Origin: Bacillus sp. sid0103
GTDB taxonomy: Bacteria > Bacillota > Bacilli > Bacillales_B > DSM-18226
Direction: 5' to 3'
Length of the DNA stretch: 64,000 nucleotides
NCBI RefSeq assembly: GCF_019219025.1
Contig: NZ_JAHUWN010000006.1
Location: 186,001-250,000 of the forward strand
Part shown: piece by piece, positions 1 to 64,000 of the stretch
Layout of the letters: each line of letters begins with the position of its first letter
How positions within the stretch are numbered: position 1 is the stretch's first letter
Made by a program: the position numbers and the translations under genes
Notes under the pieces: generated by a model
What the model was told of the DNA's origin: nothing
Seen by the model: the letters and a program-made list of their open reading frames with translations, nothing else
Database searches by the model: none

Positions 1-1
1 C

Positions 2-1417
2 CCGGAAACAGAGGTCGTTAAAAGAGGTTATCTGGAATTGGCTGCGTTTCTGGATTCGGTTGGTACAAAGAAATTTAATGAGTCCAGAAATCGCTTGATG
101 TCGGTACTAAAAGAAGCAGAGGAAACACTTGCTGCGGGATATATACCTTGGCGAACCACAGACCTATTTAATCGTTTATACGTGCTAAATAATCATGCTA
201 ATAAAATCTTTTTATGTGTCCTTGAAAATTTTTCAGAACGTTATGTTATCCTTCCACCTGAATTAGGTCAGACTGTCCGGGAAATGGCTCATTCATTGGG
301 GAAGAAGGATAAGAGTGAAGGCGGGACCAAAAAAATTCTCCAGCCTGTTGAGGTGGACGAAAAAGTGGTTCATTTATTTACAAAAGTTTATGATGCCGAT
401 GCGATTATGAATGAACCAATTTCCAAAATAAATCAAACCATTCAAATCTTCAAACCATCTTATAAGACAGTTTTTATGGGAGCCTTTCATAAAGACTCGA
501 TTGTTTTTATTACGGCGATACAACTTGGGGTTATCACAATCATTGCTGCTATTATTGCCTTTCAGTTTGGATTGGTCCGCTCCTATTGGGTGCCATTATC
601 TTGTGTAGCTGTTTTGTCAGGTTCGACGATTGTAGCCACTTATCATCGTGCGATTCAAAGAGGATTTGGCACCATACTTGGTATCTTAATAGCTAGTTTC
701 ATTCTAGCTACACACCCTGATGGCTATATAATTGCTTTTTTTATCTTACTATTGACGTTTATTACCGAACTTTTTATTGTGAAAAATTATGGATTAGCGG
801 CCCTATTTTTTACACCGAATGCATTACTAATGGCAGAAAGCACAAGTCAGGAAAGCCTTAGCTTTGCTTATTTTGCTTCGGCTAGATTAATCGATGTTGT
901 GATCGGAATTTGTATAGGTATCATCGGTATATGGTTGGTTGGAAGACGGTCCGCCTCTAGTCGACTGCCGCATTTAATTACCACAACCATTCGAAGTCAG
1001 GCGCATTTTTTGTTCATCCTCTTTTCAGAACAAGGGGATGGTTTTATTGCTTCTGAGAGTAGGGAATTGAAAAAAATGCGCACGAATATTATAAATTTAA
1101 TAACTCTCTATAATACAGCGGCGGGAGAGATTCCAGTTAATCAAAAGGCTGTGGAAAATTATTGGTCTGTTATTTTTGCGATTGAGCATTTAGGATATTT
1201 ACTAGAAAAATGTTCAAAAACTGAAGAGCGGCCATTTCTTTCGGATGAAAAACTGTCCAAGTTGCTCTATGTATTTGAGACGATGGCCAATGCTGCCGAG
1301 CGGCAACGTCCACCTTATTTAAAAAATGTCCCTGAAATCGAAGGTTTTTCTAGCATTAAAAATGAAATTATCCACCTGCAAAGATCGCTTCAAAGTGAAG
1401 TCAAGGTTTCTAAGTAA
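2..1417 (+). CDS. FUSC-family membrane protein, 5' end outside window
   Basis: The reading frame is open from the first bases, so the N-terminal membrane half is missing; 471 residues are visible. They begin with a soluble helical segment of about 145 residues, followed by a block of hydrophobic helices (roughly residues 160-315) carrying the FUSC_2-like RSYWVPLS and TYHRAIQRGFGTILG motifs, then a soluble helical tail. The family (YccS, AaeB relatives) contains inner-membrane proteins, some of which export aromatic acids, but the substrate here is unknown. A TTG at 38 could be read as a start but has no ribosome site, and the upstream codons stay in frame. Family call is firm, function is not. 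Confidence 0.75.
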   Translation, partial: PETEVVKRGYLELAAFLDSVGTKKFNESRNRLMSVLKEAEETLAAGYIPWRTTDLFNRLYVLNNHANKIFLCVLENFSERYVILPPELGQTVREMAHSLGKKDKSEGGTKKILQPVEVDEKVVHLFTKVYDADAIMNEPISKINQTIQIFKPSYKTVFMGAFHKDSIVFITAIQLGVITIIAAIIAFQFGLVRSYWVPLSCVAVLSGSTIVATYHRAIQRGFGTILGILIASFILATHPDGYIIAFFILLLTFITELFIVKNYGLAALFFTPNALLMAESTSQESLSFAYFASARLIDVVIGICIGIIGIWLVGRRSASSRLPHLITTTIRSQAHFLFILFSEQGDGFIASESRELKKMRTNIINLITLYNTAAGEIPVNQKAVENYWSVIFAIEHLGYLLEKCSKTEERPFLSDEKLSKLLYVFETMANAAERQRPPYLKNVPEIEGFSSIKNEIIHLQRSLQSEVKVSK

Positions 1418-1419
1418 CG

Positions 1420-1581
1420 GCACCTGATATTATTGGGAAAGGCATCGCGAATCCGATTGGCCAGATCTGGACGGCCAAAATGATGTTGGACCATTTTGGT
1501 GAAGTGGAGTTGGGAAATTTATTGCTTGATACAATTGAGTGTGTAACAAATGCAGGGATCGGTTCCATTCCGATTAACTAG
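1420..1581 (+). pseudogene. C-terminal remnant of a tartrate/isopropylmalate-type dehydrogenase
   Basis: Fifty-three open codons end in TAG and read APDIIGKGIANPIGQIW, then TAKMMLDHFGE, which is the C-terminal signature of beta-decarboxylating dehydrogenases of the tartrate dehydrogenase (YcsA-like) group. No start codon, ribosome site or NAD-binding region is present, and the FUSC stop lies just 2 bases upstream. This is the tail of a deleted gene. Its stop codon falls inside the inverted repeat that follows. Confidence 0.75.
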
Positions 1582-1609
1582 TTAATATATTGTAATGTAT
1601 TAACTAGTT
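1576..1609. promoter_or_regulatory. 34-bp inverted repeat, probable operator
   Basis: Arms AACTAGTTAATATATT (1576-1591) and AATGTATTAACTAGTT (1594-1609) are complementary at 15 of 16 positions around a 2-bp centre. The dyad ends 18 bases before the ATG of the downstream membrane protein gene. No T-run follows, so an operator is likelier than a terminator. It does not match the BirA, BioR or CodY consensus as I know them. Confidence 0.55.
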
Positions 1610-1627
1610 AAGACAGGGGTGGAACCG

Positions 1628-2179
1628 ATGTATTTATTCAAATCAATTTCGGGTGAAATTAAATCAGCAAAGCAAGTCTTTAAACATCAAACAAAAACAA
1701 AACGTCTGGTTTTAGCTGCTCTTTTTGCCAGCATTGCGGCAGTTCTCCAAGCTGCAGGCGGTTTTATTCCTGTCCTTGGGTATTTTATCAGTCCATTTGC
1801 AACAGCCCCAATCCTTCTCTGTTCGATGCTTTCACTTCCGCTTGGAGCTATGGCCTATTTTCTTACCAACTTATTGCTAGTTATCCTCCAGCCTAGCGAA
1901 TTGTTTGTCTTTCCATTTACAACTGGCTTACTAGGACTAGGCACCGGTTTCGCTTTTTACTTTTTCAAAAAAAGATTAACGATCATCGCAGTAGGTGCGG
2001 CTTTTTTAACTTTAGGTATTCTGATCCTTCTTAGTGTTTTTAACTTCCCCGTTTTAGGGCCCGCCGTTTCTACTTCCTTTTCCTTGTTAACCACTGGCGT
2101 AATTTTTTTATTTTCTTTCATTTATAACTGGATCTGGGTCGATATGGGAATATTCTTTTTAAAAAGGGCTATCTCTTAG
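1628..2179 (+). CDS. ECF-transporter S-component-like membrane protein
   Basis: A 183-residue protein with a short charged N-terminus (many Lys) and about five to six hydrophobic segments from residue 28 to the end. Size and layout resemble substrate-binding S components of ECF vitamin transporters (BioY/ThiT size class), but I see no diagnostic motif and no T or A component nearby, so an orphan S component using a shared energising module is only a suggestion. ATG at 1628 is chosen because AGGGGTGG lies 5 bases upstream; the GTG at 1619 overlaps that ribosome site. Likely regulated through the 34-bp dyad just upstream. Confidence 0.5.
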   Translation: MYLFKSISGEIKSAKQVFKHQTKTKRLVLAALFASIAAVLQAAGGFIPVLGYFISPFATAPILLCSMLSLPLGAMAYFLTNLLLVILQPSELFVFPFTTGLLGLGTGFAFYFFKKRLTIIAVGAAFLTLGILILLSVFNFPVLGPAVSTSFSLLTTGVIFLFSFIYNWIWVDMGIFFLKRAIS

Positions 2180-2217
2180 TTACTTTCCAAATCACACCTG
2201 TTTCTTGAGGCTGGGTG

Positions 2218-3807
2218 TCAATTTTCCAAGACAACGTCGATTAAAACGATATTCTCCTTATACAGGAGTGCATCTTTGAGGATGTTATCAAATTCGACAA
2301 GGTTACGTGCCCGTTTTCCAGAAATTCCGAAACTGGCAGCCAATTTAACAAAATCTGGGTTTTGGAAGGTTGCTCCTTGGCTCTCGCCGAACTTTTGGTT
2401 CATTTGCTCCACCTCAAGTTTTAACATCGAGTCGTTTAAAACAAGGATAATGAAGGAGAGACCAAGCCGTTTGGCCGTCTCTATTTCAGCAAAATTCATT
2501 AGGGCCCCGCCATCACCGGTGATACAAATAACCGGAGCATCGGGACAAGCTAGCTTCGCCCCGATGGCTCCCGGTACGGCAATTCCCATTGATGCGAGCC
2601 CGTTTGAGATAATTAACCGATTAGGACCTTTCGGCTGAAATGTTCGCGCAATTGAAACCTTATGGGAACCGACATCAGATATCACGATCGTTTCCTCTGA
2701 AGTATGAGCTTCAATACTGTGGAGAACATTCTCAATCGCAAAGGAAAGAGTATTGGGTTGATACGGGTCAATTTGATAAACAGTTTTTATGTTTTCCTTG
2801 AGTTTATCTGTTGGAACCCAGGATTTCGTTGGGAGGACGGATTGATTTAGGCGCTGCAAGGTTTTCCTTATATTCCCAACCAATTCCACCTTAACAGGGT
2901 AATATTCATTGATTTCTGCAGGTAATGTATCGATATGTAAAACAGGAAGTTTCCTTCCATTCCAATCTTTTGGCAGTTTTTCAACAAAGTCAAATCCGAT
3001 GACAATCAAGAGATCAGCCTCATTTAAACCAGGTCCTACTTCATCGTTTTCCTTAAATCCGAAGGTAAAGAAATTAAGGGGATGTTCTTTAAAAAGCACC
3101 CCTTTTGCCATAAAACTATGTGTAACAGGGGATTGAAGGGTCTCAATAAAGGGTAGAAGTTCAGAGACAGCCTCCTGCCTAATGACCCCGTTACCAACAA
3201 TGATAAAGGGTTTCAGACTTTTTTTGATCAGGGTATTTGCTGCTTCGATTGACTCGTTAACAGGAATACATTCTGGCAATGATGTCACGGGTAGTGGCTC
3301 ACCTGGAATCATTTGAGTGGCAAAGTTCTCTGGTAAACTAATGGTGACGGAACCCGTTTTTTCCATTTTTGCTATCCTAAATGCTTTTCGGATGATCGCC
3401 GGGACTGTTTGTGATTCATTGATTTGTGTGCTCCATTTTGATACAGGTTCGAACATTTTTACGATATCGATGTATTGATGGGATTCTTTATGGTGACGTT
3501 CCAAACCAGCCTGCCCAATTAAGGCCACTAAGGAGGAATGATCGAGCTGGGCGCTTGCAATTCCCGTCAATAAATTGGCAGCGCCAGGACCTAGGGTTGA
3601 TAAACATACCCCCACTTTTCCTGACAGTCTTCCATAAACATCGGCCATAAATGCTGCACCTTGCTCGTGCCTAACATTTACATACTGAATTTGGGACGAG
3701 TTTGATAGGGAATCAACGAGGTCCAATATTTCCGTGCCGACAATTCCAAACACATATTCCACGCCTTCGTTTTCTAAACAATGAACAAGTACATCCGTTA
3801 CTTTCAT
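2218..3807 (-). CDS. TPP-dependent acetolactate-synthase-like enzyme
   Basis: A 529-residue protein with the three-domain build of the acetohydroxyacid synthase/pyruvate oxidase family. The N-terminal Pyr domain has the catalytic glutamate in RHEQGA (E48); the C-terminal PP domain has the diphosphate/Mg motif GDGG (431-434) with Asn at 458. The family condenses or decarboxylates 2-oxo acids such as pyruvate. There is no small regulatory subunit gene next to it, so it is probably not the biosynthetic IlvB; a catabolic acetolactate synthase or other 2-oxo acid decarboxylase remains open. The second of two consecutive ATGs is chosen because GGAGG lies 5 bases before it; an ATG 12 bases upstream overlaps that site. 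Confidence 0.7.
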   Translation of the reverse strand: MKVTDVLVHCLENEGVEYVFGIVGTEILDLVDSLSNSSQIQYVNVRHEQGAAFMADVYGRLSGKVGVCLSTLGPGAANLLTGIASAQLDHSSLVALIGQAGLERHHKESHQYIDIVKMFEPVSKWSTQINESQTVPAIIRKAFRIAKMEKTGSVTISLPENFATQMIPGEPLPVTSLPECIPVNESIEAANTLIKKSLKPFIIVGNGVIRQEAVSELLPFIETLQSPVTHSFMAKGVLFKEHPLNFFTFGFKENDEVGPGLNEADLLIVIGFDFVEKLPKDWNGRKLPVLHIDTLPAEINEYYPVKVELVGNIRKTLQRLNQSVLPTKSWVPTDKLKENIKTVYQIDPYQPNTLSFAIENVLHSIEAHTSEETIVISDVGSHKVSIARTFQPKGPNRLIISNGLASMGIAVPGAIGAKLACPDAPVICITGDGGALMNFAEIETAKRLGLSFIILVLNDSMLKLEVEQMNQKFGESQGATFQNPDFVKLAASFGISGKRARNLVEFDNILKDALLYKENIVLIDVVLEN

Positions 3808-3844
3808 CATGTCCTCCATATCATGTTAATTACCTATGATTACC

Positions 3845-3931
3845 GATGCCTAAAATTTTTAACCGTTTTGGGCATCATACTTCTCGTATGGTTACCGCTA
3901 ACAACCATTTTTCACCTTTCCGGTGACCATA
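3845..3931 (-). promoter_or_regulatory. two adjacent stem-loops upstream of the acetolactate-synthase-like gene
   Basis: Two hairpins with one G-U wobble each: 3845-3855 pairs with 3866-3876 (GATGCCTAAAA / TTTTGGGCATC) and 3887-3897 pairs with 3921-3931 (TATGGTTACCG / CGGTGACCATA). They lie in the 245-bp divergent intergenic region, within about 125 bases of the minus-strand start, and could form a structured 5' leader. No known riboswitch is recognised. Confidence 0.4.
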
Positions 3932-4052
3932 TGTTTCCTACCCATATTCTTTCCTAAATCCGATTTTATTTTAATAAGGAAAATAAAAGCATTAACTTTG
4001 TTTTCTCATTTAATCGTTTGTTATCATTAAATTAGTAAAATAAGGGAGCTGA

Positions 4053-4997
4053 ATGTACATGACAACGAAACTGATTCAAATCGGGAAAACAGAGTTATTG
4101 GTCAATCCAATTGGTCTTGGAACCAATGCCGTTGGAGGACATAATCTTTTTCCAAACCTTGATGAAGAAGCCGGGAGAGAGTTAGTTCGTACAGGTCTGG
4201 CTAATGGGATTAATTTCTTAGACACAGCCTATGTCTATGGATTGGGGCGATCAGAAGAAATCATTGGGGAAGTCGTGAAAGAAAGCGGAAATCGTTCAGA
4301 AATTGTCATTGCATCTAAAGCAGCCCATAAATTAAGTGGAAATGAAATGCACCTAGATAACTCACCCGCTTTTTTAAAACAAGCCGTCGAAGAGAGTTTA
4401 AAACGGCTTCAAACAGATTATATCGATCTATTTTATATTCATTTTCCCGACCAAGATACACCAAAAGCCGAAGCGGTAGGGGCATTAAAACAATTGAAGG
4501 ATGAAGGGAAAATCAGATCGATTGGGGTTTCTAATTTTACTTTTGATCAATTGAAAGAAGCGAATAAGGATGGTTACGTAGATGTCTACCAAGGCGAATA
4601 CAACTTATTAAGCCGCAGTGCCGAGCGAGAATTATTTCCATACGTGACCAAACAGCAAATTTCTTTTGTCCCATTTTATCCGCTAGCTTCTGGATTATTA
4701 ACGGGAAAGTATGCGAGCGAAACTGAAATAAGTGAAAAGAATCGCAAAAGACCACAATTTCAGGAAGGCGTATACGAACAAAATTTGGAAAAAATAGAGC
4801 TTGTTCGTAAAATTGCATCAGCAAAGGGGGCGGAGGTTGCCCAAATCATTTTGGCTTGGTATCTGTCTCGTCCATGTATCGACGTGATCATTCCAGGTGC
4901 AAAGCGAGCGGACCAAGTGCTACATAATCTTAAAACCTTAGAGGTTCAGTTAACAGCTGAAGAGATTCAAGAAATCGATCGAATATTTCCATCATAA
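4053..4997 (+). CDS. aldo/keto reductase
   Basis: A 314-residue NADPH-dependent oxidoreductase of the (beta/alpha)8 AKR superfamily. The catalytic tetrad is visible: D57 and Y62 in FLDTAYVYG, K89 in IASKAAHK and H130 in LFYIH. The family reduces aldehydes and ketones; closest in style to Bacillus YhdN/IolS general stress reductases, but the substrate is not predictable. AAGGGAG precedes the ATG at 4053 by 4 bases; a second ATG at 4059 would also work. It stands alone and is closed by a strong hairpin terminator. Confidence 0.85.
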   Translation: MYMTTKLIQIGKTELLVNPIGLGTNAVGGHNLFPNLDEEAGRELVRTGLANGINFLDTAYVYGLGRSEEIIGEVVKESGNRSEIVIASKAAHKLSGNEMHLDNSPAFLKQAVEESLKRLQTDYIDLFYIHFPDQDTPKAEAVGALKQLKDEGKIRSIGVSNFTFDQLKEANKDGYVDVYQGEYNLLSRSAERELFPYVTKQQISFVPFYPLASGLLTGKYASETEISEKNRKRPQFQEGVYEQNLEKIELVRKIASAKGAEVAQIILAWYLSRPCIDVIIPGAKRADQVLHNLKTLEVQLTAEEIQEIDRIFPS

Positions 4998-5008
4998 AGG
5001 GAAAAGAA

Positions 5009-5053
5009 AAGCCGTGAATAATGATATTTTATCACTTTTTCACGGCTTATTTT
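5009..5053 (+). terminator. rho-independent terminator
   Basis: AAGCCGTGAA (5009-5018) pairs perfectly with TTCACGGCTT (5039-5048), followed by ATTTTA. It closes the aldo/keto reductase gene. Confidence 0.75.
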
Positions 5054-5264
5054 AATGAACTAAGGAATAATAATAATCATTCTTTATTTAATCGCTGCTT
5101 CTAGGAGGATAAAGGAAAAATTATCCTTGGTAATATATGATTTCGCTTACATTTCACAAATTTGCCCTTAATTATTCTATTTTTAATGTTATGATATTTG
5201 TAATAGGAATATGGAACTAATTGCCGATGGTTTTGAAAATCTGATATAAAAAGGAAGTATTCGT

Positions 5265-5837
5265 ATGAACATAAAACCTAAAAAACATCCTTTTTTTAAA
5301 CGACTTGGACGAGCTTTTAAGTTGAATTTTATTAAATTGCTTCGTTCTCCTGGTGGAGCCAAAAAAGTTTCTTTAGGATTTGCGATTGGCTTTGGCCTAG
5401 AAATGATTGTTCTTTCTTCTGCTTCCCTTATTTATATCGTATTTGTACCAATGGTTCGGATTGCAAGAGGTTCCTTGCCTGCAGCTATCATCGGAAATGT
5501 GATTGGAAAGCTATCCTTTTTACCTGTTCTGCTCCTTCCCTTTGCAAAAAAAATCGGTAAACTGATTTATCCCATTGACGGGAGAATTGGTCAAAAGTCA
5601 CCGTTTTCTTTTGGACCATTCATGCATGGCGATTTCCGTGGTGTGGTTGGTCTTCTTCATGGCGGGGTCCATGTGTTAATTGGGATGACAATCTTTGGGA
5701 TCATCCTTGGGATCATCTCTTACTTCCTTGTTCATTATTTTTATGAAAAAGAAAAAACGAAAAGACTGACGAGAATTCGAGATAAACAAGCCCTTCGTAA
5801 AAATAACTTGATCATGATTGATGCGACAAATAATTAA
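5265..5837 (+). CDS. DUF2062 membrane protein
   Basis: A 190-residue protein with a basic N-terminus, the GGAKKVSLGFAIGFGLEM segment typical of DUF2062, a second hydrophobic stretch around residues 75-95 and a C-terminal membrane segment near 135-160, ending in a basic tail. The family is widespread and uncharacterised; some members are fused to glycosyltransferases, suggesting an envelope role. AAAGGAAG precedes ATG 5265. The last 4 bases overlap the 3' end of the convergent SDR gene. Confidence 0.75.
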   Translation: MNIKPKKHPFFKRLGRAFKLNFIKLLRSPGGAKKVSLGFAIGFGLEMIVLSSASLIYIVFVPMVRIARGSLPAAIIGNVIGKLSFLPVLLLPFAKKIGKLIYPIDGRIGQKSPFSFGPFMHGDFRGVVGLLHGGVHVLIGMTIFGIILGIISYFLVHYFYEKEKTKRLTRIRDKQALRKNNLIMIDATNN

Positions 5838-6670
5838 GGTTTAAGGCGCTTAAGAATGATTGTTTCCAACAATTTCCACGGCAGTAAATTTTTTAACCTT
5901 ATCATATTCTTTACACCGGCCCCGATGGGATATCTAAGGTCAGGTAATTTTGGTTGCGAGGCAATTTGTGCAGCCAATTTCGCAACCTCGATGGGATTGC
6001 CATGATGGGGTTTTCCGCCTTCAATTTCATTAAGTAAACTCTCCATATAGGAGGTGTACGGGGACTGAGGATTGACCTCCATTCCGTTCACACTTGCCCA
6101 GATGTTGGTTTGATAAGAACCCGGCTCAATTAAGGAAACATCAATCCCAAATGGTTTCAGTTCGAGGCGTAAGCTTTCGCTATAACCCTCAAGAGCATAT
6201 TTGGATGCAACATAAGCAGATAAGCCTGGGAATCCTAATCTCCCGCTAATACTGCTGATATTGATTATTCTACCTTGTTTCTTTTCCCGCATTATTGGCA
6301 GAACCGCTTGAGTGACCGCAATTACTCCGAATAGGTTTGTTTCGAATTGCCTCCGATAATCATCAACTGATAATTCTTCACTAAAACCACCAAGGGCAAA
6401 CCCTGCATTGTTCACTAACAAGTCGACTGTGGTGTAAGCAACGAGAATGCTTCGAAAACGTTGAATCGAATCACTAGAAGTTACATCAAGCGGTTGAACA
6501 TTGATGAAATCCTCGACTTTGTTTTCTTTAGCAAGAGCTAATAATCGCTCTGCTTTCGAGATATCTCTCATGGTTGCGAGCACGGTAAAGCCCTTTAATG
6601 CTAATTCAATCACGGTTAACATCCCGAACCCGCTTGAAGACCCTGTAACAATTGCTGTTCTCTGCTTCAT
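5834..6670 (-). CDS. short-chain dehydrogenase/reductase
   Basis: A 278-residue classical SDR with TGSSSGFG cofactor loop (9-16), NNAG (87-90), and the Tyr-x3-Lys catalytic pair Y153/K157. The N-terminus MKQRTAIVTG matches family starts. The family performs NAD(P)-dependent oxidoreduction of hydroxyl/keto groups; C-terminal sequence (IEPGSYQTNIW) resembles the retinol/17-beta-HSD-like branch common in Bacillus, substrate unknown. GGAGG lies 5 bases before the ATG. Its 3' end overlaps the convergent DUF2062 gene by 4 bases. Confidence 0.85.
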   Translation of the reverse strand: MKQRTAIVTGSSSGFGMLTVIELALKGFTVLATMRDISKAERLLALAKENKVEDFINVQPLDVTSSDSIQRFRSILVAYTTVDLLVNNAGFALGGFSEELSVDDYRRQFETNLFGVIAVTQAVLPIMREKKQGRIINISSISGRLGFPGLSAYVASKYALEGYSESLRLELKPFGIDVSLIEPGSYQTNIWASVNGMEVNPQSPYTSYMESLLNEIEGGKPHHGNPIEVAKLAAQIASQPKLPDLRYPIGAGVKNMIRLKNLLPWKLLETIILKRLKP

Positions 6671-6740
6671 GATTACCTCCTTAACTGCCTTTTCTTCTAT
6701 TTAATCGTAAAAGGGAGAAGTTTGTATACCCAAAATGGAA

Positions 6741-6777
6741 AAAGGCTGTCCCAAATTACGAGGGACAGCCTCTTTTT
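6741..6777 (-). terminator. bidirectional terminator after the SASP gene
   Basis: AGGCTGTCCC (6743-6752) pairs with GGGACAGCCT (6762-6771); A-run on the left and T-run on the right make it usable from both sides. On the minus strand it follows the SASP stop by 17 bases. Confidence 0.8.
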
Positions 6778-6788
6778 GAAATCAACCG

Positions 6789-6983
6789 TTATTGATTTTG
6801 GTGATTTCGGAGGGTTTGTTCAGCATAGGCAACAAGACGTTTCGTCATTTCACCGCCGACTGAACCGTTAGCTCGTGCGGTCGTATCAGCACCAAGTTGA
6901 ACTCCAAACTCGTTGGCAATCTCTTCTTTCATTTGATCTAAAGCATTATCTGCTCCAGGAACCAATAGTTTGTTTCTAGCCAT
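6789..6983 (-). CDS. alpha/beta-type small acid-soluble spore protein
   Basis: A 64-residue DNA-binding spore protein. It shows the family pattern: N-terminal NKLLVPGA, the region [11 protein letters not shown] where the GPR germination protease cuts, then the conserved [16 protein letters not shown]. These proteins saturate spore DNA and protect it from UV and heat, and are degraded during germination. Expression is normally forespore-specific (sigma G); I could not pick out a convincing sigma G promoter upstream. GGGAGTGATGTATC precedes the ATG. Confidence 0.95.
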
Positions 6984-7248
6984 GATACATCACTCCCGAC
7001 GAAGGTTTTTTGTTGAGCAATTAGGAATCGCTCGTATATAATTTAACCGGTTTTGGTTCATTTCATTATCTGCGGAAAATGCGATTGTACTTTTTTAAAG
7101 TAAATGGTTCCAACTTTTGCTAAAATGTGAGAATGAAAAAGAGGAAGGAGGTGTCGTTGGTTTACCCAAGGGAATAGTGTTCCAATGATCGGGGATATTA
7201 TACTTATTGTTGGTAAACATTTATTTAGAAAAGTGAGTGATGACAGGT

Positions 7249-7389
7249 ATGATAGAATTCCCAAAGAATCTATATTGTGAAAAGTGCGGCAAGGAAACTG
7301 AACATATAGTACGTGAAGATGCATTAGAAATAGAGTATATTTGTAATGAGTGTAAAAATGAACAAGAGATTATTAAATCCTTTTTTTAA
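7249..7389 (+). CDS. 46-residue double-CxxC protein
   Basis: A small ORF (MIEFPKNLYCEKCGKETEH at the start) with CEKC and CNEC pairs spaced by 18 residues, as in a minimal zinc ribbon. GAGTGATGACAGG lies just upstream of ATG 7249. Not recognised as a named family. Its position between a spore gene and a repeat element gives no functional clue. Codon pattern and the paired cysteines support a real protein; the ribosome site is modest. Confidence 0.5.
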   Translation: MIEFPKNLYCEKCGKETEHIVREDALEIEYICNECKNEQEIIKSFF

Positions 7390-7393
7390 AAAT

Positions 7394-7537
7394 AGGCTAT
7401 GTTATAGCTTATTATTGATTTTGGCACCCTGTTGACTGGAGTAGAAGGCGCGAAGACTCCTGCGGGAGTCTCCCCGGACCGCCCGCGAACCGCACGCGCC
7501 TGGAGCGGAAATCAACAGGCAAGTGTAACAGAGTCTA
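7394..7537. repeat. Bacillaceae intergenic palindromic repeat, copy 1
   Basis: An element with nested terminal inverted repeats: outer GGCTATGTTA versus TAACAGAGTC, inner CTGTTGACT (7429) versus TCAACAG (7518). The GC-rich middle contains GACTCCTGCGGGAGTC. Shorter relatives occur at 12296 and 13666. Such non-coding MITE-like repeats are common between Bacillus genes. It ends 22 bases before the oxidase start. Confidence 0.65.
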
Positions 7538-7559
7538 AAAATAAAGAAATAGGTGTTAT

Positions 7560-8684
7560 ATGCAGAAAATAATTATAATTGGAGCAGGGATTCTGGGTGC
7601 ATCTACTGCCTATCACTCTGCGAAATTAGGTGCAGTGGTGACTTTAGTAGATCGAAGCGACACCGGACAGGCGACGGATGCTGCAGCAGGGATTGTATGT
7701 CCTTGGCTTTCGCAGCGGCGAAACAAAGCATGGTATCAATTAGCTAAAGGCGGAGCTCGTTACTACCCAGAATTAATTGCTCAATTAGAAGCAGATGGAG
7801 AGAGAGATACAGGCTATCAACAGGTAGGAGCAATTAGTCTACATACGGAAATGAATAAACTCGAACAAATGGCGGAACGAGCACGGAAACGTCGAGAGGA
7901 TGCACCTGAAATTGGAGAAATAACGATTCTATCGCCCACTGAAACAAAGCAATTATTTCCACCATTGTCTGAGCAATATGGTTCCGTTCATGTGAGTGGG
8001 GGAGCACGTGTAAAGGGTAGTGCATTACGTGACTCGTTAATTCGTGCTGCGAAAAAGAATGGAGTAACAGTTGTAAACGGGAATGCGTCCCTCGTAATGG
8101 AAGGAAACCAAGTGCTGGGGATTAAAACTGAGGATAAAATGTATTGCGCAGATCAGGTAATTGTTACGGCAGGAGCGTGGTCGAGAGAGCTTTTACAGCC
8201 ATTAGGTGTTCAGTTTTTAGTTAAGCCCCAAAAAGCGCAAATCGTTCACCTTGAATTGCCTGGAACAGATACGAGCCATTGGCCGGTGGTCATGCCTCCT
8301 CAAAATCATTATATCCTTACCTTTGATAATGGCCGAGTCGTTGTCGGTTCGACTCATGAAAATGAGGCTGGATTTGACACTCGTGTAACGGCTGGTGGAA
8401 TGAATGAGATATTAAGCAAAGCACTTGAAGTGGCTCCAGGGCTATCTGCATGTACATACCTTGAAACAAGAGTCGGTTTTCGGCCATTTACGCCAGGATT
8501 TTTGCCAGTCATCGGGGCGTTGCAAGGATTTGAAGGAATCTATGTTGCCAATGGTTTAGGGGCATCAGGGTTAACGAGTGGGCCGTATCTGGGTGCAGAA
8601 CTGGCCAAATTTGTCTTGGGGAACCATACAGAAATAGACCCAATCAACTATAATGTGGAAGGAGCACTTTCACCAGAAGCATAA
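7560..8684 (+). CDS. FAD-dependent oxidoreductase, DadA/glycine-oxidase type
   Basis: A 374-residue flavoprotein of the D-amino-acid oxidase (DAO) superfamily. The dinucleotide fold GAGILG is at 8-13, with the acidic end of strand 2 near TLVDRSD; a C-terminal GLGASGLTSGPYLG segment is the family's flavin-contacting motif. Members oxidatively deaminate D-amino acids, glycine, sarcosine or proline. No partner genes sit close enough to name a substrate. AGGTG lies 6 bases before the ATG. A short hairpin follows the stop. Confidence 0.8.
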   Translation: MQKIIIIGAGILGASTAYHSAKLGAVVTLVDRSDTGQATDAAAGIVCPWLSQRRNKAWYQLAKGGARYYPELIAQLEADGERDTGYQQVGAISLHTEMNKLEQMAERARKRREDAPEIGEITILSPTETKQLFPPLSEQYGSVHVSGGARVKGSALRDSLIRAAKKNGVTVVNGNASLVMEGNQVLGIKTEDKMYCADQVIVTAGAWSRELLQPLGVQFLVKPQKAQIVHLELPGTDTSHWPVVMPPQNHYILTFDNGRVVVGSTHENEAGFDTRVTAGGMNEILSKALEVAPGLSACTYLETRVGFRPFTPGFLPVIGALQGFEGIYVANGLGASGLTSGPYLGAELAKFVLGNHTEIDPINYNVEGALSPEA

Positions 8685-8692
8685 AAAGTCAA

Positions 8693-8723
8693 AGCACCCA
8701 TTTGGGTGCTGAGCCTTTATTGT
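8693..8723 (+). terminator. short hairpin, probable terminator
   Basis: AGCACCC (8693-8699) pairs with GGGTGCT (8704-8710) around a 4-base loop; the T-run behind it is weak. It separates the oxidase gene from the convergent LuxR gene. Confidence 0.5.
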
Positions 8724-8771
8724 TCTAATCAGGTCATATTTTCTCAGGGAATAAAGCGCTTTCTAAAAAAA

Positions 8772-9467
8772 CTACGAAATGATTCCTCTTCGAAAAAGTT
8801 CTCCAATCGCATGGGAACGATTCTGAACGCCTAGCTTTTTAATAGCTGTTTTTACATATTGTTTTACCGTTAATTCGCTGATTTCCATCAAATCTGCCAT
8901 TTCCTTTGTACTTTCTCCCCAAGCAATTCTTCGCATTACCTCTAGTTCGCGCTTACTTAAGCTTTGTGGATCCTCCACACTATCAAATTTCTCCAAGAAC
9001 TTTCCTATTTCTTTGCCATAAAGAGTTAAGGTGGAGAGGAGTTTATCATCTATCCTTGATTCTTTCTTGAACTCCGTGGTGCAAATGTATCCAATAATAA
9101 CAGACCGGAAACAAATTGGTACCACGAGAATGGAATTTACACTCGATGTGGTGATGTATTTACTACTTGTTTGCTTTAAAAATTCAATTCCTGAACAATA
9201 CTTCGCTTTCTTTTCATTAATTGCAGAATAAATAATCGATAGGGAACGGATATCATCCCGAATATCACCAATATGTATTATCCCATCAGAGGTCAATAAG
9301 ATAATTCCTTCACCTAGAAAACCTAACGGAGAAAATCTAAATAAATAGGCATTCATGACGGGATAAAGCCCCATGTAAACCTCAAGAATTTTATATAATC
9401 TTTCTTCATGGCAGGTAGCGTCCTCTAATTTTTGAAGCTGTTGCAAAAAGGTATACTGAGATGTCAA
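8772..9467 (-). CDS. LuxR-type regulator with GAF-like sensor
   Basis: A 231-residue regulator. Residues 1 to about 165 look like a GAF-like ligand domain; the C-terminal 60 residues are a LuxR/FixJ helix-turn-helix (SLSKRELEVMRRIAWGES, then KEMADLMEISELTVKQYV). TTG at 9467 is chosen because AGGAGATGAT lies 5 to 8 bases upstream; an ATG ten codons earlier overlaps that ribosome site and lacks its own. It is divergent from the esterase-BVMO pair across about 150 bp and is the obvious candidate to control them. Ligand is unknown. Confidence 0.8.
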   Translation of the reverse strand: MTSQYTFLQQLQKLEDATCHEERLYKILEVYMGLYPVMNAYLFRFSPLGFLGEGIILLTSDGIIHIGDIRDDIRSLSIIYSAINEKKAKYCSGIEFLKQTSSKYITTSSVNSILVVPICFRSVIIGYICTTEFKKESRIDDKLLSTLTLYGKEIGKFLEKFDSVEDPQSLSKRELEVMRRIAWGESTKEMADLMEISELTVKQYVKTAIKKLGVQNRSHAIGELFRRGIIS

Positions 9468-9614
9468 ATTATCATCTCCTTTTTTGGGATATAACACGTC
9501 TAAAATTGGGAATATTCAAATTATACAAAAAATTATAAGCTTAAGATAGACTTTTAGGAAAATTCTTTTTCTATGAAAGTTGAAAAATCCTCATTTACGA
9601 AAGGAAGATGTTCT

Positions 9615-10562
9615 TTGGCCAATTTAGATCCGCAAGCAAAAGTTTATTTAGAATTGTTCAGTCAGATGCCATTAATCCAGACATTAGATGCACAGACCGT
9701 TAGAGAGATGTTTGCATTAGCCCCTCCTGTTGAGGTAGAGTTGGCACATCTTGCGAAGGTAGAGGACAGAATGATTCCTGTTGCCGATGATGCTGAAATT
9801 AAGGTTAGAATTTACACTCCTGAAGGTCAAGGACCATTTCCACTGTTTGTTTATTACCATGGCGGCGGCTGGGTAATTGGTGATCTTGAGACAGCTGATC
9901 CTAGCTGTAGAATGATTGCGAATCGCACAGGAAGAGTGGTCGTTTCTGTAGATTATAGGCTTGCACCTGAATATAAATTCCCTATCCCTGTAGAAGACTC
10001 CTATGCAGCATTAAAATGGGTTAGTGAGAATGCTGCGGCATTAAATGGAAACGCTTCCAATCTTGTGGTTGGCGGTGACAGTGCAGGTGGAAATCTATCT
10101 GCCGTCGTTTCGTTAATCGCCAAGGAACAGAATGGTCCAGACATTGCTGCACAAGTCCTTATTTACCCAGTGACAGCCCTCGGATATGACACTAAATCAT
10201 ATGAAGAGTTTCAACAGGGCTATGGGCTTGATAGAGATTTAATGAAATGGTTTGGCAATTACTATATTAATAGTGAAGAAGATACAAAAAATAAATATAT
10301 TGCACCATTATTAGCAGAGGATTTAGGTAATCTTCCGCCAGCTTACGTGCTAACTGCAGAAAATGATGTTCTGAGGGATGAAGGATTAGCCTATGCAGAC
10401 CGCTTAAAGCAAGCTGGGGTCAAGGTTGAATCGATTATTGAACAAGGATTAGTGCATGGTTATTTTACGAATATGGCGGTATTTCCAGAACGAATTGAAG
10501 GATCTATTTTAAAATTCTCGAAGTTTCTGAGTGAAATAGACCAAAAGGTTGGCAGAGTTTAA
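9615..10562 (+). CDS. alpha/beta hydrolase, hormone-sensitive-lipase type
   Basis: A 315-residue esterase with HGGGW oxyanion motif (82-86), nucleophile elbow GDSAG (S156), and D251/H281 completing the triad. HSL-type enzymes hydrolyse short-chain esters. The TTG at 9615 is preferred because GAAAGGAAGA precedes it by 6-7 bases and the following sequence MANLDPQAK matches family N-termini; the ATG at 9573 has no good ribosome site. It lies 31 bases upstream of the Baeyer-Villiger monooxygenase, so it likely hydrolyses the ester that enzyme makes. Confidence 0.85.
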   Translation: MANLDPQAKVYLELFSQMPLIQTLDAQTVREMFALAPPVEVELAHLAKVEDRMIPVADDAEIKVRIYTPEGQGPFPLFVYYHGGGWVIGDLETADPSCRMIANRTGRVVVSVDYRLAPEYKFPIPVEDSYAALKWVSENAAALNGNASNLVVGGDSAGGNLSAVVSLIAKEQNGPDIAAQVLIYPVTALGYDTKSYEEFQQGYGLDRDLMKWFGNYYINSEEDTKNKYIAPLLAEDLGNLPPAYVLTAENDVLRDEGLAYADRLKQAGVKVESIIEQGLVHGYFTNMAVFPERIEGSILKFSKFLSEIDQKVGRV

Positions 10563-10593
10563 CGGATAAATTAGATGCGGGAGGAGGAGTAGG

Positions 10594-12237
10594 ATGAAAT
10601 CGACGAAACAATCGAATCATGTTGCTAATTATGACGCTGTTGTTATCGGGGCAGGGTTTTCAGGGTTGTATACGCTTCATCGCTTACGTGAGGCTGGTTT
10701 CTCTACCCGAGTATTCGAGGCAGGTGAGGGGGTTGGCGGTACATGGTATTGGAACCGTTATCCTGGAGCGCGCTGTGACTCGGAAAGCATCTATTATAAC
10801 TATACTTTTTCTGAAGAACTATACAAGGAATGGACATGGACTTCAAGATATCCTGAGCAGCCAGAGATACTAAGTTACCTTAACTTCGTGGCAACCAAAT
10901 TTGATCTCCGTCGTGACATTCAGTTTAAGACGCGGATTACGGCTGCACATTATAACGAAGAGACAAATAGATGGCTGGTTTATTTAAATGATGGGACAAG
11001 TGTATCAGCAAAGTACTTTATCACTGGTGTAGGCTGTCTATCTGCGGCCAATGTACCAAACTTTAAAGGAATCAATAATTTTAAGGGTAAGTGGTACCAC
11101 ACCGGACACTGGCCGCACGAAAAGGTTGATTTTAAGGGCAAGCGTGTTGGAATAATAGGGACTGGGTCGACTGGGGTTCAGGCCATCCCGGTCATTGCTC
11201 AAGAGGCAGACCATCTTACTGTCTTCCAGCGAACACCACAGTATTGCGCCCCTGCGAGAAATCATCCCTACGATCCGGAATATATCTGGCAGGCTAAAGA
11301 AAATTTCAGCGAGATTAAACGACAAATGCGTGAATCACAGGGCGGCCAGCCAGTCACACCACCTACTAAGTCAGCACTAGAAGTTACACCAGAGGAGAGA
11401 GAGCAAGTCTATGAGGAGGCATGGGAGCAGGGTGGACTAGGACTTTTCTCGGCCTATTACGATATAACGATAAATGAAGCTGCCAACGAAACGGTGGCCG
11501 AATTTATCCGTACCAAAATCCGTCAGATTGTTAAGGAACCTAAAGTAGCCGAAAAGCTTTTGCCAAGCTATTTTTATGGGACAAAACGTCCAATCATTGA
11601 CACGAATTATTACGAAACTTATAACCGAGACAATGTCACTTTAGTAGATGTAAAAAAAGCGCCAATTGTAGAAATTACTCCAAATGGACTCCGGACCACG
11701 GATGGTGAGTATGAACTGGATACGCTTGTTTTTGCGACGGGATATGATGGTATGACAGGGCCATTGTTGAAGATCGATATTCGTGGGAAAGATGGGGTGT
11801 CACTGAAGGAGAAATGGGCAGGAGGAGCACAAACAAGGACGTACCTTGGAATTGCAAATGCTGGGTTTCCAAACATGTTCATGATTACTGGTCCAGAAAG
11901 TCCATCCGTTCTAAGTAATATGCCTGTCTCTATTGAGCAGCATGTCGAATGGATCGCCGATTGTATCGAATATATGCGTAGTCAGGGTGTGGATACAATT
12001 GAAGCGAAGGTCGAAGCGGAAGAAGCTTGGAGTAAGCATTGCCGAGAGGTAGCTGAATCAACGCTCTTTACTAAAACGGATTCATGGTACACTGGTGCCA
12101 ATATTCCTGGAAAACCACGTGGATTTCTGATTTATTTAGGCGGAGTCGGTGCTTATCGCCAAAAATGTACTGAGATTGCTGTCAATGGATATGAGGGCTT
12201 TTCATTAATGTCATCATCTCAGGCAGCAACCCGTTAA
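10594..12237 (+). CDS. type I Baeyer-Villiger monooxygenase
   Basis: A 547-residue FAD/NADPH enzyme. Two Rossmann motifs, GAGFSG (19-24) and GTGSTG (189-194), flank the exact BVMO fingerprint FxGxxxHxxxWP (F163, G165, H169, W173, P174). It inserts one oxygen atom next to a ketone carbonyl to give an ester or lactone; length and layout match the cyclohexanone/phenylacetone monooxygenase group. GGAGGAGGAG precedes ATG 10594. Co-transcribed with the upstream esterase and closed by a strong terminator, giving a compact ketone-to-acid-plus-alcohol module under the divergent LuxR gene. Confidence 0.9.
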   Translation: MKSTKQSNHVANYDAVVIGAGFSGLYTLHRLREAGFSTRVFEAGEGVGGTWYWNRYPGARCDSESIYYNYTFSEELYKEWTWTSRYPEQPEILSYLNFVATKFDLRRDIQFKTRITAAHYNEETNRWLVYLNDGTSVSAKYFITGVGCLSAANVPNFKGINNFKGKWYHTGHWPHEKVDFKGKRVGIIGTGSTGVQAIPVIAQEADHLTVFQRTPQYCAPARNHPYDPEYIWQAKENFSEIKRQMRESQGGQPVTPPTKSALEVTPEEREQVYEEAWEQGGLGLFSAYYDITINEAANETVAEFIRTKIRQIVKEPKVAEKLLPSYFYGTKRPIIDTNYYETYNRDNVTLVDVKKAPIVEITPNGLRTTDGEYELDTLVFATGYDGMTGPLLKIDIRGKDGVSLKEKWAGGAQTRTYLGIANAGFPNMFMITGPESPSVLSNMPVSIEQHVEWIADCIEYMRSQGVDTIEAKVEAEEAWSKHCREVAESTLFTKTDSWYTGANIPGKPRGFLIYLGGVGAYRQKCTEIAVNGYEGFSLMSSSQAATR

Positions 12238-12263
12238 TAGGTTACAGGAACAAATAATCTTTG

Positions 12264-12292
12264 AAAAAAAGAGTCTTCGGACTCTTTTTTTT
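12264..12292 (+). terminator. rho-independent terminator with UUCG loop
   Basis: GAGTC (12271-12275), loop TTCG, GACTC (12280-12284), flanked by A7 on the left and T8 on the right. It ends the esterase-BVMO operon. Confidence 0.9.
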
Positions 12293-12295
12293 GTT

Positions 12296-12330
12296 GGCTG
12301 TGTTAATGGTTACTGTTGATTTTAAGCAAG
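12296..12330. repeat. truncated intergenic repeat, copy 2
   Basis: GGCTGTGTTAATGGTTACTG and the bases after it match the left end of the copy at 13666; the rest of the element is absent. The remaining 200 bases up to the permease gene show no gene. An AT-rich AATTTTTTTAGAAAATT at 12354-12370 only loosely resembles a CodY box. Confidence 0.5.
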
Positions 12331-12530
12331 TTAGTTTTATGAAGCAATTTTTAAATTTTTTTAGAAAATTCAAAGACCTTCGTAATAATTAATTGATTAA
12401 TGAGGTATAGAATTGTATAATTATCAACATATTAAATTATTCCTACCTGAATAGTGTGGATTATTTAAGTTGAAACATGAGCTAATAGTTTACCGGTATA
12501 ATAGATAGGTGACATAAGGGGAGATTCTAC

Positions 12531-13613
12531 ATGGTTTGGACGTCAATTGCTTTTATTATTGCTTTCTTCTTCGCAATGAATATTGGAGCAAGTGGTACGG
12601 CAGCATCGATGGGGTCCGCTTACGGTGCAGATGCCATTAAGAGTAAGCGAATGGCAATGTTGTTAGTGGCTGTGGCAGCATTTCTTGGGGCTGTGCTTGG
12701 GGGAGGAGAGGTTGTGAAAACAATTGGCGAGGGAATTATTCCTTCTAGTCTCCTATCGATTAAATTAGTCGTACTAATCCTTGCTGGTGCTACCTTGACG
12801 TTATTTATTGCAAATATAATAGGGATTCCTTTATCAACTAGTGAAGTTACCGTTGGCTCAATTGTAGGAGCTGGGATCGCGTTTAAAAGTTTGTACATAA
12901 ATAACCTGTTGGTGATTGTTTTATTTTGGGTGTTAGTCCCAATCGTCTCTTTTCTCATTACCCTTATCCTCGGGAAAATCATTGCTGCGGCTGAGAAAAG
13001 ATGGGTTGGTTTAACTAAAAATGGAAAATGGAAAAAATGGCTGGCAGTTTTACTTGTCGTGGGGGGCTGTTTAGAGGCCTTTTCAGCAGGGATGAATAAT
13101 GTCGCAAATGCAGTTGGGCCGCTGGTTGGGGCCGGAATGATTTCCACGACTAAAGGAATCTGGATTGGCGGGCTATTCGTCTCAATTGGCGCTATTTTAC
13201 TAGGGAACAGGGTTCTTGAAACAAATGGGAAGAAGATTACTAGACTGTCTTTACTAGAAGGAAGCGCTGTTTCCTTTACGGGAGGAACCCTCGTTATTGT
13301 GGCATCAATATTTGGACTCCCAATTCCGCTGACACAGGTAACTACTTGTGGAATTTTAGGTATAGGTGCTTCACAAAAGGGCTTAGGCATTTGGCAAAAA
13401 TCTGTCATTCAAAGAATCCTTAAAGTTTGGCTTATCTCCCCGTTAGCTTCACTTGTTATTTCTTATATCCTGATTAATCTTTTAGTGGAGATTAATATTT
13501 ATAATATTTTCATCATTTTAAGCACATTAATTGCAACTTTGGGAGCATTAAGTCTTTCAGCGACCATCCGCAAGGAGAACAGCACCATTCATGATGATGG
13601 TGGTGGAATATAA
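12531..13613 (+). CDS. cysP: PiT-family permease, CysP-like
   Basis: A 360-residue inorganic anion permease with about ten membrane segments in two PiT repeats. NIGASGTAASMG near residues 17-28, GGGEVVKTIGEGIIP near 58-72 and PLSTSEVTVG near 101-110 closely resemble Bacillus CysP, a sulfate permease of the phosphate-transporter family, rather than the phosphate-specific members. Sulfate as substrate is therefore inferred from family resemblance. The gene stands alone between terminators; no sulfate-assimilation gene adjoins it, though cysJ is in the same window. AAGGGGAG precedes the ATG. Confidence 0.65.
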   Translation: MVWTSIAFIIAFFFAMNIGASGTAASMGSAYGADAIKSKRMAMLLVAVAAFLGAVLGGGEVVKTIGEGIIPSSLLSIKLVVLILAGATLTLFIANIIGIPLSTSEVTVGSIVGAGIAFKSLYINNLLVIVLFWVLVPIVSFLITLILGKIIAAAEKRWVGLTKNGKWKKWLAVLLVVGGCLEAFSAGMNNVANAVGPLVGAGMISTTKGIWIGGLFVSIGAILLGNRVLETNGKKITRLSLLEGSAVSFTGGTLVIVASIFGLPIPLTQVTTCGILGIGASQKGLGIWQKSVIQRILKVWLISPLASLVISYILINLLVEINIYNIFIILSTLIATLGALSLSATIRKENSTIHDDGGGI

Positions 13614-13618
13614 ATGAA

Positions 13619-13656
13619 AAACTCTGTTGGAAGCTATTCAACAGAGTTTTTATATT
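13619..13656 (+). terminator. rho-independent terminator
   Basis: AACTCTGTTG (13620-13629) pairs perfectly with CAACAGAGTT (13639-13648), followed by TTTATATTTT. It closes the permease gene. Confidence 0.85.
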
Positions 13657-13665
13657 TTATTTAAA

Positions 13666-13764
13666 AGCTGTGTTAATGGTTATTGTTGATAGTTTAGCAA
13701 TGTTGATTGGAGAAGAAGGCGAAGCTTCTTAAGCACCAATCAACAGGCAAGTTTAATAGTGCCT
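13666..13764. repeat. intergenic repeat, copy 3
   Basis: Starts like copy 2 (AGCTGTGTTAATGGTTATTG) and ends like copy 1 (ATCAACAGGCAAGTTTAATA), with a shortened centre. Inner inverted ends are TGTTGATTGG and CCAATCAACA. Non-coding. Confidence 0.6.
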
Positions 13765-13876
13765 TTATTTAAAAAATAATAAGATGATAAAATAGTAGGA
13801 GATAATCGATTCTGCAATCAAAATACATACAAAAAATCTGCCATTTTAGTAGATGAGCAGGAGAAAGGGATGGTAA

Positions 13877-14803
13877 TTGGTTATGGAGATAAAAAAGGTA
13901 TCAATCATTGGTTTAGGGGCATTAGGAATCATGTATGGACATTATTTTTCGAGGAGAATGCCAAAAGCCGATTTACGGATCATTGCGGACCGGAAGCGAA
14001 TCGAAAGATATGAGAAGGAACATGTCTACTGTAATGGTGAACGCTGTGAATTTACATTTCTGACACCTGATGAAATATGTGAGGCAGCTGATTTGCTAAT
14101 ATTCACGGTAAAATATGATGGGCTAAAAGATGCGATTCAGTCCGTTCTGCATCATGTAGGTGAGCACACAATTATATTATCTGCCCTAAATGGGATTTCC
14201 AGTGAGGCAGTAATTGGAGAGACTTATGGAGATGACCATATTTTATATTGTGTGGCCCAAGGAATGGATGCAGTTAAAGTTGGAAATCAGTTGACCTATG
14301 ACCATAGGGGTATCCTTGTTATTGGGGAACGTGAACCAGACTTGATATCTGACAAGGTAAAGAGTGTGGCAGCATTTTTTGAGAAAGTAGGTCTTCCCTA
14401 TGAAATCGATACGAATATGGTGAAACGGCAATGGGGGAAGTTTATGTTAAATGTGGGGGTCAATCAAACCGTTGCCGTCTTTCAGAGTAATTATGGCGAG
14501 GTACAACGGGAAGGAAAATCTAGAGAAATGATGATTGCAGCGATGAAAGAGGTTATCGCGCTTTCAGAAAAAGCAGGGATTAATTTAACCGAAGCTGACT
14601 TAGACTATTGGTTAAGTGTATTGGCAACCTTAAGTCCAGACGGAAAACCGTCCATGGCTCAAGATGTCGAAGCCAGCCGCCCGAGTGAAGTGGAATTGTT
14701 TGCTGGAACTGTCTTAAACTTAGCTGATCAATACCGTATTCCAACACCAGTAAATAAAGAATTGTACAAACGGATTCAATTCATTGAAAGTCAGTACAAA
14801 TAA
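13877..14803 (+). CDS. ketopantoate-reductase-family protein (PanE/ApbA)
   Basis: A 308-residue NAD(P)-binding reductase with IGLGALG near the N-terminus, VKYDGL (family lysine region) and RQWGKFMLNVGVNQ, the conserved helix start of the C-terminal domain. The family reduces 2-keto acids such as ketopantoate; Bacillus genomes usually have several paralogues, so assignment to pantothenate synthesis is uncertain. TTG at 13877 sits 6 bases after AGAAAGGGA; the in-frame ATG 13883 is 12 bases away and is the alternative. Monocistronic. Confidence 0.75.
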   Translation: MVMEIKKVSIIGLGALGIMYGHYFSRRMPKADLRIIADRKRIERYEKEHVYCNGERCEFTFLTPDEICEAADLLIFTVKYDGLKDAIQSVLHHVGEHTIILSALNGISSEAVIGETYGDDHILYCVAQGMDAVKVGNQLTYDHRGILVIGEREPDLISDKVKSVAAFFEKVGLPYEIDTNMVKRQWGKFMLNVGVNQTVAVFQSNYGEVQREGKSREMMIAAMKEVIALSEKAGINLTEADLDYWLSVLATLSPDGKPSMAQDVEASRPSEVELFAGTVLNLADQYRIPTPVNKELYKRIQFIESQYK

Positions 14804-14843
14804 AATAGTGCCTGACACCCATTTGGTGTCAGGCACTATTTTG
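14804..14843 (+). terminator. strong rho-independent terminator
   Basis: AATAGTGCCTGACACC (14804-14819) pairs perfectly with GGTGTCAGGCACTATT (14825-14840) and is followed by TTG. It overlaps the end of the stop codon region of the reductase gene. Confidence 0.85.
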
Positions 14844-15029
14844 TTACAGAAATGTGAACTCGCCTATTCTTTTTTATGATTTTTATATGAATGGATATGG
14901 AAGGTTTTAGCATCGCTATCATAAAATATAGGTAGACGTGGAAAAATTCTCGAGAGAAGTGTAGGGAACATGACAGTGGGCAAATGGATAGAAATAGGGA
15001 ACTACAACTTGAGAAGAGGGTTGATGCTA

Positions 15030-15650
15030 ATGTGGCCTTTTGACAGCAAGAAAAAGACCATTGAGAAGGCAGGAAAATCATGCTATTTTTCCGTAAAAGA
15101 GACCACAGAAGGAAATGAGTTTAATGAATTTGTTAATAAACTGAAGGAAGTCCTAACCAATACCTCTAGGGAAGTCATATTTTTGTGTGTGGGTTCCGAC
15201 CGTTCAACAGGAGACTCACTCGGTCCCATCTTGGGGACGATGCTGAAAGAAACTAACATCCCATTCCCTGTGTACGGAACCTTAGAAAAACCAGTTCATG
15301 CCTTAAATATGCATATAATCCTGAAAGAAATTAATCAAACACACAATAATCCGTTTATTTTAGGCATCGATGCTTGTTTGGGAGATGAACGGCAAATTGG
15401 GTTCATATTCTTAAAAGAAGGTTCATTAATTCCTGGGATCGCTGTCAATAAAAAGCTGCCACAAGTGGGGGAATACCATATGAAGGCAGTTGTTAATTAC
15501 CTGGATCCACTTTCACCGGTACAATCCTTAAATAACACGCGATTATTTACGGTCATGATGATTGCCGAAGTGATGACAAAGATTATAGCGCAAGCTGTAT
15601 TTGGAGAAGTGTTATCTTACAAAAGACCAAGTGAACATCTCCATAGATAG
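15030..15650 (+). CDS. yyaC: spore protease YyaC
   Basis: A 206-residue protein of the DUF1256/YyaC family, related to the germination protease GPR fold. Recognisable blocks are FLCVGSDRSTGDSLGP, VYGTLEKPVHALN and GIDACLGDERQIG. YyaC is made during sporulation. ATG 15030 lies 9 bases behind AGAAGAGGG; ATG 15024 two codons upstream is only 3 bases away and is the alternative. The window places it far from the replication-origin region where B. subtilis keeps yyaC, so position is not conserved or this is a paralogue. Confidence 0.85.
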   Translation: MWPFDSKKKTIEKAGKSCYFSVKETTEGNEFNEFVNKLKEVLTNTSREVIFLCVGSDRSTGDSLGPILGTMLKETNIPFPVYGTLEKPVHALNMHIILKEINQTHNNPFILGIDACLGDERQIGFIFLKEGSLIPGIAVNKKLPQVGEYHMKAVVNYLDPLSPVQSLNNTRLFTVMMIAEVMTKIIAQAVFGEVLSYKRPSEHLHR

Positions 15651-15700
15651 TAAAGTTACGTATGAACTATTTTTTTTTTTGGTAATTCCAACCAAAGAAT

Positions 15701-15748
15701 TTGAAGTTTTTAAATAGTGTGAGGTATAATTGGTACAATGTATACCTA
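15701..15748 (+). promoter_or_regulatory. GntR gene promoter with GTATAC operator
   Basis: TTGAAG (15701-15706), 18-bp spacer, TATAAT (15725-15730). Directly behind the -10 lies GGTACAATGTATACC (15732-15746), a member of the GTATAC operator family found through this region; its position over the start site suggests autorepression. Confidence 0.65.
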
Positions 15749-15764
15749 GAAAGAAGGAGAAACT

Positions 15765-16442
15765 GTGGGGAATAATTGGGCCGAGGAAGATTTAATTTCT
15801 TTACGTGAAAGGGTCTTTATTCATATTAAAGATCTTATTTTAGAAGGTGAATTTAAAACGGGTGATCGTTTAGTAGAACGGGAACTAGCCGAACGATTAA
15901 ATATTAGCAGGACTCCGATTCGCGAAGCGTTATTTAGACTAGAATCTCAAGGATTTGTAAAAACCGTTCCAAGAAAAGGTGTAATTGTCGCAGATATTTC
16001 GGAAAAGGAAATTATTGAAGTATTTACGATTCTGTCCTCGCTTGAAGTTTTAGCAGCTAAACTAACTGTTCAAAAGTTAGACGATGAAACCAAAAGTAAG
16101 TTTATTGAATACAGTAAAAAAGTAGAGGATTGTTTAAGGAATAAGGATGATCACGATTTCTCTAATTTACATGGTGACTTGAATCATCTCTTATACAGTT
16201 CAGCAAAAAATGCCAAACTTTATGAAATATTAAGCGGCTTATCGGATTATATTCGAGCTTTTGCCAAGACAGGATATAAAAATCCGGGCCGGCCTGTACA
16301 ATCGATGGAAGAGCACTTACGAATTATGGAGGCTATTATTAATCAAGAGGCAGAAATGGCCGAATATTTGACCAAGATTCATATTGAAAATTCACGAAAA
16401 GCGTATACTGAGGCAGTCAATCAAGGAAAAAAGAAGAAATAA
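15765..16442 (+). CDS. GntR/FCD transcriptional regulator, paralogue 1
   Basis: A 225-residue regulator: winged helix near residues 14-80 with GDRLVERELAERLNISRTPI and FVKTVPRKGVIV, then an all-helical FCD effector domain. FCD regulators of the FadR/UxuR branch typically bind TNGTATACNA palindromes and respond to a small carboxylate. GTG start, 5 bases after AAGGAG. Its DNA-binding part is nearly identical to the regulator at 28366 (RTPIREALFRLESQGFVKTV is shared exactly), implying a shared operator. Eleven such operators lie between 15.7 and 29.2 kb. Metal-binding His residues expected in FCD domains appear plausible (EHLRIMEAI) but were not checked structurally. Confidence 0.85.
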   Translation: MGNNWAEEDLISLRERVFIHIKDLILEGEFKTGDRLVERELAERLNISRTPIREALFRLESQGFVKTVPRKGVIVADISEKEIIEVFTILSSLEVLAAKLTVQKLDDETKSKFIEYSKKVEDCLRNKDDHDFSNLHGDLNHLLYSSAKNAKLYEILSGLSDYIRAFAKTGYKNPGRPVQSMEEHLRIMEAIINQEAEMAEYLTKIHIENSRKAYTEAVNQGKKKK

Positions 16443-16444
16443 AA

Positions 16445-16481
16445 GGAAACTCCATCCCAATTAGGTGGAGTTTCTCTTTTT
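16445..16481. terminator. terminator between convergent genes
   Basis: GAAACTCCATCC pairs with GGTGGAGTTTC, followed by TCTTTTTCT on the plus strand. It lies between the GntR gene and the convergent aspartate dehydrogenase gene. Confidence 0.75.
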
Positions 16482-16494
16482 CTATTACAACAAA

Positions 16495-17301
16495 TTAAAC
16501 GCCGATCACTACGGATGAAGTTAGGTTTTGCAATACTTTTGCTACACTCATAGCAACAATCGGACTGGATTTAGGATTTTCCTGAAAAGGATTGTTTTGA
16601 ATAGTGGTTTCCATTTGACCGAAATAACCCTTTGCTACTATGGTGTGGGTATTCATTTGAATGGTCGGGTCTACATAGACTTGAACCTTCGTTTTTTCAA
16701 AACCGATACCAGCGAGGCTTAACGCTGCCGATACGTTTACATTTTGAGGAAATAATGTTGCCGCATTTCTGGCATTGCCATCAAAGATACAAACAGGATC
16801 AGTAATCGTGTCTAAATTGACTTTTTCCTCCGCAATCGTACCATACCAACTTTTTGGTGGTTTCCTTGTAATCAGTGTGATTTCATCAATTTCCCCTAAT
16901 ACCCCAGCAGCGATTCGGTCCAAACCAGCAATGGCTGCTGAAGGGATAATCAATTGTTTCTTGGAATTCGCTGCGGCCGCTTTTAAAGACTCATAGAAAT
17001 TTCTATCCGCTAAAGCACCTACCGAAAGGATGACTAAATGACTTCCAAAGGAAAGGGCTTTTTCCCCGTAAAGTTGGAGGGCCTGATGTCCAGCTGCTTC
17101 AATGATAATATCTAAATCTTGGTTAAAAAAAACTTCTTCATTCCTAGTTACTGTACATTGATCTGGTAATTTGTCAAAAGTGCCGAGCGGGGTTCGAACC
17201 AAAATGGCTTGAAGAACAACATCGCCAGCTTTTCCTGACTCAATTAATTTACTTATACTCTTTCCTAGTGTTCCATATCCAATGATACCTGCTTTAAGCA
17301 T
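16495..17301 (-). CDS. nadX: L-aspartate dehydrogenase-like protein
   Basis: A 268-residue NAD(P)-dependent dehydrogenase. GYGTLG marks the cofactor fold; PSAAIAGLDRIAAG, ITRKPPKSW and FPQNVNVSAALSLAGIG are the conserved blocks of the aspartate dehydrogenase (NadX) family, which interconverts aspartate and iminoaspartate/oxaloacetate. In this setting, next to a permease and a GntR regulator and far from nad genes, a catabolic role is more likely than NAD synthesis. ATG 17301 is 9 bases behind GAGGAG; ATG 17307 is the alternative. A tandem GTATAC operator lies 75-90 bases upstream. Confidence 0.8.
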   Translation of the reverse strand: MLKAGIIGYGTLGKSISKLIESGKAGDVVLQAILVRTPLGTFDKLPDQCTVTRNEEVFFNQDLDIIIEAAGHQALQLYGEKALSFGSHLVILSVGALADRNFYESLKAAAANSKKQLIIPSAAIAGLDRIAAGVLGEIDEITLITRKPPKSWYGTIAEEKVNLDTITDPVCIFDGNARNAATLFPQNVNVSAALSLAGIGFEKTKVQVYVDPTIQMNTHTIVAKGYFGQMETTIQNNPFQENPKSSPIVAMSVAKVLQNLTSSVVIGV

Positions 17302-17375
17302 ATTCATTCTCTCCTCGAGATTAAATTTTTTTGGAACCATTCTAATAGAAAGCTATCAATCTATGTACAAAATTT

Positions 17376-17390
17376 CGTATACCGTATACC
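17376..17390. promoter_or_regulatory. tandem GTATAC operator
   Basis: CGTATACCGTATACC contains two GTATAC cores at 17377 and 17384, seven bases apart. It lies upstream of the minus-strand aspartate dehydrogenase gene. Confidence 0.6.
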
Positions 17391-17583
17391 ATTAATTTTC
17401 TACATTTTAGCCGATTGCACCCACAAAATCAATATCAATAAGATAAATATAGGTAAACTTCTAAATTTTCAAAATAGTTTGCAAAGATAAAAGAATAATG
17501 GTATATTATGTTCAACCTTATTGAAAACAAGGTGTACATAGTGAAAAAGAGGGGGTTGATCTAGATTAATCCTTAACAACAAA

Positions 17584-17638
17584 CTACATAAAATCCAGTA
17601 AAAAAGAGTGTAAGCGCATTCATTGAAATTTTATGTAG
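17584..17638. promoter_or_regulatory. cre-like site framed by an 11-bp inverted repeat
   Basis: CTACATAAAAT (17584-17594) and ATTTTATGTAG (17628-17638) are perfectly complementary. Between them TGTAAGCGCATTCA (17609-17622) matches the CcpA cre consensus TGWAARCGYTWNCW at all but one position. Suggests carbon catabolite control of the permease. Confidence 0.55.
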
Positions 17639-17735
17639 ATTGATTAATTAGGATTAAAATACGTCTGGCTATAAAGTTTCTTTTGATTCAGGATTTAGTT
17701 GCCATCAGTAATTCCGTAAAAAATTTATTTAACCA

Positions 17736-17745
17736 TGGTATACAA
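17736..17745. promoter_or_regulatory. GTATAC operator upstream of permease
   Basis: TGGTATACAA, 222 bases before the permease start; part of the shared operator set. Confidence 0.6.
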
Positions 17746-17967
17746 TCTACAGTATGCAAAATATTCTCTCTCGAAAATTTATTCTTTTAATGAAACTTGC
17801 CATTGTTCATCTTTTTAGTGAGTATGAAAAGAAAATTAGAAGTAGAGGATTTACACCATGAAAATATTCTACATAAAACGGTATTCCTCTCCTACGATCT
17901 TTTCCAATAGTTAAGGGAATCTTCGCTACAAACGTTTTAAACTATTTTAAAACTACGGAGGGGAAAT

Positions 17968-19410
17968 ATGGAATTAACAGCAGCTCATTGGGTCTATCTA
18001 GTTGTCACTGTAGCCGTTATTATTATCATGCTTTTTAGAAAAGGTGTTGTTTTACCACTTATTATTGGAACCTTTTTAGTGGCAGCCGTGTATAAAGGCA
18101 GCGTGATTGCCGGATTTCAAGCCGTCTTTAATGCTAACCTTGTTGCGGCAAAGGAGCTATTTAGTATTTTCCTAATCATATCCATCATGATCGGTCTCCT
18201 TAATTCCTTGAAGGATCTAGGGGCGGATAAACGGATGGTTGTACCGATTCAAAAAATAATGGTAAACGGACACGTTTCTTATTTAGTCTTAATGGTCACG
18301 ACGTTTGTGATTTCACTCTTTTTCTGGCCAACCCCAGCTGTTCCATTAATTTGTGCTTTATTAGTACCTGCTGCAGTTAGTGCAGGATTGCCAGTCATGA
18401 CCTCAGCAATGGTTATTGTTATTGCAGGACAAGGTATGGCCCTTTCATCAGACTATATTATGCAAGTAGCCCCAATGTTAAGTGCGAAAGCCGCAGGAAT
18501 TGATAAATCCTTAGTTTCAGATAAGGCCTTCATTCTTTCTCTTATTACTGGATTAACTTCTCTTACGATTGTATATGCAACACATCGAAAAGCGATTACA
18601 AAAAAATCTGTTAATGAGATTAATAAAGAAGGAAAAGCATTCTTCCAAGTTAGCGAAGAACTTGCTGCTACAGTAGAAGAAACTGCCGAAGTTATTAAGG
18701 TAAAAGAAAAATGGGGAAAAATCTTTGCTATCATTGTGCCGTTAGCGATGCTGGCTGTTATGATTTTTATGTTCCAGACTAAAATTGGCGGTGGAGCTGG
18801 ATTCGAGGGAGGCGACGGTGCTGCTTTTATCGGCGGGGTTGCTACGATTCTCTTAGTATTGGCGACAATCGCGTTTAACCGCATTCATGCACTTGATAAA
18901 ATCAGCGAACATATTACTGAAGGGTTTGTTTTCGCTTTTAGAGCAATGGCTCCCGTCATTCCGATTGCAGGTTACTTCTTTATGGGAAGTGGAGACTTTT
19001 CAGCATCTATCCTTTCGTTAGGTGAAGATGCAGCTAAGCCAGGATTCCTATTTGATTTGATCCAAGCAGCTCAAAATTATATTCCACACAGCCCATTTAT
19101 TGCAGCATTTAGTATCTTAATCGTTGGTATTATTACCGGTTTAGATGGATCTGGATTTGCTGGTCTTCCGTTAACTGGTGCTTTGTCAGGAGCAATTGGA
19201 CCTGGAAGTAACATCGATCCTTCTGTTCTTGCAGCTATTGGACAAATGGGTGCAGTTTGGAGCGGAGGAGGCACGCTGATTGCTTGGTCGTCACTTGTTG
19301 CAGTTGCCGGCTTCTTACAAGTGTCACCGTTAGAGCTGGCCAGAAAGAATTTCTTCCCAGTAATAACCGGACTTTTCCTTGCCACTCTTTTGGCAGTAAT
19401 CATCTGGTAG
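17968..19410 (+). CDS. putative carboxylate permease (ion-transporter-like)
   Basis: A 480-residue integral membrane protein with about 11-12 hydrophobic helices. Helical hairpin-like segments FWPTPAVPLICALLVPAA and GLDGSGFAGLPLTGALSGA, rich in Gly/Pro/Ser, resemble the re-entrant loops of ion-transporter-superfamily carriers (DctM, GntP, CitM groups). I cannot name the family. A hydrophilic loop near residues 210-250 divides the two halves. Strong GGAGGGG ribosome site before ATG 17968. Context with aspartate dehydrogenase and GntR operators suggests uptake of an acidic or amino-acid-like substrate, possibly under CcpA control. Confidence 0.6.
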   Translation: MELTAAHWVYLVVTVAVIIIMLFRKGVVLPLIIGTFLVAAVYKGSVIAGFQAVFNANLVAAKELFSIFLIISIMIGLLNSLKDLGADKRMVVPIQKIMVNGHVSYLVLMVTTFVISLFFWPTPAVPLICALLVPAAVSAGLPVMTSAMVIVIAGQGMALSSDYIMQVAPMLSAKAAGIDKSLVSDKAFILSLITGLTSLTIVYATHRKAITKKSVNEINKEGKAFFQVSEELAATVEETAEVIKVKEKWGKIFAIIVPLAMLAVMIFMFQTKIGGGAGFEGGDGAAFIGGVATILLVLATIAFNRIHALDKISEHITEGFVFAFRAMAPVIPIAGYFFMGSGDFSASILSLGEDAAKPGFLFDLIQAAQNYIPHSPFIAAFSILIVGIITGLDGSGFAGLPLTGALSGAIGPGSNIDPSVLAAIGQMGAVWSGGGTLIAWSSLVAVAGFLQVSPLELARKNFFPVITGLFLATLLAVIIW

Positions 19411-19478
19411 ATAAACAGTTTCCTTGTACTAAGCTATTTCATTAGACTAGATACAAATTAGGGGTCATAAATAAATAA

Positions 19479-19535
19479 AAGGGCTATCTCAAAAGTCAGC
19501 AGCGAACTGATTTTTGGGGTAGCCTTATTATTTTT
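19479..19535 (+). terminator. long imperfect hairpin terminator
   Basis: GGGCTATCTCAAAAGTCAG pairs imperfectly with CTGATTTTTGGGGTAGCC, followed by TTATTATTTTT. It closes the permease gene. Confidence 0.7.
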
Positions 19536-19601
19536 GGATTGCAAAATCGTTATCTTAAATTGACAAGAGTCATAGGATGAAAGGAAGAGAGGGGATGGAA
19601 A

Positions 19602-20315
19602 ATGAAAGACCACAGGATCGGTTTAGTAGGGCTTGGTAAATTAGGGACTGCGATGATGACACATTGGGACAAAAAAGGGATTGCCATTGGCGTTTATCAT
19701 CCGGTACAAACGAAAGCAGAACACTTTCTGCAAGGGTTCCAAAATGGCTACCTCCAAACAGAAAGTGAATTGAGGGATGTTGATCTCTTAGTTCTAGCAT
19801 TGCCAGCAACAGAAGTTATTCCATTTATTGCTTCTATAAAACTACAAGGTAATGTCCTATCTACACCAAGGATCATTAATATGGCAACAAATCTTCCTAC
19901 CAATGAAATAAAGGTCAATTTTCCTGACTTAAAGGTACATGGGGTCAAATATATGGGACATTCAAAGGATTTATTGGAACATGGAAATGGCCTATTTATT
20001 ACCGAAACTGAGTTACCACCCACGATTGGCGAACTTTTTCATGCACTTGGCAAGATAAATATTGATAGTGAGAATGTTTTATCAGAGGTAAACAAATTAG
20101 CCACGTATTTCGCTATCAAAACAGCAGTAACAATAGAAACGGAATGTATGAAAAGAGGATTGTCACCAGATTACCTGAAAAGAGCATTAACATCTTTAGC
20201 ACCTGAAGTGATTCGCTCGTATAGCGAGGGGAGTCTTGGACACTTTGCGAAGGAAATAGCCGCGAAAATTAAAGCAGAGAGTTCTAGTGATAGTGATGGA
20301 CGTAATACCCGATGA
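19602..20315 (+). CDS. NAD(P)-binding protein, P5C-reductase-like fold
   Basis: A 237-residue protein with VGLGKLGTAMM at the N-terminus (Rossmann loop), LALPATEV after strand 4 as in pyrroline-5-carboxylate reductase/6-phosphogluconate dehydrogenase relatives, and a helical C-terminal half (KTAVTIETECMKRG). It is shorter than full P5C reductase and lacks its C-terminal signature, so the reaction is unknown. AGAGGGGATGG precedes the ATG. It sits between two permease genes inside the GntR regulon; no operator of its own was seen. Confidence 0.55.
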   Translation: MKDHRIGLVGLGKLGTAMMTHWDKKGIAIGVYHPVQTKAEHFLQGFQNGYLQTESELRDVDLLVLALPATEVIPFIASIKLQGNVLSTPRIINMATNLPTNEIKVNFPDLKVHGVKYMGHSKDLLEHGNGLFITETELPPTIGELFHALGKINIDSENVLSEVNKLATYFAIKTAVTIETECMKRGLSPDYLKRALTSLAPEVIRSYSEGSLGHFAKEIAAKIKAESSSDSDGRNTR

Positions 20316-20321
20316 AATGGA

Positions 20322-20358
20322 AAAAGGTGTCAACCAAATGGGCTGACACCTTTTGTTC
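20322..20358. terminator. bidirectional terminator
   Basis: AAAAGGTGTCA (20322-20332) pairs with TGACACCTTTT (20344-20354), separating two convergent genes. Confidence 0.8.
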
Positions 20359-20369
20359 TGCACCAATAA

Positions 20370-21755
20370 TTAGGATAAAAACATTTGTAATATAAATAGA
20401 TACACCATGACACAGCCGATATAAATACTTGCGAAGGAAAGGTTCCAGTTCGACACTTTATAGGAGCTTTCCTTGACGATACTTGACATTAGACCTAATG
20501 TGGCATTATAGGGACCTACTAGAAAAGCAGATACAGCACCGGCTAACATCGCCACTGTCAAGATATGAGGGGAGATTCCAACCACCGTTGGATTCAAGCC
20601 TTCGGTCATTAATGCTAATGACACGGCAGGATGCAATCCTAAAAAGGCTAAAGCCAGTGGGATTAACGGTAGTAAAATTAAAAAGATCTCTACACCTGCA
20701 AATTGAATAAACTTGTTAACCCAGGCATCCAGAAAGACATTCGCATGAGTAACATTAATCGTTGAAATAAAAAAACCTGCCGATAAATAAATAAAGAATT
20801 GATCCTTCATACTTATAGAGAAGGTTTGAAAATGATTGACCAAATGGGCACCGAACTCCTTACCCTGCTTTAAGAAAAGGGACCAAACTAAGGCAAATGG
20901 TATGACCAGCAAGGAGACCAAAATTAAAAATGGATAAGGAAACTTTGATTCTACGAACGAAATGACCAGGTTAAAAATAATGATGGCCAATAGTATTTGA
21001 AAGACTCTACCTGCTCGATTCATCTGATCCACTGGTTCAACGGTTGCAGCAGTTTCGTGGACGGACAGGCTCTTTTTGTTTTGGATCATAATATTTGCCC
21101 TGCGTGAGCCAATATACCAATCCACACCAATGCCCACAATGCTTAAAGGAATTACATATGGAAGAATGGAGACCCAGCTTACATCCGTCATCGTGATTAC
21201 AATCCCGACAATCGGAGTAACTGGTGCCCACAGTAAAGGCATCGCAAACCCGCGCGTGATTGCTCTACTCATGAACCGCTCCTTATTCTCAACGGGTATA
21301 ACGTCTAAAGCAGGCCTAATCGAGTAATATGTCATTGGCAGGGTGGCCAGATTCATAAAAATACTAAAAAAATACGAAATACCAGACGTGATCATATACA
21401 GGTGACCAGAGGTTTTTACCCTCTTTTGAATAATGCTTTGTATGCCCCCGCTATATCCCCCTAATCTTATCGGAATCCCTAATATTGGAATAAGCGTAAA
21501 CATGGTTAGCAAGTCAAGCATTGAGCCGAAAGAGAGGATGTATTGCTGCCACGGAGCTCCACTGGAAATTAGTAAGACCACACCAAAAAGCAAAAATGTA
21601 CCTCCTAAAACTTGAACAAATCGCTTGGCTTGATATAAGGTCATAAGGACAATCAAAAGGCTAAGGCAGGAAATCAGTCCACTAAGATGAAGGCCGGGAA
21701 AGAGCACAGAGAATAAATACAATAAAATTACAAGAAAAAACAAATACCTCAGCAT
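20370..21755 (-). CDS. multi-pass permease of unknown family
   Basis: A 461-residue protein with about 12 hydrophobic segments and only short loops. Segments such as FVGPYNATLG-like GAVSAFLVGPYNATLGLM and SYFFSIFMNLATLPMTYYS suggest a carrier of the ion-transporter type, but I do not recognise the family. ATG 21755 is chosen because the longer reading frame would start inside the GTATAC operator; the ribosome site (GGGTGTTGATG) is weak. Its promoter carries TTGTATACCAA 28-38 bases before the start, so it belongs to the GntR regulon. Confidence 0.6.
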   Translation of the reverse strand: MLRYLFFLVILLYLFSVLFPGLHLSGLISCLSLLIVLMTLYQAKRFVQVLGGTFLLFGVVLLISSGAPWQQYILSFGSMLDLLTMFTLIPILGIPIRLGGYSGGIQSIIQKRVKTSGHLYMITSGISYFFSIFMNLATLPMTYYSIRPALDVIPVENKERFMSRAITRGFAMPLLWAPVTPIVGIVITMTDVSWVSILPYVIPLSIVGIGVDWYIGSRRANIMIQNKKSLSVHETAATVEPVDQMNRAGRVFQILLAIIIFNLVISFVESKFPYPFLILVSLLVIPFALVWSLFLKQGKEFGAHLVNHFQTFSISMKDQFFIYLSAGFFISTINVTHANVFLDAWVNKFIQFAGVEIFLILLPLIPLALAFLGLHPAVSLALMTEGLNPTVVGISPHILTVAMLAGAVSAFLVGPYNATLGLMSSIVKESSYKVSNWNLSFASIYIGCVMVYLFILQMFLS

Positions 21756-21782
21756 GTCATCAACACCCAATCTTTTTAAAAA

Positions 21783-21793
21783 TTGTATACCAA
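21783..21793. promoter_or_regulatory. GTATAC operator before permease 2
   Basis: TTGTATACCAA, the exact reverse complement of TTGGTATACAA, lies just upstream of the minus-strand permease start. Confidence 0.65.
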
Positions 21794-21854
21794 ACAAATC
21801 TTAAGAACGTAGATTAGTCACAAATTTGCCATTTATTCCGAACTTTTTTGGTAT

Positions 21855-21899
21855 TTGGTATACAAAAAACTTGTTTTCTTGTTCCGCCCATTATACAAT
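21855..21899 (+). promoter_or_regulatory. promoter and operator of a 28-codon gene
   Basis: TTGGTATACAA (21855-21865), then TTGTTT (21871-21876), 17-bp spacer and TACAAT (21894-21899). The operator lies immediately upstream of the -35. Confidence 0.65.
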
Positions 21900-21937
21900 G
21901 ACAGTATCAAATAACTCAATTCATAGGGGGCTTATCG

Positions 21938-22024
21938 ATGTTAAACTTTCTATTTGGATCCAAAAAAGCTGCAGAAAAGGCAGAAAAAAAACTTGCTTCA
22001 CTTAGAAAAACACTTAAATTCTAA
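21938..22024 (+). CDS. 28-residue basic peptide in its own transcription unit
   Basis: A short ORF begins MLNFLFGSKKAAEKAEKKL and ends with RKTLKF. An initial hydrophobic turn is followed by a Lys/Ala/Glu-rich amphipathic helix with eight or more lysines. AGGGGG is 7 bases upstream of ATG 21938. A well-formed promoter with a GTATAC operator lies before it and an intrinsic terminator 13 bases behind it, so the transcript would be only about 150 nt. No family is recognised; it may be a membrane-associated small protein, or the RNA itself may matter. The complete unit is what makes it credible. Confidence 0.55.
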   Translation: MLNFLFGSKKAAEKAEKKLASLRKTLKF

Positions 22025-22036
22025 CGATATTTATTC

Positions 22037-22066
22037 AACCGTCACTACCAAGTGGCGGTTTTTTGT
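22037..22066 (+). terminator. intrinsic terminator of the 28-codon unit
   Basis: AACCGTCACT (22037-22046) pairs with AGTGGCGGTT (22051-22060), one G-U pair, followed by TTTTGT. Confidence 0.85.
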
Positions 22067-22082
22067 CGGGCTATTAAAGTAT

Positions 22083-22115
22083 AAAAATCCGGAGACTTTT
22101 TTTCTCTCCGGATTT
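22083..22115 (-). terminator. terminator of the minus-strand 111-residue gene
   Basis: AAATCCGGAG (22085-22094) pairs perfectly with CTCCGGATTT (22106-22115); on the minus strand it is followed by a T-run. Confidence 0.75.
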
Positions 22116-22152
22116 CAGCTATATGGAATAAACTGTTGGCAGCAATGAATTC

Positions 22153-22488
22153 TTAAACGGTTACCTCTGTTGATTTTACCAGTTTGGAGTTTACAGAATC
22201 TTGACTGTTTCCAGACGCTTTGACGATCTCATTTAATTCCTCACGAGCTGCTTCGATTGTGTCGAACTTTTCAAAAAACTTTACCGCGATCTGATTGACA
22301 TATTCTTTTCCTTCATAATTCTCAAATAATTGAATTTTAATGGTTTCATCCAGGACTTCGGCAATTGTGTATTTCGCCTTTAGATTGTCAAAGAAATAGA
22401 AATCATAGGTTTCTACCGGTTTTAATCCATCATTTTCAAGAATCGTTTGGAAGGTATCCTTATTCGTTAACACAATATATTTCCCCAT
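22153..22488 (-). CDS. hypothetical 111-residue protein
   Basis: A small soluble, mixed alpha/beta protein with no membrane segment, no cysteine and a Ser/Val-rich tail. Its start MGKYIVLTNKDTFQTILEN reads like an antibiotic-monooxygenase-type (ABM) ferredoxin-like fold, but I see no decisive motif. ATG 22488 follows AAGGAG by 8-9 bases; an earlier GTG overlaps that ribosome site. It is divergent from the first ferredoxin gene, with a GTATAC operator in between, so it may belong to the GntR regulon. Confidence 0.55.
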   Translation of the reverse strand: MGKYIVLTNKDTFQTILENDGLKPVETYDFYFFDNLKAKYTIAEVLDETIKIQLFENYEGKEYVNQIAVKFFEKFDTIEAAREELNEIVKASGNSQDSVNSKLVKSTEVTV

Positions 22489-22616
22489 GCAGAACACTCC
22501 TTAAGGTAATTTTGAAATCCTATTAATAAAATCGTTTCAGGTAAGTATTGATTTTCATGGCTCAAAGGATCGGAAACTATGACAGAAAGTTTTCTCAACA
22601 CACCTCCAAAGGAATA

Positions 22617-22627
22617 TTGTATACCAA
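22617..22627. promoter_or_regulatory. GTATAC operator
   Basis: TTGTATACCAA, about 130 bases before the minus-strand start at 22488 and 209 bases before the ferredoxin start. Confidence 0.6.
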
Positions 22628-22759
22628 ACTCTTATTTTGTATTTTATCTTAAGTTGTTAAAATGTTCAAGGTTATATTCTAAATATTAAAATAATTACAA
22701 GAATCGTTGCTAGACTAAGAGAATTTAATTAAAAAATCTGGCCATTTTTAAATTCTAGT

Positions 22760-22789
22760 TTGCTTCTCTATCCAAAAGATTGTATACTG
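22760..22789 (+). promoter_or_regulatory. ferredoxin 1 promoter overlapped by operator
   Basis: TTGCTT (22760-22765), 17-bp spacer, TATACT (22783-22788). The operator ATTGTATACTG (22779-22789) covers the -10, the geometry of direct repression. Confidence 0.65.
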
Positions 22790-22835
22790 CAGAGAAGAAT
22801 CAAAATTTTTAGAATAAACTGAAAGGGGTAACAGT

Positions 22836-23168
22836 ATGCCAAAAGTGATCCTTCATGTAGATGGAACGACAATAGAACAAGAGGTCAAAGACAATGCCAA
22901 TTTAGTTGTCTTAGCTGGCACGCGCCAATTACCTAAATTGAAGTATGGCTGTGGAATGGGACGCTGCACGAAATGCACCTGCGTCGTAGTGAATGGGGCT
23001 GAAGGGTTGGCACCACCGAATTGGAAAGAAGAAAAAATGCTTGGCGATAAGGTAAACGAAGGGTACCGCTTAACGTGCCAATTAACCATTAAAGAGGATA
23101 TTGAAATTTCTCAAGAAAATATTTCTATTCAGGCACCTAAGAAACAATCGGCTATTCAATCGATATAA
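22836..23168 (+). CDS. plant-type 2Fe-2S ferredoxin 1
   Basis: A 110-residue ferredoxin with cluster ligands C39, C44, C47 and C81 (C-x4-C-x2-C ... C), preceded by a beta-grasp N-terminus MPKVILHVDG. An extra cysteine is at 49. It is a soluble one-electron carrier; no ferredoxin reductase gene is nearby. GAAAGGGG precedes the ATG by about 8 bases. In this cluster it could supply electrons to the haem-oxygenase-like diiron protein at 24243. Homologous to the ferredoxin at 29253, with different surface sequence. Confidence 0.85.
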   Translation: MPKVILHVDGTTIEQEVKDNANLVVLAGTRQLPKLKYGCGMGRCTKCTCVVVNGAEGLAPPNWKEEKMLGDKVNEGYRLTCQLTIKEDIEISQENISIQAPKKQSAIQSI

Positions 23169-23189
23169 GCAATTTTTTTAATTTGAAAA

Positions 23190-23201
23190 ATGGTATACAA
23201 A
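23190..23201. promoter_or_regulatory. GTATAC operator before creatininase-family gene
   Basis: ATGGTATACAAA, 30-41 bases upstream of the hydrolase ATG. Confidence 0.65.
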
Positions 23202-23230
23202 ATACAACAAGGCTAAGTAGGTGAGTAGGA

Positions 23231-24001
23231 ATGGATTGTTATGATTTAACGAGGATGACATGGAAAGAAGTAGAAGGAGCGCTTAAGTCAGTTCAACTTG
23301 CTATAATTCCTATAGGCGCTCATGAACAGCACGGCCCCCACATGGTAGAAAGCTGTGATGCGGTCTTAGCTGAAAGGATGGCCAAGAAACTTGGTCAAAG
23401 GATGTTCCCTTATGCATTGGTCACACCATCTGTTAATATGGGTGTTTCGCCGCACCATTTGAATTTTCCGGGCACGATTTCCTTGCAGCCAACCACATTA
23501 ATTGCGGTATTAAAGGATATGGTTTCATCATTAAAGCATCACGGAATTGAAAAGTTTTTGTTTTTAAATTCCCATGGCGGAAACCAGTCGACGCTTAATG
23601 TAGCCTCGATGATGTTAACCAAAGAACTGGATGTAGAAATCTATTATGCAAAAACGACTGCCTCTGCTAAAAAGGCAATTAAGGAAAATGTCACTTCCAC
23701 CTTATTTGGTCATAGTTGTGAACGCGAAGTTTCGGAAGCATTGTATTTAGCTCCCGAACTTGTCCGTCTTGAAAAACTAGAAAAAGGTGATATTCAAGAA
23801 GAGGGAAGATGGAAGCAACTTCGACCTGGTAAAGCAATTCAAGGATTTTATTATTATGAAGAAATGACTAATAATGGCTGTATCGGTGATGGTACAAAAG
23901 CAAGTTGGGAAATTGGCCAGCAGATCGTCGAGGAATCTCTTGATAATCTTTCCAACGAACTTTTCAAATTGTTGGATTTGAATGTGAATGTCCAGCAATA
24001 A
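23231..24001 (+). CDS. creatininase-family amidohydrolase
   Basis: A 256-residue metal-dependent hydrolase. Ligand motifs of the creatininase/MftE fold are intact: HEQHGPH (E32, H34), D43, NSHGGN (H115) and HSCEREVSE (E164/E166). Relatives open cyclic amides (creatinine), deformylate intermediates in archaeal flavin synthesis or process the mycofactocin peptide. Nothing here points to creatinine, as no creatinase or sarcosine gene is present. It follows ferredoxin 1 by 62 bases but has its own operator. Ribosome site AGTAGG/AGGTGAG is modest. Substrate is unknown. Confidence 0.85.
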   Translation: MDCYDLTRMTWKEVEGALKSVQLAIIPIGAHEQHGPHMVESCDAVLAERMAKKLGQRMFPYALVTPSVNMGVSPHHLNFPGTISLQPTTLIAVLKDMVSSLKHHGIEKFLFLNSHGGNQSTLNVASMMLTKELDVEIYYAKTTASAKKAIKENVTSTLFGHSCEREVSEALYLAPELVRLEKLEKGDIQEEGRWKQLRPGKAIQGFYYYEEMTNNGCIGDGTKASWEIGQQIVEESLDNLSNELFKLLDLNVNVQQ

Positions 24002-24090
24002 TCGACGTACTAGAAAAAAAGAAAAACAATCTTTCAAAAATTCTAAAAATTATATTTACAAATAAACAATATATTGGTAGTATAAACGTA

Positions 24091-24100
24091 AGGTATACCA
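24091..24100. promoter_or_regulatory. GTATAC operator, distal, before diiron-protein gene
   Basis: AGGTATACCA, 143 bases before the TTG start; pairs with a second copy 83 bases downstream. Confidence 0.6.
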
Positions 24101-24173
24101 AAACAATAGTTTTACCTAATAAAAGAGTGCTGGAAAGAGAGAATATCCACAATCTTTTTATTTTTAAACTAAT

Positions 24174-24184
24174 TTGGTATACAA
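24174..24184. promoter_or_regulatory. GTATAC operator, proximal, before diiron-protein gene
   Basis: TTGGTATACAA, a perfect copy of the consensus, 58-69 bases before the TTG start. Confidence 0.65.
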
Positions 24185-24242
24185 AATATCAAATACCAAT
24201 CAAAGGTTGGGTACCTACATAAAATTAGAGGAGGAGTTTCAG

Positions 24243-24974
24243 TTGACAGAATTATTATCTAAAGATGAATTTCGCAGACAATTAGAGGAAGCAATTAAAG
24301 GTAACCATAGCCAGAAAGCTGCATTTACAGTAGCTTGGGCAGAGGGCAAACTTGAAAGAAAACACTTTGCTAGTTGGGCTGAAAATCACTACCATTATGT
24401 AGGACCATTCGCTGATTACTTAGCGTATATTTACCACAATACTCCACAAGATCCAAAGTTTGCTGCTGCAAAAGATTTTACTCTACAAAATATGTATGAA
24501 GAAGAAATCGCAGCGGATCGTCACACAGACTTATTGATTCGATTTGCGGAAGCATGTGGTACGACTGCAGAAAGAATTATTGATCCAAACAATATGGCTC
24601 CAACTACTTTAGGTCTTCAAAGCTGGTGTTTCGCGGTGGCTGCACGTGAGAATTTCGTCGTAGCAACAGCAGCTCTGGTTGTTGGATTAGAATCACAAGT
24701 TCCTGATATCTACCGAAAACAAACTCCTGCTTTACGTGAAAAGTATGGGTTTACGGATGAAGAAATTGAATTCTTTGACTTACACATTGTTTCAGATGAG
24801 ATCCATGGTGAGCGCGGATACAAAATTGTTCTTGATCACGCCGATACGCCTGAGTTACAGCAACGTTGCTTAGAAGTTGTTCGTACAGGAGCAAAAATGC
24901 GCCGTATGTACATGGATGGCCTTTGGAAAGAGTATATTGAAAAGGATTTAGGTGCATTAGTAGAAACGAAATAA
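24243..24974 (+). CDS. haem-oxygenase-like diiron oxidase (CADD/PqqC relative)
   Basis: A 243-residue all-helical protein of the TenA/PqqC/CADD superfamily. All six carboxylate/histidine positions of CADD-like diiron oxygenases are present with nearly the same spacing: E87-x6-H94, E150, and H181-x3-D185-x2-H188. Family members activate oxygen for unusual reactions (pABA formation, N-oxygenation, olefin formation). TTG 24243 is used because GAGGAGGAG lies 7 bases upstream; a longer frame would start inside the operator. Two operators precede it, and ferredoxin genes in the same regulon could reduce it. It could instead be a cofactorless PqqC-like oxidase; the intact ligands argue against that. 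Confidence 0.75.
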   Translation: MTELLSKDEFRRQLEEAIKGNHSQKAAFTVAWAEGKLERKHFASWAENHYHYVGPFADYLAYIYHNTPQDPKFAAAKDFTLQNMYEEEIAADRHTDLLIRFAEACGTTAERIIDPNNMAPTTLGLQSWCFAVAARENFVVATAALVVGLESQVPDIYRKQTPALREKYGFTDEEIEFFDLHIVSDEIHGERGYKIVLDHADTPELQQRCLEVVRTGAKMRRMYMDGLWKEYIEKDLGALVETK

Positions 24975-25001
24975 ATAGATAAGCGGAAGCGCCTGTGTAC
25001 C

Positions 25002-25050
25002 GGCCGTCATATTAATCTTATAATTTAAGGTTTAAGTGACGGCCATTTTT
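25002..25050 (+). terminator. hairpin terminator after the diiron-protein gene
   Basis: GGCCGTCA (25002-25009) pairs with TGACGGCC (25037-25044), with further A/T pairing inside, then ATTTTTA. Just upstream, GCGGAAGCGCCTGT resembles a fragment of a common Bacillus intergenic repeat. Confidence 0.7.
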
Positions 25051-25109
25051 ATAGGATCATAGTTTTCAAATAATAGTTGGAACTTAATAAATGAAAAAAG
25101 GTGATAGTA

Positions 25110-26573
25110 GTGATTACTACAAAAGTAGAGACATTCAATAATTATATTAATGGAGAATGGCAGGAATCGGTAAGCAAGAAAACATTTTTTAGTGTGAACC
25201 CGGCAAATACCGAAGATCTCGTTGGAGAATTCCAGGCTTCAAACGAACATGATGTTCAAAATGCGATTGAAGCGGCCAAGAATGCTTTTCCTAGTTGGTC
25301 CCAAACTGCACCATCTAAACGCGCGGCTATCTTAAATCAAGCTGCCAGCATTCTCGAGCAAAATGTTTCTGCCCTTGCTGAAGAGTTAACAAGGGAAGAA
25401 GGCAAGCATGTAGATGATGCTAAGAATGAGGTATTACGTTCTGCGCAAACGCTCCGCTATTATGCAATAGAAGGACAAAGTTTTACAGGGGAAACCTTTC
25501 CAAACGATGATGCTAACATGAAAGTTTCAACGGAAAGAGAACCACTCGGAGTAGTAAGTGTCATTACTCCTTGGAACTTTCCACTTTCTATACCAGCCCG
25601 AAAAATCGCTCCCGCTTTAATCACGGGTAATACGGTGGTTTTTAAACCTTCCTCCGATACGCCACTAATCGCTTTTCGTCTAGTTGAAGCACTTGATAAG
25701 GCAGGAATTCCTAAAGGCGTGATTAACTTTGTTACAGGAAAAGCATCAGACGTGGGGGATCTATTGGTAACCCATCCTGCTGTTAGGGCCGTCACATTTA
25801 CAGGTTCAACTGCTGCAGGAGAAGATATTCATAAAAAAGCAGGCTTTACGACAAGGACGCAAATGGAACTGGGCGGGAAGAATCCTCTTATTGTTATGGA
25901 TGATGCAGATCTCGATTTAGCAGCCACTTTAACGGTTAACGGGGGCTTTTCGTTAACAGGGCAAGCTTGTACCGGAACAAGCCGTGTTATCGTCTTGAAA
26001 AATGTAAAAGAGGCATTTGTTCAAAAACTGGTTGAAAAAACGAGTGCACTAAAAATAGGTAATGGTTTTGAAGCAGGCGTGAAAATTGGCCCGCTTGCGA
26101 ACGAAAATCAATTGAAAAATGTCTTAAAGTATATCGAATTCGGTAAGGAAGATGGTGCTGAATTGGTCTATGGTGGTGAGGCATTATTGACTGGAGAATT
26201 CGAAAAAGGATACTATGTCCAGCCGGCCATTTTTACTAATGTAAAAGCAAATTCGCGAATTGCGAAAGAAGAGATCTTTGGGCCGGTTGTGGCTGTGATT
26301 GAAGTAGATACATATGAAGAAGCCATCGCCGTTGCGAATGATGTCGAATATGGTTTGTCTGCTTCGATTGTTACCAATAATCTCAAAATTGCTAACCAAT
26401 TTACCAAGGATATCCAAGCGGGAACAGTTAAGGTTAATCGTACAACAACAGGAAACTTAATGAATGCGCCATTTGGTGGCCTTAAAAAATCAAGTACGTC
26501 AACCTTCCGTGAATCGGGCAGAGTGGGCTTAGAGTTCTTTACACAATTAAAAACGGTTTATATGGGCTATTAA
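25110..26573 (+). CDS. aldehyde dehydrogenase, semialdehyde type
   Basis: A 487-residue NAD(P)-dependent ALDH with N156 (TPWNFP), E253 (ELGGKNP) and catalytic C287 (GQACTGT). The sequence resembles the 2-oxoglutarate semialdehyde (2,5-dioxovalerate) dehydrogenase group of Bacillus (YcbD-like), so oxidation of a carboxylated aldehyde to a dicarboxylate is plausible. GTG 25110 lies 5 bases after AAAGGTGA; a GTG three codons earlier overlaps that site. No operator was seen directly upstream, but it continues with HbpS and the transporter pair toward the second GntR gene. Confidence 0.85.
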   Translation: MITTKVETFNNYINGEWQESVSKKTFFSVNPANTEDLVGEFQASNEHDVQNAIEAAKNAFPSWSQTAPSKRAAILNQAASILEQNVSALAEELTREEGKHVDDAKNEVLRSAQTLRYYAIEGQSFTGETFPNDDANMKVSTEREPLGVVSVITPWNFPLSIPARKIAPALITGNTVVFKPSSDTPLIAFRLVEALDKAGIPKGVINFVTGKASDVGDLLVTHPAVRAVTFTGSTAAGEDIHKKAGFTTRTQMELGGKNPLIVMDDADLDLAATLTVNGGFSLTGQACTGTSRVIVLKNVKEAFVQKLVEKTSALKIGNGFEAGVKIGPLANENQLKNVLKYIEFGKEDGAELVYGGEALLTGEFEKGYYVQPAIFTNVKANSRIAKEEIFGPVVAVIEVDTYEEAIAVANDVEYGLSASIVTNNLKIANQFTKDIQAGTVKVNRTTTGNLMNAPFGGLKKSSTSTFRESGRVGLEFFTQLKTVYMGY

Positions 26574-26602
26574 TAACATTCGATAGATAAAGGAGAACAT
26601 GT

Positions 26603-27082
26603 ATGAAATCTGTGTTGAAAATTGAACTAGAAGAAGCAAAGTTAATGATTGAGGCGGCTAAGAAAAAATCAGAAGAGATCAATGTCCTTGAAACAATCGC
26701 TATTGTTGATGATGGCGGAAACCTGATTGCATTAGAACGCATGAACGGAGCACGCATCACTGGACCAGAAATTTCGATTGCTAAAGCCTACACGGCAGCG
26801 GGCCATAAACGCTCGACCCATTTATTTAACAAGGAGCCGAATGGACCTGCACTTCCTGGAAATGAAGCCTTTGGAATTCAGCAAATGCTGCCAGGAAAGT
26901 TTGCTATTTTTGTTGGCGGGTTTCCGATTGTTGTCAATGGCGAAGTAGTAGGTGGAATTGGAGTAAGCGGCGGAAACGGCGAGCAAGACACGGCCGTGGG
27001 TACAGCTGCACTGCAGGCACTACAGACCTATCTAGAAAGAGATGGGCTGGAGGTAATTACTGAAGCCGATATAAAAAAATAA
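26603..27082 (+). CDS. HbpS/GlcG-family protein (DUF336)
   Basis: A 159-residue cytosolic protein with VLETIAIVDDGGNLIALERM and the glycine-rich GGFPIVVNGEVVGGIGVSGG block typical of the haem-degrading HbpS/GlcG family. Members often lie in catabolic operons (glycolate, diols), and some bind haem or cobalamin; enzymatic role here is unknown. AAAGGAG precedes ATG 26603 and the gene follows the aldehyde dehydrogenase by 29 bases, so they are co-transcribed. Confidence 0.8.
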   Translation: MKSVLKIELEEAKLMIEAAKKKSEEINVLETIAIVDDGGNLIALERMNGARITGPEISIAKAYTAAGHKRSTHLFNKEPNGPALPGNEAFGIQQMLPGKFAIFVGGFPIVVNGEVVGGIGVSGGNGEQDTAVGTAALQALQTYLERDGLEVITEADIKK

Positions 27083-27091
27083 TTAGATCCG

Positions 27092-27135
27092 GACCTCATT
27101 CCTGAATTGTTTTTAACAGGATGGGGTCTATCTTA
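27092..27135 (+). terminator. weak hairpin between HbpS and transporter genes
   Basis: GACCTCATTCCTG (27092-27104) pairs imperfectly with CAGGATGGGGTC (27117-27128), then TATCTT. It may only attenuate transcription. Confidence 0.45.
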
Positions 27136-27165
27136 ATCTGGCGTTCTATTAAAAAAAGAGTAAAA

Positions 27166-27795
27166 ATGTTATATTGGTATAAAAAGGGGGAGAATCAACT
27201 GAAAACATATCTTGAGTTAGCTATTGGATTTGCCCGCACCGGTGTGACTGGTTATGGGGGCGGACCCTCGACTATACCGTTGATTGAATTTGAAGCTGTT
27301 AAAAAATACAAGTGGATGAACGAAGAAGAATTTGTAGAAATCCTGGCATTAGCCAACACATTACCTGGACCAATTGCCACCAAAATGGCGGCGTATATCG
27401 GTTATAAAGTGAAGGGATATTTAGGGGCTACTGTTGCCATTCTAACTCATATTCTGCCTTCCATTATTGCCATGATTGCCTTATTGGGTGTGCTTTATTC
27501 CTATAAGGAATCACCGATTGTAAGTGGGATGGTTCAAGGGGTTACACCTGTGATTGGCTTTATGCTCTTGGAGATGGCTTATCGTTTTTTCCAAAATGGC
27601 CGGAAAGGCTTAGGTTTTCCGATCATGCTCACGCTATCGATCGTTTCTTTAATTGTTGTTCAGTTCCTTGGATTACATCCCGGAATCTTAATTGCTGTAT
27701 TTCTGATCGCTGCCTTTATCATTGCGGATCGAAAGGAAAAAGCGGCAAAAACTGCTGCTGAGATGGTTCTTCAGAGAAAGGAAAAAAGTTCATGA
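27166..27795 (+). CDS. chromate-transporter-family half protein 1
   Basis: A 209-residue membrane protein of the short-chain CHR family, with the family motif GYGGGPSTIPLIE and NTLPGPIATKMAAYIGYK. CHR halves occur as adjacent pairs (ywrB/ywrA in B. subtilis) that together form the exporter. Chromate export is known for some members; many others have unknown anionic substrates. ATG 27166 has a weak ribosome site, whereas GGGGGAG lies 6 bases before an in-frame CTG at 27199 that would start the protein at the position typical for the family (KTYLELAIGF). The start is therefore unresolved. Confidence 0.7.
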   Translation: MLYWYKKGENQLKTYLELAIGFARTGVTGYGGGPSTIPLIEFEAVKKYKWMNEEEFVEILALANTLPGPIATKMAAYIGYKVKGYLGATVAILTHILPSIIAMIALLGVLYSYKESPIVSGMVQGVTPVIGFMLLEMAYRFFQNGRKGLGFPIMLTLSIVSLIVVQFLGLHPGILIAVFLIAAFIIADRKEKAAKTAAEMVLQRKEKSS

Positions 27796-28322
27796 TCTAT
27801 TTGCATATCTTTTGGTCGTTTTTTATTGCGAATTTATTAGGTTACGGAGGCGGTCCTGCAACCATTCCATTAATTCAAAATGAAGTGGTTAACCATTACC
27901 ACTGGATGAGTCTATCCGAGTTTGGGGATGTATTAGCGATTGCAAATGCCCTGCCTGGTCCGATTGCCACCAAAATGGGCGGCTATATCGGTTACCAACT
28001 AGGAGGAGTTCTCGGTGCAACCATTGCGCTAATTGCAACCGTTCTTCCTTCTGCACTTGCTGTTATTTTACTATTTAAGTTTATTAATCTATTTAAAGGG
28101 TCTCCAAAAGTAGCGCTTATGACAAAGTCTGTTCAGCCGATTATTTTCATTTTACTCGCTGTGATGGCCTATCAGTTCTTTTTAACTGCCTATGAAAAAA
28201 GTGGTCTTTTTCACTTAATCTTATTGGCTGTGGTTAGTTATTTTGCTTTAATTAAAATCAAAATGCACCCATCCCTGTTAATTGTTTGCTGCTTAGTCTA
28301 TGGTGGAGTTTTTCTCTCGTAA
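27792..28322 (+). CDS. chromate-transporter-family half protein 2
   Basis: A 176-residue second CHR half. It repeats the motif set of its neighbour: GYGGGPATIPLIQNEVV, NALPGPIATKMGGYIGYQ and LPSALAVILL, with about five hydrophobic segments. The ATG overlaps the previous stop as ATGA, indicating translational coupling and a fixed pair ratio. In this regulon the pair may export an organic acid or intermediate rather than chromate; that is inference. Confidence 0.8.
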   Translation: MIYLHIFWSFFIANLLGYGGGPATIPLIQNEVVNHYHWMSLSEFGDVLAIANALPGPIATKMGGYIGYQLGGVLGATIALIATVLPSALAVILLFKFINLFKGSPKVALMTKSVQPIIFILLAVMAYQFFLTAYEKSGLFHLILLAVVSYFALIKIKMHPSLLIVCCLVYGGVFLS

Positions 28323-28365
28323 GCCGGAATGTTAAAAAATAATATAAAATGAGCGGGTGGAAGTT

Positions 28366-29067
28366 ATGGACTTAAGATGGGAGGAAAACAATCTTTTATC
28401 GATTCGTGAGCATGCATATAACTATTTAAAGGAAATGATTCTCGAGGGCGAATTAAAAGCAGGCGATCGGTTAATTGAACGGGAGCTGGCTGGGAAATTA
28501 GGCATCAGCCGTACCCCAATTCGAGAAGCATTGTTCCGCTTGGAATCCCAGGGTTTTGTAAAAACAGTACCCCGTAAAGGTGTCGTCGTCTCGAATATTT
28601 CCGAGAATGAAGTCATCGAGGTATTTACAATCCTTGCTTCATTAGAAGTCCTTGCCGTTAAATTGGCCGCGGGACGGATGGATAAAGAAACACAACTAGA
28701 ATTGGATCAAAAGATCGAAGAGTTGATGGAGTTAAAAGATCAAGCGGAAGAAAACTTTAATTTTGAACATATTCAAATGAATCGTCTCATTAATAAAGCA
28801 TCGAAAAGCCCTAAACTATTTGAGATTCTCTCTGGCCTGATTGACTATATACATATGGCTGCAAATATGGGATATGAGACACCAGGTAGAAGAGAAGAAT
28901 CATTAAAGGAACATATCGATATCATGAAAGCCTTGCGGGATAAAGAAGCGGAAATGGCTGAGTATTTAATGAGAATTCATATTGAAAACTCGAAAAAAGC
29001 TTATATCACCTATATCAAAAATTTAAAACAAAAGCTTTCTAAAAAAGAAAAACTGATGTCCACTTGA
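28366..29067 (+). CDS. GntR/FCD transcriptional regulator, paralogue 2
   Basis: A 233-residue FCD-type GntR regulator and close paralogue of the one at 15765. The winged helix (near residues 14-80) is almost identical; the FCD domains diverge more (for example VKLAAGRMDKETQLELDQK against AKLTVQKLDDETKSKFIEY), which suggests the two proteins share operators but may sense different ligands. ATG 28366 follows GGGTGG by 5 bases and aligns exactly with the paralogue's start. It is 43 bases downstream of the transporter pair. Confidence 0.85.
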   Translation: MDLRWEENNLLSIREHAYNYLKEMILEGELKAGDRLIERELAGKLGISRTPIREALFRLESQGFVKTVPRKGVVVSNISENEVIEVFTILASLEVLAVKLAAGRMDKETQLELDQKIEELMELKDQAEENFNFEHIQMNRLINKASKSPKLFEILSGLIDYIHMAANMGYETPGRREESLKEHIDIMKALRDKEAEMAEYLMRIHIENSKKAYITYIKNLKQKLSKKEKLMST

Positions 29068-29114
29068 TCGATTACTCAAAGCGATCTCGGAGCGATTTGG
29101 TACCCATAGATGAT

Positions 29115-29150
29115 GACCACACCTGTCCTGCGGATGTGGTCTTCTATTTA
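29115..29150 (+). terminator. terminator after GntR paralogue 2
   Basis: GACCACACCT pairs with GGATGTGGTC, followed by TTCTATTTATCTTTT. Confidence 0.65.
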
Positions 29151-29185
29151 TCTTTTAAAAAAATCAAAAGATTTAAAATATTATA

Positions 29186-29223
29186 TTGTCTGATAATTTT
29201 AAATATGGTATATTGTATACCAA
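29186..29223 (+). promoter_or_regulatory. ferredoxin 2 promoter with GTATAC operator
   Basis: TTGTCT (29186-29191), 17-bp spacer, TATATT (29209-29214), then TTGTATACCAA (29213-29223) overlapping the end of the -10. A left half-site ATGGTATA occurs at 29205. Confidence 0.65.
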
Positions 29224-29252
29224 GAAGATAAATTAAAGGGAGGATACGAGGC

Positions 29253-29600
29253 ATGCCAAAAATAAATTTCATTAATAGCAATAAACAATTAGAGGTACCA
29301 GAGGATTCGAATATTTTGAGGATGTCCCTTCGTTACGATGGCGAACTCCCGAACCGATGTGGCGGAGGAATTTGCGGCAGCTGCGTTTTTAAAACGGAGG
29401 AAGGCGCAGAGTTCTTAGATAAAGTTAAGGTCCAGGAAAGAAGAAAATTAGGCGAAGAATGGTTAAAAGAAGGATATCGCCTCGGCTGTCAAACCTTTGT
29501 GACAAATGGAGATATTTCGATTTCTTGGGATGATGCATTTACAGAAGTAGTGAAAAAGAGAAAGCCGGATAAAATTCAAAAAGAAGTTTCTACCATTTAG
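29253..29600 (+). CDS. plant-type 2Fe-2S ferredoxin 2
   Basis: A 115-residue ferredoxin with ligands C36, C41, C44 and C79 and the CGGGICGSC loop. It is related to ferredoxin 1 but more acidic-basic mixed at the C-terminus. AAAGGGAGG precedes the ATG. Own promoter with an operator of the same family as the rest of the regulon. Having two ferredoxins and no dedicated reductase in the region suggests they serve different redox partners or conditions. Confidence 0.85.
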   Translation: MPKINFINSNKQLEVPEDSNILRMSLRYDGELPNRCGGGICGSCVFKTEEGAEFLDKVKVQERRKLGEEWLKEGYRLGCQTFVTNGDISISWDDAFTEVVKKRKPDKIQKEVSTI

Positions 29601-29638
29601 GAACGTGAAAATGAAAAATATAAATTCGGGGTGAGAAC

Positions 29639-29818
29639 ATGTGGGCCTGTAATCGACATATGAAAGAAATACTAACCTTCTTAGATACTCCCCATATTAG
29701 CAAAGCTTCCTATCAAATAAAATGTTCACTATGCGATAATCATGCACTAGCAAAAATCTATTACACACATAAACCATTACAGTTTAAAAAGAATAAAAAA
29801 TTACGTGCCTTTGCTTAG
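29639..29818 (+). CDS. CxxH/CxxC small protein
   Basis: A 59-residue protein starting MWACNRHMKEIL with a CxxH pair (C4, H7) and a later CSLC pair followed by NHALAKIYY. This matches the layout of the CxxH/CxxC small-protein family of Bacillus (BA_5709-like), presumably metal-binding, function unknown. GGGGTGAG lies 3 bases before ATG 29639. It follows ferredoxin 2 by 38 bases and may be co-transcribed. In other bacilli the family is usually found elsewhere, so the link to this regulon is uncertain. Confidence 0.5.
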   Translation: MWACNRHMKEILTFLDTPHISKASYQIKCSLCDNHALAKIYYTHKPLQFKKNKKLRAFA

Positions 29819-29888
29819 TATCAATAATACCTGCCCCCCAGTGCTTTAAAGGTATAAAGTAGTGGGGTACATGTACCGAAAACAGACA

Positions 29889-29923
29889 AAGCGATGAGTT
29901 TTTATGACTCATCGCTTTTTTCT
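29889..29923 (+). terminator. rho-independent terminator
   Basis: AAGCGATGAGT pairs with ACTCATCGCTT, followed by TTTTTCTC. Confidence 0.85.
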
Positions 29924-29973
29924 CGATATAATAGATAGTGCTTGAGAAAGAGGTTTAAAAGGAGTAATAACCG

Positions 29974-30747
29974 ATGAAAAATAACGTGATCCAAAACTGT
30001 ACCAGTATTATCAGGAACTCAAAGAACATCGTAGTACTCACAGGTGCTGGAATTAGCACAGAATCAGGCATTAAAGACTTTCGCTCGAGAAACGGTGTTT
30101 ATCAAATGGCACCCGAATATATCCTTTCCCTGGATTATTTTTATCATTATCCACGAGAGTTTTATCAGTTTGCCTTCGAGAATCTATACCATCCCGATGC
30201 AGTTCCGAATCTTGGGCATGAAATCCTCGCAAAGTGGGAAAGGGAAGGGAAAGTGTCAAGTATCATTACCCAAAATATAGATGGACTTCATCAAAAAGCT
30301 GGCAGTGGAAACGTGATTGAATTCCATGGCACTATGAAAAGTGCTTCGTGTTTAAATTGCGGGAATAGCTATACGACCGAAGAAATGGTAAATCGTCTCC
30401 AGACTGTAGATGAATTCTATGTCTGTGACCAGTGTAATACCCGCTATAAACAAGAGCGTTTCATTAAGCCTGACGTTGTTTTGTTTGGTGATACAGGCAA
30501 GTGGTTTACGGTTGAGGGGTTTGACCAAATTTTAAATTCGATTCGTGATGCTGATTGTCTATTGGTGTTAGGGTCGAGTATGAAAGTAACGCCATTTTCT
30601 ACATTTCCTCAATATAGACGGCAGCACATACCAATGATCATTATTAATTTAGGAGAAACACCTTATGACACTGACAGGAATACTTTTGTCTTACCTGAGT
30701 CCATCGGGAAATCCTTGGCGTTGTTGGATGATAACCAAGAATCTTGA
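29974..30747 (+). CDS. Sir2-family NAD-dependent protein deacylase
   Basis: A 257-residue sirtuin. GAGIST (24-29), QNID (100-103) and catalytic H118 (EFHG) are present; the structural zinc is held by C126/C129 and C151/C154. Sirtuins remove acyl groups from lysines using NAD. After QNID the loop has the SSMKV variant of GSS. AAAAGGAG precedes ATG 29974. It is followed closely by a GGCT-like protein gene. Confidence 0.85.
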   Translation: MKNNVIQNCTSIIRNSKNIVVLTGAGISTESGIKDFRSRNGVYQMAPEYILSLDYFYHYPREFYQFAFENLYHPDAVPNLGHEILAKWEREGKVSSIITQNIDGLHQKAGSGNVIEFHGTMKSASCLNCGNSYTTEEMVNRLQTVDEFYVCDQCNTRYKQERFIKPDVVLFGDTGKWFTVEGFDQILNSIRDADCLLVLGSSMKVTPFSTFPQYRRQHIPMIIINLGETPYDTDRNTFVLPESIGKSLALLDDNQES

Positions 30748-30816
30748 TGGCAAGTAGATAGGTTTATATAAAAAAGTAATGTTAATTTACTATACAGATT
30801 AAGGTTGGTGGTAGTC

Positions 30817-31455
30817 GTGAGTGAGAGCAATCAGTATGTGTGGTATGCGAGTTATGGTTCAAATCTTAATAAGGATCGATTTTTGTGTTATATCAAGGGC
30901 GGGAGTCCCGCGGGTTCCACAAGGGTGGAGACAGGCTGTAAAGATTCTTCACTGCCAATTGCGGAGTCTTCTTTTACAATCAATTATCCGCTTTACTTTG
31001 CAAAAGAGGCAGCAGGATGGCAATCACAAGGAGTGGCCTTTATTGGATTAAACCACGAAAAGGATACTGTAACCTATAGCAAAAAATATTTAATCACGAT
31101 CGAACAGTTTTTAGATGTGGTCCAACAAGAGAACAGCGGAGAATTTTTCAAGATTGATTTAAACGAAGTAAAAAAGACTGGGTCAAAAATATTTAGAGAC
31201 AGTTCTTGGTATGGAAATATTATTTATCTTGGTGAATACAATGGATACCCTATTTTCACCTTCACTGCTCCGTGGAATCGGGCTGAAGTGGAAATTACGA
31301 AGCCTTCCCATTACTATTTAGCAACCATTATTAAAGGCTTAAAAACATTGTATACGAATGAAGAAATCTATCTTTATCTTCAAAACAAACCTGGCGTAAA
31401 GGATTTCTATTCGACTGATGAATTAATGACAGTTATCTCTGCCAGGGAGTCTTAA
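30817..31455 (+). CDS. gamma-glutamylcyclotransferase-like protein
   Basis: A 212-residue protein opening with WYASYGSNLNKDRFLCYI, the YGSN loop that defines the GGCT/BtrG fold; these enzymes cyclise or cleave gamma-glutamyl amides. Databases sometimes label relatives as histone deacetylases, for which I see no basis. GTG 30817 is chosen because AAGGTTGGTGG lies 5 bases upstream. It follows the sirtuin by 69 bases, without a terminator between, and is closed by a hairpin. Substrate is unknown. Confidence 0.6.
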   Translation: MSESNQYVWYASYGSNLNKDRFLCYIKGGSPAGSTRVETGCKDSSLPIAESSFTINYPLYFAKEAAGWQSQGVAFIGLNHEKDTVTYSKKYLITIEQFLDVVQQENSGEFFKIDLNEVKKTGSKIFRDSSWYGNIIYLGEYNGYPIFTFTAPWNRAEVEITKPSHYYLATIIKGLKTLYTNEEIYLYLQNKPGVKDFYSTDELMTVISARES

Positions 31456-31464
31456 CGGAAAAAA

Positions 31465-31492
31465 CGAAACCTTCCTATAGGAAGGTTTTGTG
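31465..31492. terminator. terminator between convergent genes
   Basis: AAACCTTCC (31467-31475), loop TATA, GGAAGGTTT (31480-31488). Confidence 0.75.
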
Positions 31493-31499
31493 CGTATAT

Positions 31500-32645
31500 C
31501 TACTTTGCAAAGAAGTTTTCCGTATAGTAGGGCTGTGATTCATTATTAAAAGCGACGCCGACTCCTAAATACTCATAACCTGCCCGCAAGATATTTTCCC
31601 GATGCCCAAGTGAATTCATTAAACCTTCATGGGCAAAAATGCTGCTAAATTGTCCATAGGCAAGGTTCTCACCTGCCAAATGAAAACTAATATCATCTGC
31701 TTTCATCCGGTCAAACGGGGATTGGCCTTTCAAGTTGGTATGATCAAAGAACTGATGGACAGCCATATCAGTGCTATGTTTACGAGCCGTTTCCCGAACA
31801 TGTTCATCCCATGTCAGGACAGGAAGTTTATGATTGACCCGTGCCGCATTGGTCAAATCAAATAACTGATATTCAAAGCCTTCTTTTAAAGCTGCATTTC
31901 CTTTCGTGTAAAAATCTGTTTTCTCCTCTTCAAAATCTTTGCCCACCAACTGCATTGCCGTCACCGTATTATTTTCATGTTTATCATAAAAGACAGTTAC
32001 ATACGTTCCATCGACCAGGAACAAATCATTGTCGCTATTTTCCTCTAGTTGATACACAGTGAATCCTTTTTGAATTTTGGTTAATGGCTCCCCAAGTTTT
32101 TCCCGTACAGTTTTCCTCGAACTTCCAAGCTTGATTCCGTTCGTTGAAGAAATTAAATCCTGATTCGTATATATTCCAGCAGCTTTGTTGTTTTCGTCAT
32201 ACATAACCATAAAGAAATCATGATAATCTTGATGATAGGTATTCCAATCAGTCCCATATTCATTAAGGGATGAACGATTTGCCTTTCCTAAATTATGTTC
32301 AATATCTTCTTTTAGATTGCCAATTTCAACATTATGAATCGAGAATACTTGTTCAGTAGGGACTGTTAAGTCAACTTTATCTGTCTCTTTTTCCTGCTGT
32401 TGTGGATTTTGTTTAGGAAGAGGGAGTTCTCTTACTTGTGCTCCAATCTGTTTCACTAATTGTTGAACTTTTTCATAAAAACTGTTCAGTGTTTCTACTA
32501 TTTCAGGATTATCTTTTACATTTATTTCAGATTGAATAGAATCAATCGTTTGGTTGATATTATTTTTTTCCAATTGCTTGTCAATAACAGGTAGTGAAAA
32601 TTTAAATAAAAGAATAAATGAGATAATCGCGAGAAATCGTATCAT
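31500..32645 (-). CDS. YlbC-like CAP-domain protein
   Basis: A 381-residue protein. An N-terminal hydrophobic segment (about residues 3-20) is a signal peptide or anchor; a linker rich in Gln/Pro follows to about 95; residues 100-240 form the CAP-associated domain of Bacillus YlbC; the C-terminal 130 residues are a CAP/SCP domain (DEHVRETARKHSTDMA, FDHTNLKGQSPFDRM, GENLAYG, SLGHRENIL). Such secreted proteins are found on the surface of spores or cells; biochemical activity is unknown. GGAGG precedes the ATG. Confidence 0.8.
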   Translation of the reverse strand: MIRFLAIISFILLFKFSLPVIDKQLEKNNINQTIDSIQSEINVKDNPEIVETLNSFYEKVQQLVKQIGAQVRELPLPKQNPQQQEKETDKVDLTVPTEQVFSIHNVEIGNLKEDIEHNLGKANRSSLNEYGTDWNTYHQDYHDFFMVMYDENNKAAGIYTNQDLISSTNGIKLGSSRKTVREKLGEPLTKIQKGFTVYQLEENSDNDLFLVDGTYVTVFYDKHENNTVTAMQLVGKDFEEEKTDFYTKGNAALKEGFEYQLFDLTNAARVNHKLPVLTWDEHVRETARKHSTDMAVHQFFDHTNLKGQSPFDRMKADDISFHLAGENLAYGQFSSIFAHEGLMNSLGHRENILRAGYEYLGVGVAFNNESQPYYTENFFAK

Positions 32646-32762
32646 GTTCTTTTTCCTCCATTTCTATTAGAATTGTAGCCAATTTTGGTCGAATGTATAA
32701 GTAATATGCTTGTGGGGAATAGAGAACTGCATTCGCCAAGTCAGAATTCGGAAGAATATCAC

Positions 32763-32795
32763 AAAGGCACTATCTTTAAGTCGATAGCGCCTTTA
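32763..32795 (-). terminator. terminator of the regulator gene
   Basis: AAAGGCACTATC pairs imperfectly with GATAGCGCCTTT; on the minus strand it follows the stop at 32832 by about 37 bases. Confidence 0.6.
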
Positions 32796-32831
32796 CTTCT
32801 TAGATTATATAGGCAGATTCCTTTGTCATTC

Positions 32832-34151
32832 CTACTTTTTAGTCAATTCGGAAGTATTGGAGACTCGATAGATTTTCCTCGGGCGTCCCTTGGAGGAAGG
32901 TGCCTCATCTCCAATAATTTCTGCCATACCTTCTTCTACTAATCCTGTAAGGATTCGACGAGCATTTCTTGGGGTCATTTTTAGCCATTCGGCTACTTGA
33001 GTTGAAGTAATTGAACCATTTCCCATTCTATTCTGAACCGATAATATTTTATTAAACGTTGTAATCGTTATCCCGCTATTTTTAAGTTTTTCACTTATTT
33101 CCTTATTTTCAGTCCGATATTGAAAGGAGATGGTTTCTTGTTCTTTTAATGGACCTTCGATTGTTCCATTATTATCCACCAAGAAAGCACAAAAAGAATC
33201 ATAATTTTGAGCATGGTTTAGCGCAAGCCTAGCATTTTCTTCTGCTGTGAGGGCAGTATCACCGTAGCCAATTCCAATGTTGGATGGTAAATCTGCAATT
33301 AACGCCAATCTTTCCAAAAGTGAGGTAACCGAATTCTCCGGTTCTTCTAAAGAACCCCTAGTTGAAAAAATAACAAAGATTCCGATTCCAATCGTTACAA
33401 AAGATCCCGAAATGGATTCAGCAAAATTTAAAATAGCTGCCTGTATCTCTAAACTTAAGCGATGAATATCATATGAAACCATATTATGATCAGCTTTTTT
33501 TTCCATTCCTTGCACCTTCACAAGGATAGCCGCAATTTGTGATTGTTTAAAATGAATCGTTTCCCATTGTTGGACAGCAGATGACAATGTTCTACGAATG
33601 TTACTTCTAGTCGGTGCAACCCAATAGGTTGTTATATTTTGTGAACTCAACTGATCATAGATAGAACGTAAACTTGTTATACTAATATCCACTTTTCCAT
33701 CTTGAATAAGTTTTTGATGAAAAGCTAGTAGATTCTCAAGAGGAGTTTCATTGGTATACTCATGAACATAAATCTGGTCACTTGGTATACCAAGGTCACG
33801 ATAGGTTTCATAAACGTCTCTTTCGGACAATGTATCAATACTTATTCGTTCTAAACTTCTTTGATCATTATAACCAATGTCAAATAAGGTCTTGGTTAAG
33901 CTAGCACCATCTAATTGAAGTAAAAAAAATGGTTGTTTTACAGCGCTCTTTTGAAACGGATTAAAAAGGGCAGGCCCAGCAAGGATCCATAGATCAATTA
34001 CTTGTTGATTGTTTAATACGATATTTGTTGCTTCTTCGGGTAACTGATAAATATATGGTACTGGCTGCAGCCGGTCACGATATTCATTGGCTATTTCAGT
34101 AATTAGTTGGACAGAGTCAGTTGGTCCGATGATTCCGGCTCTTAGTTTCAA
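32832..34151 (-). CDS. transcriptional regulator with GGDEF-like and winged-helix domains
   Basis: A 439-residue regulator. Residues 1 to about 220 form an alpha/beta sensor region without obvious match; about 235-330 (VTIGIGIFVIFSTRGS ... IGIGYGDTALTAEENARLA) look like a degenerate GGDEF-type domain as in CdaR/PucR regulators, without the active GG[DE]EF residues; the C-terminal 75 residues contain a winged helix (TSTQVAEWLKMTPRNARRIL) and a basic SSKGRPRKIYRV wing. TTG start 5 bases after AGGAGGGA. Divergent from the flavin monooxygenase operon, which it most likely controls. Confidence 0.65.
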   Translation of the reverse strand: MKLRAGIIGPTDSVQLITEIANEYRDRLQPVPYIYQLPEEATNIVLNNQQVIDLWILAGPALFNPFQKSAVKQPFFLLQLDGASLTKTLFDIGYNDQRSLERISIDTLSERDVYETYRDLGIPSDQIYVHEYTNETPLENLLAFHQKLIQDGKVDISITSLRSIYDQLSSQNITTYWVAPTRSNIRRTLSSAVQQWETIHFKQSQIAAILVKVQGMEKKADHNMVSYDIHRLSLEIQAAILNFAESISGSFVTIGIGIFVIFSTRGSLEEPENSVTSLLERLALIADLPSNIGIGYGDTALTAEENARLALNHAQNYDSFCAFLVDNNGTIEGPLKEQETISFQYRTENKEISEKLKNSGITITTFNKILSVQNRMGNGSITSTQVAEWLKMTPRNARRILTGLVEEGMAEIIGDEAPSSKGRPRKIYRVSNTSELTKK

Positions 34152-34170
34152 AAATTTCCCTCCTAATTGA

Positions 34171-34198
34171 TATGGTTGGTTATTTCATTATAACCATA
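34171..34198. promoter_or_regulatory. nested dyad in the regulator/monooxygenase intergenic region
   Basis: TATGGTT (34171-34177) with AACCATA (34192-34198), and GGTTAT (34178-34183) with ATAACC (34190-34195). It sits 20 bases upstream of the regulator start and may be its autoregulatory site. Confidence 0.45.
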
Positions 34199-34278
34199 AT
34201 AAAACCCTTCGTAAAAAAGTTTTCATATTTTAAGAGTTTAACCAATTTCATATTAACACCCTCAAATTGATTGTAGTG

Positions 34279-34293
34279 AATTTTTAGAAAATT
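34279..34293. promoter_or_regulatory. CodY box before hpaC-like promoter
   Basis: AATTTTTAGAAAATT matches the CodY consensus AATTTTCWGAAAATT at 14 of 15 positions and ends 3 bases before the -35 element. Confidence 0.7.
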
Positions 34294-34296
34294 CTG

Positions 34297-34325
34297 TTGA
34301 CAATAGTTTTAACGGGTTGTATAGT
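34297..34325 (+). promoter_or_regulatory. sigma A promoter of the monooxygenase operon
   Basis: TTGACA (34297-34302), exactly 17 bp, TATAGT (34320-34325). The predicted leader then contains ATTAAGAAATATTCCGTAAA, which recurs before the liv genes. Confidence 0.75.
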
Positions 34326-34384
34326 CTTATTTAAGGAACATATTAAGAAATATTCCGTAAATAAAATAACTAGGGGTGTTATGA

Positions 34385-34897
34385 ATGAATAAATCGAAGC
34401 AGAACCATGAGTTATTCCCGTTGGTTGACCAAGAACAATTTAAACAGGTTATTGGCCACTTTGCTAGTGGGGTAACGATCATAACCGTTAGAAATAATGG
34501 GGTTGATTTTGGGATCACGGCAAGTGCGGTCTGTTCTGTTTCTGTTGACCCACCAATGCTGCTGGTTTGCGTGAATAAAAACACAGGAACTTGTCATGCA
34601 ATCTCAGCTGCAGAGTCCTTTACGGTAAATATCGTCAATGAAACCCAAAAAGAGTTAGCATTAAAATTTGCAAGGGCTAATTCGGATAAATTTGATGGGA
34701 CTGACTTTTCATATGGCGAGTTAGGCAATCCAGTTTTAGGTCAATCACTTGCTACACTCGAATGCCGCGTTGTTGAAGAAGTAACAGGTGGTACTCATTC
34801 CGTCTTTTTGGGCAGGGTGCAAACAGCCTATGCAGCTGATGGAGAGCCTTTAGTTTACTACCGTGGAAAGTTTGGAAAATTTGAAGAAGCAAAATAA
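34385..34897 (+). CDS. flavin reductase of a two-component monooxygenase (HpaC type)
   Basis: A 170-residue flavin:NAD(P)H reductase with GHFASGVTIITV, GITASAVCSVSVDPPMLLVC and HSVFLGRV, the core of the HpaC/RutF flavin-reductase-like family. It supplies reduced FAD/FMN to a partner oxygenase, here the HpaB-like protein encoded 47 bases downstream. ATG 34385 follows AGGGGTG by 6 bases; the ATG at 34381 is in another frame and stops at once. Transcribed from the TTGACA promoter with the CodY box. Confidence 0.85.
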   Translation: MNKSKQNHELFPLVDQEQFKQVIGHFASGVTIITVRNNGVDFGITASAVCSVSVDPPMLLVCVNKNTGTCHAISAAESFTVNIVNETQKELALKFARANSDKFDGTDFSYGELGNPVLGQSLATLECRVVEEVTGGTHSVFLGRVQTAYAADGEPLVYYRGKFGKFEEAK

Positions 34898-34944
34898 CAA
34901 TCATTTGATTTGTAAGTTAAATGAATGAAATGGGAGGTAATGGA

Positions 34945-36408
34945 ATGGCATTAATGACAGGTAAGCAATATCGGGAGTCGCTGAATGATGGACGAGAGGT
35001 TTATATTGATGGGGAAAAGGTAAAGAATGTTGCCGAACACCCATCCTTTAAGCCAATTATTGATGTTAAGGCTCGTATGTATGATATGGCACTCGAAGCA
35101 AAATATGCTGATACCTTAACAACCACACTGCCTGACGGCGAAGTTGTTTCACGGGCTTATAAAATGCCTGAAACAAAAGAAGATCTAATTGCTATTCGCA
35201 AACATGTCGAGACGGTACTAGACGATCTTGGCGGGGTAGTTTATCGGGTAGGAGATGAAACAATTGGTGAAATGTGGTCCTTATATGACGCACAAGATAA
35301 ATTAAATGAAATTGATCCAACCTACGCGAAAAATATCAGGTATCATATTGACCGTGTAGCGCGAGAAGATTTATTTCATGTCTCAGCGAATACAGATCCA
35401 AAAGGTGATCGAAGCAAATTGTTCAGTGGGAAAGATGGAGGAACCCTTCTCCATGTGGTCGAGGAAAATGACCAAGGAATCGTTGTAAAAGGAGCAAAGT
35501 TTGAAACAGCTGCTGCCTATGCGCACCAGGCCTTTGTAAAACCAACCATACTAGACTGGAATGCTGGATCAGAAAAGATGGCACCGTTCGCTTGCGGATT
35601 CATTTGCGATATGGGTGCACCAGGATTAAAGCATATTTGCAGAACATCACTAGGTACAGACCGAAATCCACAAGATTATCCTATTGCCACAAAATTTGAA
35701 GAAATTGATACCCTGCTAATTTTTGATCACGTCCTTATTCCATGGGAAAATGTCCTTTTCCACCGCTCCTTAGATTCTGCCGCTTATATTCGTTCTACTC
35801 TACACCGTTATTCTGCCTTTAATTACACCCTAAGAATGTTACGCAGAGCTGATTATTTAATTGGTACAGCACTACTAAATGTTGAGCAAACAGGTTTAAC
35901 CCATCTCCAAGCTGTTAAAGAAAAAATCTCTGAGTTGATCAATTATCGTGAAGGAATCAATGCCCATTTAACTGCAGCCGTAGCTGATGCGAAAAGAAGC
36001 CCCGGCGGTTTAATGATGCCGAATCCGTCACTTTTGTATACCGGTCGAGTCTTTGCTTTAGCTAATTTCCCAGCTATGGCTCATTTAACTAGAGAACTCG
36101 TTGGCGGCCAATTAGCGGTGACTCCTGATTCTACAACAATGGCAGATCCTGAAATCAAGCAGTATTTCGACCAATATTATTCTGTTGGGGAGTGGACCCC
36201 TGAAGATCGAGGGAAATTATTATATTTCGCGAGAGATTTGTTAAATTCCTCTTATGCAGGACACAAAACTACTTTTGAATTATTTGCACAAAGTCCTCCT
36301 TTTGCTCAACAAATGGCCGTATTTAGCAATTTTGATATGGAGCCACAGCGTGATTTAGTGCGAAAAGCAGCAGGGCTTAATAAGTCTGAGCCAGTTTCTA
36401 GTAATTAA
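34945..36408 (+). CDS. flavin-dependent monooxygenase, HpaB family
   Basis: A 487-residue reduced-flavin oxygenase of the 4-hydroxyphenylacetate 3-monooxygenase (HpaB) family: N-terminal MALMTGKQYRESL, central RVAREDLFHVSANTDPKGDRS and HVLIPWENVLFHRS, and a C-terminal helical domain. HpaB relatives hydroxylate phenols, and some act on N-heterocycles such as pyrrole-2-carboxylate. The neighbouring amidohydrolase and Rid protein, and the absence of homoprotocatechuate genes, make a nitrogen-containing ring more likely here than 4-hydroxyphenylacetate; that is inference. ATG 34945 is placed by GGGAGGT 6 bases upstream. A decayed copy lies at 38166. Confidence 0.8.
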   Translation: MALMTGKQYRESLNDGREVYIDGEKVKNVAEHPSFKPIIDVKARMYDMALEAKYADTLTTTLPDGEVVSRAYKMPETKEDLIAIRKHVETVLDDLGGVVYRVGDETIGEMWSLYDAQDKLNEIDPTYAKNIRYHIDRVAREDLFHVSANTDPKGDRSKLFSGKDGGTLLHVVEENDQGIVVKGAKFETAAAYAHQAFVKPTILDWNAGSEKMAPFACGFICDMGAPGLKHICRTSLGTDRNPQDYPIATKFEEIDTLLIFDHVLIPWENVLFHRSLDSAAYIRSTLHRYSAFNYTLRMLRRADYLIGTALLNVEQTGLTHLQAVKEKISELINYREGINAHLTAAVADAKRSPGGLMMPNPSLLYTGRVFALANFPAMAHLTRELVGGQLAVTPDSTTMADPEIKQYFDQYYSVGEWTPEDRGKLLYFARDLLNSSYAGHKTTFELFAQSPPFAQQMAVFSNFDMEPQRDLVRKAAGLNKSEPVSSN

Positions 36409-36443
36409 TGTATAAATAGTAGTGGAACAAAACTAATACTTGG

Positions 36444-36482
36444 AGCAACAATGCTGGATTTATTTCACATTGTTGCTTCGAT
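36444..36482 (+). terminator. hairpin between monooxygenase and amidohydrolase genes
   Basis: AGCAACAATG (36444-36453) pairs perfectly with CATTGTTGCT (36468-36477); the tail TCGATTTATTTTT is moderately T-rich. May be a terminator or attenuator. Confidence 0.6.
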
Positions 36483-36541
36483 TTATTTTTATGGTTACTA
36501 ACTGGAACTGAAATAGATGGCAGGAAAGAGGGGGGCAATTT

Positions 36542-37816
36542 TTGAGAATCAATTTAAATCGACTATTAAGGGATATCGAGAAATATGGAGCCTACGGGAA
36601 AAATGAACATGGAGGTGTAACTAGGCCTAGTTTTTCTCCAGCAGATCATGAAGTTCGTCAATTATTTATTGAAGAAATAAAGGAAATGGGGCTAGAAGTG
36701 ACCATTGATGGTGCTGCAAACATATGGGGGAAATATGAAGGTACAGGAAAAAAAGGGGGAAGCATTGTAATAGGCTCTCATTTGGATTCTGTTCCGAATG
36801 GAGGGAAATACGATGGGCCATTAGGGGTATTAATGGCGAAAGAAATTGTTAAAAGATTAATAGAATCAAATATTCGCTTAGATCATGATATCGAAATTGT
36901 CTCCTTCACTGCAGAGGAATCAAATGATTTTAATTTATCCACGTTTGGCAGCCGTTCATTTGTTGGCCGTTTAACAGCGGAAATGGTGCAAGATGTACAC
37001 GATTTAAAAGGGACCCGTCTTAGTGATGAATTAATAAAGGTTAGCGGTGGCCTGGATAAATTCTCAATGATGAAAGATATGCATCGTGATAAAAAAGCTT
37101 TTATTGAACTTCATATAGAGCAGGGACAGCGCTTAGAAAATGCAAATATTCCGATGGCAGTGATTAACAGTGTTGTCGGGACGTACCGTTGTATTGTCAA
37201 AGTGAAGGGCGAGTCAAATCACTCGGGTACAACGATGATGAGGGATCGAAAAGATGCGTTGACTGCTGCCTCAGAAATGATTCTTGAAGTGGAAAGATAC
37301 TGTTCGACCCGGGGAGATGTCGTCGGTACAGTCGGAAAGTTAAAAGTCAATCCGAATGCTGCCAATATTATTCCAGGTCAAATTGATTTTATCTTGGAAG
37401 TAAGAGCCGAAACATCAGAATCGATCTATCAGGCAGTTGAGGCAATTAAAGCGGTTTGGCAGGAAATTGCCACAAAAAGACAAGTGTCCATTCAACAGGA
37501 AGTATTTTTAGATCAAAAACCTGAGGTATTAGATCACGAGATTGTTACTTGCCTTGTAAACACGGCTAGCGAAATGAAAGAGCCTTTCTTAATTTTACCT
37601 AGTATGGCTGTCCATGATGCAGCCCATATGGCAAGCATTACGAAGTCGGCTATGGTTTTTGTTAAAAGTATAAATGGAAAAAGTCATTGTCCAGGTGAGT
37701 ACAGCCATCCCGACGATATTGAAAAAGCAGGAAATTTAATTCTGCAGGGAATCATTAACTTAGATCGTACGCTTTCTGAATCAGAGTTTAGTATACCAAT
37801 CAAAAAGACAAATTGA
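36542..37816 (+). CDS. M20-family amidohydrolase (carbamoylase/allantoate type)
   Basis: A 424-residue binuclear-metal hydrolase of the N-carbamoyl-L-amino-acid hydrolase/allantoate amidohydrolase group. Metal ligands are visible: H80 (GSHLDS), D91 (YDGPLG), E125/E126 (AEES), H191 (HIEQG) and H382 (KSHCPGE). The dimerisation domain around 205-320 includes KGESNHSGTTMMRDRKDAL. These enzymes hydrolyse ureido or acyl-amide bonds. TTG start 6 bases after GGGGGG. Located 133 bases behind the oxygenase gene, so it plausibly acts on the ring-opened product. Confidence 0.85.
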   Translation: MRINLNRLLRDIEKYGAYGKNEHGGVTRPSFSPADHEVRQLFIEEIKEMGLEVTIDGAANIWGKYEGTGKKGGSIVIGSHLDSVPNGGKYDGPLGVLMAKEIVKRLIESNIRLDHDIEIVSFTAEESNDFNLSTFGSRSFVGRLTAEMVQDVHDLKGTRLSDELIKVSGGLDKFSMMKDMHRDKKAFIELHIEQGQRLENANIPMAVINSVVGTYRCIVKVKGESNHSGTTMMRDRKDALTAASEMILEVERYCSTRGDVVGTVGKLKVNPNAANIIPGQIDFILEVRAETSESIYQAVEAIKAVWQEIATKRQVSIQQEVFLDQKPEVLDHEIVTCLVNTASEMKEPFLILPSMAVHDAAHMASITKSAMVFVKSINGKSHCPGEYSHPDDIEKAGNLILQGIINLDRTLSESEFSIPIKKTN

Positions 37817-37852
37817 ATTTGAATATGGTAGATCCCTTCAAATTTTTTCATT

Positions 37853-37886
37853 AAGGCTGTTGTAAGTAATGTAGACAGCCTTTTTC
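37853..37886 (+). terminator. terminator after the amidohydrolase gene
   Basis: AAGGCTGT (37853-37860) pairs with ACAGCCTT (37875-37882), followed by TTTCT. Confidence 0.7.
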
Positions 37887-38038
37887 TACGATGGAAAATG
37901 GAGCAGTAGAATTATTATTTTAATAGAATGTAAACCATATATTTTTTTAATAAGTTCTAATTTTCTGTTAATGGTCGTACAAGCAGTTCTAAAAAATATG
38001 ATATAGTATGTAAAAAATAAGATACTTATAAAAGTAAG

Positions 38039-38085
38039 AATTTTTAGAAAATTAAATTGACATTATCACTATGAATTTGTTATTT
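38039..38085 (+). promoter_or_regulatory. CodY box and promoter of the liv region
   Basis: AATTTTTAGAAAATT (38039-38053) is identical to the box at 34279 and, as there, ends 3 bases before TTGACA (38057-38062). The -10 is weak (TTATTT at 38080). Further down, AATCCGTAAATAAAA at 38111 repeats the leader motif of the monooxygenase operon. Confidence 0.65.
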
Positions 38086-38165
38086 TTAATTAAAGAATAA
38101 TTAAAGAAAAAATCCGTAAATAAAAAGTAAGGATATTGTTCATCCATTATTGGAAGGAGGAACCT

Positions 38166-38328
38166 GTGAGGAATAAATTGACAGGAAAACAAATACCTTA
38201 CTTATTTTTGATCATGTCTTAATTCCATGGGAAAAATGTCATTTCCCTCACTCCTTAGAATCTGCCGCCAAAATCCATTCTAAACTTCACCGTTTATCTG
38301 TCTTTACATACACCCATAGAAAAACTTT
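38166..38328 (+). pseudogene. internally deleted, frameshifted hpaB copy
   Basis: After AAGGAGG a GTG opens a frame reading LTGKQ, matching the MTGKQ start of the intact oxygenase. From 38193 the DNA jumps to a stretch similar to bases 35708-35840 of the intact gene, reading LIFDHVLIPWE, then, after a one-base insertion at GGAAAAATG, HSLESAAKIHSKLHR. About 250 codons between are missing and the rest is absent. The first frame stops after 18 codons. Confidence 0.8.
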
Positions 38329-38395
38329 CATCAAAAGGGAGATATGAAAATTTAAAAAAGTTTTAAAAATGTAAAAAGAAAGAGGAGGAATGAAG

Positions 38396-39565
38396 TTGGT
38401 ATTCTCTAAAAGGTCAATTCCTAAAAAATTGGTGATGTTTTTGATGCTAGCCATATTGTTGGTTGGGTGTTCGGCAACGAATTCTTCTTCAGGAAACAGC
38501 AATTCATCTTCCAAGGGCAGCGACACAATAAAGGTTGGATTACAGGCACCAATGACTGGTGATAATGCCCAGTATGGACAGGATATGAAAAATGGAGTCG
38601 AACTTGCTTTTAAAAAGATTAATAGTGATGGAGGCATCAAAGGGAAGAAGCTTGACTTAATCGTCGGTGACGATAAAGCCACCCCGACTGAGGCTGTTGC
38701 AGTAGTGAATAAAATGATTATGAATGATGGAGTAAAGGCAATTATTGGAGGTTATAATTCATCACCAACATTAGCTGCACAGGATGTTTCAGGACCTGCG
38801 AAAGTCCTTCATTTAAACATGGGGGCCAGCCCAGACCTTTCTAAAACCGGTAACAAATATCTATTCCGCGTGATTTTAACAGGTTCCGTTTACGTTCCTG
38901 CCGTTATGAAATATATGGCAGAAGAGAAAAAGGTAACGAAAATCGCAGCACTCTTTGAAAATACAGATTATGGAATCACCATGTATGATGCAGCGAAAGC
39001 GTCAACCAAAGAATTAGGCGTAAAATTCATTGCAGCTGAGAAATATAACCCTGGTGATAAAAACTTTTCTTCTCAATTATCAAAGATTAAAACACTTAAT
39101 GCAGATGCGGTAATGGTTGTCGGGCTATACAATGAAGTGGCCTTAATTGAACAGCAAGCAAAGCAGGCTGGATTAAATATTCAATTCTTCTCACCGGATG
39201 ATTCTATGTATTCTGAGCAACTCATCAAATTAGGAGGGGATGCGGTAGAGAATCATATTTTTGCATCTATGATTGATTTAAATGCAGATACAGAAGAAAT
39301 GAAAGAGTTTAAGAAATTAGCAGAAGAAAATGATATACCGGCACAAGCAAATACCGCTATTGCTTATGATGCAGCTATGGCATTGGCAAAGGCCCTGACT
39401 GATGGAGACGGGGACTCTGATAAATCACGTGACGCATTAGCGAACCTCGATTTTCAAGGTATTACTGGTCCGATTAAGTTTGACAAAAACGGTGACCGTT
39501 CCAACACACCAATGATTATGCAAGTGCAAAAAGGTAACTTCGTGGTTATAAAAGATTCAGAATAG
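38396..39565 (+). CDS. branched-chain-amino-acid-type ABC substrate-binding lipoprotein
   Basis: A 389-residue LivK-like receptor. The signal peptide KKLVMFLMLAILLVGC ends in a lipobox cysteine (C25), followed by a Ser/Asn-rich linker and the periplasmic-binding fold (IKVGLQAPMTGDNAQYGQDM, KAIIGGYNSSPTLAAQDV). TTG 38396 is chosen because GAGGAGG lies 7 bases upstream; the ATG at 38390 is only 1-2 bases from it. First gene of a complete liv-type import operon; in this cluster the ligand is more likely the pathway's own substrate than leucine. Confidence 0.85.
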   Translation: MVFSKRSIPKKLVMFLMLAILLVGCSATNSSSGNSNSSSKGSDTIKVGLQAPMTGDNAQYGQDMKNGVELAFKKINSDGGIKGKKLDLIVGDDKATPTEAVAVVNKMIMNDGVKAIIGGYNSSPTLAAQDVSGPAKVLHLNMGASPDLSKTGNKYLFRVILTGSVYVPAVMKYMAEEKKVTKIAALFENTDYGITMYDAAKASTKELGVKFIAAEKYNPGDKNFSSQLSKIKTLNADAVMVVGLYNEVALIEQQAKQAGLNIQFFSPDDSMYSEQLIKLGGDAVENHIFASMIDLNADTEEMKEFKKLAEENDIPAQANTAIAYDAAMALAKALTDGDGDSDKSRDALANLDFQGITGPIKFDKNGDRSNTPMIMQVQKGNFVVIKDSE

Positions 39566-39576
39566 GGTGATTACTT

Positions 39577-40443
39577 GTGTTCATTGATCAACTCATAAAT
39601 GGAATAGTCCTCGGCAGTATATATGCATTAATGGCAATCGGATACACCATGGTATGGAATGTTTTACGTTTTATTAATTTTGCACATGGTGAGGTTTATA
39701 TGGGAGGGGCATTCGTGTCCCTTTATCTTCTTTTATTGGATACTCCAATCTGGATCGCCTATCTTGGGGGAGTGTGCGCAGGAGCTTTACTTGGTTATTT
39801 AATGGAAAAAATGGTTTATATGAGGATGAGAAATGCACCCAAATTAAATCTGCTGATTGCAGCGATAGGAATATCGATTGTTCTCCAAAATTTAGCTCAA
39901 TATATTTGGGGGGCGACACCAGAGCGACTAACCTCCCCCTTTTTATCAAAAAACATTACTGTTGGAGATATGCTGATCAATCAACATTATATCTTTATCA
40001 TAATCTTGACCATCCTTGTCATGATTGTTTTGGAGTTATTTATTAATCGAACACTTATGGGGAAAGCAGTTCAAGCAGCCTCACAGAATATAAAAGCAAC
40101 ACAACTAATGGGGATTAATGCAAATAAGATTATATCAATCACGTTTGCTATTGGATCAGCGGTTGGTGCGCTCGCAGGTATTTTAGTAGGACCCGTATTC
40201 TTAGTATATCCAACAATGGGGGTATTTGCAGGATTAAAAGGATTTACAGCTTCCGTAATGGGCGGCATGGGAAATATTCCTGGCGCCATGATTGCGGGGT
40301 TATTACTTGGAGTCATTGAAAGCTTTGCGGCTGGATTTATCTCCTCCGGTTATCGTGATGCAGTCGCAATGGTGATATTGTTATTTATTTTATTAGTTCG
40401 TCCGCAAGGAATATTCGGAAAAATTATCCAACAAAAAGTGTAA
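39577..40443 (+). CDS. LivH-type ABC permease
   Basis: A 288-residue membrane permease with about eight helices and the family motifs YALMAIGYTMVWNVLRFINFAHG (split across residues 17-39), GINANKIISITFAIGSA and GMGNIPGAMIAG. Pairs with the LivM-type protein to form the channel. GTG 39577 follows AGGGTGA by 7 bases and lies 11 bases behind the receptor gene stop. Confidence 0.85.
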   Translation: MFIDQLINGIVLGSIYALMAIGYTMVWNVLRFINFAHGEVYMGGAFVSLYLLLLDTPIWIAYLGGVCAGALLGYLMEKMVYMRMRNAPKLNLLIAAIGISIVLQNLAQYIWGATPERLTSPFLSKNITVGDMLINQHYIFIIILTILVMIVLELFINRTLMGKAVQAASQNIKATQLMGINANKIISITFAIGSAVGALAGILVGPVFLVYPTMGVFAGLKGFTASVMGGMGNIPGAMIAGLLLGVIESFAAGFISSGYRDAVAMVILLFILLVRPQGIFGKIIQQKV

Positions 40444-40456
40444 GGGAGGAGATGAA

Positions 40457-41482
40457 ATGGATCACATCAAAAAGCCGGCTATCCGAAAAATCGTGCTTAT
40501 ATTTGGGGGGATTGCATTATTTCTTCTTCCGCTTGGAATTGTAAATACGTACTTTATGTATGTTATAAATTTAATTTTAATTTATGCCATTCTAGCTTTA
40601 GGCCTCGATTTAATTGTAGGTTATACGGGTCAAGTTTCTGTCGGTCATGGAGCATTCTTTGGAATTGGTGCCTATGTAGCTGCGATTCTTGCTAAAAATC
40701 TAGGGTTTTCATTTTGGTTAACACTTCCTTTTTCGATTATCATCACTGCGATAATTGGGTTCATCATTGGATTTATTGGTTTGAAATTAATCGAAGAATA
40801 TTTGGTAATGGCAACACTCGCGTTTGGAACAATTATCTGGCTAGTTTTTTTAAACTGGACGGACTTAACGGGAGGTCCAATGGGGATTGCAGGAATTTCT
40901 GCTCCTCCCACGATAACATTGGGAGGTTTGCAATTTCCGTTTATACAATACCACGACTACTACCCATTGCTATTAATCTTTGTATATCTAGGTATCTTAA
41001 TAACGAGATTAATAATCAAGTCCGGGTTTGGCCGTGCATGCAAAGCCATCCGTGATGATGAACTTGCGGCACAAGCGATGGGAATTCCAGTTTTTAAAAC
41101 AAAAGTGATTATGTTTACTATTTCGTCCGCATTCTGTGGTGCTGCCGGTGCTTTATATGCCCATTTTCTTCATGTGGTCAGTCCTGAAACCTTTGCCTTC
41201 GGTATGTCTGTGACTATTTTAACGATGGTCATGATCGGCGGACAAGGATCGATTGCAGGATCGATTATTGGAGCGGCGATTCTCACCGTTTCTTCCGAGG
41301 CATTAAGGGAAACACCTGAATTAAGAATGTTAATTTATGGTTTTCTAATCGTCATTATGATCATGTTTTTTCCAAAAGGAATCATGGGATTGTTTCAACT
41401 ATCAAAGCGCCGTATGCTAAAGAAAAGTCTACAAATTGAAAAAAACGTTATTGAGAAAGAGGGGTTGAGTTATGAGCAGTAA
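40457..41482 (+). CDS. LivM-type ABC permease
   Basis: A 341-residue permease with about nine helices; motifs ALGLDLIVGYTGQVSVGHGA (residues about 47-66), TGGPMGIAGI and MIGGQGSIAGSIIGA are typical of LivM. GGGAGGAG precedes ATG 40457. Its 3' end overlaps the LivG-type gene by 11 bases. Confidence 0.85.
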   Translation: MDHIKKPAIRKIVLIFGGIALFLLPLGIVNTYFMYVINLILIYAILALGLDLIVGYTGQVSVGHGAFFGIGAYVAAILAKNLGFSFWLTLPFSIIITAIIGFIIGFIGLKLIEEYLVMATLAFGTIIWLVFLNWTDLTGGPMGIAGISAPPTITLGGLQFPFIQYHDYYPLLLIFVYLGILITRLIIKSGFGRACKAIRDDELAAQAMGIPVFKTKVIMFTISSAFCGAAGALYAHFLHVVSPETFAFGMSVTILTMVMIGGQGSIAGSIIGAAILTVSSEALRETPELRMLIYGFLIVIMIMFFPKGIMGLFQLSKRRMLKKSLQIEKNVIEKEGLSYEQ

Positions 41483-42266
41483 GTTTGTTGATGATTCAGC
41501 CATCTTAACCGTCAAATCTCTCTCTAAATCCTTTGGGGGCGTTAAGGCAGTTAACAATTTATCGTTTTCTGTAAAGCATAATACTATCCATGCGATCATC
41601 GGTCCAAATGGGGCTGGGAAAAGTACACTTTTTAATTTGATTACGGGTGTCATTACTCCTGATGAAGGGGAGATTCAGTTATTGAATCAAAATATTACCT
41701 CGTTGAGACCTGATAAAATCGCGGAGCAAGGGGTTTCACGAACCTTCCAAAATATTAGACTATTTCCGGATATGACCGTTTTTGAAACGGTACTAATTGG
41801 GACCTATCTGCTGACAGGTGGAAAATTACTGCCTGCAGTATTCCGTACTAAACGATTCCGTAACAAGGAAAGAGAAGCAAAAGAACGAATTGCAGAAATT
41901 TTAAAATTCGTGGGGCTATGGGATATGCGCCATGAGTATGCTGCGCGGTTATCCTATGGAAATCAAAGACGGGTAGAAATTGCCCGTGCTTTAGCAACAA
42001 ATCCGCGTTTATTATTACTTGATGAACCGACTGCTGGAATGAATCAGAATGAAACAAAAGAGCTGAAGCAACTATTTTCACAGGTTAATAATCAAGGTAT
42101 CACCATTTTAATTATTGCTCACGACATGCATCTTGTGAATACGTTATCCGACCAAATTACAGTGATTAATTTTGGAGAAAAGTTGGTTGAAGGTCCTCCT
42201 GAAATGATTCAGAGTCATCCAGCGGTATTGGAAGCCTATATGGGGAGGGCTGAAGCCAATGCTTAA
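41472..42266 (+). CDS. LivG-type ABC ATPase
   Basis: A 264-residue ATP-binding subunit: Walker A GPNGAGKST, signature LSYGNQRRVEIARAL, Walker B LLLLDEPTAGM and the long LivG insertion after the Q-loop (FRTKRFRNKEREAKERIAEI). Energises the importer. Overlaps both neighbours, indicating translational coupling. Confidence 0.9.
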   Translation: MSSKFVDDSAILTVKSLSKSFGGVKAVNNLSFSVKHNTIHAIIGPNGAGKSTLFNLITGVITPDEGEIQLLNQNITSLRPDKIAEQGVSRTFQNIRLFPDMTVFETVLIGTYLLTGGKLLPAVFRTKRFRNKEREAKERIAEILKFVGLWDMRHEYAARLSYGNQRRVEIARALATNPRLLLLDEPTAGMNQNETKELKQLFSQVNNQGITILIIAHDMHLVNTLSDQITVINFGEKLVEGPPEMIQSHPAVLEAYMGRAEANA

Positions 42267-42957
42267 GGTTGAAAATGTTAGTACCTATTATGGTCAAATA
42301 TGCGCATTAGACAATGTAAGTTTGATGGTAGAGGAGAAGGAAGCTGTTTCGGTGATCGGTGCCAATGGTGCAGGAAAAAGCACTCTCTTAAAAACTATTA
42401 TCGGCGAACTCCGCCCCAAAAGCGGGAATATTGTACTTTCTGGTCAATCTATCATTAAAGAAAAAACGTTTAAGCTTGTCAGCCGTGGTATGACACTTGT
42501 ACCTGAAGGCCGCCATGTCTTTCCGTTACTATCTGTGTGGGATAATTTGCTGTTAGGCGGTTATACACTTTCTGCTAAAGAACGTCAGCAGAGAGCTCTG
42601 GAAGTAACAGAGCCGTTTCCCATCCTCCGCGAGAGGAAAGATCAACTTGCTGGCTTACTTTCCGGAGGTGAGCAGCAAATGTTGGCCATTGCCCGTGCTA
42701 TGATGACAAAGCCTAAGCTTTTATTACTAGATGAGCCTTCTATGGGTTTGTCCCCGAAACTAGTATATGAGGTATATGACAAAATTATGGATTTATATCG
42801 GCAGGGTACGACCATTTTATTAGTGGATCAAAATGCAGAAATGGCCATCGACTTTTGCAGTCGAGGTTATGTACTGATGGCAGGACGGTTAGTAGGTCAA
42901 GGGACGCAAAAAGAACTAAAGGAAAGCGAACTTGTCCAGCGTTCCTATCTAGGATAA
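42259..42957 (+). CDS. LivF-type ABC ATPase
   Basis: A 232-residue ATP-binding subunit with Walker A GANGAGKST, signature LSGGEQQMLAIARAM and Walker B LLLLDEPSMGL; the EGRHVFPLLSVWDNLLLG stretch is characteristic of LivF. Overlaps the LivG-type gene by 8 bases and completes the five-gene transporter. Confidence 0.9.
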   Translation: MLKVENVSTYYGQICALDNVSLMVEEKEAVSVIGANGAGKSTLLKTIIGELRPKSGNIVLSGQSIIKEKTFKLVSRGMTLVPEGRHVFPLLSVWDNLLLGGYTLSAKERQQRALEVTEPFPILRERKDQLAGLLSGGEQQMLAIARAMMTKPKLLLLDEPSMGLSPKLVYEVYDKIMDLYRQGTTILLVDQNAEMAIDFCSRGYVLMAGRLVGQGTQKELKESELVQRSYLG

Positions 42958-43008
42958 TTGGGCGAGTAGTGGTATGTTTCAAGATTTCTAGAATAAATAT
43001 AATTGTGA

Positions 43009-43058
43009 ATTTTGAGAATAATTAAGGAGAAATTCCTTAAATATAAAATTCTACCTTA
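43009..43058 (+). promoter_or_regulatory. third leader with weak CodY box and shared motif
   Basis: AATTTTGAGAATAAT (43009-43023) matches the CodY consensus with three mismatches. It runs into AAGGAGAAATTCCTTAAATA, a variant of the ATTCCGTAAATAAAA motif seen before hpaC and livK genes. Confidence 0.4.
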
Positions 43059-43073
43059 GGGAGGAAAAAATAT

Positions 43074-43526
43074 ATGTCAATACATGGTGAGGCCAAAAAA
43101 GTAGAGATTCAGAGATTTAGAAAGTTTAAAACAGAACAGTTTTATCCTAAAAATTTAGGAAAACAGGAACACCACATCGTCAATGAGTTGAGTATGGCAG
43201 TTAGAGCAGGAAATCGTATTTTTTTAAGAGGTCAAACAGGCTTTGACTTAGATGGAAACTTTCACGGAATTGGTGATGTAGAAGCTCAGGCAGAAATGGC
43301 ATGTACCTGTGTAAAGCAATTGATTGAAGAGGCTGGGGGCACCATACAGGATATATGTAAAATTACGGTGTATTTGATGAATCGTGAAGATCGCAGTAAG
43401 GTGTATCCTGTTATTGGCAAACATTTTAAGGATGTGTATCCATGTAGTACTGGATTGTTAGTCAGCGGCTTTGCGTTGCCGGAAATGCTGATGGAGATTG
43501 ATGTTGAGGCTGTTATCAGCGAGTAA
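43074..43526 (+). CDS. Rid-family protein lacking the catalytic arginine
   Basis: A 150-residue YjgF/YER057c/UK114 (Rid) protein: FLRGQTGFDLDG, EAQAEMACTCVKQLIEEAG and ICKITVYLMNREDR fit the trimeric family. In RidA and RutC the segment FPAR carries the arginine needed for imine/enamine hydrolysis; here it reads YPCSTGLLVSG, so that arginine is absent and the protein belongs to a non-archetypal Rid subgroup. Such proteins may hydrolyse other reactive intermediates or act without deaminase activity. GGGAGG precedes ATG 43074. Part of the flavin-monooxygenase cluster by context. Confidence 0.8.
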   Translation: MSIHGEAKKVEIQRFRKFKTEQFYPKNLGKQEHHIVNELSMAVRAGNRIFLRGQTGFDLDGNFHGIGDVEAQAEMACTCVKQLIEEAGGTIQDICKITVYLMNREDRSKVYPVIGKHFKDVYPCSTGLLVSGFALPEMLMEIDVEAVISE

Positions 43527-43532
43527 GGGTTT

Positions 43533-43714
43533 CTTTTAATAAGGCTATTTTCGCATAGAATGTTGTTTTTCGTATAAGTTAATCAACCCGTATAACTAGA
43601 TGCTTCGTGGCATCTTTTCTTAGGAACATTTGCGAAAATTGCCTAGAAACATGGTACATGATCCTTATTAAGATCCAAAAGCAACAAAGTTTACGAAAAG
43701 AGCCTTTAATAAAA
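43533..43714. repeat. 182-bp MITE-like element with terminal inverted repeats
   Basis: Left end CTTTTAATAAGGCTATTTTC and right end GAAAAGAGCCTTTAATAAAA are inverted copies with a few mismatches. The inside has no ORF but contains GATGCTTCGTGGCATC hairpin. It is inserted between the Rid and DUF1028 genes. Confidence 0.55.
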
Positions 43715-43764
43715 TAGAAAGTAATTTCTTGAATGAAATTATTTTCAGCAAGGGGGGGAATGTA

Positions 43765-44439
43765 ATGACATTTTCGGTAGCAGGTCGCTGTTCAGCCACG
43801 GGTGCGTTCGGTGTCATTGTTACATCCAGCAGTCCATCCGTTGGGGCAAGGTGCCCATGGGCAAAAACGGATGTAGGTGCCATATTAACACAAAATGTAA
43901 CGGACCCGAGATTAGCTGCAATTGGATTTTCAGTGTTGGAAAACGGCTTTGATGCGCAATCGGCTATTCGCGCGATGAAGGAGGCATCACCTTATCCAGA
44001 GTTTCGCCAAATCGCAGTAGTCGATTCAAAAGGAAACTCGGCTGCCTTTACTGGAAGCAAGGCGCTGGGGGTTCATGGAGAATTTTGTGATAAAAATGTT
44101 GCCTGTATCGGTAATCTGCTCAGTGATTGCACAATCCCGGAAGCTATGGGCAGAGAATTTTTACGGACAGAAGGAAAGTCCTTGACAGATCGATTAATTT
44201 TGGCGATAGAAAAAGGCTTCCAAATGGGGGGAGAGCTCGACCAGGAGCATTCGATCGGACTTCTGGTATTCACTGATGAACCATTCCCTTTTGTTGACTT
44301 ACGAGTTGATTATAGTGATAATCCTCTTCAGGATTTAAAAAAATTATGGGAATTATACAAACCACAGGCTAATGATTATAAGGTAAGAGCAGTTGTGCCT
44401 GAATTGGCTCCTTCTTATGGGGTTAAAGGGGACGAGTAA
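43765..44439 (+). CDS. DUF1028 protein
   Basis: A 224-residue protein with the DUF1028 opening TFSVAGRCSATGAFGVIV and GARCPWAKTDVGAILTQN, a family placed in the Ntn-hydrolase-like fold and of unknown reaction. DUF1028 genes often accompany Rid proteins and amidohydrolases in catabolic clusters, as here. ATG 43765 follows a run of seven G's by 6 bases; an upstream in-frame ATG at 43729 has no ribosome site. Confidence 0.8.
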   Translation: MTFSVAGRCSATGAFGVIVTSSSPSVGARCPWAKTDVGAILTQNVTDPRLAAIGFSVLENGFDAQSAIRAMKEASPYPEFRQIAVVDSKGNSAAFTGSKALGVHGEFCDKNVACIGNLLSDCTIPEAMGREFLRTEGKSLTDRLILAIEKGFQMGGELDQEHSIGLLVFTDEPFPFVDLRVDYSDNPLQDLKKLWELYKPQANDYKVRAVVPELAPSYGVKGDE

Positions 44440-44549
44440 AAGTGTACTATTGAGAAACCTAACAATAATACACGGGGAAAATGCTTTGAAACTTGTGTGT
44501 TATTATCTTATTAAAGAGAATACAATCGGAGATTAAACTTTTTAAGTCC

Positions 44550-44580
44550 AGAATCCATAGTTGTGGGTTCTATTTTTTTT
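44550..44580 (+). terminator. hairpin with T8 tail
   Basis: AGAATCCA (44550-44557) pairs with TGGGTTCT (44564-44571), one G-U, then ATTTTTTTT. Likely end of the DUF1028 transcript. Confidence 0.65.
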
Positions 44581-44707
44581 GAAACATGATCACCATCCAT
44601 TTTCTTGTGGGCACTATATAAATGTAAATAAATAGAAGCAGATGGGAGATGACGGTAAGAAAATGATAAGACCGCCTTGTTAATCAATTCAAGTAAACAT
44701 CCGGCCG

Positions 44708-44750
44708 CCTCCTTAATGGTTGTAAGTGCAAATTACAATTATTAAGGAGG
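44708..44750 (+). promoter_or_regulatory. hairpin that masks a ribosome site
   Basis: CCTCCTTAAT (44708-44717) pairs perfectly with ATTAAGGAGG (44741-44750), and TTGTAA/TTACAA extend the stem. The right arm is the ribosome site of the MFS remnant, a layout typical of translational attenuation of drug-resistance genes. Confidence 0.5.
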
Positions 44751-44757
44751 AAACAGG

Positions 44758-44862
44758 TTGGATTTTTATAAAAATGATTCGAAAATGTATTTTATTATAT
44801 TCTTTCATAATCTAATTCCTGCCTATGTAATTGAACGGGATAGGGAGTTAACTGGCGGATAA
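44758..44862 (+). pseudogene. N-terminal remnant of an MFS transporter
   Basis: TTG 44758, 7 bases after AAGGAGG, opens a frame reading MDFYKNDSKMYFIIFFHNLI then PAYVIER, which resembles the first membrane segment of Bacillus MFS exporters. After about 27 codons it runs into the 21-bp minisatellite and stops at 44860. The remaining roughly 370 codons are missing. Confidence 0.55.
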
Positions 44863-45006
44863 GGTGAGTTAACTGGCGGATAGGTTGAGTTAACTGGCGG
44901 ATAAGGTGAGTTAACTGGCGGATAAGGTGAGTTAACTGGCGGATAGGGAGTTAACTGGCGGATAAGGTGAGTTAACTGGCGGATAAGGTGAGTTAACTGG
45001 CGGATA
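44845..45006. repeat. 21-bp minisatellite, eight units
   Basis: GTTAACTGGCGGATA starts at 44847, 44868, 44889, 44910, 44931, 44950, 44971 and 44992. Period is 21 bp except one 19-bp unit. The connecting bases are mostly AGGTGA. The minus strand can be read as heptapeptide repeats but has no ribosome site, so coding is unlikely. Confidence 0.9.
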
Positions 45007-45241
45007 AGCGGCATTTACTCGCGCGAGTACTATTTACTCGATAAAGTTCACTTTTTTCTGATGATTTAGCAGGATTTTGTCTATGATTCCAGAATATTCG
45101 TGCTAGACATCAAATGTTGGAAACAATAATAATATTATGTAAACTAATATAAATACCATACAAAACCAACACCCTTCAGTTGAGGCCTAGTTCCTTTTAA
45201 TGGTAAAGTAAATCTATCATTACCAAAAAGGAGTAACTGGA

Positions 45242-45364
45242 ATGAAACATGAGCTTGTCATTGGGGGCACTGGAATGTTAGCTAGTGTCTCTATGTGGTA
45301 GGTAAATGACGGTTTTCATGTCTCGGTTATTGGTCGTGACCCTGTTCGAATGAGCCGCTTAGTA
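45242..45364 (+). pseudogene. N-terminal remnant of an SDR-like NAD-binding protein
   Basis: AAGGAGTAACTGGA precedes ATG 45242. The frame reads MKHELVIGGTGMLASVSMW, then TAG at 45299, then continues as VNDGFHVSVIGRDPVRMSRL before losing similarity. GGTGML and the beta-alpha-beta pattern fit a nucleotide-binding N-terminus; the in-frame stop and truncation mark it as dead. Confidence 0.65.
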
Positions 45365-45403
45365 TCAAAGAAGTCCTCGAGCATGATGCTCGGCCACACT
45401 AAT

Positions 45404-45436
45404 AACAAAAACCCCCTTCACTTAAAAGAAGGGGGT
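45404..45436 (-). terminator. terminator of the YdeI-like gene
   Basis: ACCCCCTTC (45411-45419) pairs with GAAGGGGGT (45428-45436); on the minus strand TTTTTGTT follows. Confidence 0.85.
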
Positions 45437-45440
45437 ACGT

Positions 45441-46118
45441 TTATTTTTGTTGCCTTCGATATAAATCCATTGATTTATAGCCATCGCCAAGAACTGTGTC
45501 CATTTCTAACAAGCGCTTTTCTTGGGTTTCTTTTCGTTTCGCACTGTACACATAGCGGGCCCAATCCTTTTGATAACCAAACGTTAATTGATTATATATG
45601 TCTAATAAATCTTCATTTTTGCTTAAATACTGTTTAATATCGTCCACATGAACAATATAGTCGTCCACACATTGACTAGCCTTACTGCTATCAGCCTTTT
45701 TTGCCTTTTTAGGGGCTGATTTCAACCCAACCACGGTAAACACATCGTTTAAACTGACCATTCTCGAAAACTTAATGTCACTTCCAAGTGTATAGCCTTC
45801 TTCATCCATTGCTACAGCCTCAAACAAACTGTCTCGTTCTATGTATTCTTTATATTTTGGATTATTCTTTTTTGGATAGGCAAAATAGACATAACCATTT
45901 TTCTCGAGTAATTGGTTATCAATTATTGACTGAAGCTGCCGTGCAAATTCTTCTAAACTAAATACAAAAATAAAGATCAGATCATATTTTTCATTTTTAA
46001 GAGCTGATTCATAATCTAATCCATTCAATTCATCCAATTCTTCCGGTTTGTTTAGAACCAATTTCCGCTGATATTTATTCAAATTAAGTTTTTCGACAAT
46101 GGTTTTCGGTGAATTCAT
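45441..46118 (-). CDS. YdeI/OmpD-associated-domain protein
   Basis: A 225-residue soluble protein. The N-terminal half (about 1-130) resembles DUF3052-type small domains (VLNKPEELDELNG, DLIFIFVFSLEEFARQL). The C-terminal part LTFGYQKDWARYVYSAKRKET followed by a basic helix is the YdeI-like tail found in proteins linked to bacteriocin tolerance. Function is unknown. AAAGGAGATTGTACT precedes the ATG. Followed on the same strand by its own terminator. Confidence 0.6.
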   Translation of the reverse strand: MNSPKTIVEKLNLNKYQRKLVLNKPEELDELNGLDYESALKNEKYDLIFIFVFSLEEFARQLQSIIDNQLLEKNGYVYFAYPKKNNPKYKEYIERDSLFEAVAMDEEGYTLGSDIKFSRMVSLNDVFTVVGLKSAPKKAKKADSSKASQCVDDYIVHVDDIKQYLSKNEDLLDIYNQLTFGYQKDWARYVYSAKRKETQEKRLLEMDTVLGDGYKSMDLYRRQQK

Positions 46119-46139
46119 AGTACAATCTCCTTTGTAAAA

Positions 46140-47114
46140 TTAATGCAATACCTCAGGATTAACAAGGTTCTTAGGGCGCATACCAGATAATCCTGCTACT
46201 AAATTCTCGACAGCAAGTTTGGCCATTTTTAGTTCCGTTTCGTGGGTAGATGATCCAATATGAGGGGTCGTCACGACATTCGGAAATTGCAGCAGAGGAT
46301 GATTCACACCGACCGGTTCATTTTGGAACACATCTAATGCCGCTCCATGGATTTTCTGCGTTAGTAATGCTTCAATTAGTGCCTGTTCATCGACTGTTTT
46401 TCCACGCGAACCATTGACAAATATGGCCGATTTTTTCATCAATTTAAATTCTCGTTCCCCCATTAAATTCTCGGTTTGAGGTGTGAGCGGAGTCATTAAA
46501 CAAACAAAATCGGATTCCTTTAGTAAGGTATCAAGTGAACAATAGACAGCATTATATTTTTCCTCAACCTCATGGTTAGGGGTTCGATTATGATAAAGAA
46601 TATCCATGTCAAAACCAAAATGCCCACGTTTCGCAATTAATGAGCCAATTTTACCCATTCCAATAATGCCTAACGTTTTATGGTGAACATCGATGGCATA
46701 TTCTTTTCTGGTTAAATGCTGCTTCCAATTTCCTGTTTTGACGAATTGGTCCAACTCCGGGATGCGTCTTGCCGCAGCAAGCAGTATGCCGAAAATCGCA
46801 TCGGCCGTGGTATCCTCAAGTACGCCTGGAGTGTTTGTTCCCATTACGCCGCGCTTGGTCATCTCCTCAAGGGATAGATTATTAAATCCTGTTGAGTTAT
46901 TGGAAACAATTTTTAAATTTGGAGCACGATCCAACAATTCTTTATCAACGGGGAGCGCGAGACCAACAATTCCTTCCGCCTCCGTTAGAGCTTGCAAAAA
47001 AGCCGGGTCTGTTTTGGGATTGATTTTTTCAAAAATTTCGACGTTAAATTGGTCTCTAAAACGATCTAGTGTTTCAGAGAATTCAAAGTTGTAGGCAAGT
47101 ATTTTTCTTTTCAT
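46140..47114 (-). CDS. D-2-hydroxyacid dehydrogenase
   Basis: A 324-residue NAD-dependent dehydrogenase of the GyaR/SerA-type family. GMGKIGSLIAKRG is the cofactor loop; NGSRGKTVDEQALIEAL carries the substrate Arg, and TTPHIGSSTHET contains the catalytic His of the His-Glu pair. Typical substrates are glyoxylate, hydroxypyruvate or other 2-oxo acids. AAGGAG lies rather far (14 bases) from the ATG, with AAGGA somewhat closer. It is 21 bases upstream of the YdeI-like gene on the minus strand and probably co-transcribed with it. Confidence 0.85.
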   Translation of the reverse strand: MKRKILAYNFEFSETLDRFRDQFNVEIFEKINPKTDPAFLQALTEAEGIVGLALPVDKELLDRAPNLKIVSNNSTGFNNLSLEEMTKRGVMGTNTPGVLEDTTADAIFGILLAAARRIPELDQFVKTGNWKQHLTRKEYAIDVHHKTLGIIGMGKIGSLIAKRGHFGFDMDILYHNRTPNHEVEEKYNAVYCSLDTLLKESDFVCLMTPLTPQTENLMGEREFKLMKKSAIFVNGSRGKTVDEQALIEALLTQKIHGAALDVFQNEPVGVNHPLLQFPNVVTTPHIGSSTHETELKMAKLAVENLVAGLSGMRPKNLVNPEVLH

Positions 47115-47565
47115 AAGGGAATGAGTCCTTCTCCTTCTGTATGTATGAATATATCTCTAAAGTGACATACAATTTTTAAAGAGTCAACCATATAAAATGC
47201 GAACTATGTTTGCTGCACCCACATCTGGTGAAATTTTTTTGTATTTTTTAAATTATAGTAGAATATAAAAAAAGAAGATTTTTAGTAAGCGTTTTCTAAA
47301 TTTCTCATTATTATTCCCTTTTGTATAAAAAACGTAATTGCAAGGTTTTTTCAGCAAAAATGAAGGGAAGTCTTGAATTCGCTTACATTCTTGACGATTA
47401 CTTTTATTAGGATAATAGTTGTGTTAACTTTAAATGAAAATTTTTGTAGGAAAGGAATTTATTGTTTTAGTTTATTACATGTTATGTTAGAATATATAAC
47501 ATCAGTTATTATTATAAAATTCACACTTTTTAAAATAAACCAAAATAAATAGGGCAGGTGGTATC
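47115..47565. other. 451-bp AT-rich divergent region
   Basis: No gene. Contains the TnrA box at 47485 and, 30 bases beyond it, TAAAAT (47531-47536) as a candidate -10. A TTGACG at 47391 may belong to another promoter. Confidence 0.6.
47485..47501. promoter_or_regulatory. TnrA/GlnR box
   Basis: TGTTAGAATATATAACA fits the 17-bp TnrA consensus TGTNANATTTTNTNACA (all outer positions match). Its centre is about 50 bases upstream of the start site predicted from TAAAAT, the spacing used for activation by TnrA. Confidence 0.75.
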
Positions 47566-47865
47566 TTGGGCAACGAAAATCCATCCTATCGTGATCAAAA
47601 GGTCATCACAATAGGAATTGTGATGGAATTAACAGGTCTATCCAGCAGGCAAATCCATTATTATGAAACACGAAAGCTTATTTTTCCTGACAGGACTCCA
47701 AATGGGACGCGCAAGTATTCATTTGCGGATATTGAAAGACTCATAGAAATTGCTGAAAAAATAGAAGAAGGCGTACAAACACATGAAATTCGCAGAGATC
47801 TAGCGAAAAAGGAAAAGCATAAGATGATTATTGGTCAAATCAATTCTCATTTTAAAATGAAATGA
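47566..47865 (+). CDS. tnrA: nitrogen regulator TnrA
   Basis: A 99-residue MerR-family regulator. [20 protein letters not shown] and [17 protein letters not shown] are the TnrA/GlnR DNA-binding signature; the C-terminus [10 protein letters not shown] corresponds to the segment through which TnrA binds feedback-inhibited glutamine synthetase and not to the GlnR tail. It activates nitrogen-scavenging genes under nitrogen limitation. TTG start 4 bases after AGGTGG. At 99 residues it is about 10 shorter than B. subtilis TnrA, with the loss between the helix and the tail. A TnrA box upstream suggests autoactivation. Confidence 0.85.
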
Positions 47866-47895
47866 TAAGGTTTTGGCAGTAATAAACACGCAGGA

Positions 47896-47929
47896 TGGAG
47901 CAAGGCTAACAGGCCTGGCTCTTTTTTCT
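47896..47929 (+). terminator. terminator after tnrA
   Basis: GAGCAAGGC pairs imperfectly with GCCTGGCTC, followed by TTTTTTC. Confidence 0.7.
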
Positions 47930-48050
47930 TATCAGAGGAAACATTTAGATGAATGTTTCTTTCAAATTTTTAATCACTTCGCATTATCGCTATAATTAGA
48001 TATAGCCAATAAATTATTAACAGAAATAAGACGAGGAAAGGTGGATGTAA

Positions 48051-49241
48051 ATGAAGTATAACTTTGATGAATTGGTTAATCGCAGGGGAACTTATTCAAT
48101 TAAGTGGGATGGAGGAGAGTTAATTAAACAGATTGGTCTGACTGATCGCTATGATGAAGAGACCATCCCGTTGTTTACAGCAGATATGGATTTACCTGTA
48201 CCCCAGCCGTTAGTAGATGCCTTACATAAGACAGTCGATCATAGGATTTTCGGTTATACCATTTTTCCAAAAGAATATTTTGAAGCCATTCAGCATTGGT
48301 TTAAAAAGAGACATGATTGGGATTTCGCGCAGGAAGAAATTAGCTTTAGCCCCGGAACGGTTCATGCCTTAAATGTTGCTGTCAAAGCATTAACCAACCC
48401 AGGTGATGGCATTATTATCCAACGCCCAGTGTATCCGCCATTTACTTCGGCGATTCAATCGAACGGAAGAAAAGTTGTAAATAGTCCACTAAAAGCCAAT
48501 AGTGAAGGCTATTTTCAAATTGATTTTGACGATTTTGAAGCGAAGGCAAAAGAAGAAACGACGAAAATGTTCATTTTATGTAATCCTCATAATCCAACTG
48601 GAAGAGTGTTTACTCAGGAGGAATTAAGAAGATTAGCCGATATTTGTGCACAACATGATGTCCTTATCGTTGCGGATGAAATCCACGGCGATTTAATTCG
48701 CCGCAATCAGACCTTTACTCCAATCGCCAAAGTTTCCGAACATCGTGATCGGATTATTACTTTTACAGCGATTAATAAGACATTCAATGTCGCTGGACTT
48801 CATTGTACGAATGTGATTATCTCAAATCCAGAACTTCGCAATACCTATAATAAGGTGATGGGGATGCACTTGCCCTCACCCTTTACCGTTTCTGCACTGA
48901 TTGCCGTCTATAATGAAGGAGAAGATTGGTTAGAGCAACTGAAGGACTATATTGATGGGACAATGGAATGGGCTGTCCAATTTTTAGCGGAGAAAATGCC
49001 GAAAGTTAAAGTGAGGATCCCAGAGGGGACCTATATTATGTGGATGGATTTTAGCGGTTATGGGCTCTCGCCGGAAGAAATCCATGATCGGATTTACAAT
49101 AAAGCGAATGTTCTTCTTGAAGATGGGAAGATGTTTGGCAAAGAAGGGGTACAGTGGCAAAGAATTTGTATCCCGTCACCAAGACCACTCATCCAGGAAG
49201 CGTTTGAAAGAATTGCAAGAGAATTTGAAGATGTCAATTAA
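48051..49241 (+). CDS. patB: PatB/MalY-type C-S lyase (aminotransferase fold)
   Basis: A 396-residue PLP enzyme of the MalY/PatB group: opening MKYNFDELVNRRGTYSIKWD, TADMDLPVPQPL, NPHNPTGRVF, DEIHGDLI and the PLP lysine K243 in INKTFNVAGL. PatB is a cystathionine beta-lyase/cysteine desulfhydrase. Length and spacing are normal. GGAAAGGTGG precedes ATG 48051. It is followed by a terminator and then an amino-acid ABC transporter, which could import its substrate, though the receptor looks glutamine-like. Confidence 0.85.
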   Translation: MKYNFDELVNRRGTYSIKWDGGELIKQIGLTDRYDEETIPLFTADMDLPVPQPLVDALHKTVDHRIFGYTIFPKEYFEAIQHWFKKRHDWDFAQEEISFSPGTVHALNVAVKALTNPGDGIIIQRPVYPPFTSAIQSNGRKVVNSPLKANSEGYFQIDFDDFEAKAKEETTKMFILCNPHNPTGRVFTQEELRRLADICAQHDVLIVADEIHGDLIRRNQTFTPIAKVSEHRDRIITFTAINKTFNVAGLHCTNVIISNPELRNTYNKVMGMHLPSPFTVSALIAVYNEGEDWLEQLKDYIDGTMEWAVQFLAEKMPKVKVRIPEGTYIMWMDFSGYGLSPEEIHDRIYNKANVLLEDGKMFGKEGVQWQRICIPSPRPLIQEAFERIAREFEDVN

Positions 49242-49586
49242 TGGGTGGAATATAGACAAAAACGCTTGGAACTTACCTTTCAAGCGGTTTTGTTTTGTGA
49301 AAAAAAGTGAGGGCAAGTTATAGGATTTTTAAATATTGAAATACAAATTAATTAAAAAAAGAAAAATAAATTTTTCATTAAGTGCAGGCTTACGTAAGTA
49401 TGAATAAAGAAAGGACTAGAAATCACAAACAACAAAATTATATTATTATATTTTTATAGTTAATTTTTTTGTATATTCATATAGTTTAATTCTTTTTTTT
49501 TGTTAACTATGTGTGCTATATTAGATAAGTAAATTCACTATATTCAGCAAGTGGAGAACAATCTGATAATTAAAGGGGAGAATGAA
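49242..49586. other. 345-bp AT-rich intergenic region
   Basis: Apart from the patB terminator (AAAACGCTTG with CAAGCGGTTTT, 49258-49295) I see only AT-rich sequence. No operator or riboswitch was recognised. Confidence 0.5.
49258..49297 (+). terminator. terminator after patB
   Basis: AAAACGCTTG pairs with CAAGCGGTTTT with one bulge, followed by GTTTTGTG. Confidence 0.65.
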
Positions 49587-50357
49587 ATGAAGAAATTAGG
49601 TCTATTAAGTTTGTTATTAATCCTTTCTATCTTTATCGCTGCTTGTGGAAGCAAAGAAACAGCAGGCGAGAAAGAAAAAGGTGGAAAAGTATATAAAGTC
49701 GGTGTTGATACCACTTATCCGCCGTTTGAATTTAAAGAAGGTAACGAGTATAAGGGAATTGATATCGAATTAATCAATGCAATAGCGAAAAACCAAGGCA
49801 TTAAAATCGAACTTTCACCAATGGATTTCGGTGGAATTATTCCAGCAATGCAAGCAAATCAGCTAGATGTGGCCATTGCAGGAATGAGTATTACGGATGA
49901 TAGAAAAAAGGTAGTAGATTTCTCAACACCATATTTTGATGCTGGGTTAACAGTCGTTGTTAAAAAAGATAATTCTAGTATTAAATCAGTAGATGACCTT
50001 AAAGGAAAAAAGGTTGCAGTTAAAAAAGGAACAACTGGTGCTAAATATGCACAAGATAATGCTGCAAAATTAGGGATTACCGTTACTCAATTTAATGATA
50101 GCCCTGCCATGTTCCAAGAGGTAGCTAACGGAAATGCAGATGCTCTTATTGAAGATTATCCTGTAATTTCGTATGCAATTGCCCAAAAAGACCTTGGATT
50201 AAAAATCGTGGGCGATCGCTTAAATGGAGATCAATATGGAATTGCTGTACTAAAAGGACAAAACGCGGATATTTTGAAAAAAATTAACAAAGGCCTTGAT
50301 GAGTTAAAGAAAGATGGAACGTATGATAAAATTATTAAATCGTATCTAGGTGAATAG
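49587..50357 (+). CDS. polar amino-acid ABC substrate-binding lipoprotein
   Basis: A 256-residue receptor. Signal peptide MKKLGLLSLLLILSIFIAAC with lipobox cysteine at 20, then the class II binding fold: VGVDTTYPPFEF, GIDIELINAIAKNQGI, AIAGMSITDDRKKVVDFS. This pattern is that of GlnH/cystine-type receptors; glutamine is the likeliest ligand, cystine is possible given neighbouring patB. ATG 49587 follows AAGGGGAGA by 5 bases; an earlier in-frame ATG at 49551 has none. Confidence 0.85.
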   Translation: MKKLGLLSLLLILSIFIAACGSKETAGEKEKGGKVYKVGVDTTYPPFEFKEGNEYKGIDIELINAIAKNQGIKIELSPMDFGGIIPAMQANQLDVAIAGMSITDDRKKVVDFSTPYFDAGLTVVVKKDNSSIKSVDDLKGKKVAVKKGTTGAKYAQDNAAKLGITVTQFNDSPAMFQEVANGNADALIEDYPVISYAIAQKDLGLKIVGDRLNGDQYGIAVLKGQNADILKKINKGLDELKKDGTYDKIIKSYLGE

Positions 50358-50374
50358 AGAATATGTGATGATTA

Positions 50375-50402
50375 GGCGCGCTTAATGCGCGCTTTCTTTT
50401 TT
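50375..50402 (+). terminator. intra-operon GC hairpin
   Basis: GCGCGC (50376-50381), loop TTAAT, GCGCGC (50387-50392), then TTTCTTTTTT. Probably a partial terminator that makes more receptor than membrane components. Confidence 0.75.
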
Positions 50403-50419
50403 GAAAGGGGATGAACAAG

Positions 50420-51064
50420 ATGGATATTATTTCTGCAGCATTGCCAATGTTATTAAAAGGGCTTCAAGTAACCCTATATATATTTGTAATTGCCATTATT
50501 CTAGGTTTTTTAATTGGTTTAGTAATAGCGTTATTGCGATTAGCACCAATCAAGTTCTTAAACTGGATTGCTAAGGTTTATGTTGATGCCATTCGTGGGA
50601 CACCATTTATTGTACAATTGTTTTTTATCTATTTCGGTGTAAACTCTCTCCAATTGGTTTCCTTAAACAGCACAACCGCTGGGATCATCACTGTTGCCAT
50701 AAATGCGGGGGCCTATTTTGCTGAGATTATCAGAGCGGGAATTCAATCGATTGATAAAGGACAGACTGAAGCAGCGAGATCGATTGGTTTTACAGGCGCA
50801 CAAACCATGAGATATGTGGTGCTTCCACAGGCCTTTAGAAGAATGCTACCTACAATTACAAACCAATCAATTATAAGTTTAAAGGATACGTCTCTTTTAT
50901 CTGTTATTGGGATTGCAGATTTAACTCAGCAAGGACAAATTCAAGCCTCTGCCACCTTCGAAGCATTTAAGATTTGGCTGGCTGTAGGAATCATTTATTT
51001 TATTATTATTTATTTATTAACACTGCTTGCTAATTTCATAGAAAGGAGGATTCAGATTAGATGA
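50420..51064 (+). CDS. polar amino-acid ABC permease
   Basis: A 214-residue HisM/GlnP-type permease with about five helices and the EAA-type loop [20 protein letters not shown], preceded by [28 protein letters not shown] lies 10 bases before ATG 50420; the ATG at 50411 abuts it and is unlikely. Ends in an ATGA overlap with the ATPase gene. Confidence 0.85.
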
Positions 51065-51789
51065 GCATGATCACTGTTAAAAACCTAAGAAAATCGTTTG
51101 GTAAGGTAGAGGTATTAAAAGATATCAATGCAGAAATAAAAGAAAAAGAGGTAGTTTGCGTTATTGGTCCTTCTGGCTCAGGAAAGAGTACGTTCCTTCG
51201 CTGTTTAAATCGCCTTGAAGAAATTTCAGGTGGAGAGGTAGTCATTAACGGACAGGATATAACAGACCCAAAAATCAATATAAACAAAGTTAGACAAGAA
51301 GTAGGAATGGTGTTTCAGCAATTTAATCTATTTCCTCATAAAACTGTTTTAGAGAACATCACCATGGGACCTATTAAAATTCACGGGATTGATAAAGCAG
51401 CAGCTGAAAAATTGGCATTTGAGCTATTAGACAAAGTAGGTCTTAGAGAAAAAGCGAATAGCTTTCCTGGAGAACTATCTGGGGGGCAAAAACAGAGGGT
51501 TGCGATTGCCAGGGCATTAGCCATGAATCCAAAAATTATGCTATTTGACGAGCCGACATCTGCACTTGACCCTGAAATGGTTGGTGATGTTTTAGAAGTT
51601 ATGAAACAGCTTGCTATAGAAGGTATGACAATGGTTGTGGTTACCCATGAAATGGGTTTTGCCAGGGAAGTCGGCGATCGGGTCATCTTCATGGACGGAG
51701 GTTACATTGTTGAAGAAAATAAACCGAATGAGTTATTCAGTAACCCTCAGCACGAACGAACCCAAGCGTTCTTAAGCAAGGTACTTTAA
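51061..51789 (+). CDS. polar amino-acid ABC ATPase
   Basis: A 242-residue GlnQ/HisP-type ATPase: Walker [11 protein letters not shown]-loop [10 protein letters not shown], signature [15 protein letters not shown], Walker [15 protein letters not shown] and H-loop [10 protein letters not shown]. Third gene of the amino-acid importer; ATG overlaps the permease stop by 4 bases. Confidence 0.9.
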
Positions 51790-52206
51790 ACTACAACATG
51801 GTTTCCTACCTGAATAAGGAAAACATGTTAGCAAATTACCTGTTAATATATTTTATTATTTGAGGCGTAGCATATTCAAGCCATTAAATACTAGAGTTTA
51901 AATGACTCTAGTATTTGATGGCTTATTTTTATTTACTATTTTAGTGGTCCTTGTTGGAGAGGATACCTGTGATGTTGGAAAAATACCTGCGATTTATATA
52001 TTCCTATTTCGTTCTCCTCCTAGATAACTCCATTGATTTAAAACCCACCGCTTTTGATATTTATTTTGAACAGAAATTTAAAAAGCTATGTTGTTTAATA
52101 ACAGTTAGGATGGACAACCTATAAAAGTTATTTTTTCATTTTGCAACGGAGAGCAAGTTAGTTAGTTTTTAACTTTACAACTGTAATATCATTAGGAGTG
52201 AGTTAA
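51790..52206. other. 417-bp intergenic region
   Basis: Holds the strong terminator at 51878. A 50-codon frame at 51972-52124 (MLEKYLRFIYSYFVLLLDN at its start) has GAGAGGA 9 bases upstream and one hydrophobic segment, but I cannot support it as a gene beyond that. Confidence 0.4.
51878..51932 (+). terminator. strong long-stem terminator
   Basis: AAGCCATTAAATACTAGAGT (51878-51897) pairs with ACTCTAGTATTTGATGGCTT (51905-51924) with few mismatches, then ATTTTTATTT. Ends the amino-acid ABC operon. Confidence 0.85.
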
Positions 52207-52836
52207 GTGATAAGAGATAAAAGTGCTTACTTTCATTTACTACTTATCTTGATTGTAATTGCCGTTTTTAGTTGGTCAATCTATAAGCCAGCAGGATATT
52301 TAATATGGGCGATGGAAGTAGTTCCTGCCATTGTAATATGTATGATTGTACTTTTTACCTATAATAAGTTTCGTCTTACTTCGCTAGCCTATCTCATAAT
52401 TGCCATTCTTTCGATTCTTACCTTCATTGGTGGTCATTATACTTACTCAAAGGTTCCACTTTTTACTTGGATAAAAGATTATTTTGAATTAAATCGAAAC
52501 CACTATGACCGCTTTGGGCATTTCTTAAAAGGATTGTTTGCCATTGTAATAAGAGAAGTATTAATCCGAAAAAGAGTGACTAAAAAAGGTCCTTGGTTAA
52601 TTTCGGTGATATTAAGTTTTTCACTCGCAATTGGAGCTATGTATGAAATAATCGAATGGTTATCGACTAAATTAACAAAGAACAGAAAGACTTCCACTGA
52701 GTTTTTAGGAGCACAAGGTGATATTTGGGATGCACAGTGGGATATGTTTTTAACCTTTATTGGTTCTATCCTCGCCTTACTCATATTATCAAAAGTACAT
52801 AACAGGCTATTAGAAAAAATTAAGGGATTGAAATAA
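52207..52836 (+). CDS. DUF2238 (YjdF-like) membrane protein
   Basis: A 209-residue protein with about six hydrophobic helices. NRNHYDRFGHFLKGLFAIV and the loop GAMYEIIEWLSTK ... GAQGDIWDAQWDMF contain the conserved His/Asp/Glu residues of the DUF2238 family, whose function is unknown. GTG 52207 lies behind AGGAGTGAGTTAA. Monocistronic. Confidence 0.8.
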   Translation: MIRDKSAYFHLLLILIVIAVFSWSIYKPAGYLIWAMEVVPAIVICMIVLFTYNKFRLTSLAYLIIAILSILTFIGGHYTYSKVPLFTWIKDYFELNRNHYDRFGHFLKGLFAIVIREVLIRKRVTKKGPWLISVILSFSLAIGAMYEIIEWLSTKLTKNRKTSTEFLGAQGDIWDAQWDMFLTFIGSILALLILSKVHNRLLEKIKGLK

Positions 52837-53021
52837 AAAAAGGAAGAAGGATTATTTTGTAATTCTTGTACTAGTTATTTAAGCCATTCTTTATTTTGTA
52901 GACGTAACACATTTGTAATGGTAAGGTTTTCCTATGGAGGAAAGTATTTTAACAATAAATTGGGTTAACAGGAAGGACTGACCATTCTATTCAATTCTAA
53001 TTGAGAGGAGGAAGCACCTAC

Positions 53022-53954
53022 ATGAATTTTTCTCAAGATACTATTATTGATGTAAAAGGACTTGTAAAGAACTATGGATCATTTAAAGCGGTGAGTGGTG
53101 TCCATTTTCAAGTACGAAAGGGTGAGATATTCGGTCTCTTGGGTCCTAATGGCGCAGGGAAAACGACTACGCTTGAAATGCTGGTAGGCCTGCGTAAACC
53201 AGATGAAGGAACAGCCATAATTGGTTCACACGATATCTTACGTGAGCTTTCAAAAATAAAGGAAATCATCGGGGTACAGTTACAATCAACTTCGCTTTTT
53301 GAACTGCTGACTGTTGAGGAAATTCTGCAAATGTACGCAAGCTTTTATCCATCACATATTTCTATTTCTCAACTCATAGAAGATGTGTTGCTTACTGAGA
53401 AAAGCAAAAGCCGAATAAAAGGTCTTTCAGGTGGTCAAAAGCAGCGTTTAGCGATTGCTCTAGCATTGGTTCACGATCCACAGGTTGTTTTCTTAGATGA
53501 ACCGACCACGGGTTTAGATCCTCAAGCTAGACGATCATTATGGGATATTGTTCTTCAATTGAAAAATAAAGGCAAAACAATCGTGTTAACCACTCATTAC
53601 ATGGATGAAGCACACAATCTATGCGATCGAATTGCCATCATGGATCAAGGGGAACTGATTGCTTTGGATGCCCCTACTCAATTAGTGAAAAGTCTCCAGT
53701 CAGATAGCGCCTTAGAGTTTAGAGTCTTAGAACAAGTAGACTTCATTGATTTCTCTAGTATTGACTGTGTAAAGAAAGTTGGAAATCAAACAGATATCCA
53801 TGTACTTTATACGGATCATTTACAGAACACATTGACAAGCTTAATCCAATTTGCAACTGAAAACAATCTGCAAATAATTGATCTGCAAACAAGGACAGCG
53901 ACACTAGAAGATGTATTTATTCACATGACGGGAAGGAGATTAAGAGAAGCATGA
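53022..53954 (+). CDS. ABC exporter ATPase
   Basis: A 310-residue CcmA-type ATPase of the drug/lipid ABC-2 exporter class: Walker A GPNGAGKTT, signature [15 protein letters not shown], Walker B VVFLDEPTTGLDPQ, H-loop VLTTHYMDEA and the usual C-terminal regulatory tail ending in TATLEDVFIHMTGRRLREA. GAGAGGAGG lies 10 bases before ATG 53022. Overlaps the permease gene by 4 bases. Confidence 0.9.
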   Translation: MNFSQDTIIDVKGLVKNYGSFKAVSGVHFQVRKGEIFGLLGPNGAGKTTTLEMLVGLRKPDEGTAIIGSHDILRELSKIKEIIGVQLQSTSLFELLTVEEILQMYASFYPSHISISQLIEDVLLTEKSKSRIKGLSGGQKQRLAIALALVHDPQVVFLDEPTTGLDPQARRSLWDIVLQLKNKGKTIVLTTHYMDEAHNLCDRIAIMDQGELIALDAPTQLVKSLQSDSALEFRVLEQVDFIDFSSIDCVKKVGNQTDIHVLYTDHLQNTLTSLIQFATENNLQIIDLQTRTATLEDVFIHMTGRRLREA

Positions 53955-55051
53955 AAGCTTACTGGCAGTTAACTCTCGCACAGCTGCGCATTTTTCTACG
54001 GAATCGCCAGGTGCTGATGTGGACTTTGATCTTCCCGATCCTCCTCATGACCATGCTAGGTTTATTTTTAGGTAAAGGAAATGGACTATCCCTGTCAATC
54101 GGACTGATTGATGAAGATCACACAACGTTTTCAAGTGAGTTTGTAAAAGCTCTTAAAAAAAATGAAGCAATTCATCTAGAGATGAGAAAAGATGAAGAGT
54201 CAGCACAAACCAGTTTGAAAAATGGTGATTTACAACTTGTCGTCCTCATTCCTAAAGGCTATGAATCTAGTTTGAAAAATAGTGGATCACAAGTAAAGCC
54301 ATTCAACATCCCGGTTTATTTTAATGATACGAATTTTGCTGTTTCACAGGTAGGCTTAGCTCTTGTTAATGGAGTAATCGATGAAATTAGTAAACGTATT
54401 GTTTCTTATGAGCCAGTCGTTGTGATGGATTCGCACGGAATACAAGCTCTTCAATTGCAATATATTGATTTCTTGGTACCCGGTATTGTTGCTATGATGA
54501 TTATGAGTAATAACATGAATGGGGTAGCTGGTCAAATAGCAGCATGGAGAGAGCGTGGGATTTTACGCAGGATGCAGGGGACTACCCTCAAAGCCTCTAC
54601 TTTCATAGCAGCACAAATTACAGCTAGGTTGGTAATGAATGGATTGCAAGCGCTGATAGTATTACTAGTTGCCCATCTCTTATTTGGCGTTGAAGTCCGC
54701 GGTTCTTGGTTTACCTTGATATGTTTTATAGTTCTTGGAACACTAGCTTTTATGGCAATCGGGTTCATCATTGCGGGAATTGCAAAAACACCTGAAAGTG
54801 CCGCACCGATCGCAGGTGTGCTATCATTCCCAATGTTATTTTTAGGGGGAGTTTTCTTCCCAATAAAAAATATGCCGGAGTTTCTTCAACCTATCGTAAA
54901 GATCCTGCCGATTTCACATTTAAGCACGGCATTGCGAGAAATCATGAATGTTGGGGCAAGCTGGACGAGTTTGGGGATGGAAACAGCTATTTTAGGCGGT
55001 TGGCTAATTGCTGCATTTGTGATAGCTAGTTATACATTTAAATGGGAGTAA
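53951..55051 (+). CDS. ABC-2 type exporter permease
   Basis: A 366-residue ABC-2 permease: one N-terminal helix (about 20-45), an extracellular domain to about 170, and five C-terminal helices with GAPIAGVLSFPMLFLGGVFFP-like APIAGVLSFPMLFLGGVFFP and LPISHLSTALREIM. Forms an exporter with the preceding ATPase; substrate unknown, possibly a drug or lipid. ATGA overlap with the ATPase gene. Confidence 0.85.
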   Translation: MKAYWQLTLAQLRIFLRNRQVLMWTLIFPILLMTMLGLFLGKGNGLSLSIGLIDEDHTTFSSEFVKALKKNEAIHLEMRKDEESAQTSLKNGDLQLVVLIPKGYESSLKNSGSQVKPFNIPVYFNDTNFAVSQVGLALVNGVIDEISKRIVSYEPVVVMDSHGIQALQLQYIDFLVPGIVAMMIMSNNMNGVAGQIAAWRERGILRRMQGTTLKASTFIAAQITARLVMNGLQALIVLLVAHLLFGVEVRGSWFTLICFIVLGTLAFMAIGFIIAGIAKTPESAAPIAGVLSFPMLFLGGVFFPIKNMPEFLQPIVKILPISHLSTALREIMNVGASWTSLGMETAILGGWLIAAFVIASYTFKWE

Positions 55052-55075
55052 AAAAACAATATAGGAGGAAAAACA

Positions 55076-55495
55076 ATGAATCAAAATTACCAGAATCACC
55101 GTAGATTTCACCCATTGTTTCATTATATCTTATCGCTCTTATTATTACTTACATTGGTAGGTGCTATTTGGTTAATTATTAGAAACGGAATTAGTCTATC
55201 TGCCATCCTTTTTTTAGCCATCGTTTTTATCTTGGCCATCATGTTTTTATTAATTAGACAGTATCCTTTAAAAGCACAGGACCGAGCGATACGAGCAGAA
55301 GAAAATCTTCGCCATTATGTTTTGACAGGAAAATTACTTGATGCCAGACTTACAATGGGTCAAATTATAGCTCTCAGGTTTGCTAGTGATGATGAATTAC
55401 CGGAACTAAGCGAAAAGGCAGTTTCACAAAATTTAAGCCCAGATGAAATTAAGAAACAGATTACTAATTGGAAAGCAGATTATTATAGAGTGTAA
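55076..55495 (+). CDS. DUF6526-like protein
   Basis: A 139-residue protein with two adjacent membrane helices (about residues 17-35 and 42-60) followed by a cytosolic part RQYPLKAQDRAIRAEENLR and LRFASDDELPEL, as in the DUF6526 family. Function is unknown. TAGGAGG lies about 8 bases before ATG 55076, and the gene is only 24 bases behind the exporter permease, so the three are one operon. Confidence 0.65.
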   Translation: MNQNYQNHRRFHPLFHYILSLLLLLTLVGAIWLIIRNGISLSAILFLAIVFILAIMFLLIRQYPLKAQDRAIRAEENLRHYVLTGKLLDARLTMGQIIALRFASDDELPELSEKAVSQNLSPDEIKKQITNWKADYYRV

Positions 55496-55565
55496 TATTA
55501 GCAAAAACCTACTCTCCAATTGGATAGAGATTTTAATTTTCATGTTAAAAGCAGTGTGATTTGGT

Positions 55566-55694
55566 GAAATTGATGTGCCCCCCGGGTATCTGGATCATGA
55601 GATATTGAATGGTTCTTCCTATTCTGTTAATCGCGTGAAAGAGACGGACATTCTAACTTCTATTAAACTTCCAGAAGGGATTGTGTTGATGTAA
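55566..55694 (+). pseudogene. C-terminal gene remnant, family unknown
   Basis: Forty-two codons read EIDVPPGYLDHEILNG then YSVNRVKETDILTSIKLPEG and end in TAA. A stop lies just upstream (55557) and there is no credible start or ribosome site. Composition is protein-like, but the parent family is not recognised. Confidence 0.4.
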
Positions 55695-55736
55695 AAGGTG
55701 GTTAAACGCCCGAAAACAGTTTTAGGGAAGAGTTAC

Positions 55737-56092
55737 GGTAAGAAAGAGGCCTCTTAAATTCCCAAAGATCGGATTCACAAAGGATTCGGGTAAGAAAGAG
55801 GCCTCTTAAATTCCCATAGATCTGATTCACAAAGGATTCGGGTAAGAAAGAGGCCTCTTAAATTCCCAAAGATCGGATTCGCAAAGGATTCGGGTAAGAA
55901 AGAGGCCTCTTAAATTCCCAAAGATCGGATTCGCAAAGGGTTCGGGTAAAAAAGAGAGCCTCTTATTTCCCGAAATCTGTTCTCCAAGGTGGATACGGTA
56001 AGAAAGAGTCCTCTTAAATGCCCGAAAGCTGATTTCGCATGGGGATACGGTAAGTAAGAGAGTTCTTTAGTGCCCGAAACCCTGATTAATTA
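55737..56092. repeat. 52-bp tandem repeat, seven units
   Basis: GGTAAGAAAGAG-type unit starts fall at 55737, 55789, 55841, 55893, 55945, 55997 and 56049, exactly 52 bp apart. The inner four units are nearly identical and contain AAGAGGCCTCTT palindromes; the outer ones diverge. A further decayed unit may begin near 55691. Confidence 0.9.
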
Positions 56093-56149
56093 ATGAAACG
56101 GTCACTATGAGGTCGTTCCCAAAAACTATAATTTACCATGATTCACACT

Positions 56150-56167
56150 TTGTTCAACATTTCACAA
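56150..56167. promoter_or_regulatory. Rex-like site before a 75-codon ORF
   Basis: TTGTTCAACATTTCACAA matches the Rex consensus TTGTGAANNNNTTCACAA at 12 of 14 fixed positions. It lies 59 bases before the ORF start. Confidence 0.5.
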
Positions 56168-56225
56168 ACTATTTTCCAAATTTCATGTTATGATCAATTC
56201 ATAAACAAACAAGGAGTGATAAGAC

Positions 56226-56453
56226 ATGATGGTTTGTGAATGGAAAACCTTCTCGACCGATTCTGAAACTTATACAATGGAAACATTCGAAGAATCAGTT
56301 GGTGACGAATTTGAGGCAATGTATTTCAAAGAAAATGAAGATGTTCCTGCCTATATTTGGACCGTAAATTACGTGATCATTGTTAAAAAGTATTCGAAAG
56401 TTCTAACCGACATTTTATTCGAAAAGATACCGCGTAATCCTGTGTGTGAATAA
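56226..56453 (+). CDS. hypothetical 75-residue acidic protein
   Basis: A small acidic soluble protein, MMVCEWKTFSTDSETYTMET at the start, with cysteines at residue 4 and near the C-terminus and no membrane segment. ACAAGGAGTGATAAGAC supports ATG 56226 (or 56229). A Rex-like site lies upstream and two Rex boxes separate it from adhE, so it may be induced together with fermentation genes. No family is recognised. Confidence 0.6.
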   Translation: MMVCEWKTFSTDSETYTMETFEESVGDEFEAMYFKENEDVPAYIWTVNYVIIVKKYSKVLTDILFEKIPRNPVCE

Positions 56454-56509
56454 CAAATTGCGTAAAAATCAAGTGGAATGTTTTTATTTTTAACAGATAA
56501 TGTGAAAAA

Positions 56510-56527
56510 CTTCACAAATAAGACACC
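56510..56527. promoter_or_regulatory. Rex operator 1 of adhE
   Basis: ATGTGAAAAACTTCACAA, one base off the Rex consensus, about 88-105 bases before the adhE start. Confidence 0.75.
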
Positions 56528-56570
56528 CAAAGAAAATACCAACTTGATTGTTTATATTTTTTATAAACAT

Positions 56571-56588
56571 TTGTGAAAAATTTCACAA
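56571..56588. promoter_or_regulatory. Rex operator 2 of adhE
   Basis: TTGTGAAAAATTTCACAA, a perfect Rex palindrome ending 26 bases before the adhE ATG. Rex leaves such sites when NADH rises. Confidence 0.85.
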
Positions 56589-56614
56589 AAACTAAATCAA
56601 ACGGAGGTATTACG

Positions 56615-59218
56615 ATGACAGTGGTAGAAACGGCAGTTAAAGAAAAGCAAAATGTAACAAAGATGGTTAATGTTTTGGTTGAGAAGGGTCTAAAAGCCTT
56701 GGATGAATTCCGTAACTTTGACCAAGAAATGATTAATGAAATTGTCAAAGAAATGGCCTTGGCTGGTCTTGACCAACACATGCCGCTTGCGAAATTAGCG
56801 GTTGACGAAACAGGGAGAGGGGTTTACGAAGATAAAATCATCAAAAACATGTTTGCTACAGAATATGTTTATCATAATATCAAATACGATAAAACCGTTG
56901 GTATCATTAACGAAAATGAACTTGAAGGAATGATTGAAATTGCGGAACCCGTGGGAGTTATTGCGGGAGTAACACCAGTAACTAACCCAACATCGACCAC
57001 TATGTTTAAAGCACTTATTTCGATAAAGACCAGAAATCCAATTATTTTTGCCTTCCACCCATCAGCTCAAAAATGCAGCAGCGAAGCGGCAAGGGTTCTT
57101 AGAGATGCAGCAATCAAGGCGGGAGCTCCAGAAAATTGCATCCAATGGATCGAAATACCATCGCTCGAAGCAACCCAAGCTTTAATGAACCACTCCAAAA
57201 TTTCATTAATTCTTGCCACTGGCGGTGCGGGCATGGTTAAATCAGCGTACAGTTCAGGGAAGCCAGCTCTAGGTGTAGGACCAGGAAATGTCCCTTGCTA
57301 TATTGAAAAAACGGCGAATCTTCATCAAGCAGTAAATGACTTAATTTTATCAAAGACGTTTGATAATGGAATGATTTGTGCATCTGAACAAGCAGTTATT
57401 ATAGATAAAGAAATTTACGATGATGTAAAACAAGAAATGATGGCAAATAATTGTTATTTTTTAAATGAGGAAGAAAAATCAAAGGTGGAAAAATTAGTCA
57501 TTAATGAACAGTCATGTGCTGTTAACGCCGCAATTGTAGGGATGGCCGCTTCTCAAATCGCTGAAATGGCAGGAGTAAAGGTTCCAGACCATACGAAGAT
57601 TCTTGTTGCTGAAATAAAAGGTGTTGGACCAGACTACCCGCTTTCAAGGGAAAAATTAAGCCCAGTGCTCGCATGTTACAAGGTAGGCTGTCTCGAGGAA
57701 GGACTAAAACGAGCAGAAGAAATGCTGGAGTTCGGTGGGTTAGGTCACTCAGCTGTAATTCACACCACTGACCAAACGGTAATTCAAAAGTTTGGCTTAC
57801 GGATGAGAGCAGGCCGAATTATTGTCAACGCCCCATCTTCACAAGGTGCGATTGGTGATATATATAATGCCTATATGCCGTCCTTGACCCTTGGCTGTGG
57901 AACGTATGGCGGAAACTCAGTTTCTACAAACGTGGGCACCATTCATTTGATCAACATTAAAAAAGTAGCCAAAAGGAATATAAATATGCAGTGGTTTAAA
58001 GTTCCATCTAAAATTTATTTCGAGAAAAACTCTACACAGTACTTAGCAAAAATGCCGAAGATTTCAAAAGCATTTATTGTCACAGACCCTGGAATGGTGA
58101 AATTAGGCTATGTAGATAAAGTGCTATACTATTTAAGAAAACGTCAAGATTATGTGCATTGCGAAATCTTTTCAGATGTTGAACCGGATCCATCCATTGA
58201 AACAGTGATGAAGGGTGCCGAAATGATGGCTAATTTCCAGCCTGATGTAATCATCGCATTAGGCGGCGGGTCTGCCATGGATGCAGCCAAAGGAATGTGG
58301 TTATTTTACGAACATCCAGATACTGAATTCTTTGGCTTAAAACAAAAATTCTTAGATATTCGAAAACGAATTGTTAAATATCCACATCTCGGCCAAAGGG
58401 CACAATTCGTGGCTATTCCGACGACCTCTGGAACAGGTTCGGAAGTAACTTCCTTCTCAGTGATTACAGATAAAGAAGCAAATATTAAATATCCGCTTGC
58501 TGATTATGAATTGACTCCTGACGTGGCGATTATTGATCCGCAATTTGTGATGACCGTACCTAAACATATTACTGCCGATACGGGATTGGACGTCTTGACA
58601 CACGCGATTGAAGCTTATGTTTCGTGTATGGCGAATGACTTTACAGATGGCCTAGCAATTAAAGCAATCCAACTCGTATTCGAGTACCTGCCAAGAGCCT
58701 ACAAAAACGGACAGGATGAAGAAGCGCGTGAAAAGGTTCATAATGCTTCAACCATTGCCGGCATGGCCTTTGCTAACGCTTTTTTGGGTATTAACCATAG
58801 TTTAGCTCATAAACTTGGTGCCGAATTCCATATTGCACATGGACGGGCGAATGCAATCCTGATGCCGCATGTTATTCGCTATAATGCAACCAAACCGAAA
58901 AAATTTACAGCTTTTCCGAAGTACAACCATTTTAAGGCTGACAAACGTTATGCTGAAATTGCCAGAATACTAGGTTTATCTGCAAACACCACTGAGGAAG
59001 GTGTAGAGAGTCTTATTCAAGCTATTATCAAACTAGCAAAAGAACTTGAAATTCCAATGAGTCTTGAAGCAAATAATATTAATAAAGTTGAGTTTGAAAA
59101 CAAGGTAGACTATTTAGCAGATCGGGCATTTGAAGATCAATGCACCACAGCCAATCCAAAGCTGCCATTAGTAATAGAATTAGCCGAAATTTACCGTCAA
59201 GCATATAAAGGTGTATAA
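56615..59218 (+). CDS. adhE: bifunctional acetaldehyde-CoA/alcohol dehydrogenase
   Basis: An 867-residue fusion protein. The N-terminal half (to about 440) is a CoA-acylating aldehyde dehydrogenase with the catalytic cysteine in NGMICASEQAVI; after a linker the C-terminal half is an iron-containing alcohol dehydrogenase (ALGGGSAMDAAKGMW, iron-binding HSLAHKLG and HGRANAILMPHV). It reduces acetyl-CoA to ethanol, regenerating NAD under oxygen limitation, and forms spirosomes in other bacteria. ATG 56615 follows ACGGAGG. Two Rex boxes upstream imply redox control. Confidence 0.95.
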   Translation: MTVVETAVKEKQNVTKMVNVLVEKGLKALDEFRNFDQEMINEIVKEMALAGLDQHMPLAKLAVDETGRGVYEDKIIKNMFATEYVYHNIKYDKTVGIINENELEGMIEIAEPVGVIAGVTPVTNPTSTTMFKALISIKTRNPIIFAFHPSAQKCSSEAARVLRDAAIKAGAPENCIQWIEIPSLEATQALMNHSKISLILATGGAGMVKSAYSSGKPALGVGPGNVPCYIEKTANLHQAVNDLILSKTFDNGMICASEQAVIIDKEIYDDVKQEMMANNCYFLNEEEKSKVEKLVINEQSCAVNAAIVGMAASQIAEMAGVKVPDHTKILVAEIKGVGPDYPLSREKLSPVLACYKVGCLEEGLKRAEEMLEFGGLGHSAVIHTTDQTVIQKFGLRMRAGRIIVNAPSSQGAIGDIYNAYMPSLTLGCGTYGGNSVSTNVGTIHLINIKKVAKRNINMQWFKVPSKIYFEKNSTQYLAKMPKISKAFIVTDPGMVKLGYVDKVLYYLRKRQDYVHCEIFSDVEPDPSIETVMKGAEMMANFQPDVIIALGGGSAMDAAKGMWLFYEHPDTEFFGLKQKFLDIRKRIVKYPHLGQRAQFVAIPTTSGTGSEVTSFSVITDKEANIKYPLADYELTPDVAIIDPQFVMTVPKHITADTGLDVLTHAIEAYVSCMANDFTDGLAIKAIQLVFEYLPRAYKNGQDEEAREKVHNASTIAGMAFANAFLGINHSLAHKLGAEFHIAHGRANAILMPHVIRYNATKPKKFTAFPKYNHFKADKRYAEIARILGLSANTTEEGVESLIQAIIKLAKELEIPMSLEANNINKVEFENKVDYLADRAFEDQCTTANPKLPLVIELAEIYRQAYKGV

Positions 59219-59226
59219 TAATCATC

Positions 59227-59279
59227 GCCAATACGAAAAATCAAACTAATTGGTTTTTCGTATTGGCTTTTATTTTTTT
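59227..59279 (+). terminator. strong terminator after adhE
   Basis: GCCAATACGAAAAA pairs with TTTTTCGTATTGGC, followed by TTTTATTTTTTT. Confidence 0.9.
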
Positions 59280-59296
59280 AGAAGAGGGTGTATTTC

Positions 59297-59824
59297 GTGG
59301 CATACAGAATAAAAGATGTGATGATTTCCGAAACCGAAATTAAAGACAGAGTAAAGAAATTAGCAGAGCAAATTGAAAGTGATTTTAATAATGAAGCCAT
59401 TGTTCTAATCGTTGTTCTTAAAGGATCATTTATCTTCGCTGCCGATTTGATTCGTGAGATGAAGGGGGATATCAAAATTGATTTCATCTCAGTATCCAGC
59501 TATGGAGATGAAACAGCAACAACGGGAAAAGTAAGATTACTAAAGGATCTTGATGCGAATATTACCGGTCAGAATGTTTTAGTTGTTGAGGATATAATAG
59601 ACAGTGGCCTGACCTTGCATTTCTTGCGCGGCCATTTGAAATCACATAATCCGAAACAAATAAAAATTTGCACGCTGTTAGATAAGCCTGAAAGAAGGAG
59701 AGTAGACTTGCCGGTTGATTATGTTGGCTTTGTCATCCCAGATGAATTCATCGTCGGCTATGGGATTGATTATGCACAAAAGTATCGAAATCTACCATAT
59801 ATTTCAACGGTAGAGGAGTATTAA
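59297..59824 (+). CDS. hpt: hypoxanthine phosphoribosyltransferase
   Basis: A 175-residue purine salvage enzyme that joins hypoxanthine or guanine to PRPP. VVLKGSFIFAADL and the PRPP-binding loop EDIIDSGLTL are diagnostic, and the length is normal. GTG 59297 lies 8 bases after GAAGAGGG; the GTG at 59288 overlaps that site. The usual Bacillus hprT sits between tilS and ftsH; neither is here, so this is probably a second copy. Confidence 0.9.
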   Translation: MAYRIKDVMISETEIKDRVKKLAEQIESDFNNEAIVLIVVLKGSFIFAADLIREMKGDIKIDFISVSSYGDETATTGKVRLLKDLDANITGQNVLVVEDIIDSGLTLHFLRGHLKSHNPKQIKICTLLDKPERRRVDLPVDYVGFVIPDEFIVGYGIDYAQKYRNLPYISTVEEY

Positions 59825-59917
59825 TCAGTTTATTAATTTTAGTGGAAAATTTCTCTATTTTTAACATAAACGGTATACTTTTATTGTAAAAACTTATGAA
59901 TGATGGAGGAAAGAATC

Positions 59918-60421
59918 ATGTATACTTCTATATCTGAATTTATCGGGGAATGGAATCAAGAAGCATCCTCTACGCAAAAAGTGTTAGATGTTCTGACTGA
60001 CCAATCCCTGCAACAAGAGGTATCCCCAAATGACCGTACGTTAGGGAGAATTGTGTGGCATGTTGTAGCTAGCACACAAGAAATGCTCAACGAGTTTGGC
60101 ATATCTATAGAAAAAGTTGAAAATGGAAATGACGTACCATCTTCAGCAACAGTAATTGCTGATACTTTCCGCAAGGTTAGTGCTGACACAATTGACGCAG
60201 TCAAGCAGCAATGGACAGATGCATCCTTAAAAGAAATGAAGAATGTGTTCGGTATGGATATGCCAAAAGGAGTTACACTCTCTCTGTTGATTAAGCACAT
60301 CATCCATCATCGCGGTCAAATGACCGTCCTCATGCGCCAAGCTGGATTAACTGTGCCAGGAGTATATGGGCCAGCACGCGAAGAATGGAGTCAAATGGGG
60401 ATGGAAGCTCCCGCCTTATAA
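59918..60421 (+). CDS. DinB-family protein
   Basis: A 167-residue four-helix protein of the DinB/YfiT metal-binding superfamily. The three expected histidines appear in RIVWHVVAST and in KHIIHHRGQM. Family members include thiol (bacillithiol)-dependent transferases; YPGVYG-like VPGVYGPAREEW is common in Bacillus DinB proteins. ATG 59918 is 4-5 bases after GGAGGAAAG. Closed by a terminator. Confidence 0.8.
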   Translation: MYTSISEFIGEWNQEASSTQKVLDVLTDQSLQQEVSPNDRTLGRIVWHVVASTQEMLNEFGISIEKVENGNDVPSSATVIADTFRKVSADTIDAVKQQWTDASLKEMKNVFGMDMPKGVTLSLLIKHIIHHRGQMTVLMRQAGLTVPGVYGPAREEWSQMGMEAPAL

Positions 60422-60905
60422 ACGTACATACTGATCCTGTAAAAAGCACACTTCACAAGTGTGCTTTTTGTATGTCATAGTTTCTCCTAGTGTATTTGAA
60501 CAGGTCATTCCTCTAAATGCTGACATTACGAATACTTCTTTCATTTTGAATCAAAATAGCTTGATGATATCATTGTGCTAGCATTCAGATAGAAGTGGGT
60601 TACGCTATTCTATCAATTGACTTGATATCAATCAAAGGATGTAATTCAAAAGTACTGCTTTTCAAAATAGTTTTATTAATTTAACATTTATGTTAAAATT
60701 TTCTACAAAATTCAACAAATTTATCTGAATTGAGTGTTAGCTTACTATATTAAATCCGCTATTATTTTGGTAAAATACGAATAAGAAAAAAAATAATACA
60801 TAAAACAAAAGAGCATTTGTTAGTTAATCGATTGCTAGACTATATAAATCTAAGATTTTTTTAAATAGTGAGGCAAATATTAAACGGATGTGCAGGAGGA
60901 TTAAT
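60422..60905. other. 484-bp region upstream of ftsZ-like gene
   Basis: Begins with the DinB terminator. The rest is AT-rich with no ORF. TTGTTA (60817-60822) and TATATA (60841-60846), 18 bp apart, are a possible promoter. A loose CodY-like AATTTTCTACAAAAT lies at 60697. Confidence 0.5.
60441..60471 (+). terminator. terminator after DinB gene
   Basis: AAAAAGCACACTT pairs perfectly with AAGTGTGCTTTTT around a 3-base loop. Confidence 0.9.
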
Positions 60906-62054
60906 ATGTGGGATTTTGACATGGATATAGATCAAGTAGCTAGAATAAAAGTAATTGGTGTTGGCGGCGGCGGGAATAACGCTGTCAATCGGATGATTGA
61001 GGGCGGCGTTCAAGGTGTCGAATTTATTGCAGTCAATACAGACGCGCAAGCACTAAACCTATCAAAAGCAGAGATTAAAATGCAAATTGGCGCACAATTA
61101 ACACGAGGATTAGGGGCTGGCGCTAATCCAGAAGTAGGTAGAAAAGCGGTTGAAGAGAGCAGAAGGCAACTGGAAGATGTACTAAAAGGAGCAGACATGG
61201 TTTTCGTCACAGCTGGAATGGGCGGAGGTACAGGAACGGGTGCTGCACCTGCGATTGCAGAAATATCCCGCGCGCTTGGCGCGTTGACGATTGGGGTTGT
61301 GACTCGTCCGTTTGGATTTGAAGGCCGTAAACGCGCCTCAAATGCTGCAAACGGAATTGAGTTAATGAGTCAAGCGGTTGACACCTTAATCATTGTTCCT
61401 AATGATCGTCTATTGCAGATTGTTGATAAAAGAACGCCGATGATTGAAGCGTTCCGTGAGGCAGATAATGTTCTACGTCAAGGTGTTCAAGGAATTTCTG
61501 ACTTAATCGCTGTCCCTGGCTTAATTAATCTGGATTTCGCTGACGTAAAGACCATTATGAGTAATCAAGGAACAGCACTAATGGGTATTGGGGTTGCTAA
61601 AGGGGATGGACGAGCAGTAGAGGCAGCCAAAAAAGCTATTTCCAGTCCATTATTAGAAACGTCAATTGACGGAGCCCAAGGGATCCTCATGAATATTACG
61701 GGTGGGAAAGATTTAAGTCTATATGAAGTGCAAGAGGCAGCAGATCTTGTCGCCTCTGCGGCAGATAAAGATTTAAATATGATTTTTGGTTCGATAATTA
61801 ACGAGAATTTTAAAAACGAGATCATGATAACGGTAATTGCGACTGGCTTTGTTGATAAACTGGCACGATCTAAAAGTCCTTCTGCCCCAATCCAAAAGGA
61901 TGGACCATCAAGAATCCAATTCCAAACCCAACCTATACAGGAACCGGTAAGTCAAGTTGAACCTTCGCATGATAATGGAAGCTACGGAGAAGATGTAGAG
62001 GAATCTATCGACATCCCCACGTTTTTGCGTAACCGAAACAGAAGAAATCGATAG
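60906..62054 (+). CDS. ftsZ: FtsZ, stand-alone copy
   Basis: A 382-residue tubulin-like GTPase. The GTP-binding GGGTGTG signature is at 106-112, the catalytic T7 loop NLDFAD at 208-213, and after a short variable linker the C-terminus [14 protein letters not shown] is the conserved peptide that binds FtsA, SepF, EzrA and ZapA. All parts for polymerisation and ring assembly are present. The N-terminus [16 protein letters not shown] differs from usual Bacillus FtsZ (MLEFD). GCAGGAGG precedes ATG 60906. No ftsA or other dcw gene adjoins it, so it is probably a second ftsZ. Confidence 0.9.
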
Positions 62055-62154
62055 CATTTTCTTTAATTCGGCGCTTTGATGACTAAGTACGTGACAACAT
62101 CCAAAGAATTGGAAAATGTCCCAGCTCGCTGCAACATTTCGCCATTTTTTTAAT

Positions 62155-62216
62155 AGGTTCTGTTGAGGGTGAATTTCGCATGAATATCCACTATCCATTA
62201 ACAGAGCCTTTTATTT
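62155..62216 (+). terminator. hairpin terminator, ftsZ side
   Basis: AGGTTCTGTT (62155-62164) pairs with AACAGAGCCT (62200-62209), one wobble, followed by TTTATTT. The TCTGTT/AACAGA ends resemble the outer ends of the intergenic repeats at 7394 and 13666. Confidence 0.6.
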
Positions 62217-62291
62217 AAATGTTACGGTTATATAATCAATCATCCTAAACAAGGAATTAGATTTTAATCGTTTAATTCGTTAAAACCGACT

Positions 62292-62320
62292 TGACTTATA
62301 GGAATAGTAAAACTATTATT
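62292..62320 (+). promoter_or_regulatory. cysJ promoter with dyad
   Basis: TTGACT (62292-62297), 17 bp, TATTAT (62315-62320). AATAGT (62304-62309) and ACTATT (62313-62318) form an inverted repeat over the -10. TATAGGAA at 62298 resembles part of a CymR site, but the rest does not match. Confidence 0.55.
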
Positions 62321-62429
62321 ATATTAATCATTTTTTGACTGAAAAGTTTGTATTATAAGAATTGTTGAAACAAGTCATGATAAATAAATGATCACGATAA
62401 GTTATTAATCCTTAGTGAGGTGGATTTTG

Positions 62430-64000
62430 GTGCAACTTCAAGTATTGAACAGTCCTTTTAATCAGGAGCAGGCAGAGCTTCTAAACCGCATTCTGCCTAC
62501 GTTGACAGAATCACAAAAAGTTTGGCTGAGCGGTTTTTTGGCAGCAGCCCAATTCTCTTCGGTTACAGGGGCAGGGAATGTACAGGTAGCAGAACTATCT
62601 AGTGCTAACACGGCTCCGACTATTTCAAAAGATGTGACCATCCTTTTTGGTTCACAGACAGGAAATGCTCAAGGACTTGCAAAGAAGGCTGCCAAGAAGC
62701 TTGAGGCAGATGGTTTTCAAGTAACTGTCTTAGCGATGAGCGATTTTAAACCTAACAATTTAAAAAAGGTCGAGAATTTACTGATCGTCGCAAGTACCCA
62801 TGGAGAAGGTACACCGCCTGATAATGCCCTGTCCTTTCATGAATTTCTACATGGTAAACGGGCTCCTAAACTAGATCATCTACGCTTCTCTGTTTTGGCA
62901 CTGGGTGACAGTTCGTATGAGTTCTTTTGTCAAACAGGAAAAGATTTTGATAAACGTTTAGAGGAACTAGGCGGTTTAAGACTTTACCCGCGCTTTGACT
63001 GTGACCTTGATTACGATGAACCAGCAGCTGAATGGCTTGCGGGAGTTCTTAGTAACTTAAAAGAAGGAGACGGAGGCAGCCAAGTTCCATTACAAGAACA
63101 GGTAACTCAGATTGTAGAATCTACCTACTCCAGATCTAATCCATTTAGAGCAGAAGTACTTGAAAATATTAATCTGAACGGCCGTGGCTCGAATAAAGAA
63201 ACGCATCACCTCGAGTTGTCGCTTGAAGGGTCAGGTCTTACTTTTGAACCTGGTGATAGTCTAGGTATCTATCCAGAAAATGATCCTGCGCTTGTTACCT
63301 TACTCTTGGAGGAAATGAACTGGGATCCAGAACAACTGGTAACTGTGAATAAAAAGGGAGAAAGTCTCCCACTTAAAGACGCACTTATCTCTCACTTTGA
63401 AATTACGACATTAACAAAACCGTTGATTGAGAAGGCTGCTCGCCTTTCTGCTAATCAAAATTTACAGGAACTTCTCTCTCCAGGTAATGAAGAAAAATTA
63501 AAAACGTACATTGATGGCCGTGATTTACTTGATTTATCCCGAGATTTCACTCCATGGATTGGATCGGCGCAAGAGTTTGTCGACATTCTTCGGAAAATGC
63601 CGTCCCGACTATATTCGATCTCGAGCAGTTTAGCAGCTAACCCTGATGAAGTGCATTTAACAATCGGAGCTGTACGTTATGAAGCACACGGACGTGAACG
63701 AAAAGGCGTTTGTTCGATTCAGACAGCGGAGCGTCTGCAGCCAGGTGATACTGTGCCAGTGTATATCCAACATAACGACAACTTTAAACTGCCAAAGAAT
63801 CCAGATGCCCCAATAATTATGGTTGGTCCAGGGACTGGTACAGCACCGTTTCGTTCCTTTATGCAAGAGCGCGAAGAAATCGGCGCTGAAGGGAAATCTT
63901 GGTTTTTCTTCGGGGATCAGCATTTTGTGACAGACTTCCTTTATCAAACAGAATGGCAAAAATGGCTGCAAAACGGCGTATTGACGAAAATGGATGTTGC
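62430..64000 (+). CDS. cysJ: sulfite reductase flavoprotein subunit, 3' end outside window
   Basis: The frame stays open for 523 codons to the window end. After about 70 residues a flavodoxin domain begins (ILFGSQTGNAQGLAKKA, STHGEGTPPDNA, LALGDSSYEFFC), followed by the CPR-type FAD domain (RLYSISSSLAANPDEVHLTI) and the start of the NADPH domain (MVGPGTGTAPFRSFMQER). CysJ passes electrons from NADPH through FAD and FMN to the sulfite reductase haemoprotein CysI, whose gene should follow. GTG 62430 lies 6 bases after GAGGTGG. Usual length is about 600 residues. Confidence 0.95.
   Translation, partial: MQLQVLNSPFNQEQAELLNRILPTLTESQKVWLSGFLAAAQFSSVTGAGNVQVAELSSANTAPTISKDVTILFGSQTGNAQGLAKKAAKKLEADGFQVTVLAMSDFKPNNLKKVENLLIVASTHGEGTPPDNALSFHEFLHGKRAPKLDHLRFSVLALGDSSYEFFCQTGKDFDKRLEELGGLRLYPRFDCDLDYDEPAAEWLAGVLSNLKEGDGGSQVPLQEQVTQIVESTYSRSNPFRAEVLENINLNGRGSNKETHHLELSLEGSGLTFEPGDSLGIYPENDPALVTLLLEEMNWDPEQLVTVNKKGESLPLKDALISHFEITTLTKPLIEKAARLSANQNLQELLSPGNEEKLKTYIDGRDLLDLSRDFTPWIGSAQEFVDILRKMPSRLYSISSSLAANPDEVHLTIGAVRYEAHGRERKGVCSIQTAERLQPGDTVPVYIQHNDNFKLPKNPDAPIIMVGPGTGTAPFRSFMQEREEIGAEGKSWFFFGDQHFVTDFLYQTEWQKWLQNGVLTKMDV

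Follow-up and report, generated by a model that had tools for sequence, protein, structure and literature searches.

A co-regulated gene set around a haem-oxygenase-like diiron oxidase in soil bacteria of several phyla, pointing to a new oxidative pathway

What do a diiron oxidase, two ferredoxins, a hydrolase and an aldehyde dehydrogenase do side by side in a Bacillus genome? The question was raised by a sequence-only reading of a 64,000-nucleotide stretch of Bacillus sp. sid0103 (the window), in which these genes, together with an aspartate dehydrogenase, were proposed to form a new oxidative pathway. The gene content of positions 22836-29600 was real, with open reading frames (ORFs) and families matching the earlier description; the aspartate dehydrogenase gene falls outside this span. 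Reading along the plus strand, the span encodes a 2Fe-2S ferredoxin (Fdx1, 22836..23168, Fer2 43.7 bits), the Bacilli version of a creatininase-fold hydrolase (23231..24001, PF02633 212 bits), the oxidase, an aldehyde dehydrogenase (ALDH, 25101..26573, Aldedh 568.8 bits), an HbpS/GlcG-like protein (26603..27082, PF03928 125.2 bits), a half-size chromate-transporter-type gene pair found in Bacilli (27121..28322, comprising 27121-27795 and 27792-28322), a GntR-FCD regulator (paralogue 2, 28357..29067, GntR 69.8 and FCD 65.1 bits) and a second 2Fe-2S ferredoxin (Fdx2, 29253..29600, Fer2 40 bits).

The oxidase was listed as an ORF of 266 aa (24174-24974) of PF14518/TenA type. Its real start is most likely the TTG at 24243, preceded by GGAGGAG: this is where most rows of alignment A1 begin, and an operator (24175-24184) sits within the N-terminal extension of the listed ORF. 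The product is then a haem-oxygenase-like diiron oxidase/oxygenase (HDO) of 243 aa (24243..24974, plus strand, PF14518 117.8 bits). The diiron ligands E110, H117, E173, H204, D208 and H211 (266-aa ORF numbering) were kept in 82/82 oxidase sequences (loci L001-L082), and make up the three-histidine, three-carboxylate motif of the HDO superfamily (PMC13108848). An AF2 model (pLDDT 87.3, pTM 0.83) predicted the haem-oxygenase helical bundle that is the fold of this superfamily. The best folds matching the model were CADD, PqqC and UndA, with HrmI and BesC also matched; 8va9 matched at TM 0.74/0.91. The best sequence matches among solved structures were 9pj4, 1rcw and 8va9. Identity with PqqC was rejected (TIGR02111 41.8 bits versus an equivalog cut-off of 240).

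Conservation was followed in 112 oxidase loci (72 from Bacilli, 24 from Burkholderiales, eight from another Pseudomonadota genus and eight from Actinomycetota), with groups set by fetching route and record titles, using no tree. An ORF anywhere in the retrieved stretch sufficed to score a component as present, provided that it matched a query protein with E<=1e-5 across half of its length. Stretches reached at most about 10-12 kb per side and were often ended by contig ends; ORF calling missed genes in high-GC loci. Loci L083-L088 (short, duplicate places) and L094 and L095 (same genomes as L076 and L081) were left out of the count. Strains with the set include Neobacillus drentensis NBRC 102427 (L008) and Cupriavidus metallidurans CH34 (L002). 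Co-occurrence of the set across genomes is far beyond chance. Its absence from other genomes had been named beforehand as grounds for dropping the proposal; its presence across the 112 loci supports the joint function claimed for oxidase, ferredoxins and ALDH. The order HDO-Fdx1-orphan-Fdx2-GntR, divergent from permease-ALDH-HbpS, was seen in L113-L115 and L117-L119 (L118 ends after the permease); no hydrolase or OCD matching the query proteins was found in L113, L115, L116, L117 or L119.

The tightest partner of the oxidase is a small orphan protein of about 111 aa (22153..22488, minus strand), which the earlier reading had missed. A profile search placed orphan and oxidase in an identical genome set, 47/249 genomes of one family, and the two also shared an identical set of 21/60 genomes of one genus. 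By blastp the orphan was found in 21/24 Burkholderiales loci, and by profile search in all 47 oxidase-bearing genomes of the 249; it was not found in Actinomycetota (0/8 loci, three of these short). It had no Pfam match above cut-off, no NCBIfam family and no PDB match at E<=0.001. Its alignment holds eight invariant columns, with no Cys or His among them. The orphan may be a coupling or effector subunit that binds the HDO or a ferredoxin.

Shared operators, also claimed from the sequence, stood up. The pattern TKGTATACMA, which was picked after the sites had been seen, occurs eight times in the window versus 0.27 expected, and 0/100 shuffles reached eight. Seven of the eight sites fall within 17736-29222. 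They lie upstream of the oxidase (24175..24184), between the orphan gene and the divergently transcribed Fdx1 gene (22617..22626), upstream of the creatininase-fold gene (23191..23200), ahead of Fdx2 (29213), at a permease gene (17736) and at a second permease gene (21783 and 21856); a GTATAC pair (17377, 17384) is found upstream of the aspartate dehydrogenase gene. Across the 72 Bacilli loci, the motif sits at the starts of operon-head genes and almost never at internal or unlabelled control genes: it preceded the oxidase in 70/72, the orphan in 69/69 and control genes in 5/411. A second GntR-FCD regulator is encoded in the window (paralogue 1, 15765..16442, plus strand, GntR 67.2 and FCD 63.5 bits). 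GntR genes were matched in 104/112 loci, the Burkholderiales matches being about 30% identical and possibly other members of the family.

A Fer2 ferredoxin was present in 109/112 loci and at least two in 100/112; in both Bacilli and Pseudomonadota, Fdx1 has homologues close to the oxidase gene. Across the 112 loci, 204/209 ferredoxin ORFs show the 2Fe-2S plant-type pattern Cys-X4-Cys-X2-Cys followed by Cys. The five exceptions are the five actinomycetotal ferredoxins, each without one of the four usual cysteines; because of this, and because the orphan was found in 0/8 loci there, the electron chain is not universal. A PDR-type reductase was matched in 24/24 Burkholderiales loci (the weakest at 25% identity), a YumC-type reductase in 11/72 Bacilli loci, and a reductase in 2/8 loci of the other Pseudomonadota genus and 0/8 of Actinomycetota. 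The fetched stretches of 61/72 Bacilli loci held no reductase match, and no reductase was noted among the scanned genes of the window. Since reductase matches accompany the oxidase in some loci, the 2Fe-2S ferredoxins are likely its electron donors, as had been suggested.

The neighbours that make up the core differ from those of the earlier proposal, which had included the hydrolase and aspartate dehydrogenase. The creatininase-fold gene was present in 72/72 Bacilli loci, 0/24 Burkholderiales and 0/8 Actinomycetota, with one 21%-identical match among the eight loci of the other Pseudomonadota genus. The aspartate dehydrogenase (AspDH, 16495..17340, minus strand) was present in 53/72 Bacilli loci and 0/40 remaining loci. 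By distribution, then, both are lineage-specific and not core, AspDH being accessory. In the other groups, genes of the amidase, alpha/beta-hydrolase or GGT families are present, along with OCD; a creatininase, amidase, alpha/beta hydrolase or GGT match was found in 98/112 loci. ALDH was matched in 108/112 loci (at 39-45% identity in Actinomycetota, where the matches may be other family members), the HbpS-like gene in 107/112 and a permease of unnamed family (17968..19410, plus strand, probable substrate uptake) in 100/112. A second permease of unnamed family (20370..21797, minus strand) was found in 69/72 Bacilli loci, and the chromate-transporter-type pair in 66/72; the second gene of the pair clusters with the first, from which alone the PF02417 score (137.5 bits) comes. 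For the first permease, no Pfam match passed the cut-off, and NCBIfam and the PDB gave none; the second had no Pfam or NCBIfam match. Three components absent from the earlier scheme (orphan, first permease and HbpS-like gene) occur in more groups than creatininase and AspDH do.

As read from their sequences, ALDH, AspDH and creatininase do not fix their substrates. Among the 25 NCBIfam models listed for ALDH, none had its cut-off reached, GucD scoring best (594.6 versus 770). AspDH passed the subfamily model NF009828 (242.9 bits versus 177) and did not reach the equivalog PRK13304 (228.9 versus 267). The hydrolase shares PF02633 with the creatininase family and has 3no4 and creatininase as relatives; a true creatininase (creatinine amidohydrolase) was rejected (TIGR04448 102.4 versus an equivalog cut-off of 235), and the MftE and IolN equivalog cut-offs were far from reached too. 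PDB relatives of the HbpS-like protein were 2a2l, EfgA and NahX.

We think it probable, with room for doubt, that the cassette is a catabolic pathway running through an aldehyde and built on a multicomponent, ferredoxin-fed HDO oxygenase. We infer the following electron flow and order of steps. A reductase would take electrons from NAD(P)H; it would be of PDR type in Burkholderiales, of YumC type in some Bacilli and presumably a housekeeping enzyme in the other cases. One or two 2Fe-2S ferredoxins would then carry the electrons to the diiron site of the HDO, with its 3-His/3-carboxylate ligands, and the orphan would be bound to HDO or ferredoxin as coupling or effector subunit. A small substrate would enter through the permease; oxygenation and a lineage-specific hydrolase step would yield an aldehyde, to be oxidised by ALDH, while AspDH or OCD and RidA would handle amino or imino acids. 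The GntR-FCD regulators would turn the set on in the presence of substrate, which we guess to be a small acid, amide or lactam that contains nitrogen. A precedent for a dedicated redox partner is MboA, whose alkene-to-alkyne step requires the reductase MboB (PMC13185094; PMC13108848).

A biosynthetic system, with the HDO making a natural product or cofactor-like molecule and the permeases exporting it, is unlikely in our judgement. Against it counts the typically catabolic character of ALDH, hydrolase, AspDH/OCD, RidA and GntR-FCD regulators, as do the recurrence of the set in Bacilli, Burkholderiales and another Pseudomonadota genus and the lack of a synthetase or ligase among the annotated recurrent clusters (part of all clusters). 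In its favour, the chromate-transporter-type genes could act in export, and the HDOs characterised to date are biosynthetic enzymes (PMC13232832; PMC13108848), which also counts against the catabolic reading. We give still less weight to a detoxification or stress regulon, where the HbpS-like protein and ALDH would act against a toxic aldehyde and the rest against oxidative stress: EfgA, the HbpS relative matched in the PDB, is a formaldehyde sensor (PMC8153426) and an HDO-domain protein guards Acinetobacter against desiccation (PMC13232832), but the recurrence of permease and hydrolase genes alongside the oxidase argues weakly the other way. The oxidase is almost certainly not a self-sacrificing p-aminobenzoate (pABA) synthase of CADD type serving folate synthesis. 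It shares fold and 3H/3C ligands with the CADD/PabS branch of PF14518, and among solved structures pABA synthases come closest to it in both sequence and fold, but Tyr27, sacrificed in CADD, and Lys152, the donor (PMC11965152), are both replaced at the aligned positions, by Thr (69), Ser (12) or Ala (1) and by Gln (82/82), respectively (n=82, positions matched by alignment); dedicated ferredoxins and catabolic-type neighbours also set the cassette apart, and the CADD/PabS identity was rejected.

The orphan might instead be a cofactor-assembly or stability factor for HDO or ferredoxins and no catalytic effector, which we doubt without dismissing it. HDO clusters are labile (PMC13108848) and obligate orphan-oxidase co-occurrence suits a maturation factor too, but the lack of Cys and His in the eight invariant columns speaks, if weakly, against this role.

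Among known systems, mangotoxin MboA/MboB pairs an HDO with an adjacently encoded flavin/Fe2S2 reductase (PMC13185094); MboAB is biosynthetic, whereas the cassette has separate ferredoxins, orphan, permease, ALDH and regulator. Bacterial multicomponent monooxygenases (of the soluble methane or toluene monooxygenase kind) may work in a comparable way, since the cassette too sets a small protein, ferredoxins and, in part of the lineages, a reductase next to its diiron oxygenase; their hydroxylases are ferritin-like (PMC13108848), whereas the cassette oxidase has the predicted HDO fold, and membership of that family was rejected on this ground. The orphan was compared with their effectors through Pfam, NCBIfam and PDB searches only. 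A full-text literature search, judged by title and start of abstract and mostly excluding subscription papers, found no description of the cassette. According to a 2026 review, about a dozen HDOs among more than 10,000 are functionally validated, and those studied so far require no protein effector (PMC13108848).

A co-regulated set is thus common to soil bacteria of several phyla and points to a new oxidative pathway. Tentatively, and with slightly more doubt than belief, we propose that it holds the first catabolic and first multicomponent HDO, with the orphan as obligate effector and two dedicated ferredoxins, opening a widespread route for the breakdown of a common soil or plant metabolite. 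If true, this would give the HDOs a whole new architecture, catabolic in role, in which electrons arrive through a natural chain and an orphan protein is the obligate partner. The cassette would offer natural redox partners for HDO biocatalysis, and may place two families, those of the orphan and the permease, in a function-bearing context for the first time, neither of them matching Pfam or NCBIfam models at cut-off.

All the genes that the sequence-only reading placed at 22836-29600 (a diiron oxidase, two ferredoxins, a creatininase-like hydrolase and an aldehyde dehydrogenase, ALDH) were found there, and the observation was strengthened. Also encoded in the span are an HbpS-like protein, two proteins of the chromate-transporter type and a GntR-FCD regulator. 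Upstream of it, at 15765-19410, lie aspartate dehydrogenase (AspDH), a paralogous GntR-FCD regulator and a permease; a second permease (20370-21797) and a small unannotated gene, here called the orphan (22153-22488, minus strand), were also located. The oxidase ORF was listed from 24174, and its true start is most likely the TTG at 24243. The source of the window is closely related to Neobacillus sp. SuZ13: in that strain (locus L003) the oxidase is identical to that of the window over 243 aa from 24243, and the neighbouring genes are 76-98% identical. Both permeases (17968-19410 and 20370-21797) are hydrophobic and probably multi-spanning, and neither reached the cut-off of a Pfam or NCBIfam model. 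The first is found, well conserved, in several phyla and carries the motifs FFWPTPAVPL and SGFSGLPLTG. A 28-codon basic ORF, MLNFLFGSKKAAEKAEKKLASLRKTLKF, is intergenic at 21938, and a motif search gave similar ORFs in only 2/72 loci.

A genome collection was scanned with an alignment of 20 oxidases, and the best 80 of 540 confirmed relatives were taken as loci; the record titles of these 80 were Bacilli (one Chryseobacterium), Burkholderiales and Streptomyces. The locus titled Chryseobacterium sp. ISL-80 (L020) carries a Bacillaceae-type cassette, and its title is probably wrong. To these were added two loci on plasmids or megaplasmids (Caballeronia SBC2, Cupriavidus metallidurans CH34) and 38 further loci, 120 in all; 8 duplicate or short ones were dropped, leaving 112 for component counts. 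Oxidase identity to non-Bacilli homologues was 60-74%.

All 72 Bacilli loci contained ALDH, HbpS, creatininase and a ferredoxin (two in 68). The first permease and GntR occurred in 71 each, the orphan and the second permease in 69 each, the ChrA family in 66, AspDH in 53 and the RidA family in 33. Each of the 24 Burkholderiales loci had ALDH, a PDR-type reductase and two ferredoxins; HbpS was present in 23, GntR and OCD in 22 each, the orphan in 21 and the permease in 20. Amidase occurred in 15 of them, an alpha/beta hydrolase of one kind in 7 and GGT in 1. In one further Pseudomonadota genus, all 8 loci had GntR, the orphan and two ferredoxins; ALDH, HbpS and permease were present in 7 each, and hydrolase and reductase in 2 each. 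Eight actinomycetotal loci, three of them short, yielded ALDH, HbpS, GGT-family and ferredoxin genes in 5 each, OCD in 3, permease and RidA in 2 each, and the orphan in 0/8. From these counts, the common core is oxidase, ferredoxin, permease, ALDH, HbpS and regulator, plus the orphan in every group except Actinomycetota. The oxidase, ferredoxin and ALDH of the set first proposed belong to this core; the hydrolase type and the choice of AspDH or OCD vary by lineage. Two variant Bacilli loci (L067, L068) have a YumC-type reductase and a 4Fe-4S ferredoxin close to the oxidase; L067 further holds malic enzyme, NIF3-like and nucleoside-gate permease genes.

Recurrence of the set across genomes was seen in Bacilli, Burkholderiales and another Pseudomonadota genus, and in two genome samples the oxidase and orphan sets coincided. 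In the family of L075 (titled Paraburkholderia tuberum), 47 of 249 genomes had the oxidase (E<=1e-60), and the same 47 had the orphan (E<=1e-6; genome lists compared by eye). Among 60 genomes of the L003 genus, 21 had the oxidase and the same 21 the orphan, ~2 kb apart. Co-occurrence was as consistent in absence as in presence, in genomes that are akin to one another and are not independent trials. Broader draws, counted with the centre genome included, showed the oxidase to be rare: 2/396 genomes of one phylum, 4/398 of another, 8/150 of an actinomycetotal family, 2/150 of the Streptomyces locus's family and 8/60 of the further Pseudomonadota genus counted above.

The pattern TKGTATACMA, picked after inspecting sites in the window, occurs there 8 times against 0.27 expected. 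It was scored in the 72 Bacilli loci in the interval between 250 bases before each gene start and 80 bases after it, and the shared operators proposed earlier were borne out by its placement at head genes: oxidase 70/72, orphan 69/69, second permease 59/69, Fdx2 (29253-29600) 58/69, Fdx1 (22836-23168) 49/70, creatininase 37/72, AspDH 28/53 and first permease 32/71. Internal genes gave 1/73 (ALDH), 0/72 (HbpS), and 1/66 and 0/66 (ChrA-type), and unlabelled control genes >120 aa gave 5/411. This placement at operon heads versus internal and control genes supports the cassette genes being one regulon. The GntR-FCD proteins would bind the site, which is seldom at their own gene starts (2/36 and 8/64). 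A perfect operator-like palindrome, TGGTATACCA, lies outside the cassette at 33783-33792, within a regulator-like ORF (32832-34151, minus strand).

Judged from sequence and predicted fold, the oxidase is a member of the haem-oxygenase-like diiron oxidase (HDO) superfamily, and the six metal ligands are kept in 82/82 sequences (L001-L082). For CADD/PabS, PMC11965152 names a sacrificed Tyr and a donor Lys; the oxidase has Thr/Ser/Ala and Gln there, so that a pABA synthase is very unlikely, and a reductant would be required if turnover is repeated. SznF, UndA and BesC require a reductant, according to passages of PMC11363339. HDOs are presented as biosynthetic enzymes in the portions cited here of the review PMC13108848 and likewise of PMC13232832, whose own HDO-domain protein is a desiccation factor.

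Permease, oxygenation, hydrolase (98/112 loci), ALDH and AspDH or OCD (78/112) matches suggest that the cassette serves breakdown of a small compound, which probably holds nitrogen; the original interpretation is in part supported. RidA-family proteins act on reactive imine or enamine intermediates, and the presence of their genes in 35/112 loci would fit such an intermediate. Malic enzyme joins the cassette in three Bacilli loci. Our best guess for the substrate, held at about even confidence, is an amide, lactam or N-substituted amino acid. It may instead be a nitrogen-free ester or lactone, because the hydrolase repertoire of L093 is just an alpha/beta-hydrolase-like ORF (judged by eye). 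The oxidase of L093 is only 60% identical and its ALDH distant, and still Fdx1, the orphan, a reductase-like ORF (25% identical) and the alpha/beta-hydrolase-like ORF adjoin the oxidase.

Elsewhere in the window, a LipP1-type esterase adjoins a flavin monooxygenase similar to a Baeyer-Villiger-type enzyme (9573-12237), possibly a separate ketone or ester pathway. An HpaC/HpaB-like flavin monooxygenase pair, one HpaB-type, lies at 34385-36408 and, beyond it, an apparent branched-chain-type ABC transporter (38390-42957, judged from start residues only).

The usual four-cysteine pattern was present in 204/209 ferredoxin ORFs of the 112 loci. In actinomycetotal ferredoxins by the oxidase (L089, L109-L112) Asp stands in place of the third cluster cysteine in 5/5 (C-X4-C-X2-D), which suggests an aspartate-ligated or altered 2Fe-2S cluster. 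The gene order HDO-Fdx1-orphan-Fdx2-GntR was seen in 6/8 loci of one Pseudomonadota genus (L113-L115, L117-L119). The orphan (alignment A2) is predicted to be mostly beta with helices at the C-terminus (pLDDT 82), and a search for a relative of solved structure gave no clear one. It has 1700 relatives in the protein collection, with no Pfam domain among the 120 listed. The nearest precedent is MboA, which depends on the reductase MboB for alkyne formation (PMC13185094). The most valuable point, absent from the sequence-only reading, is the putative obligate orphan partner of the HDO together with its ferredoxin chain.
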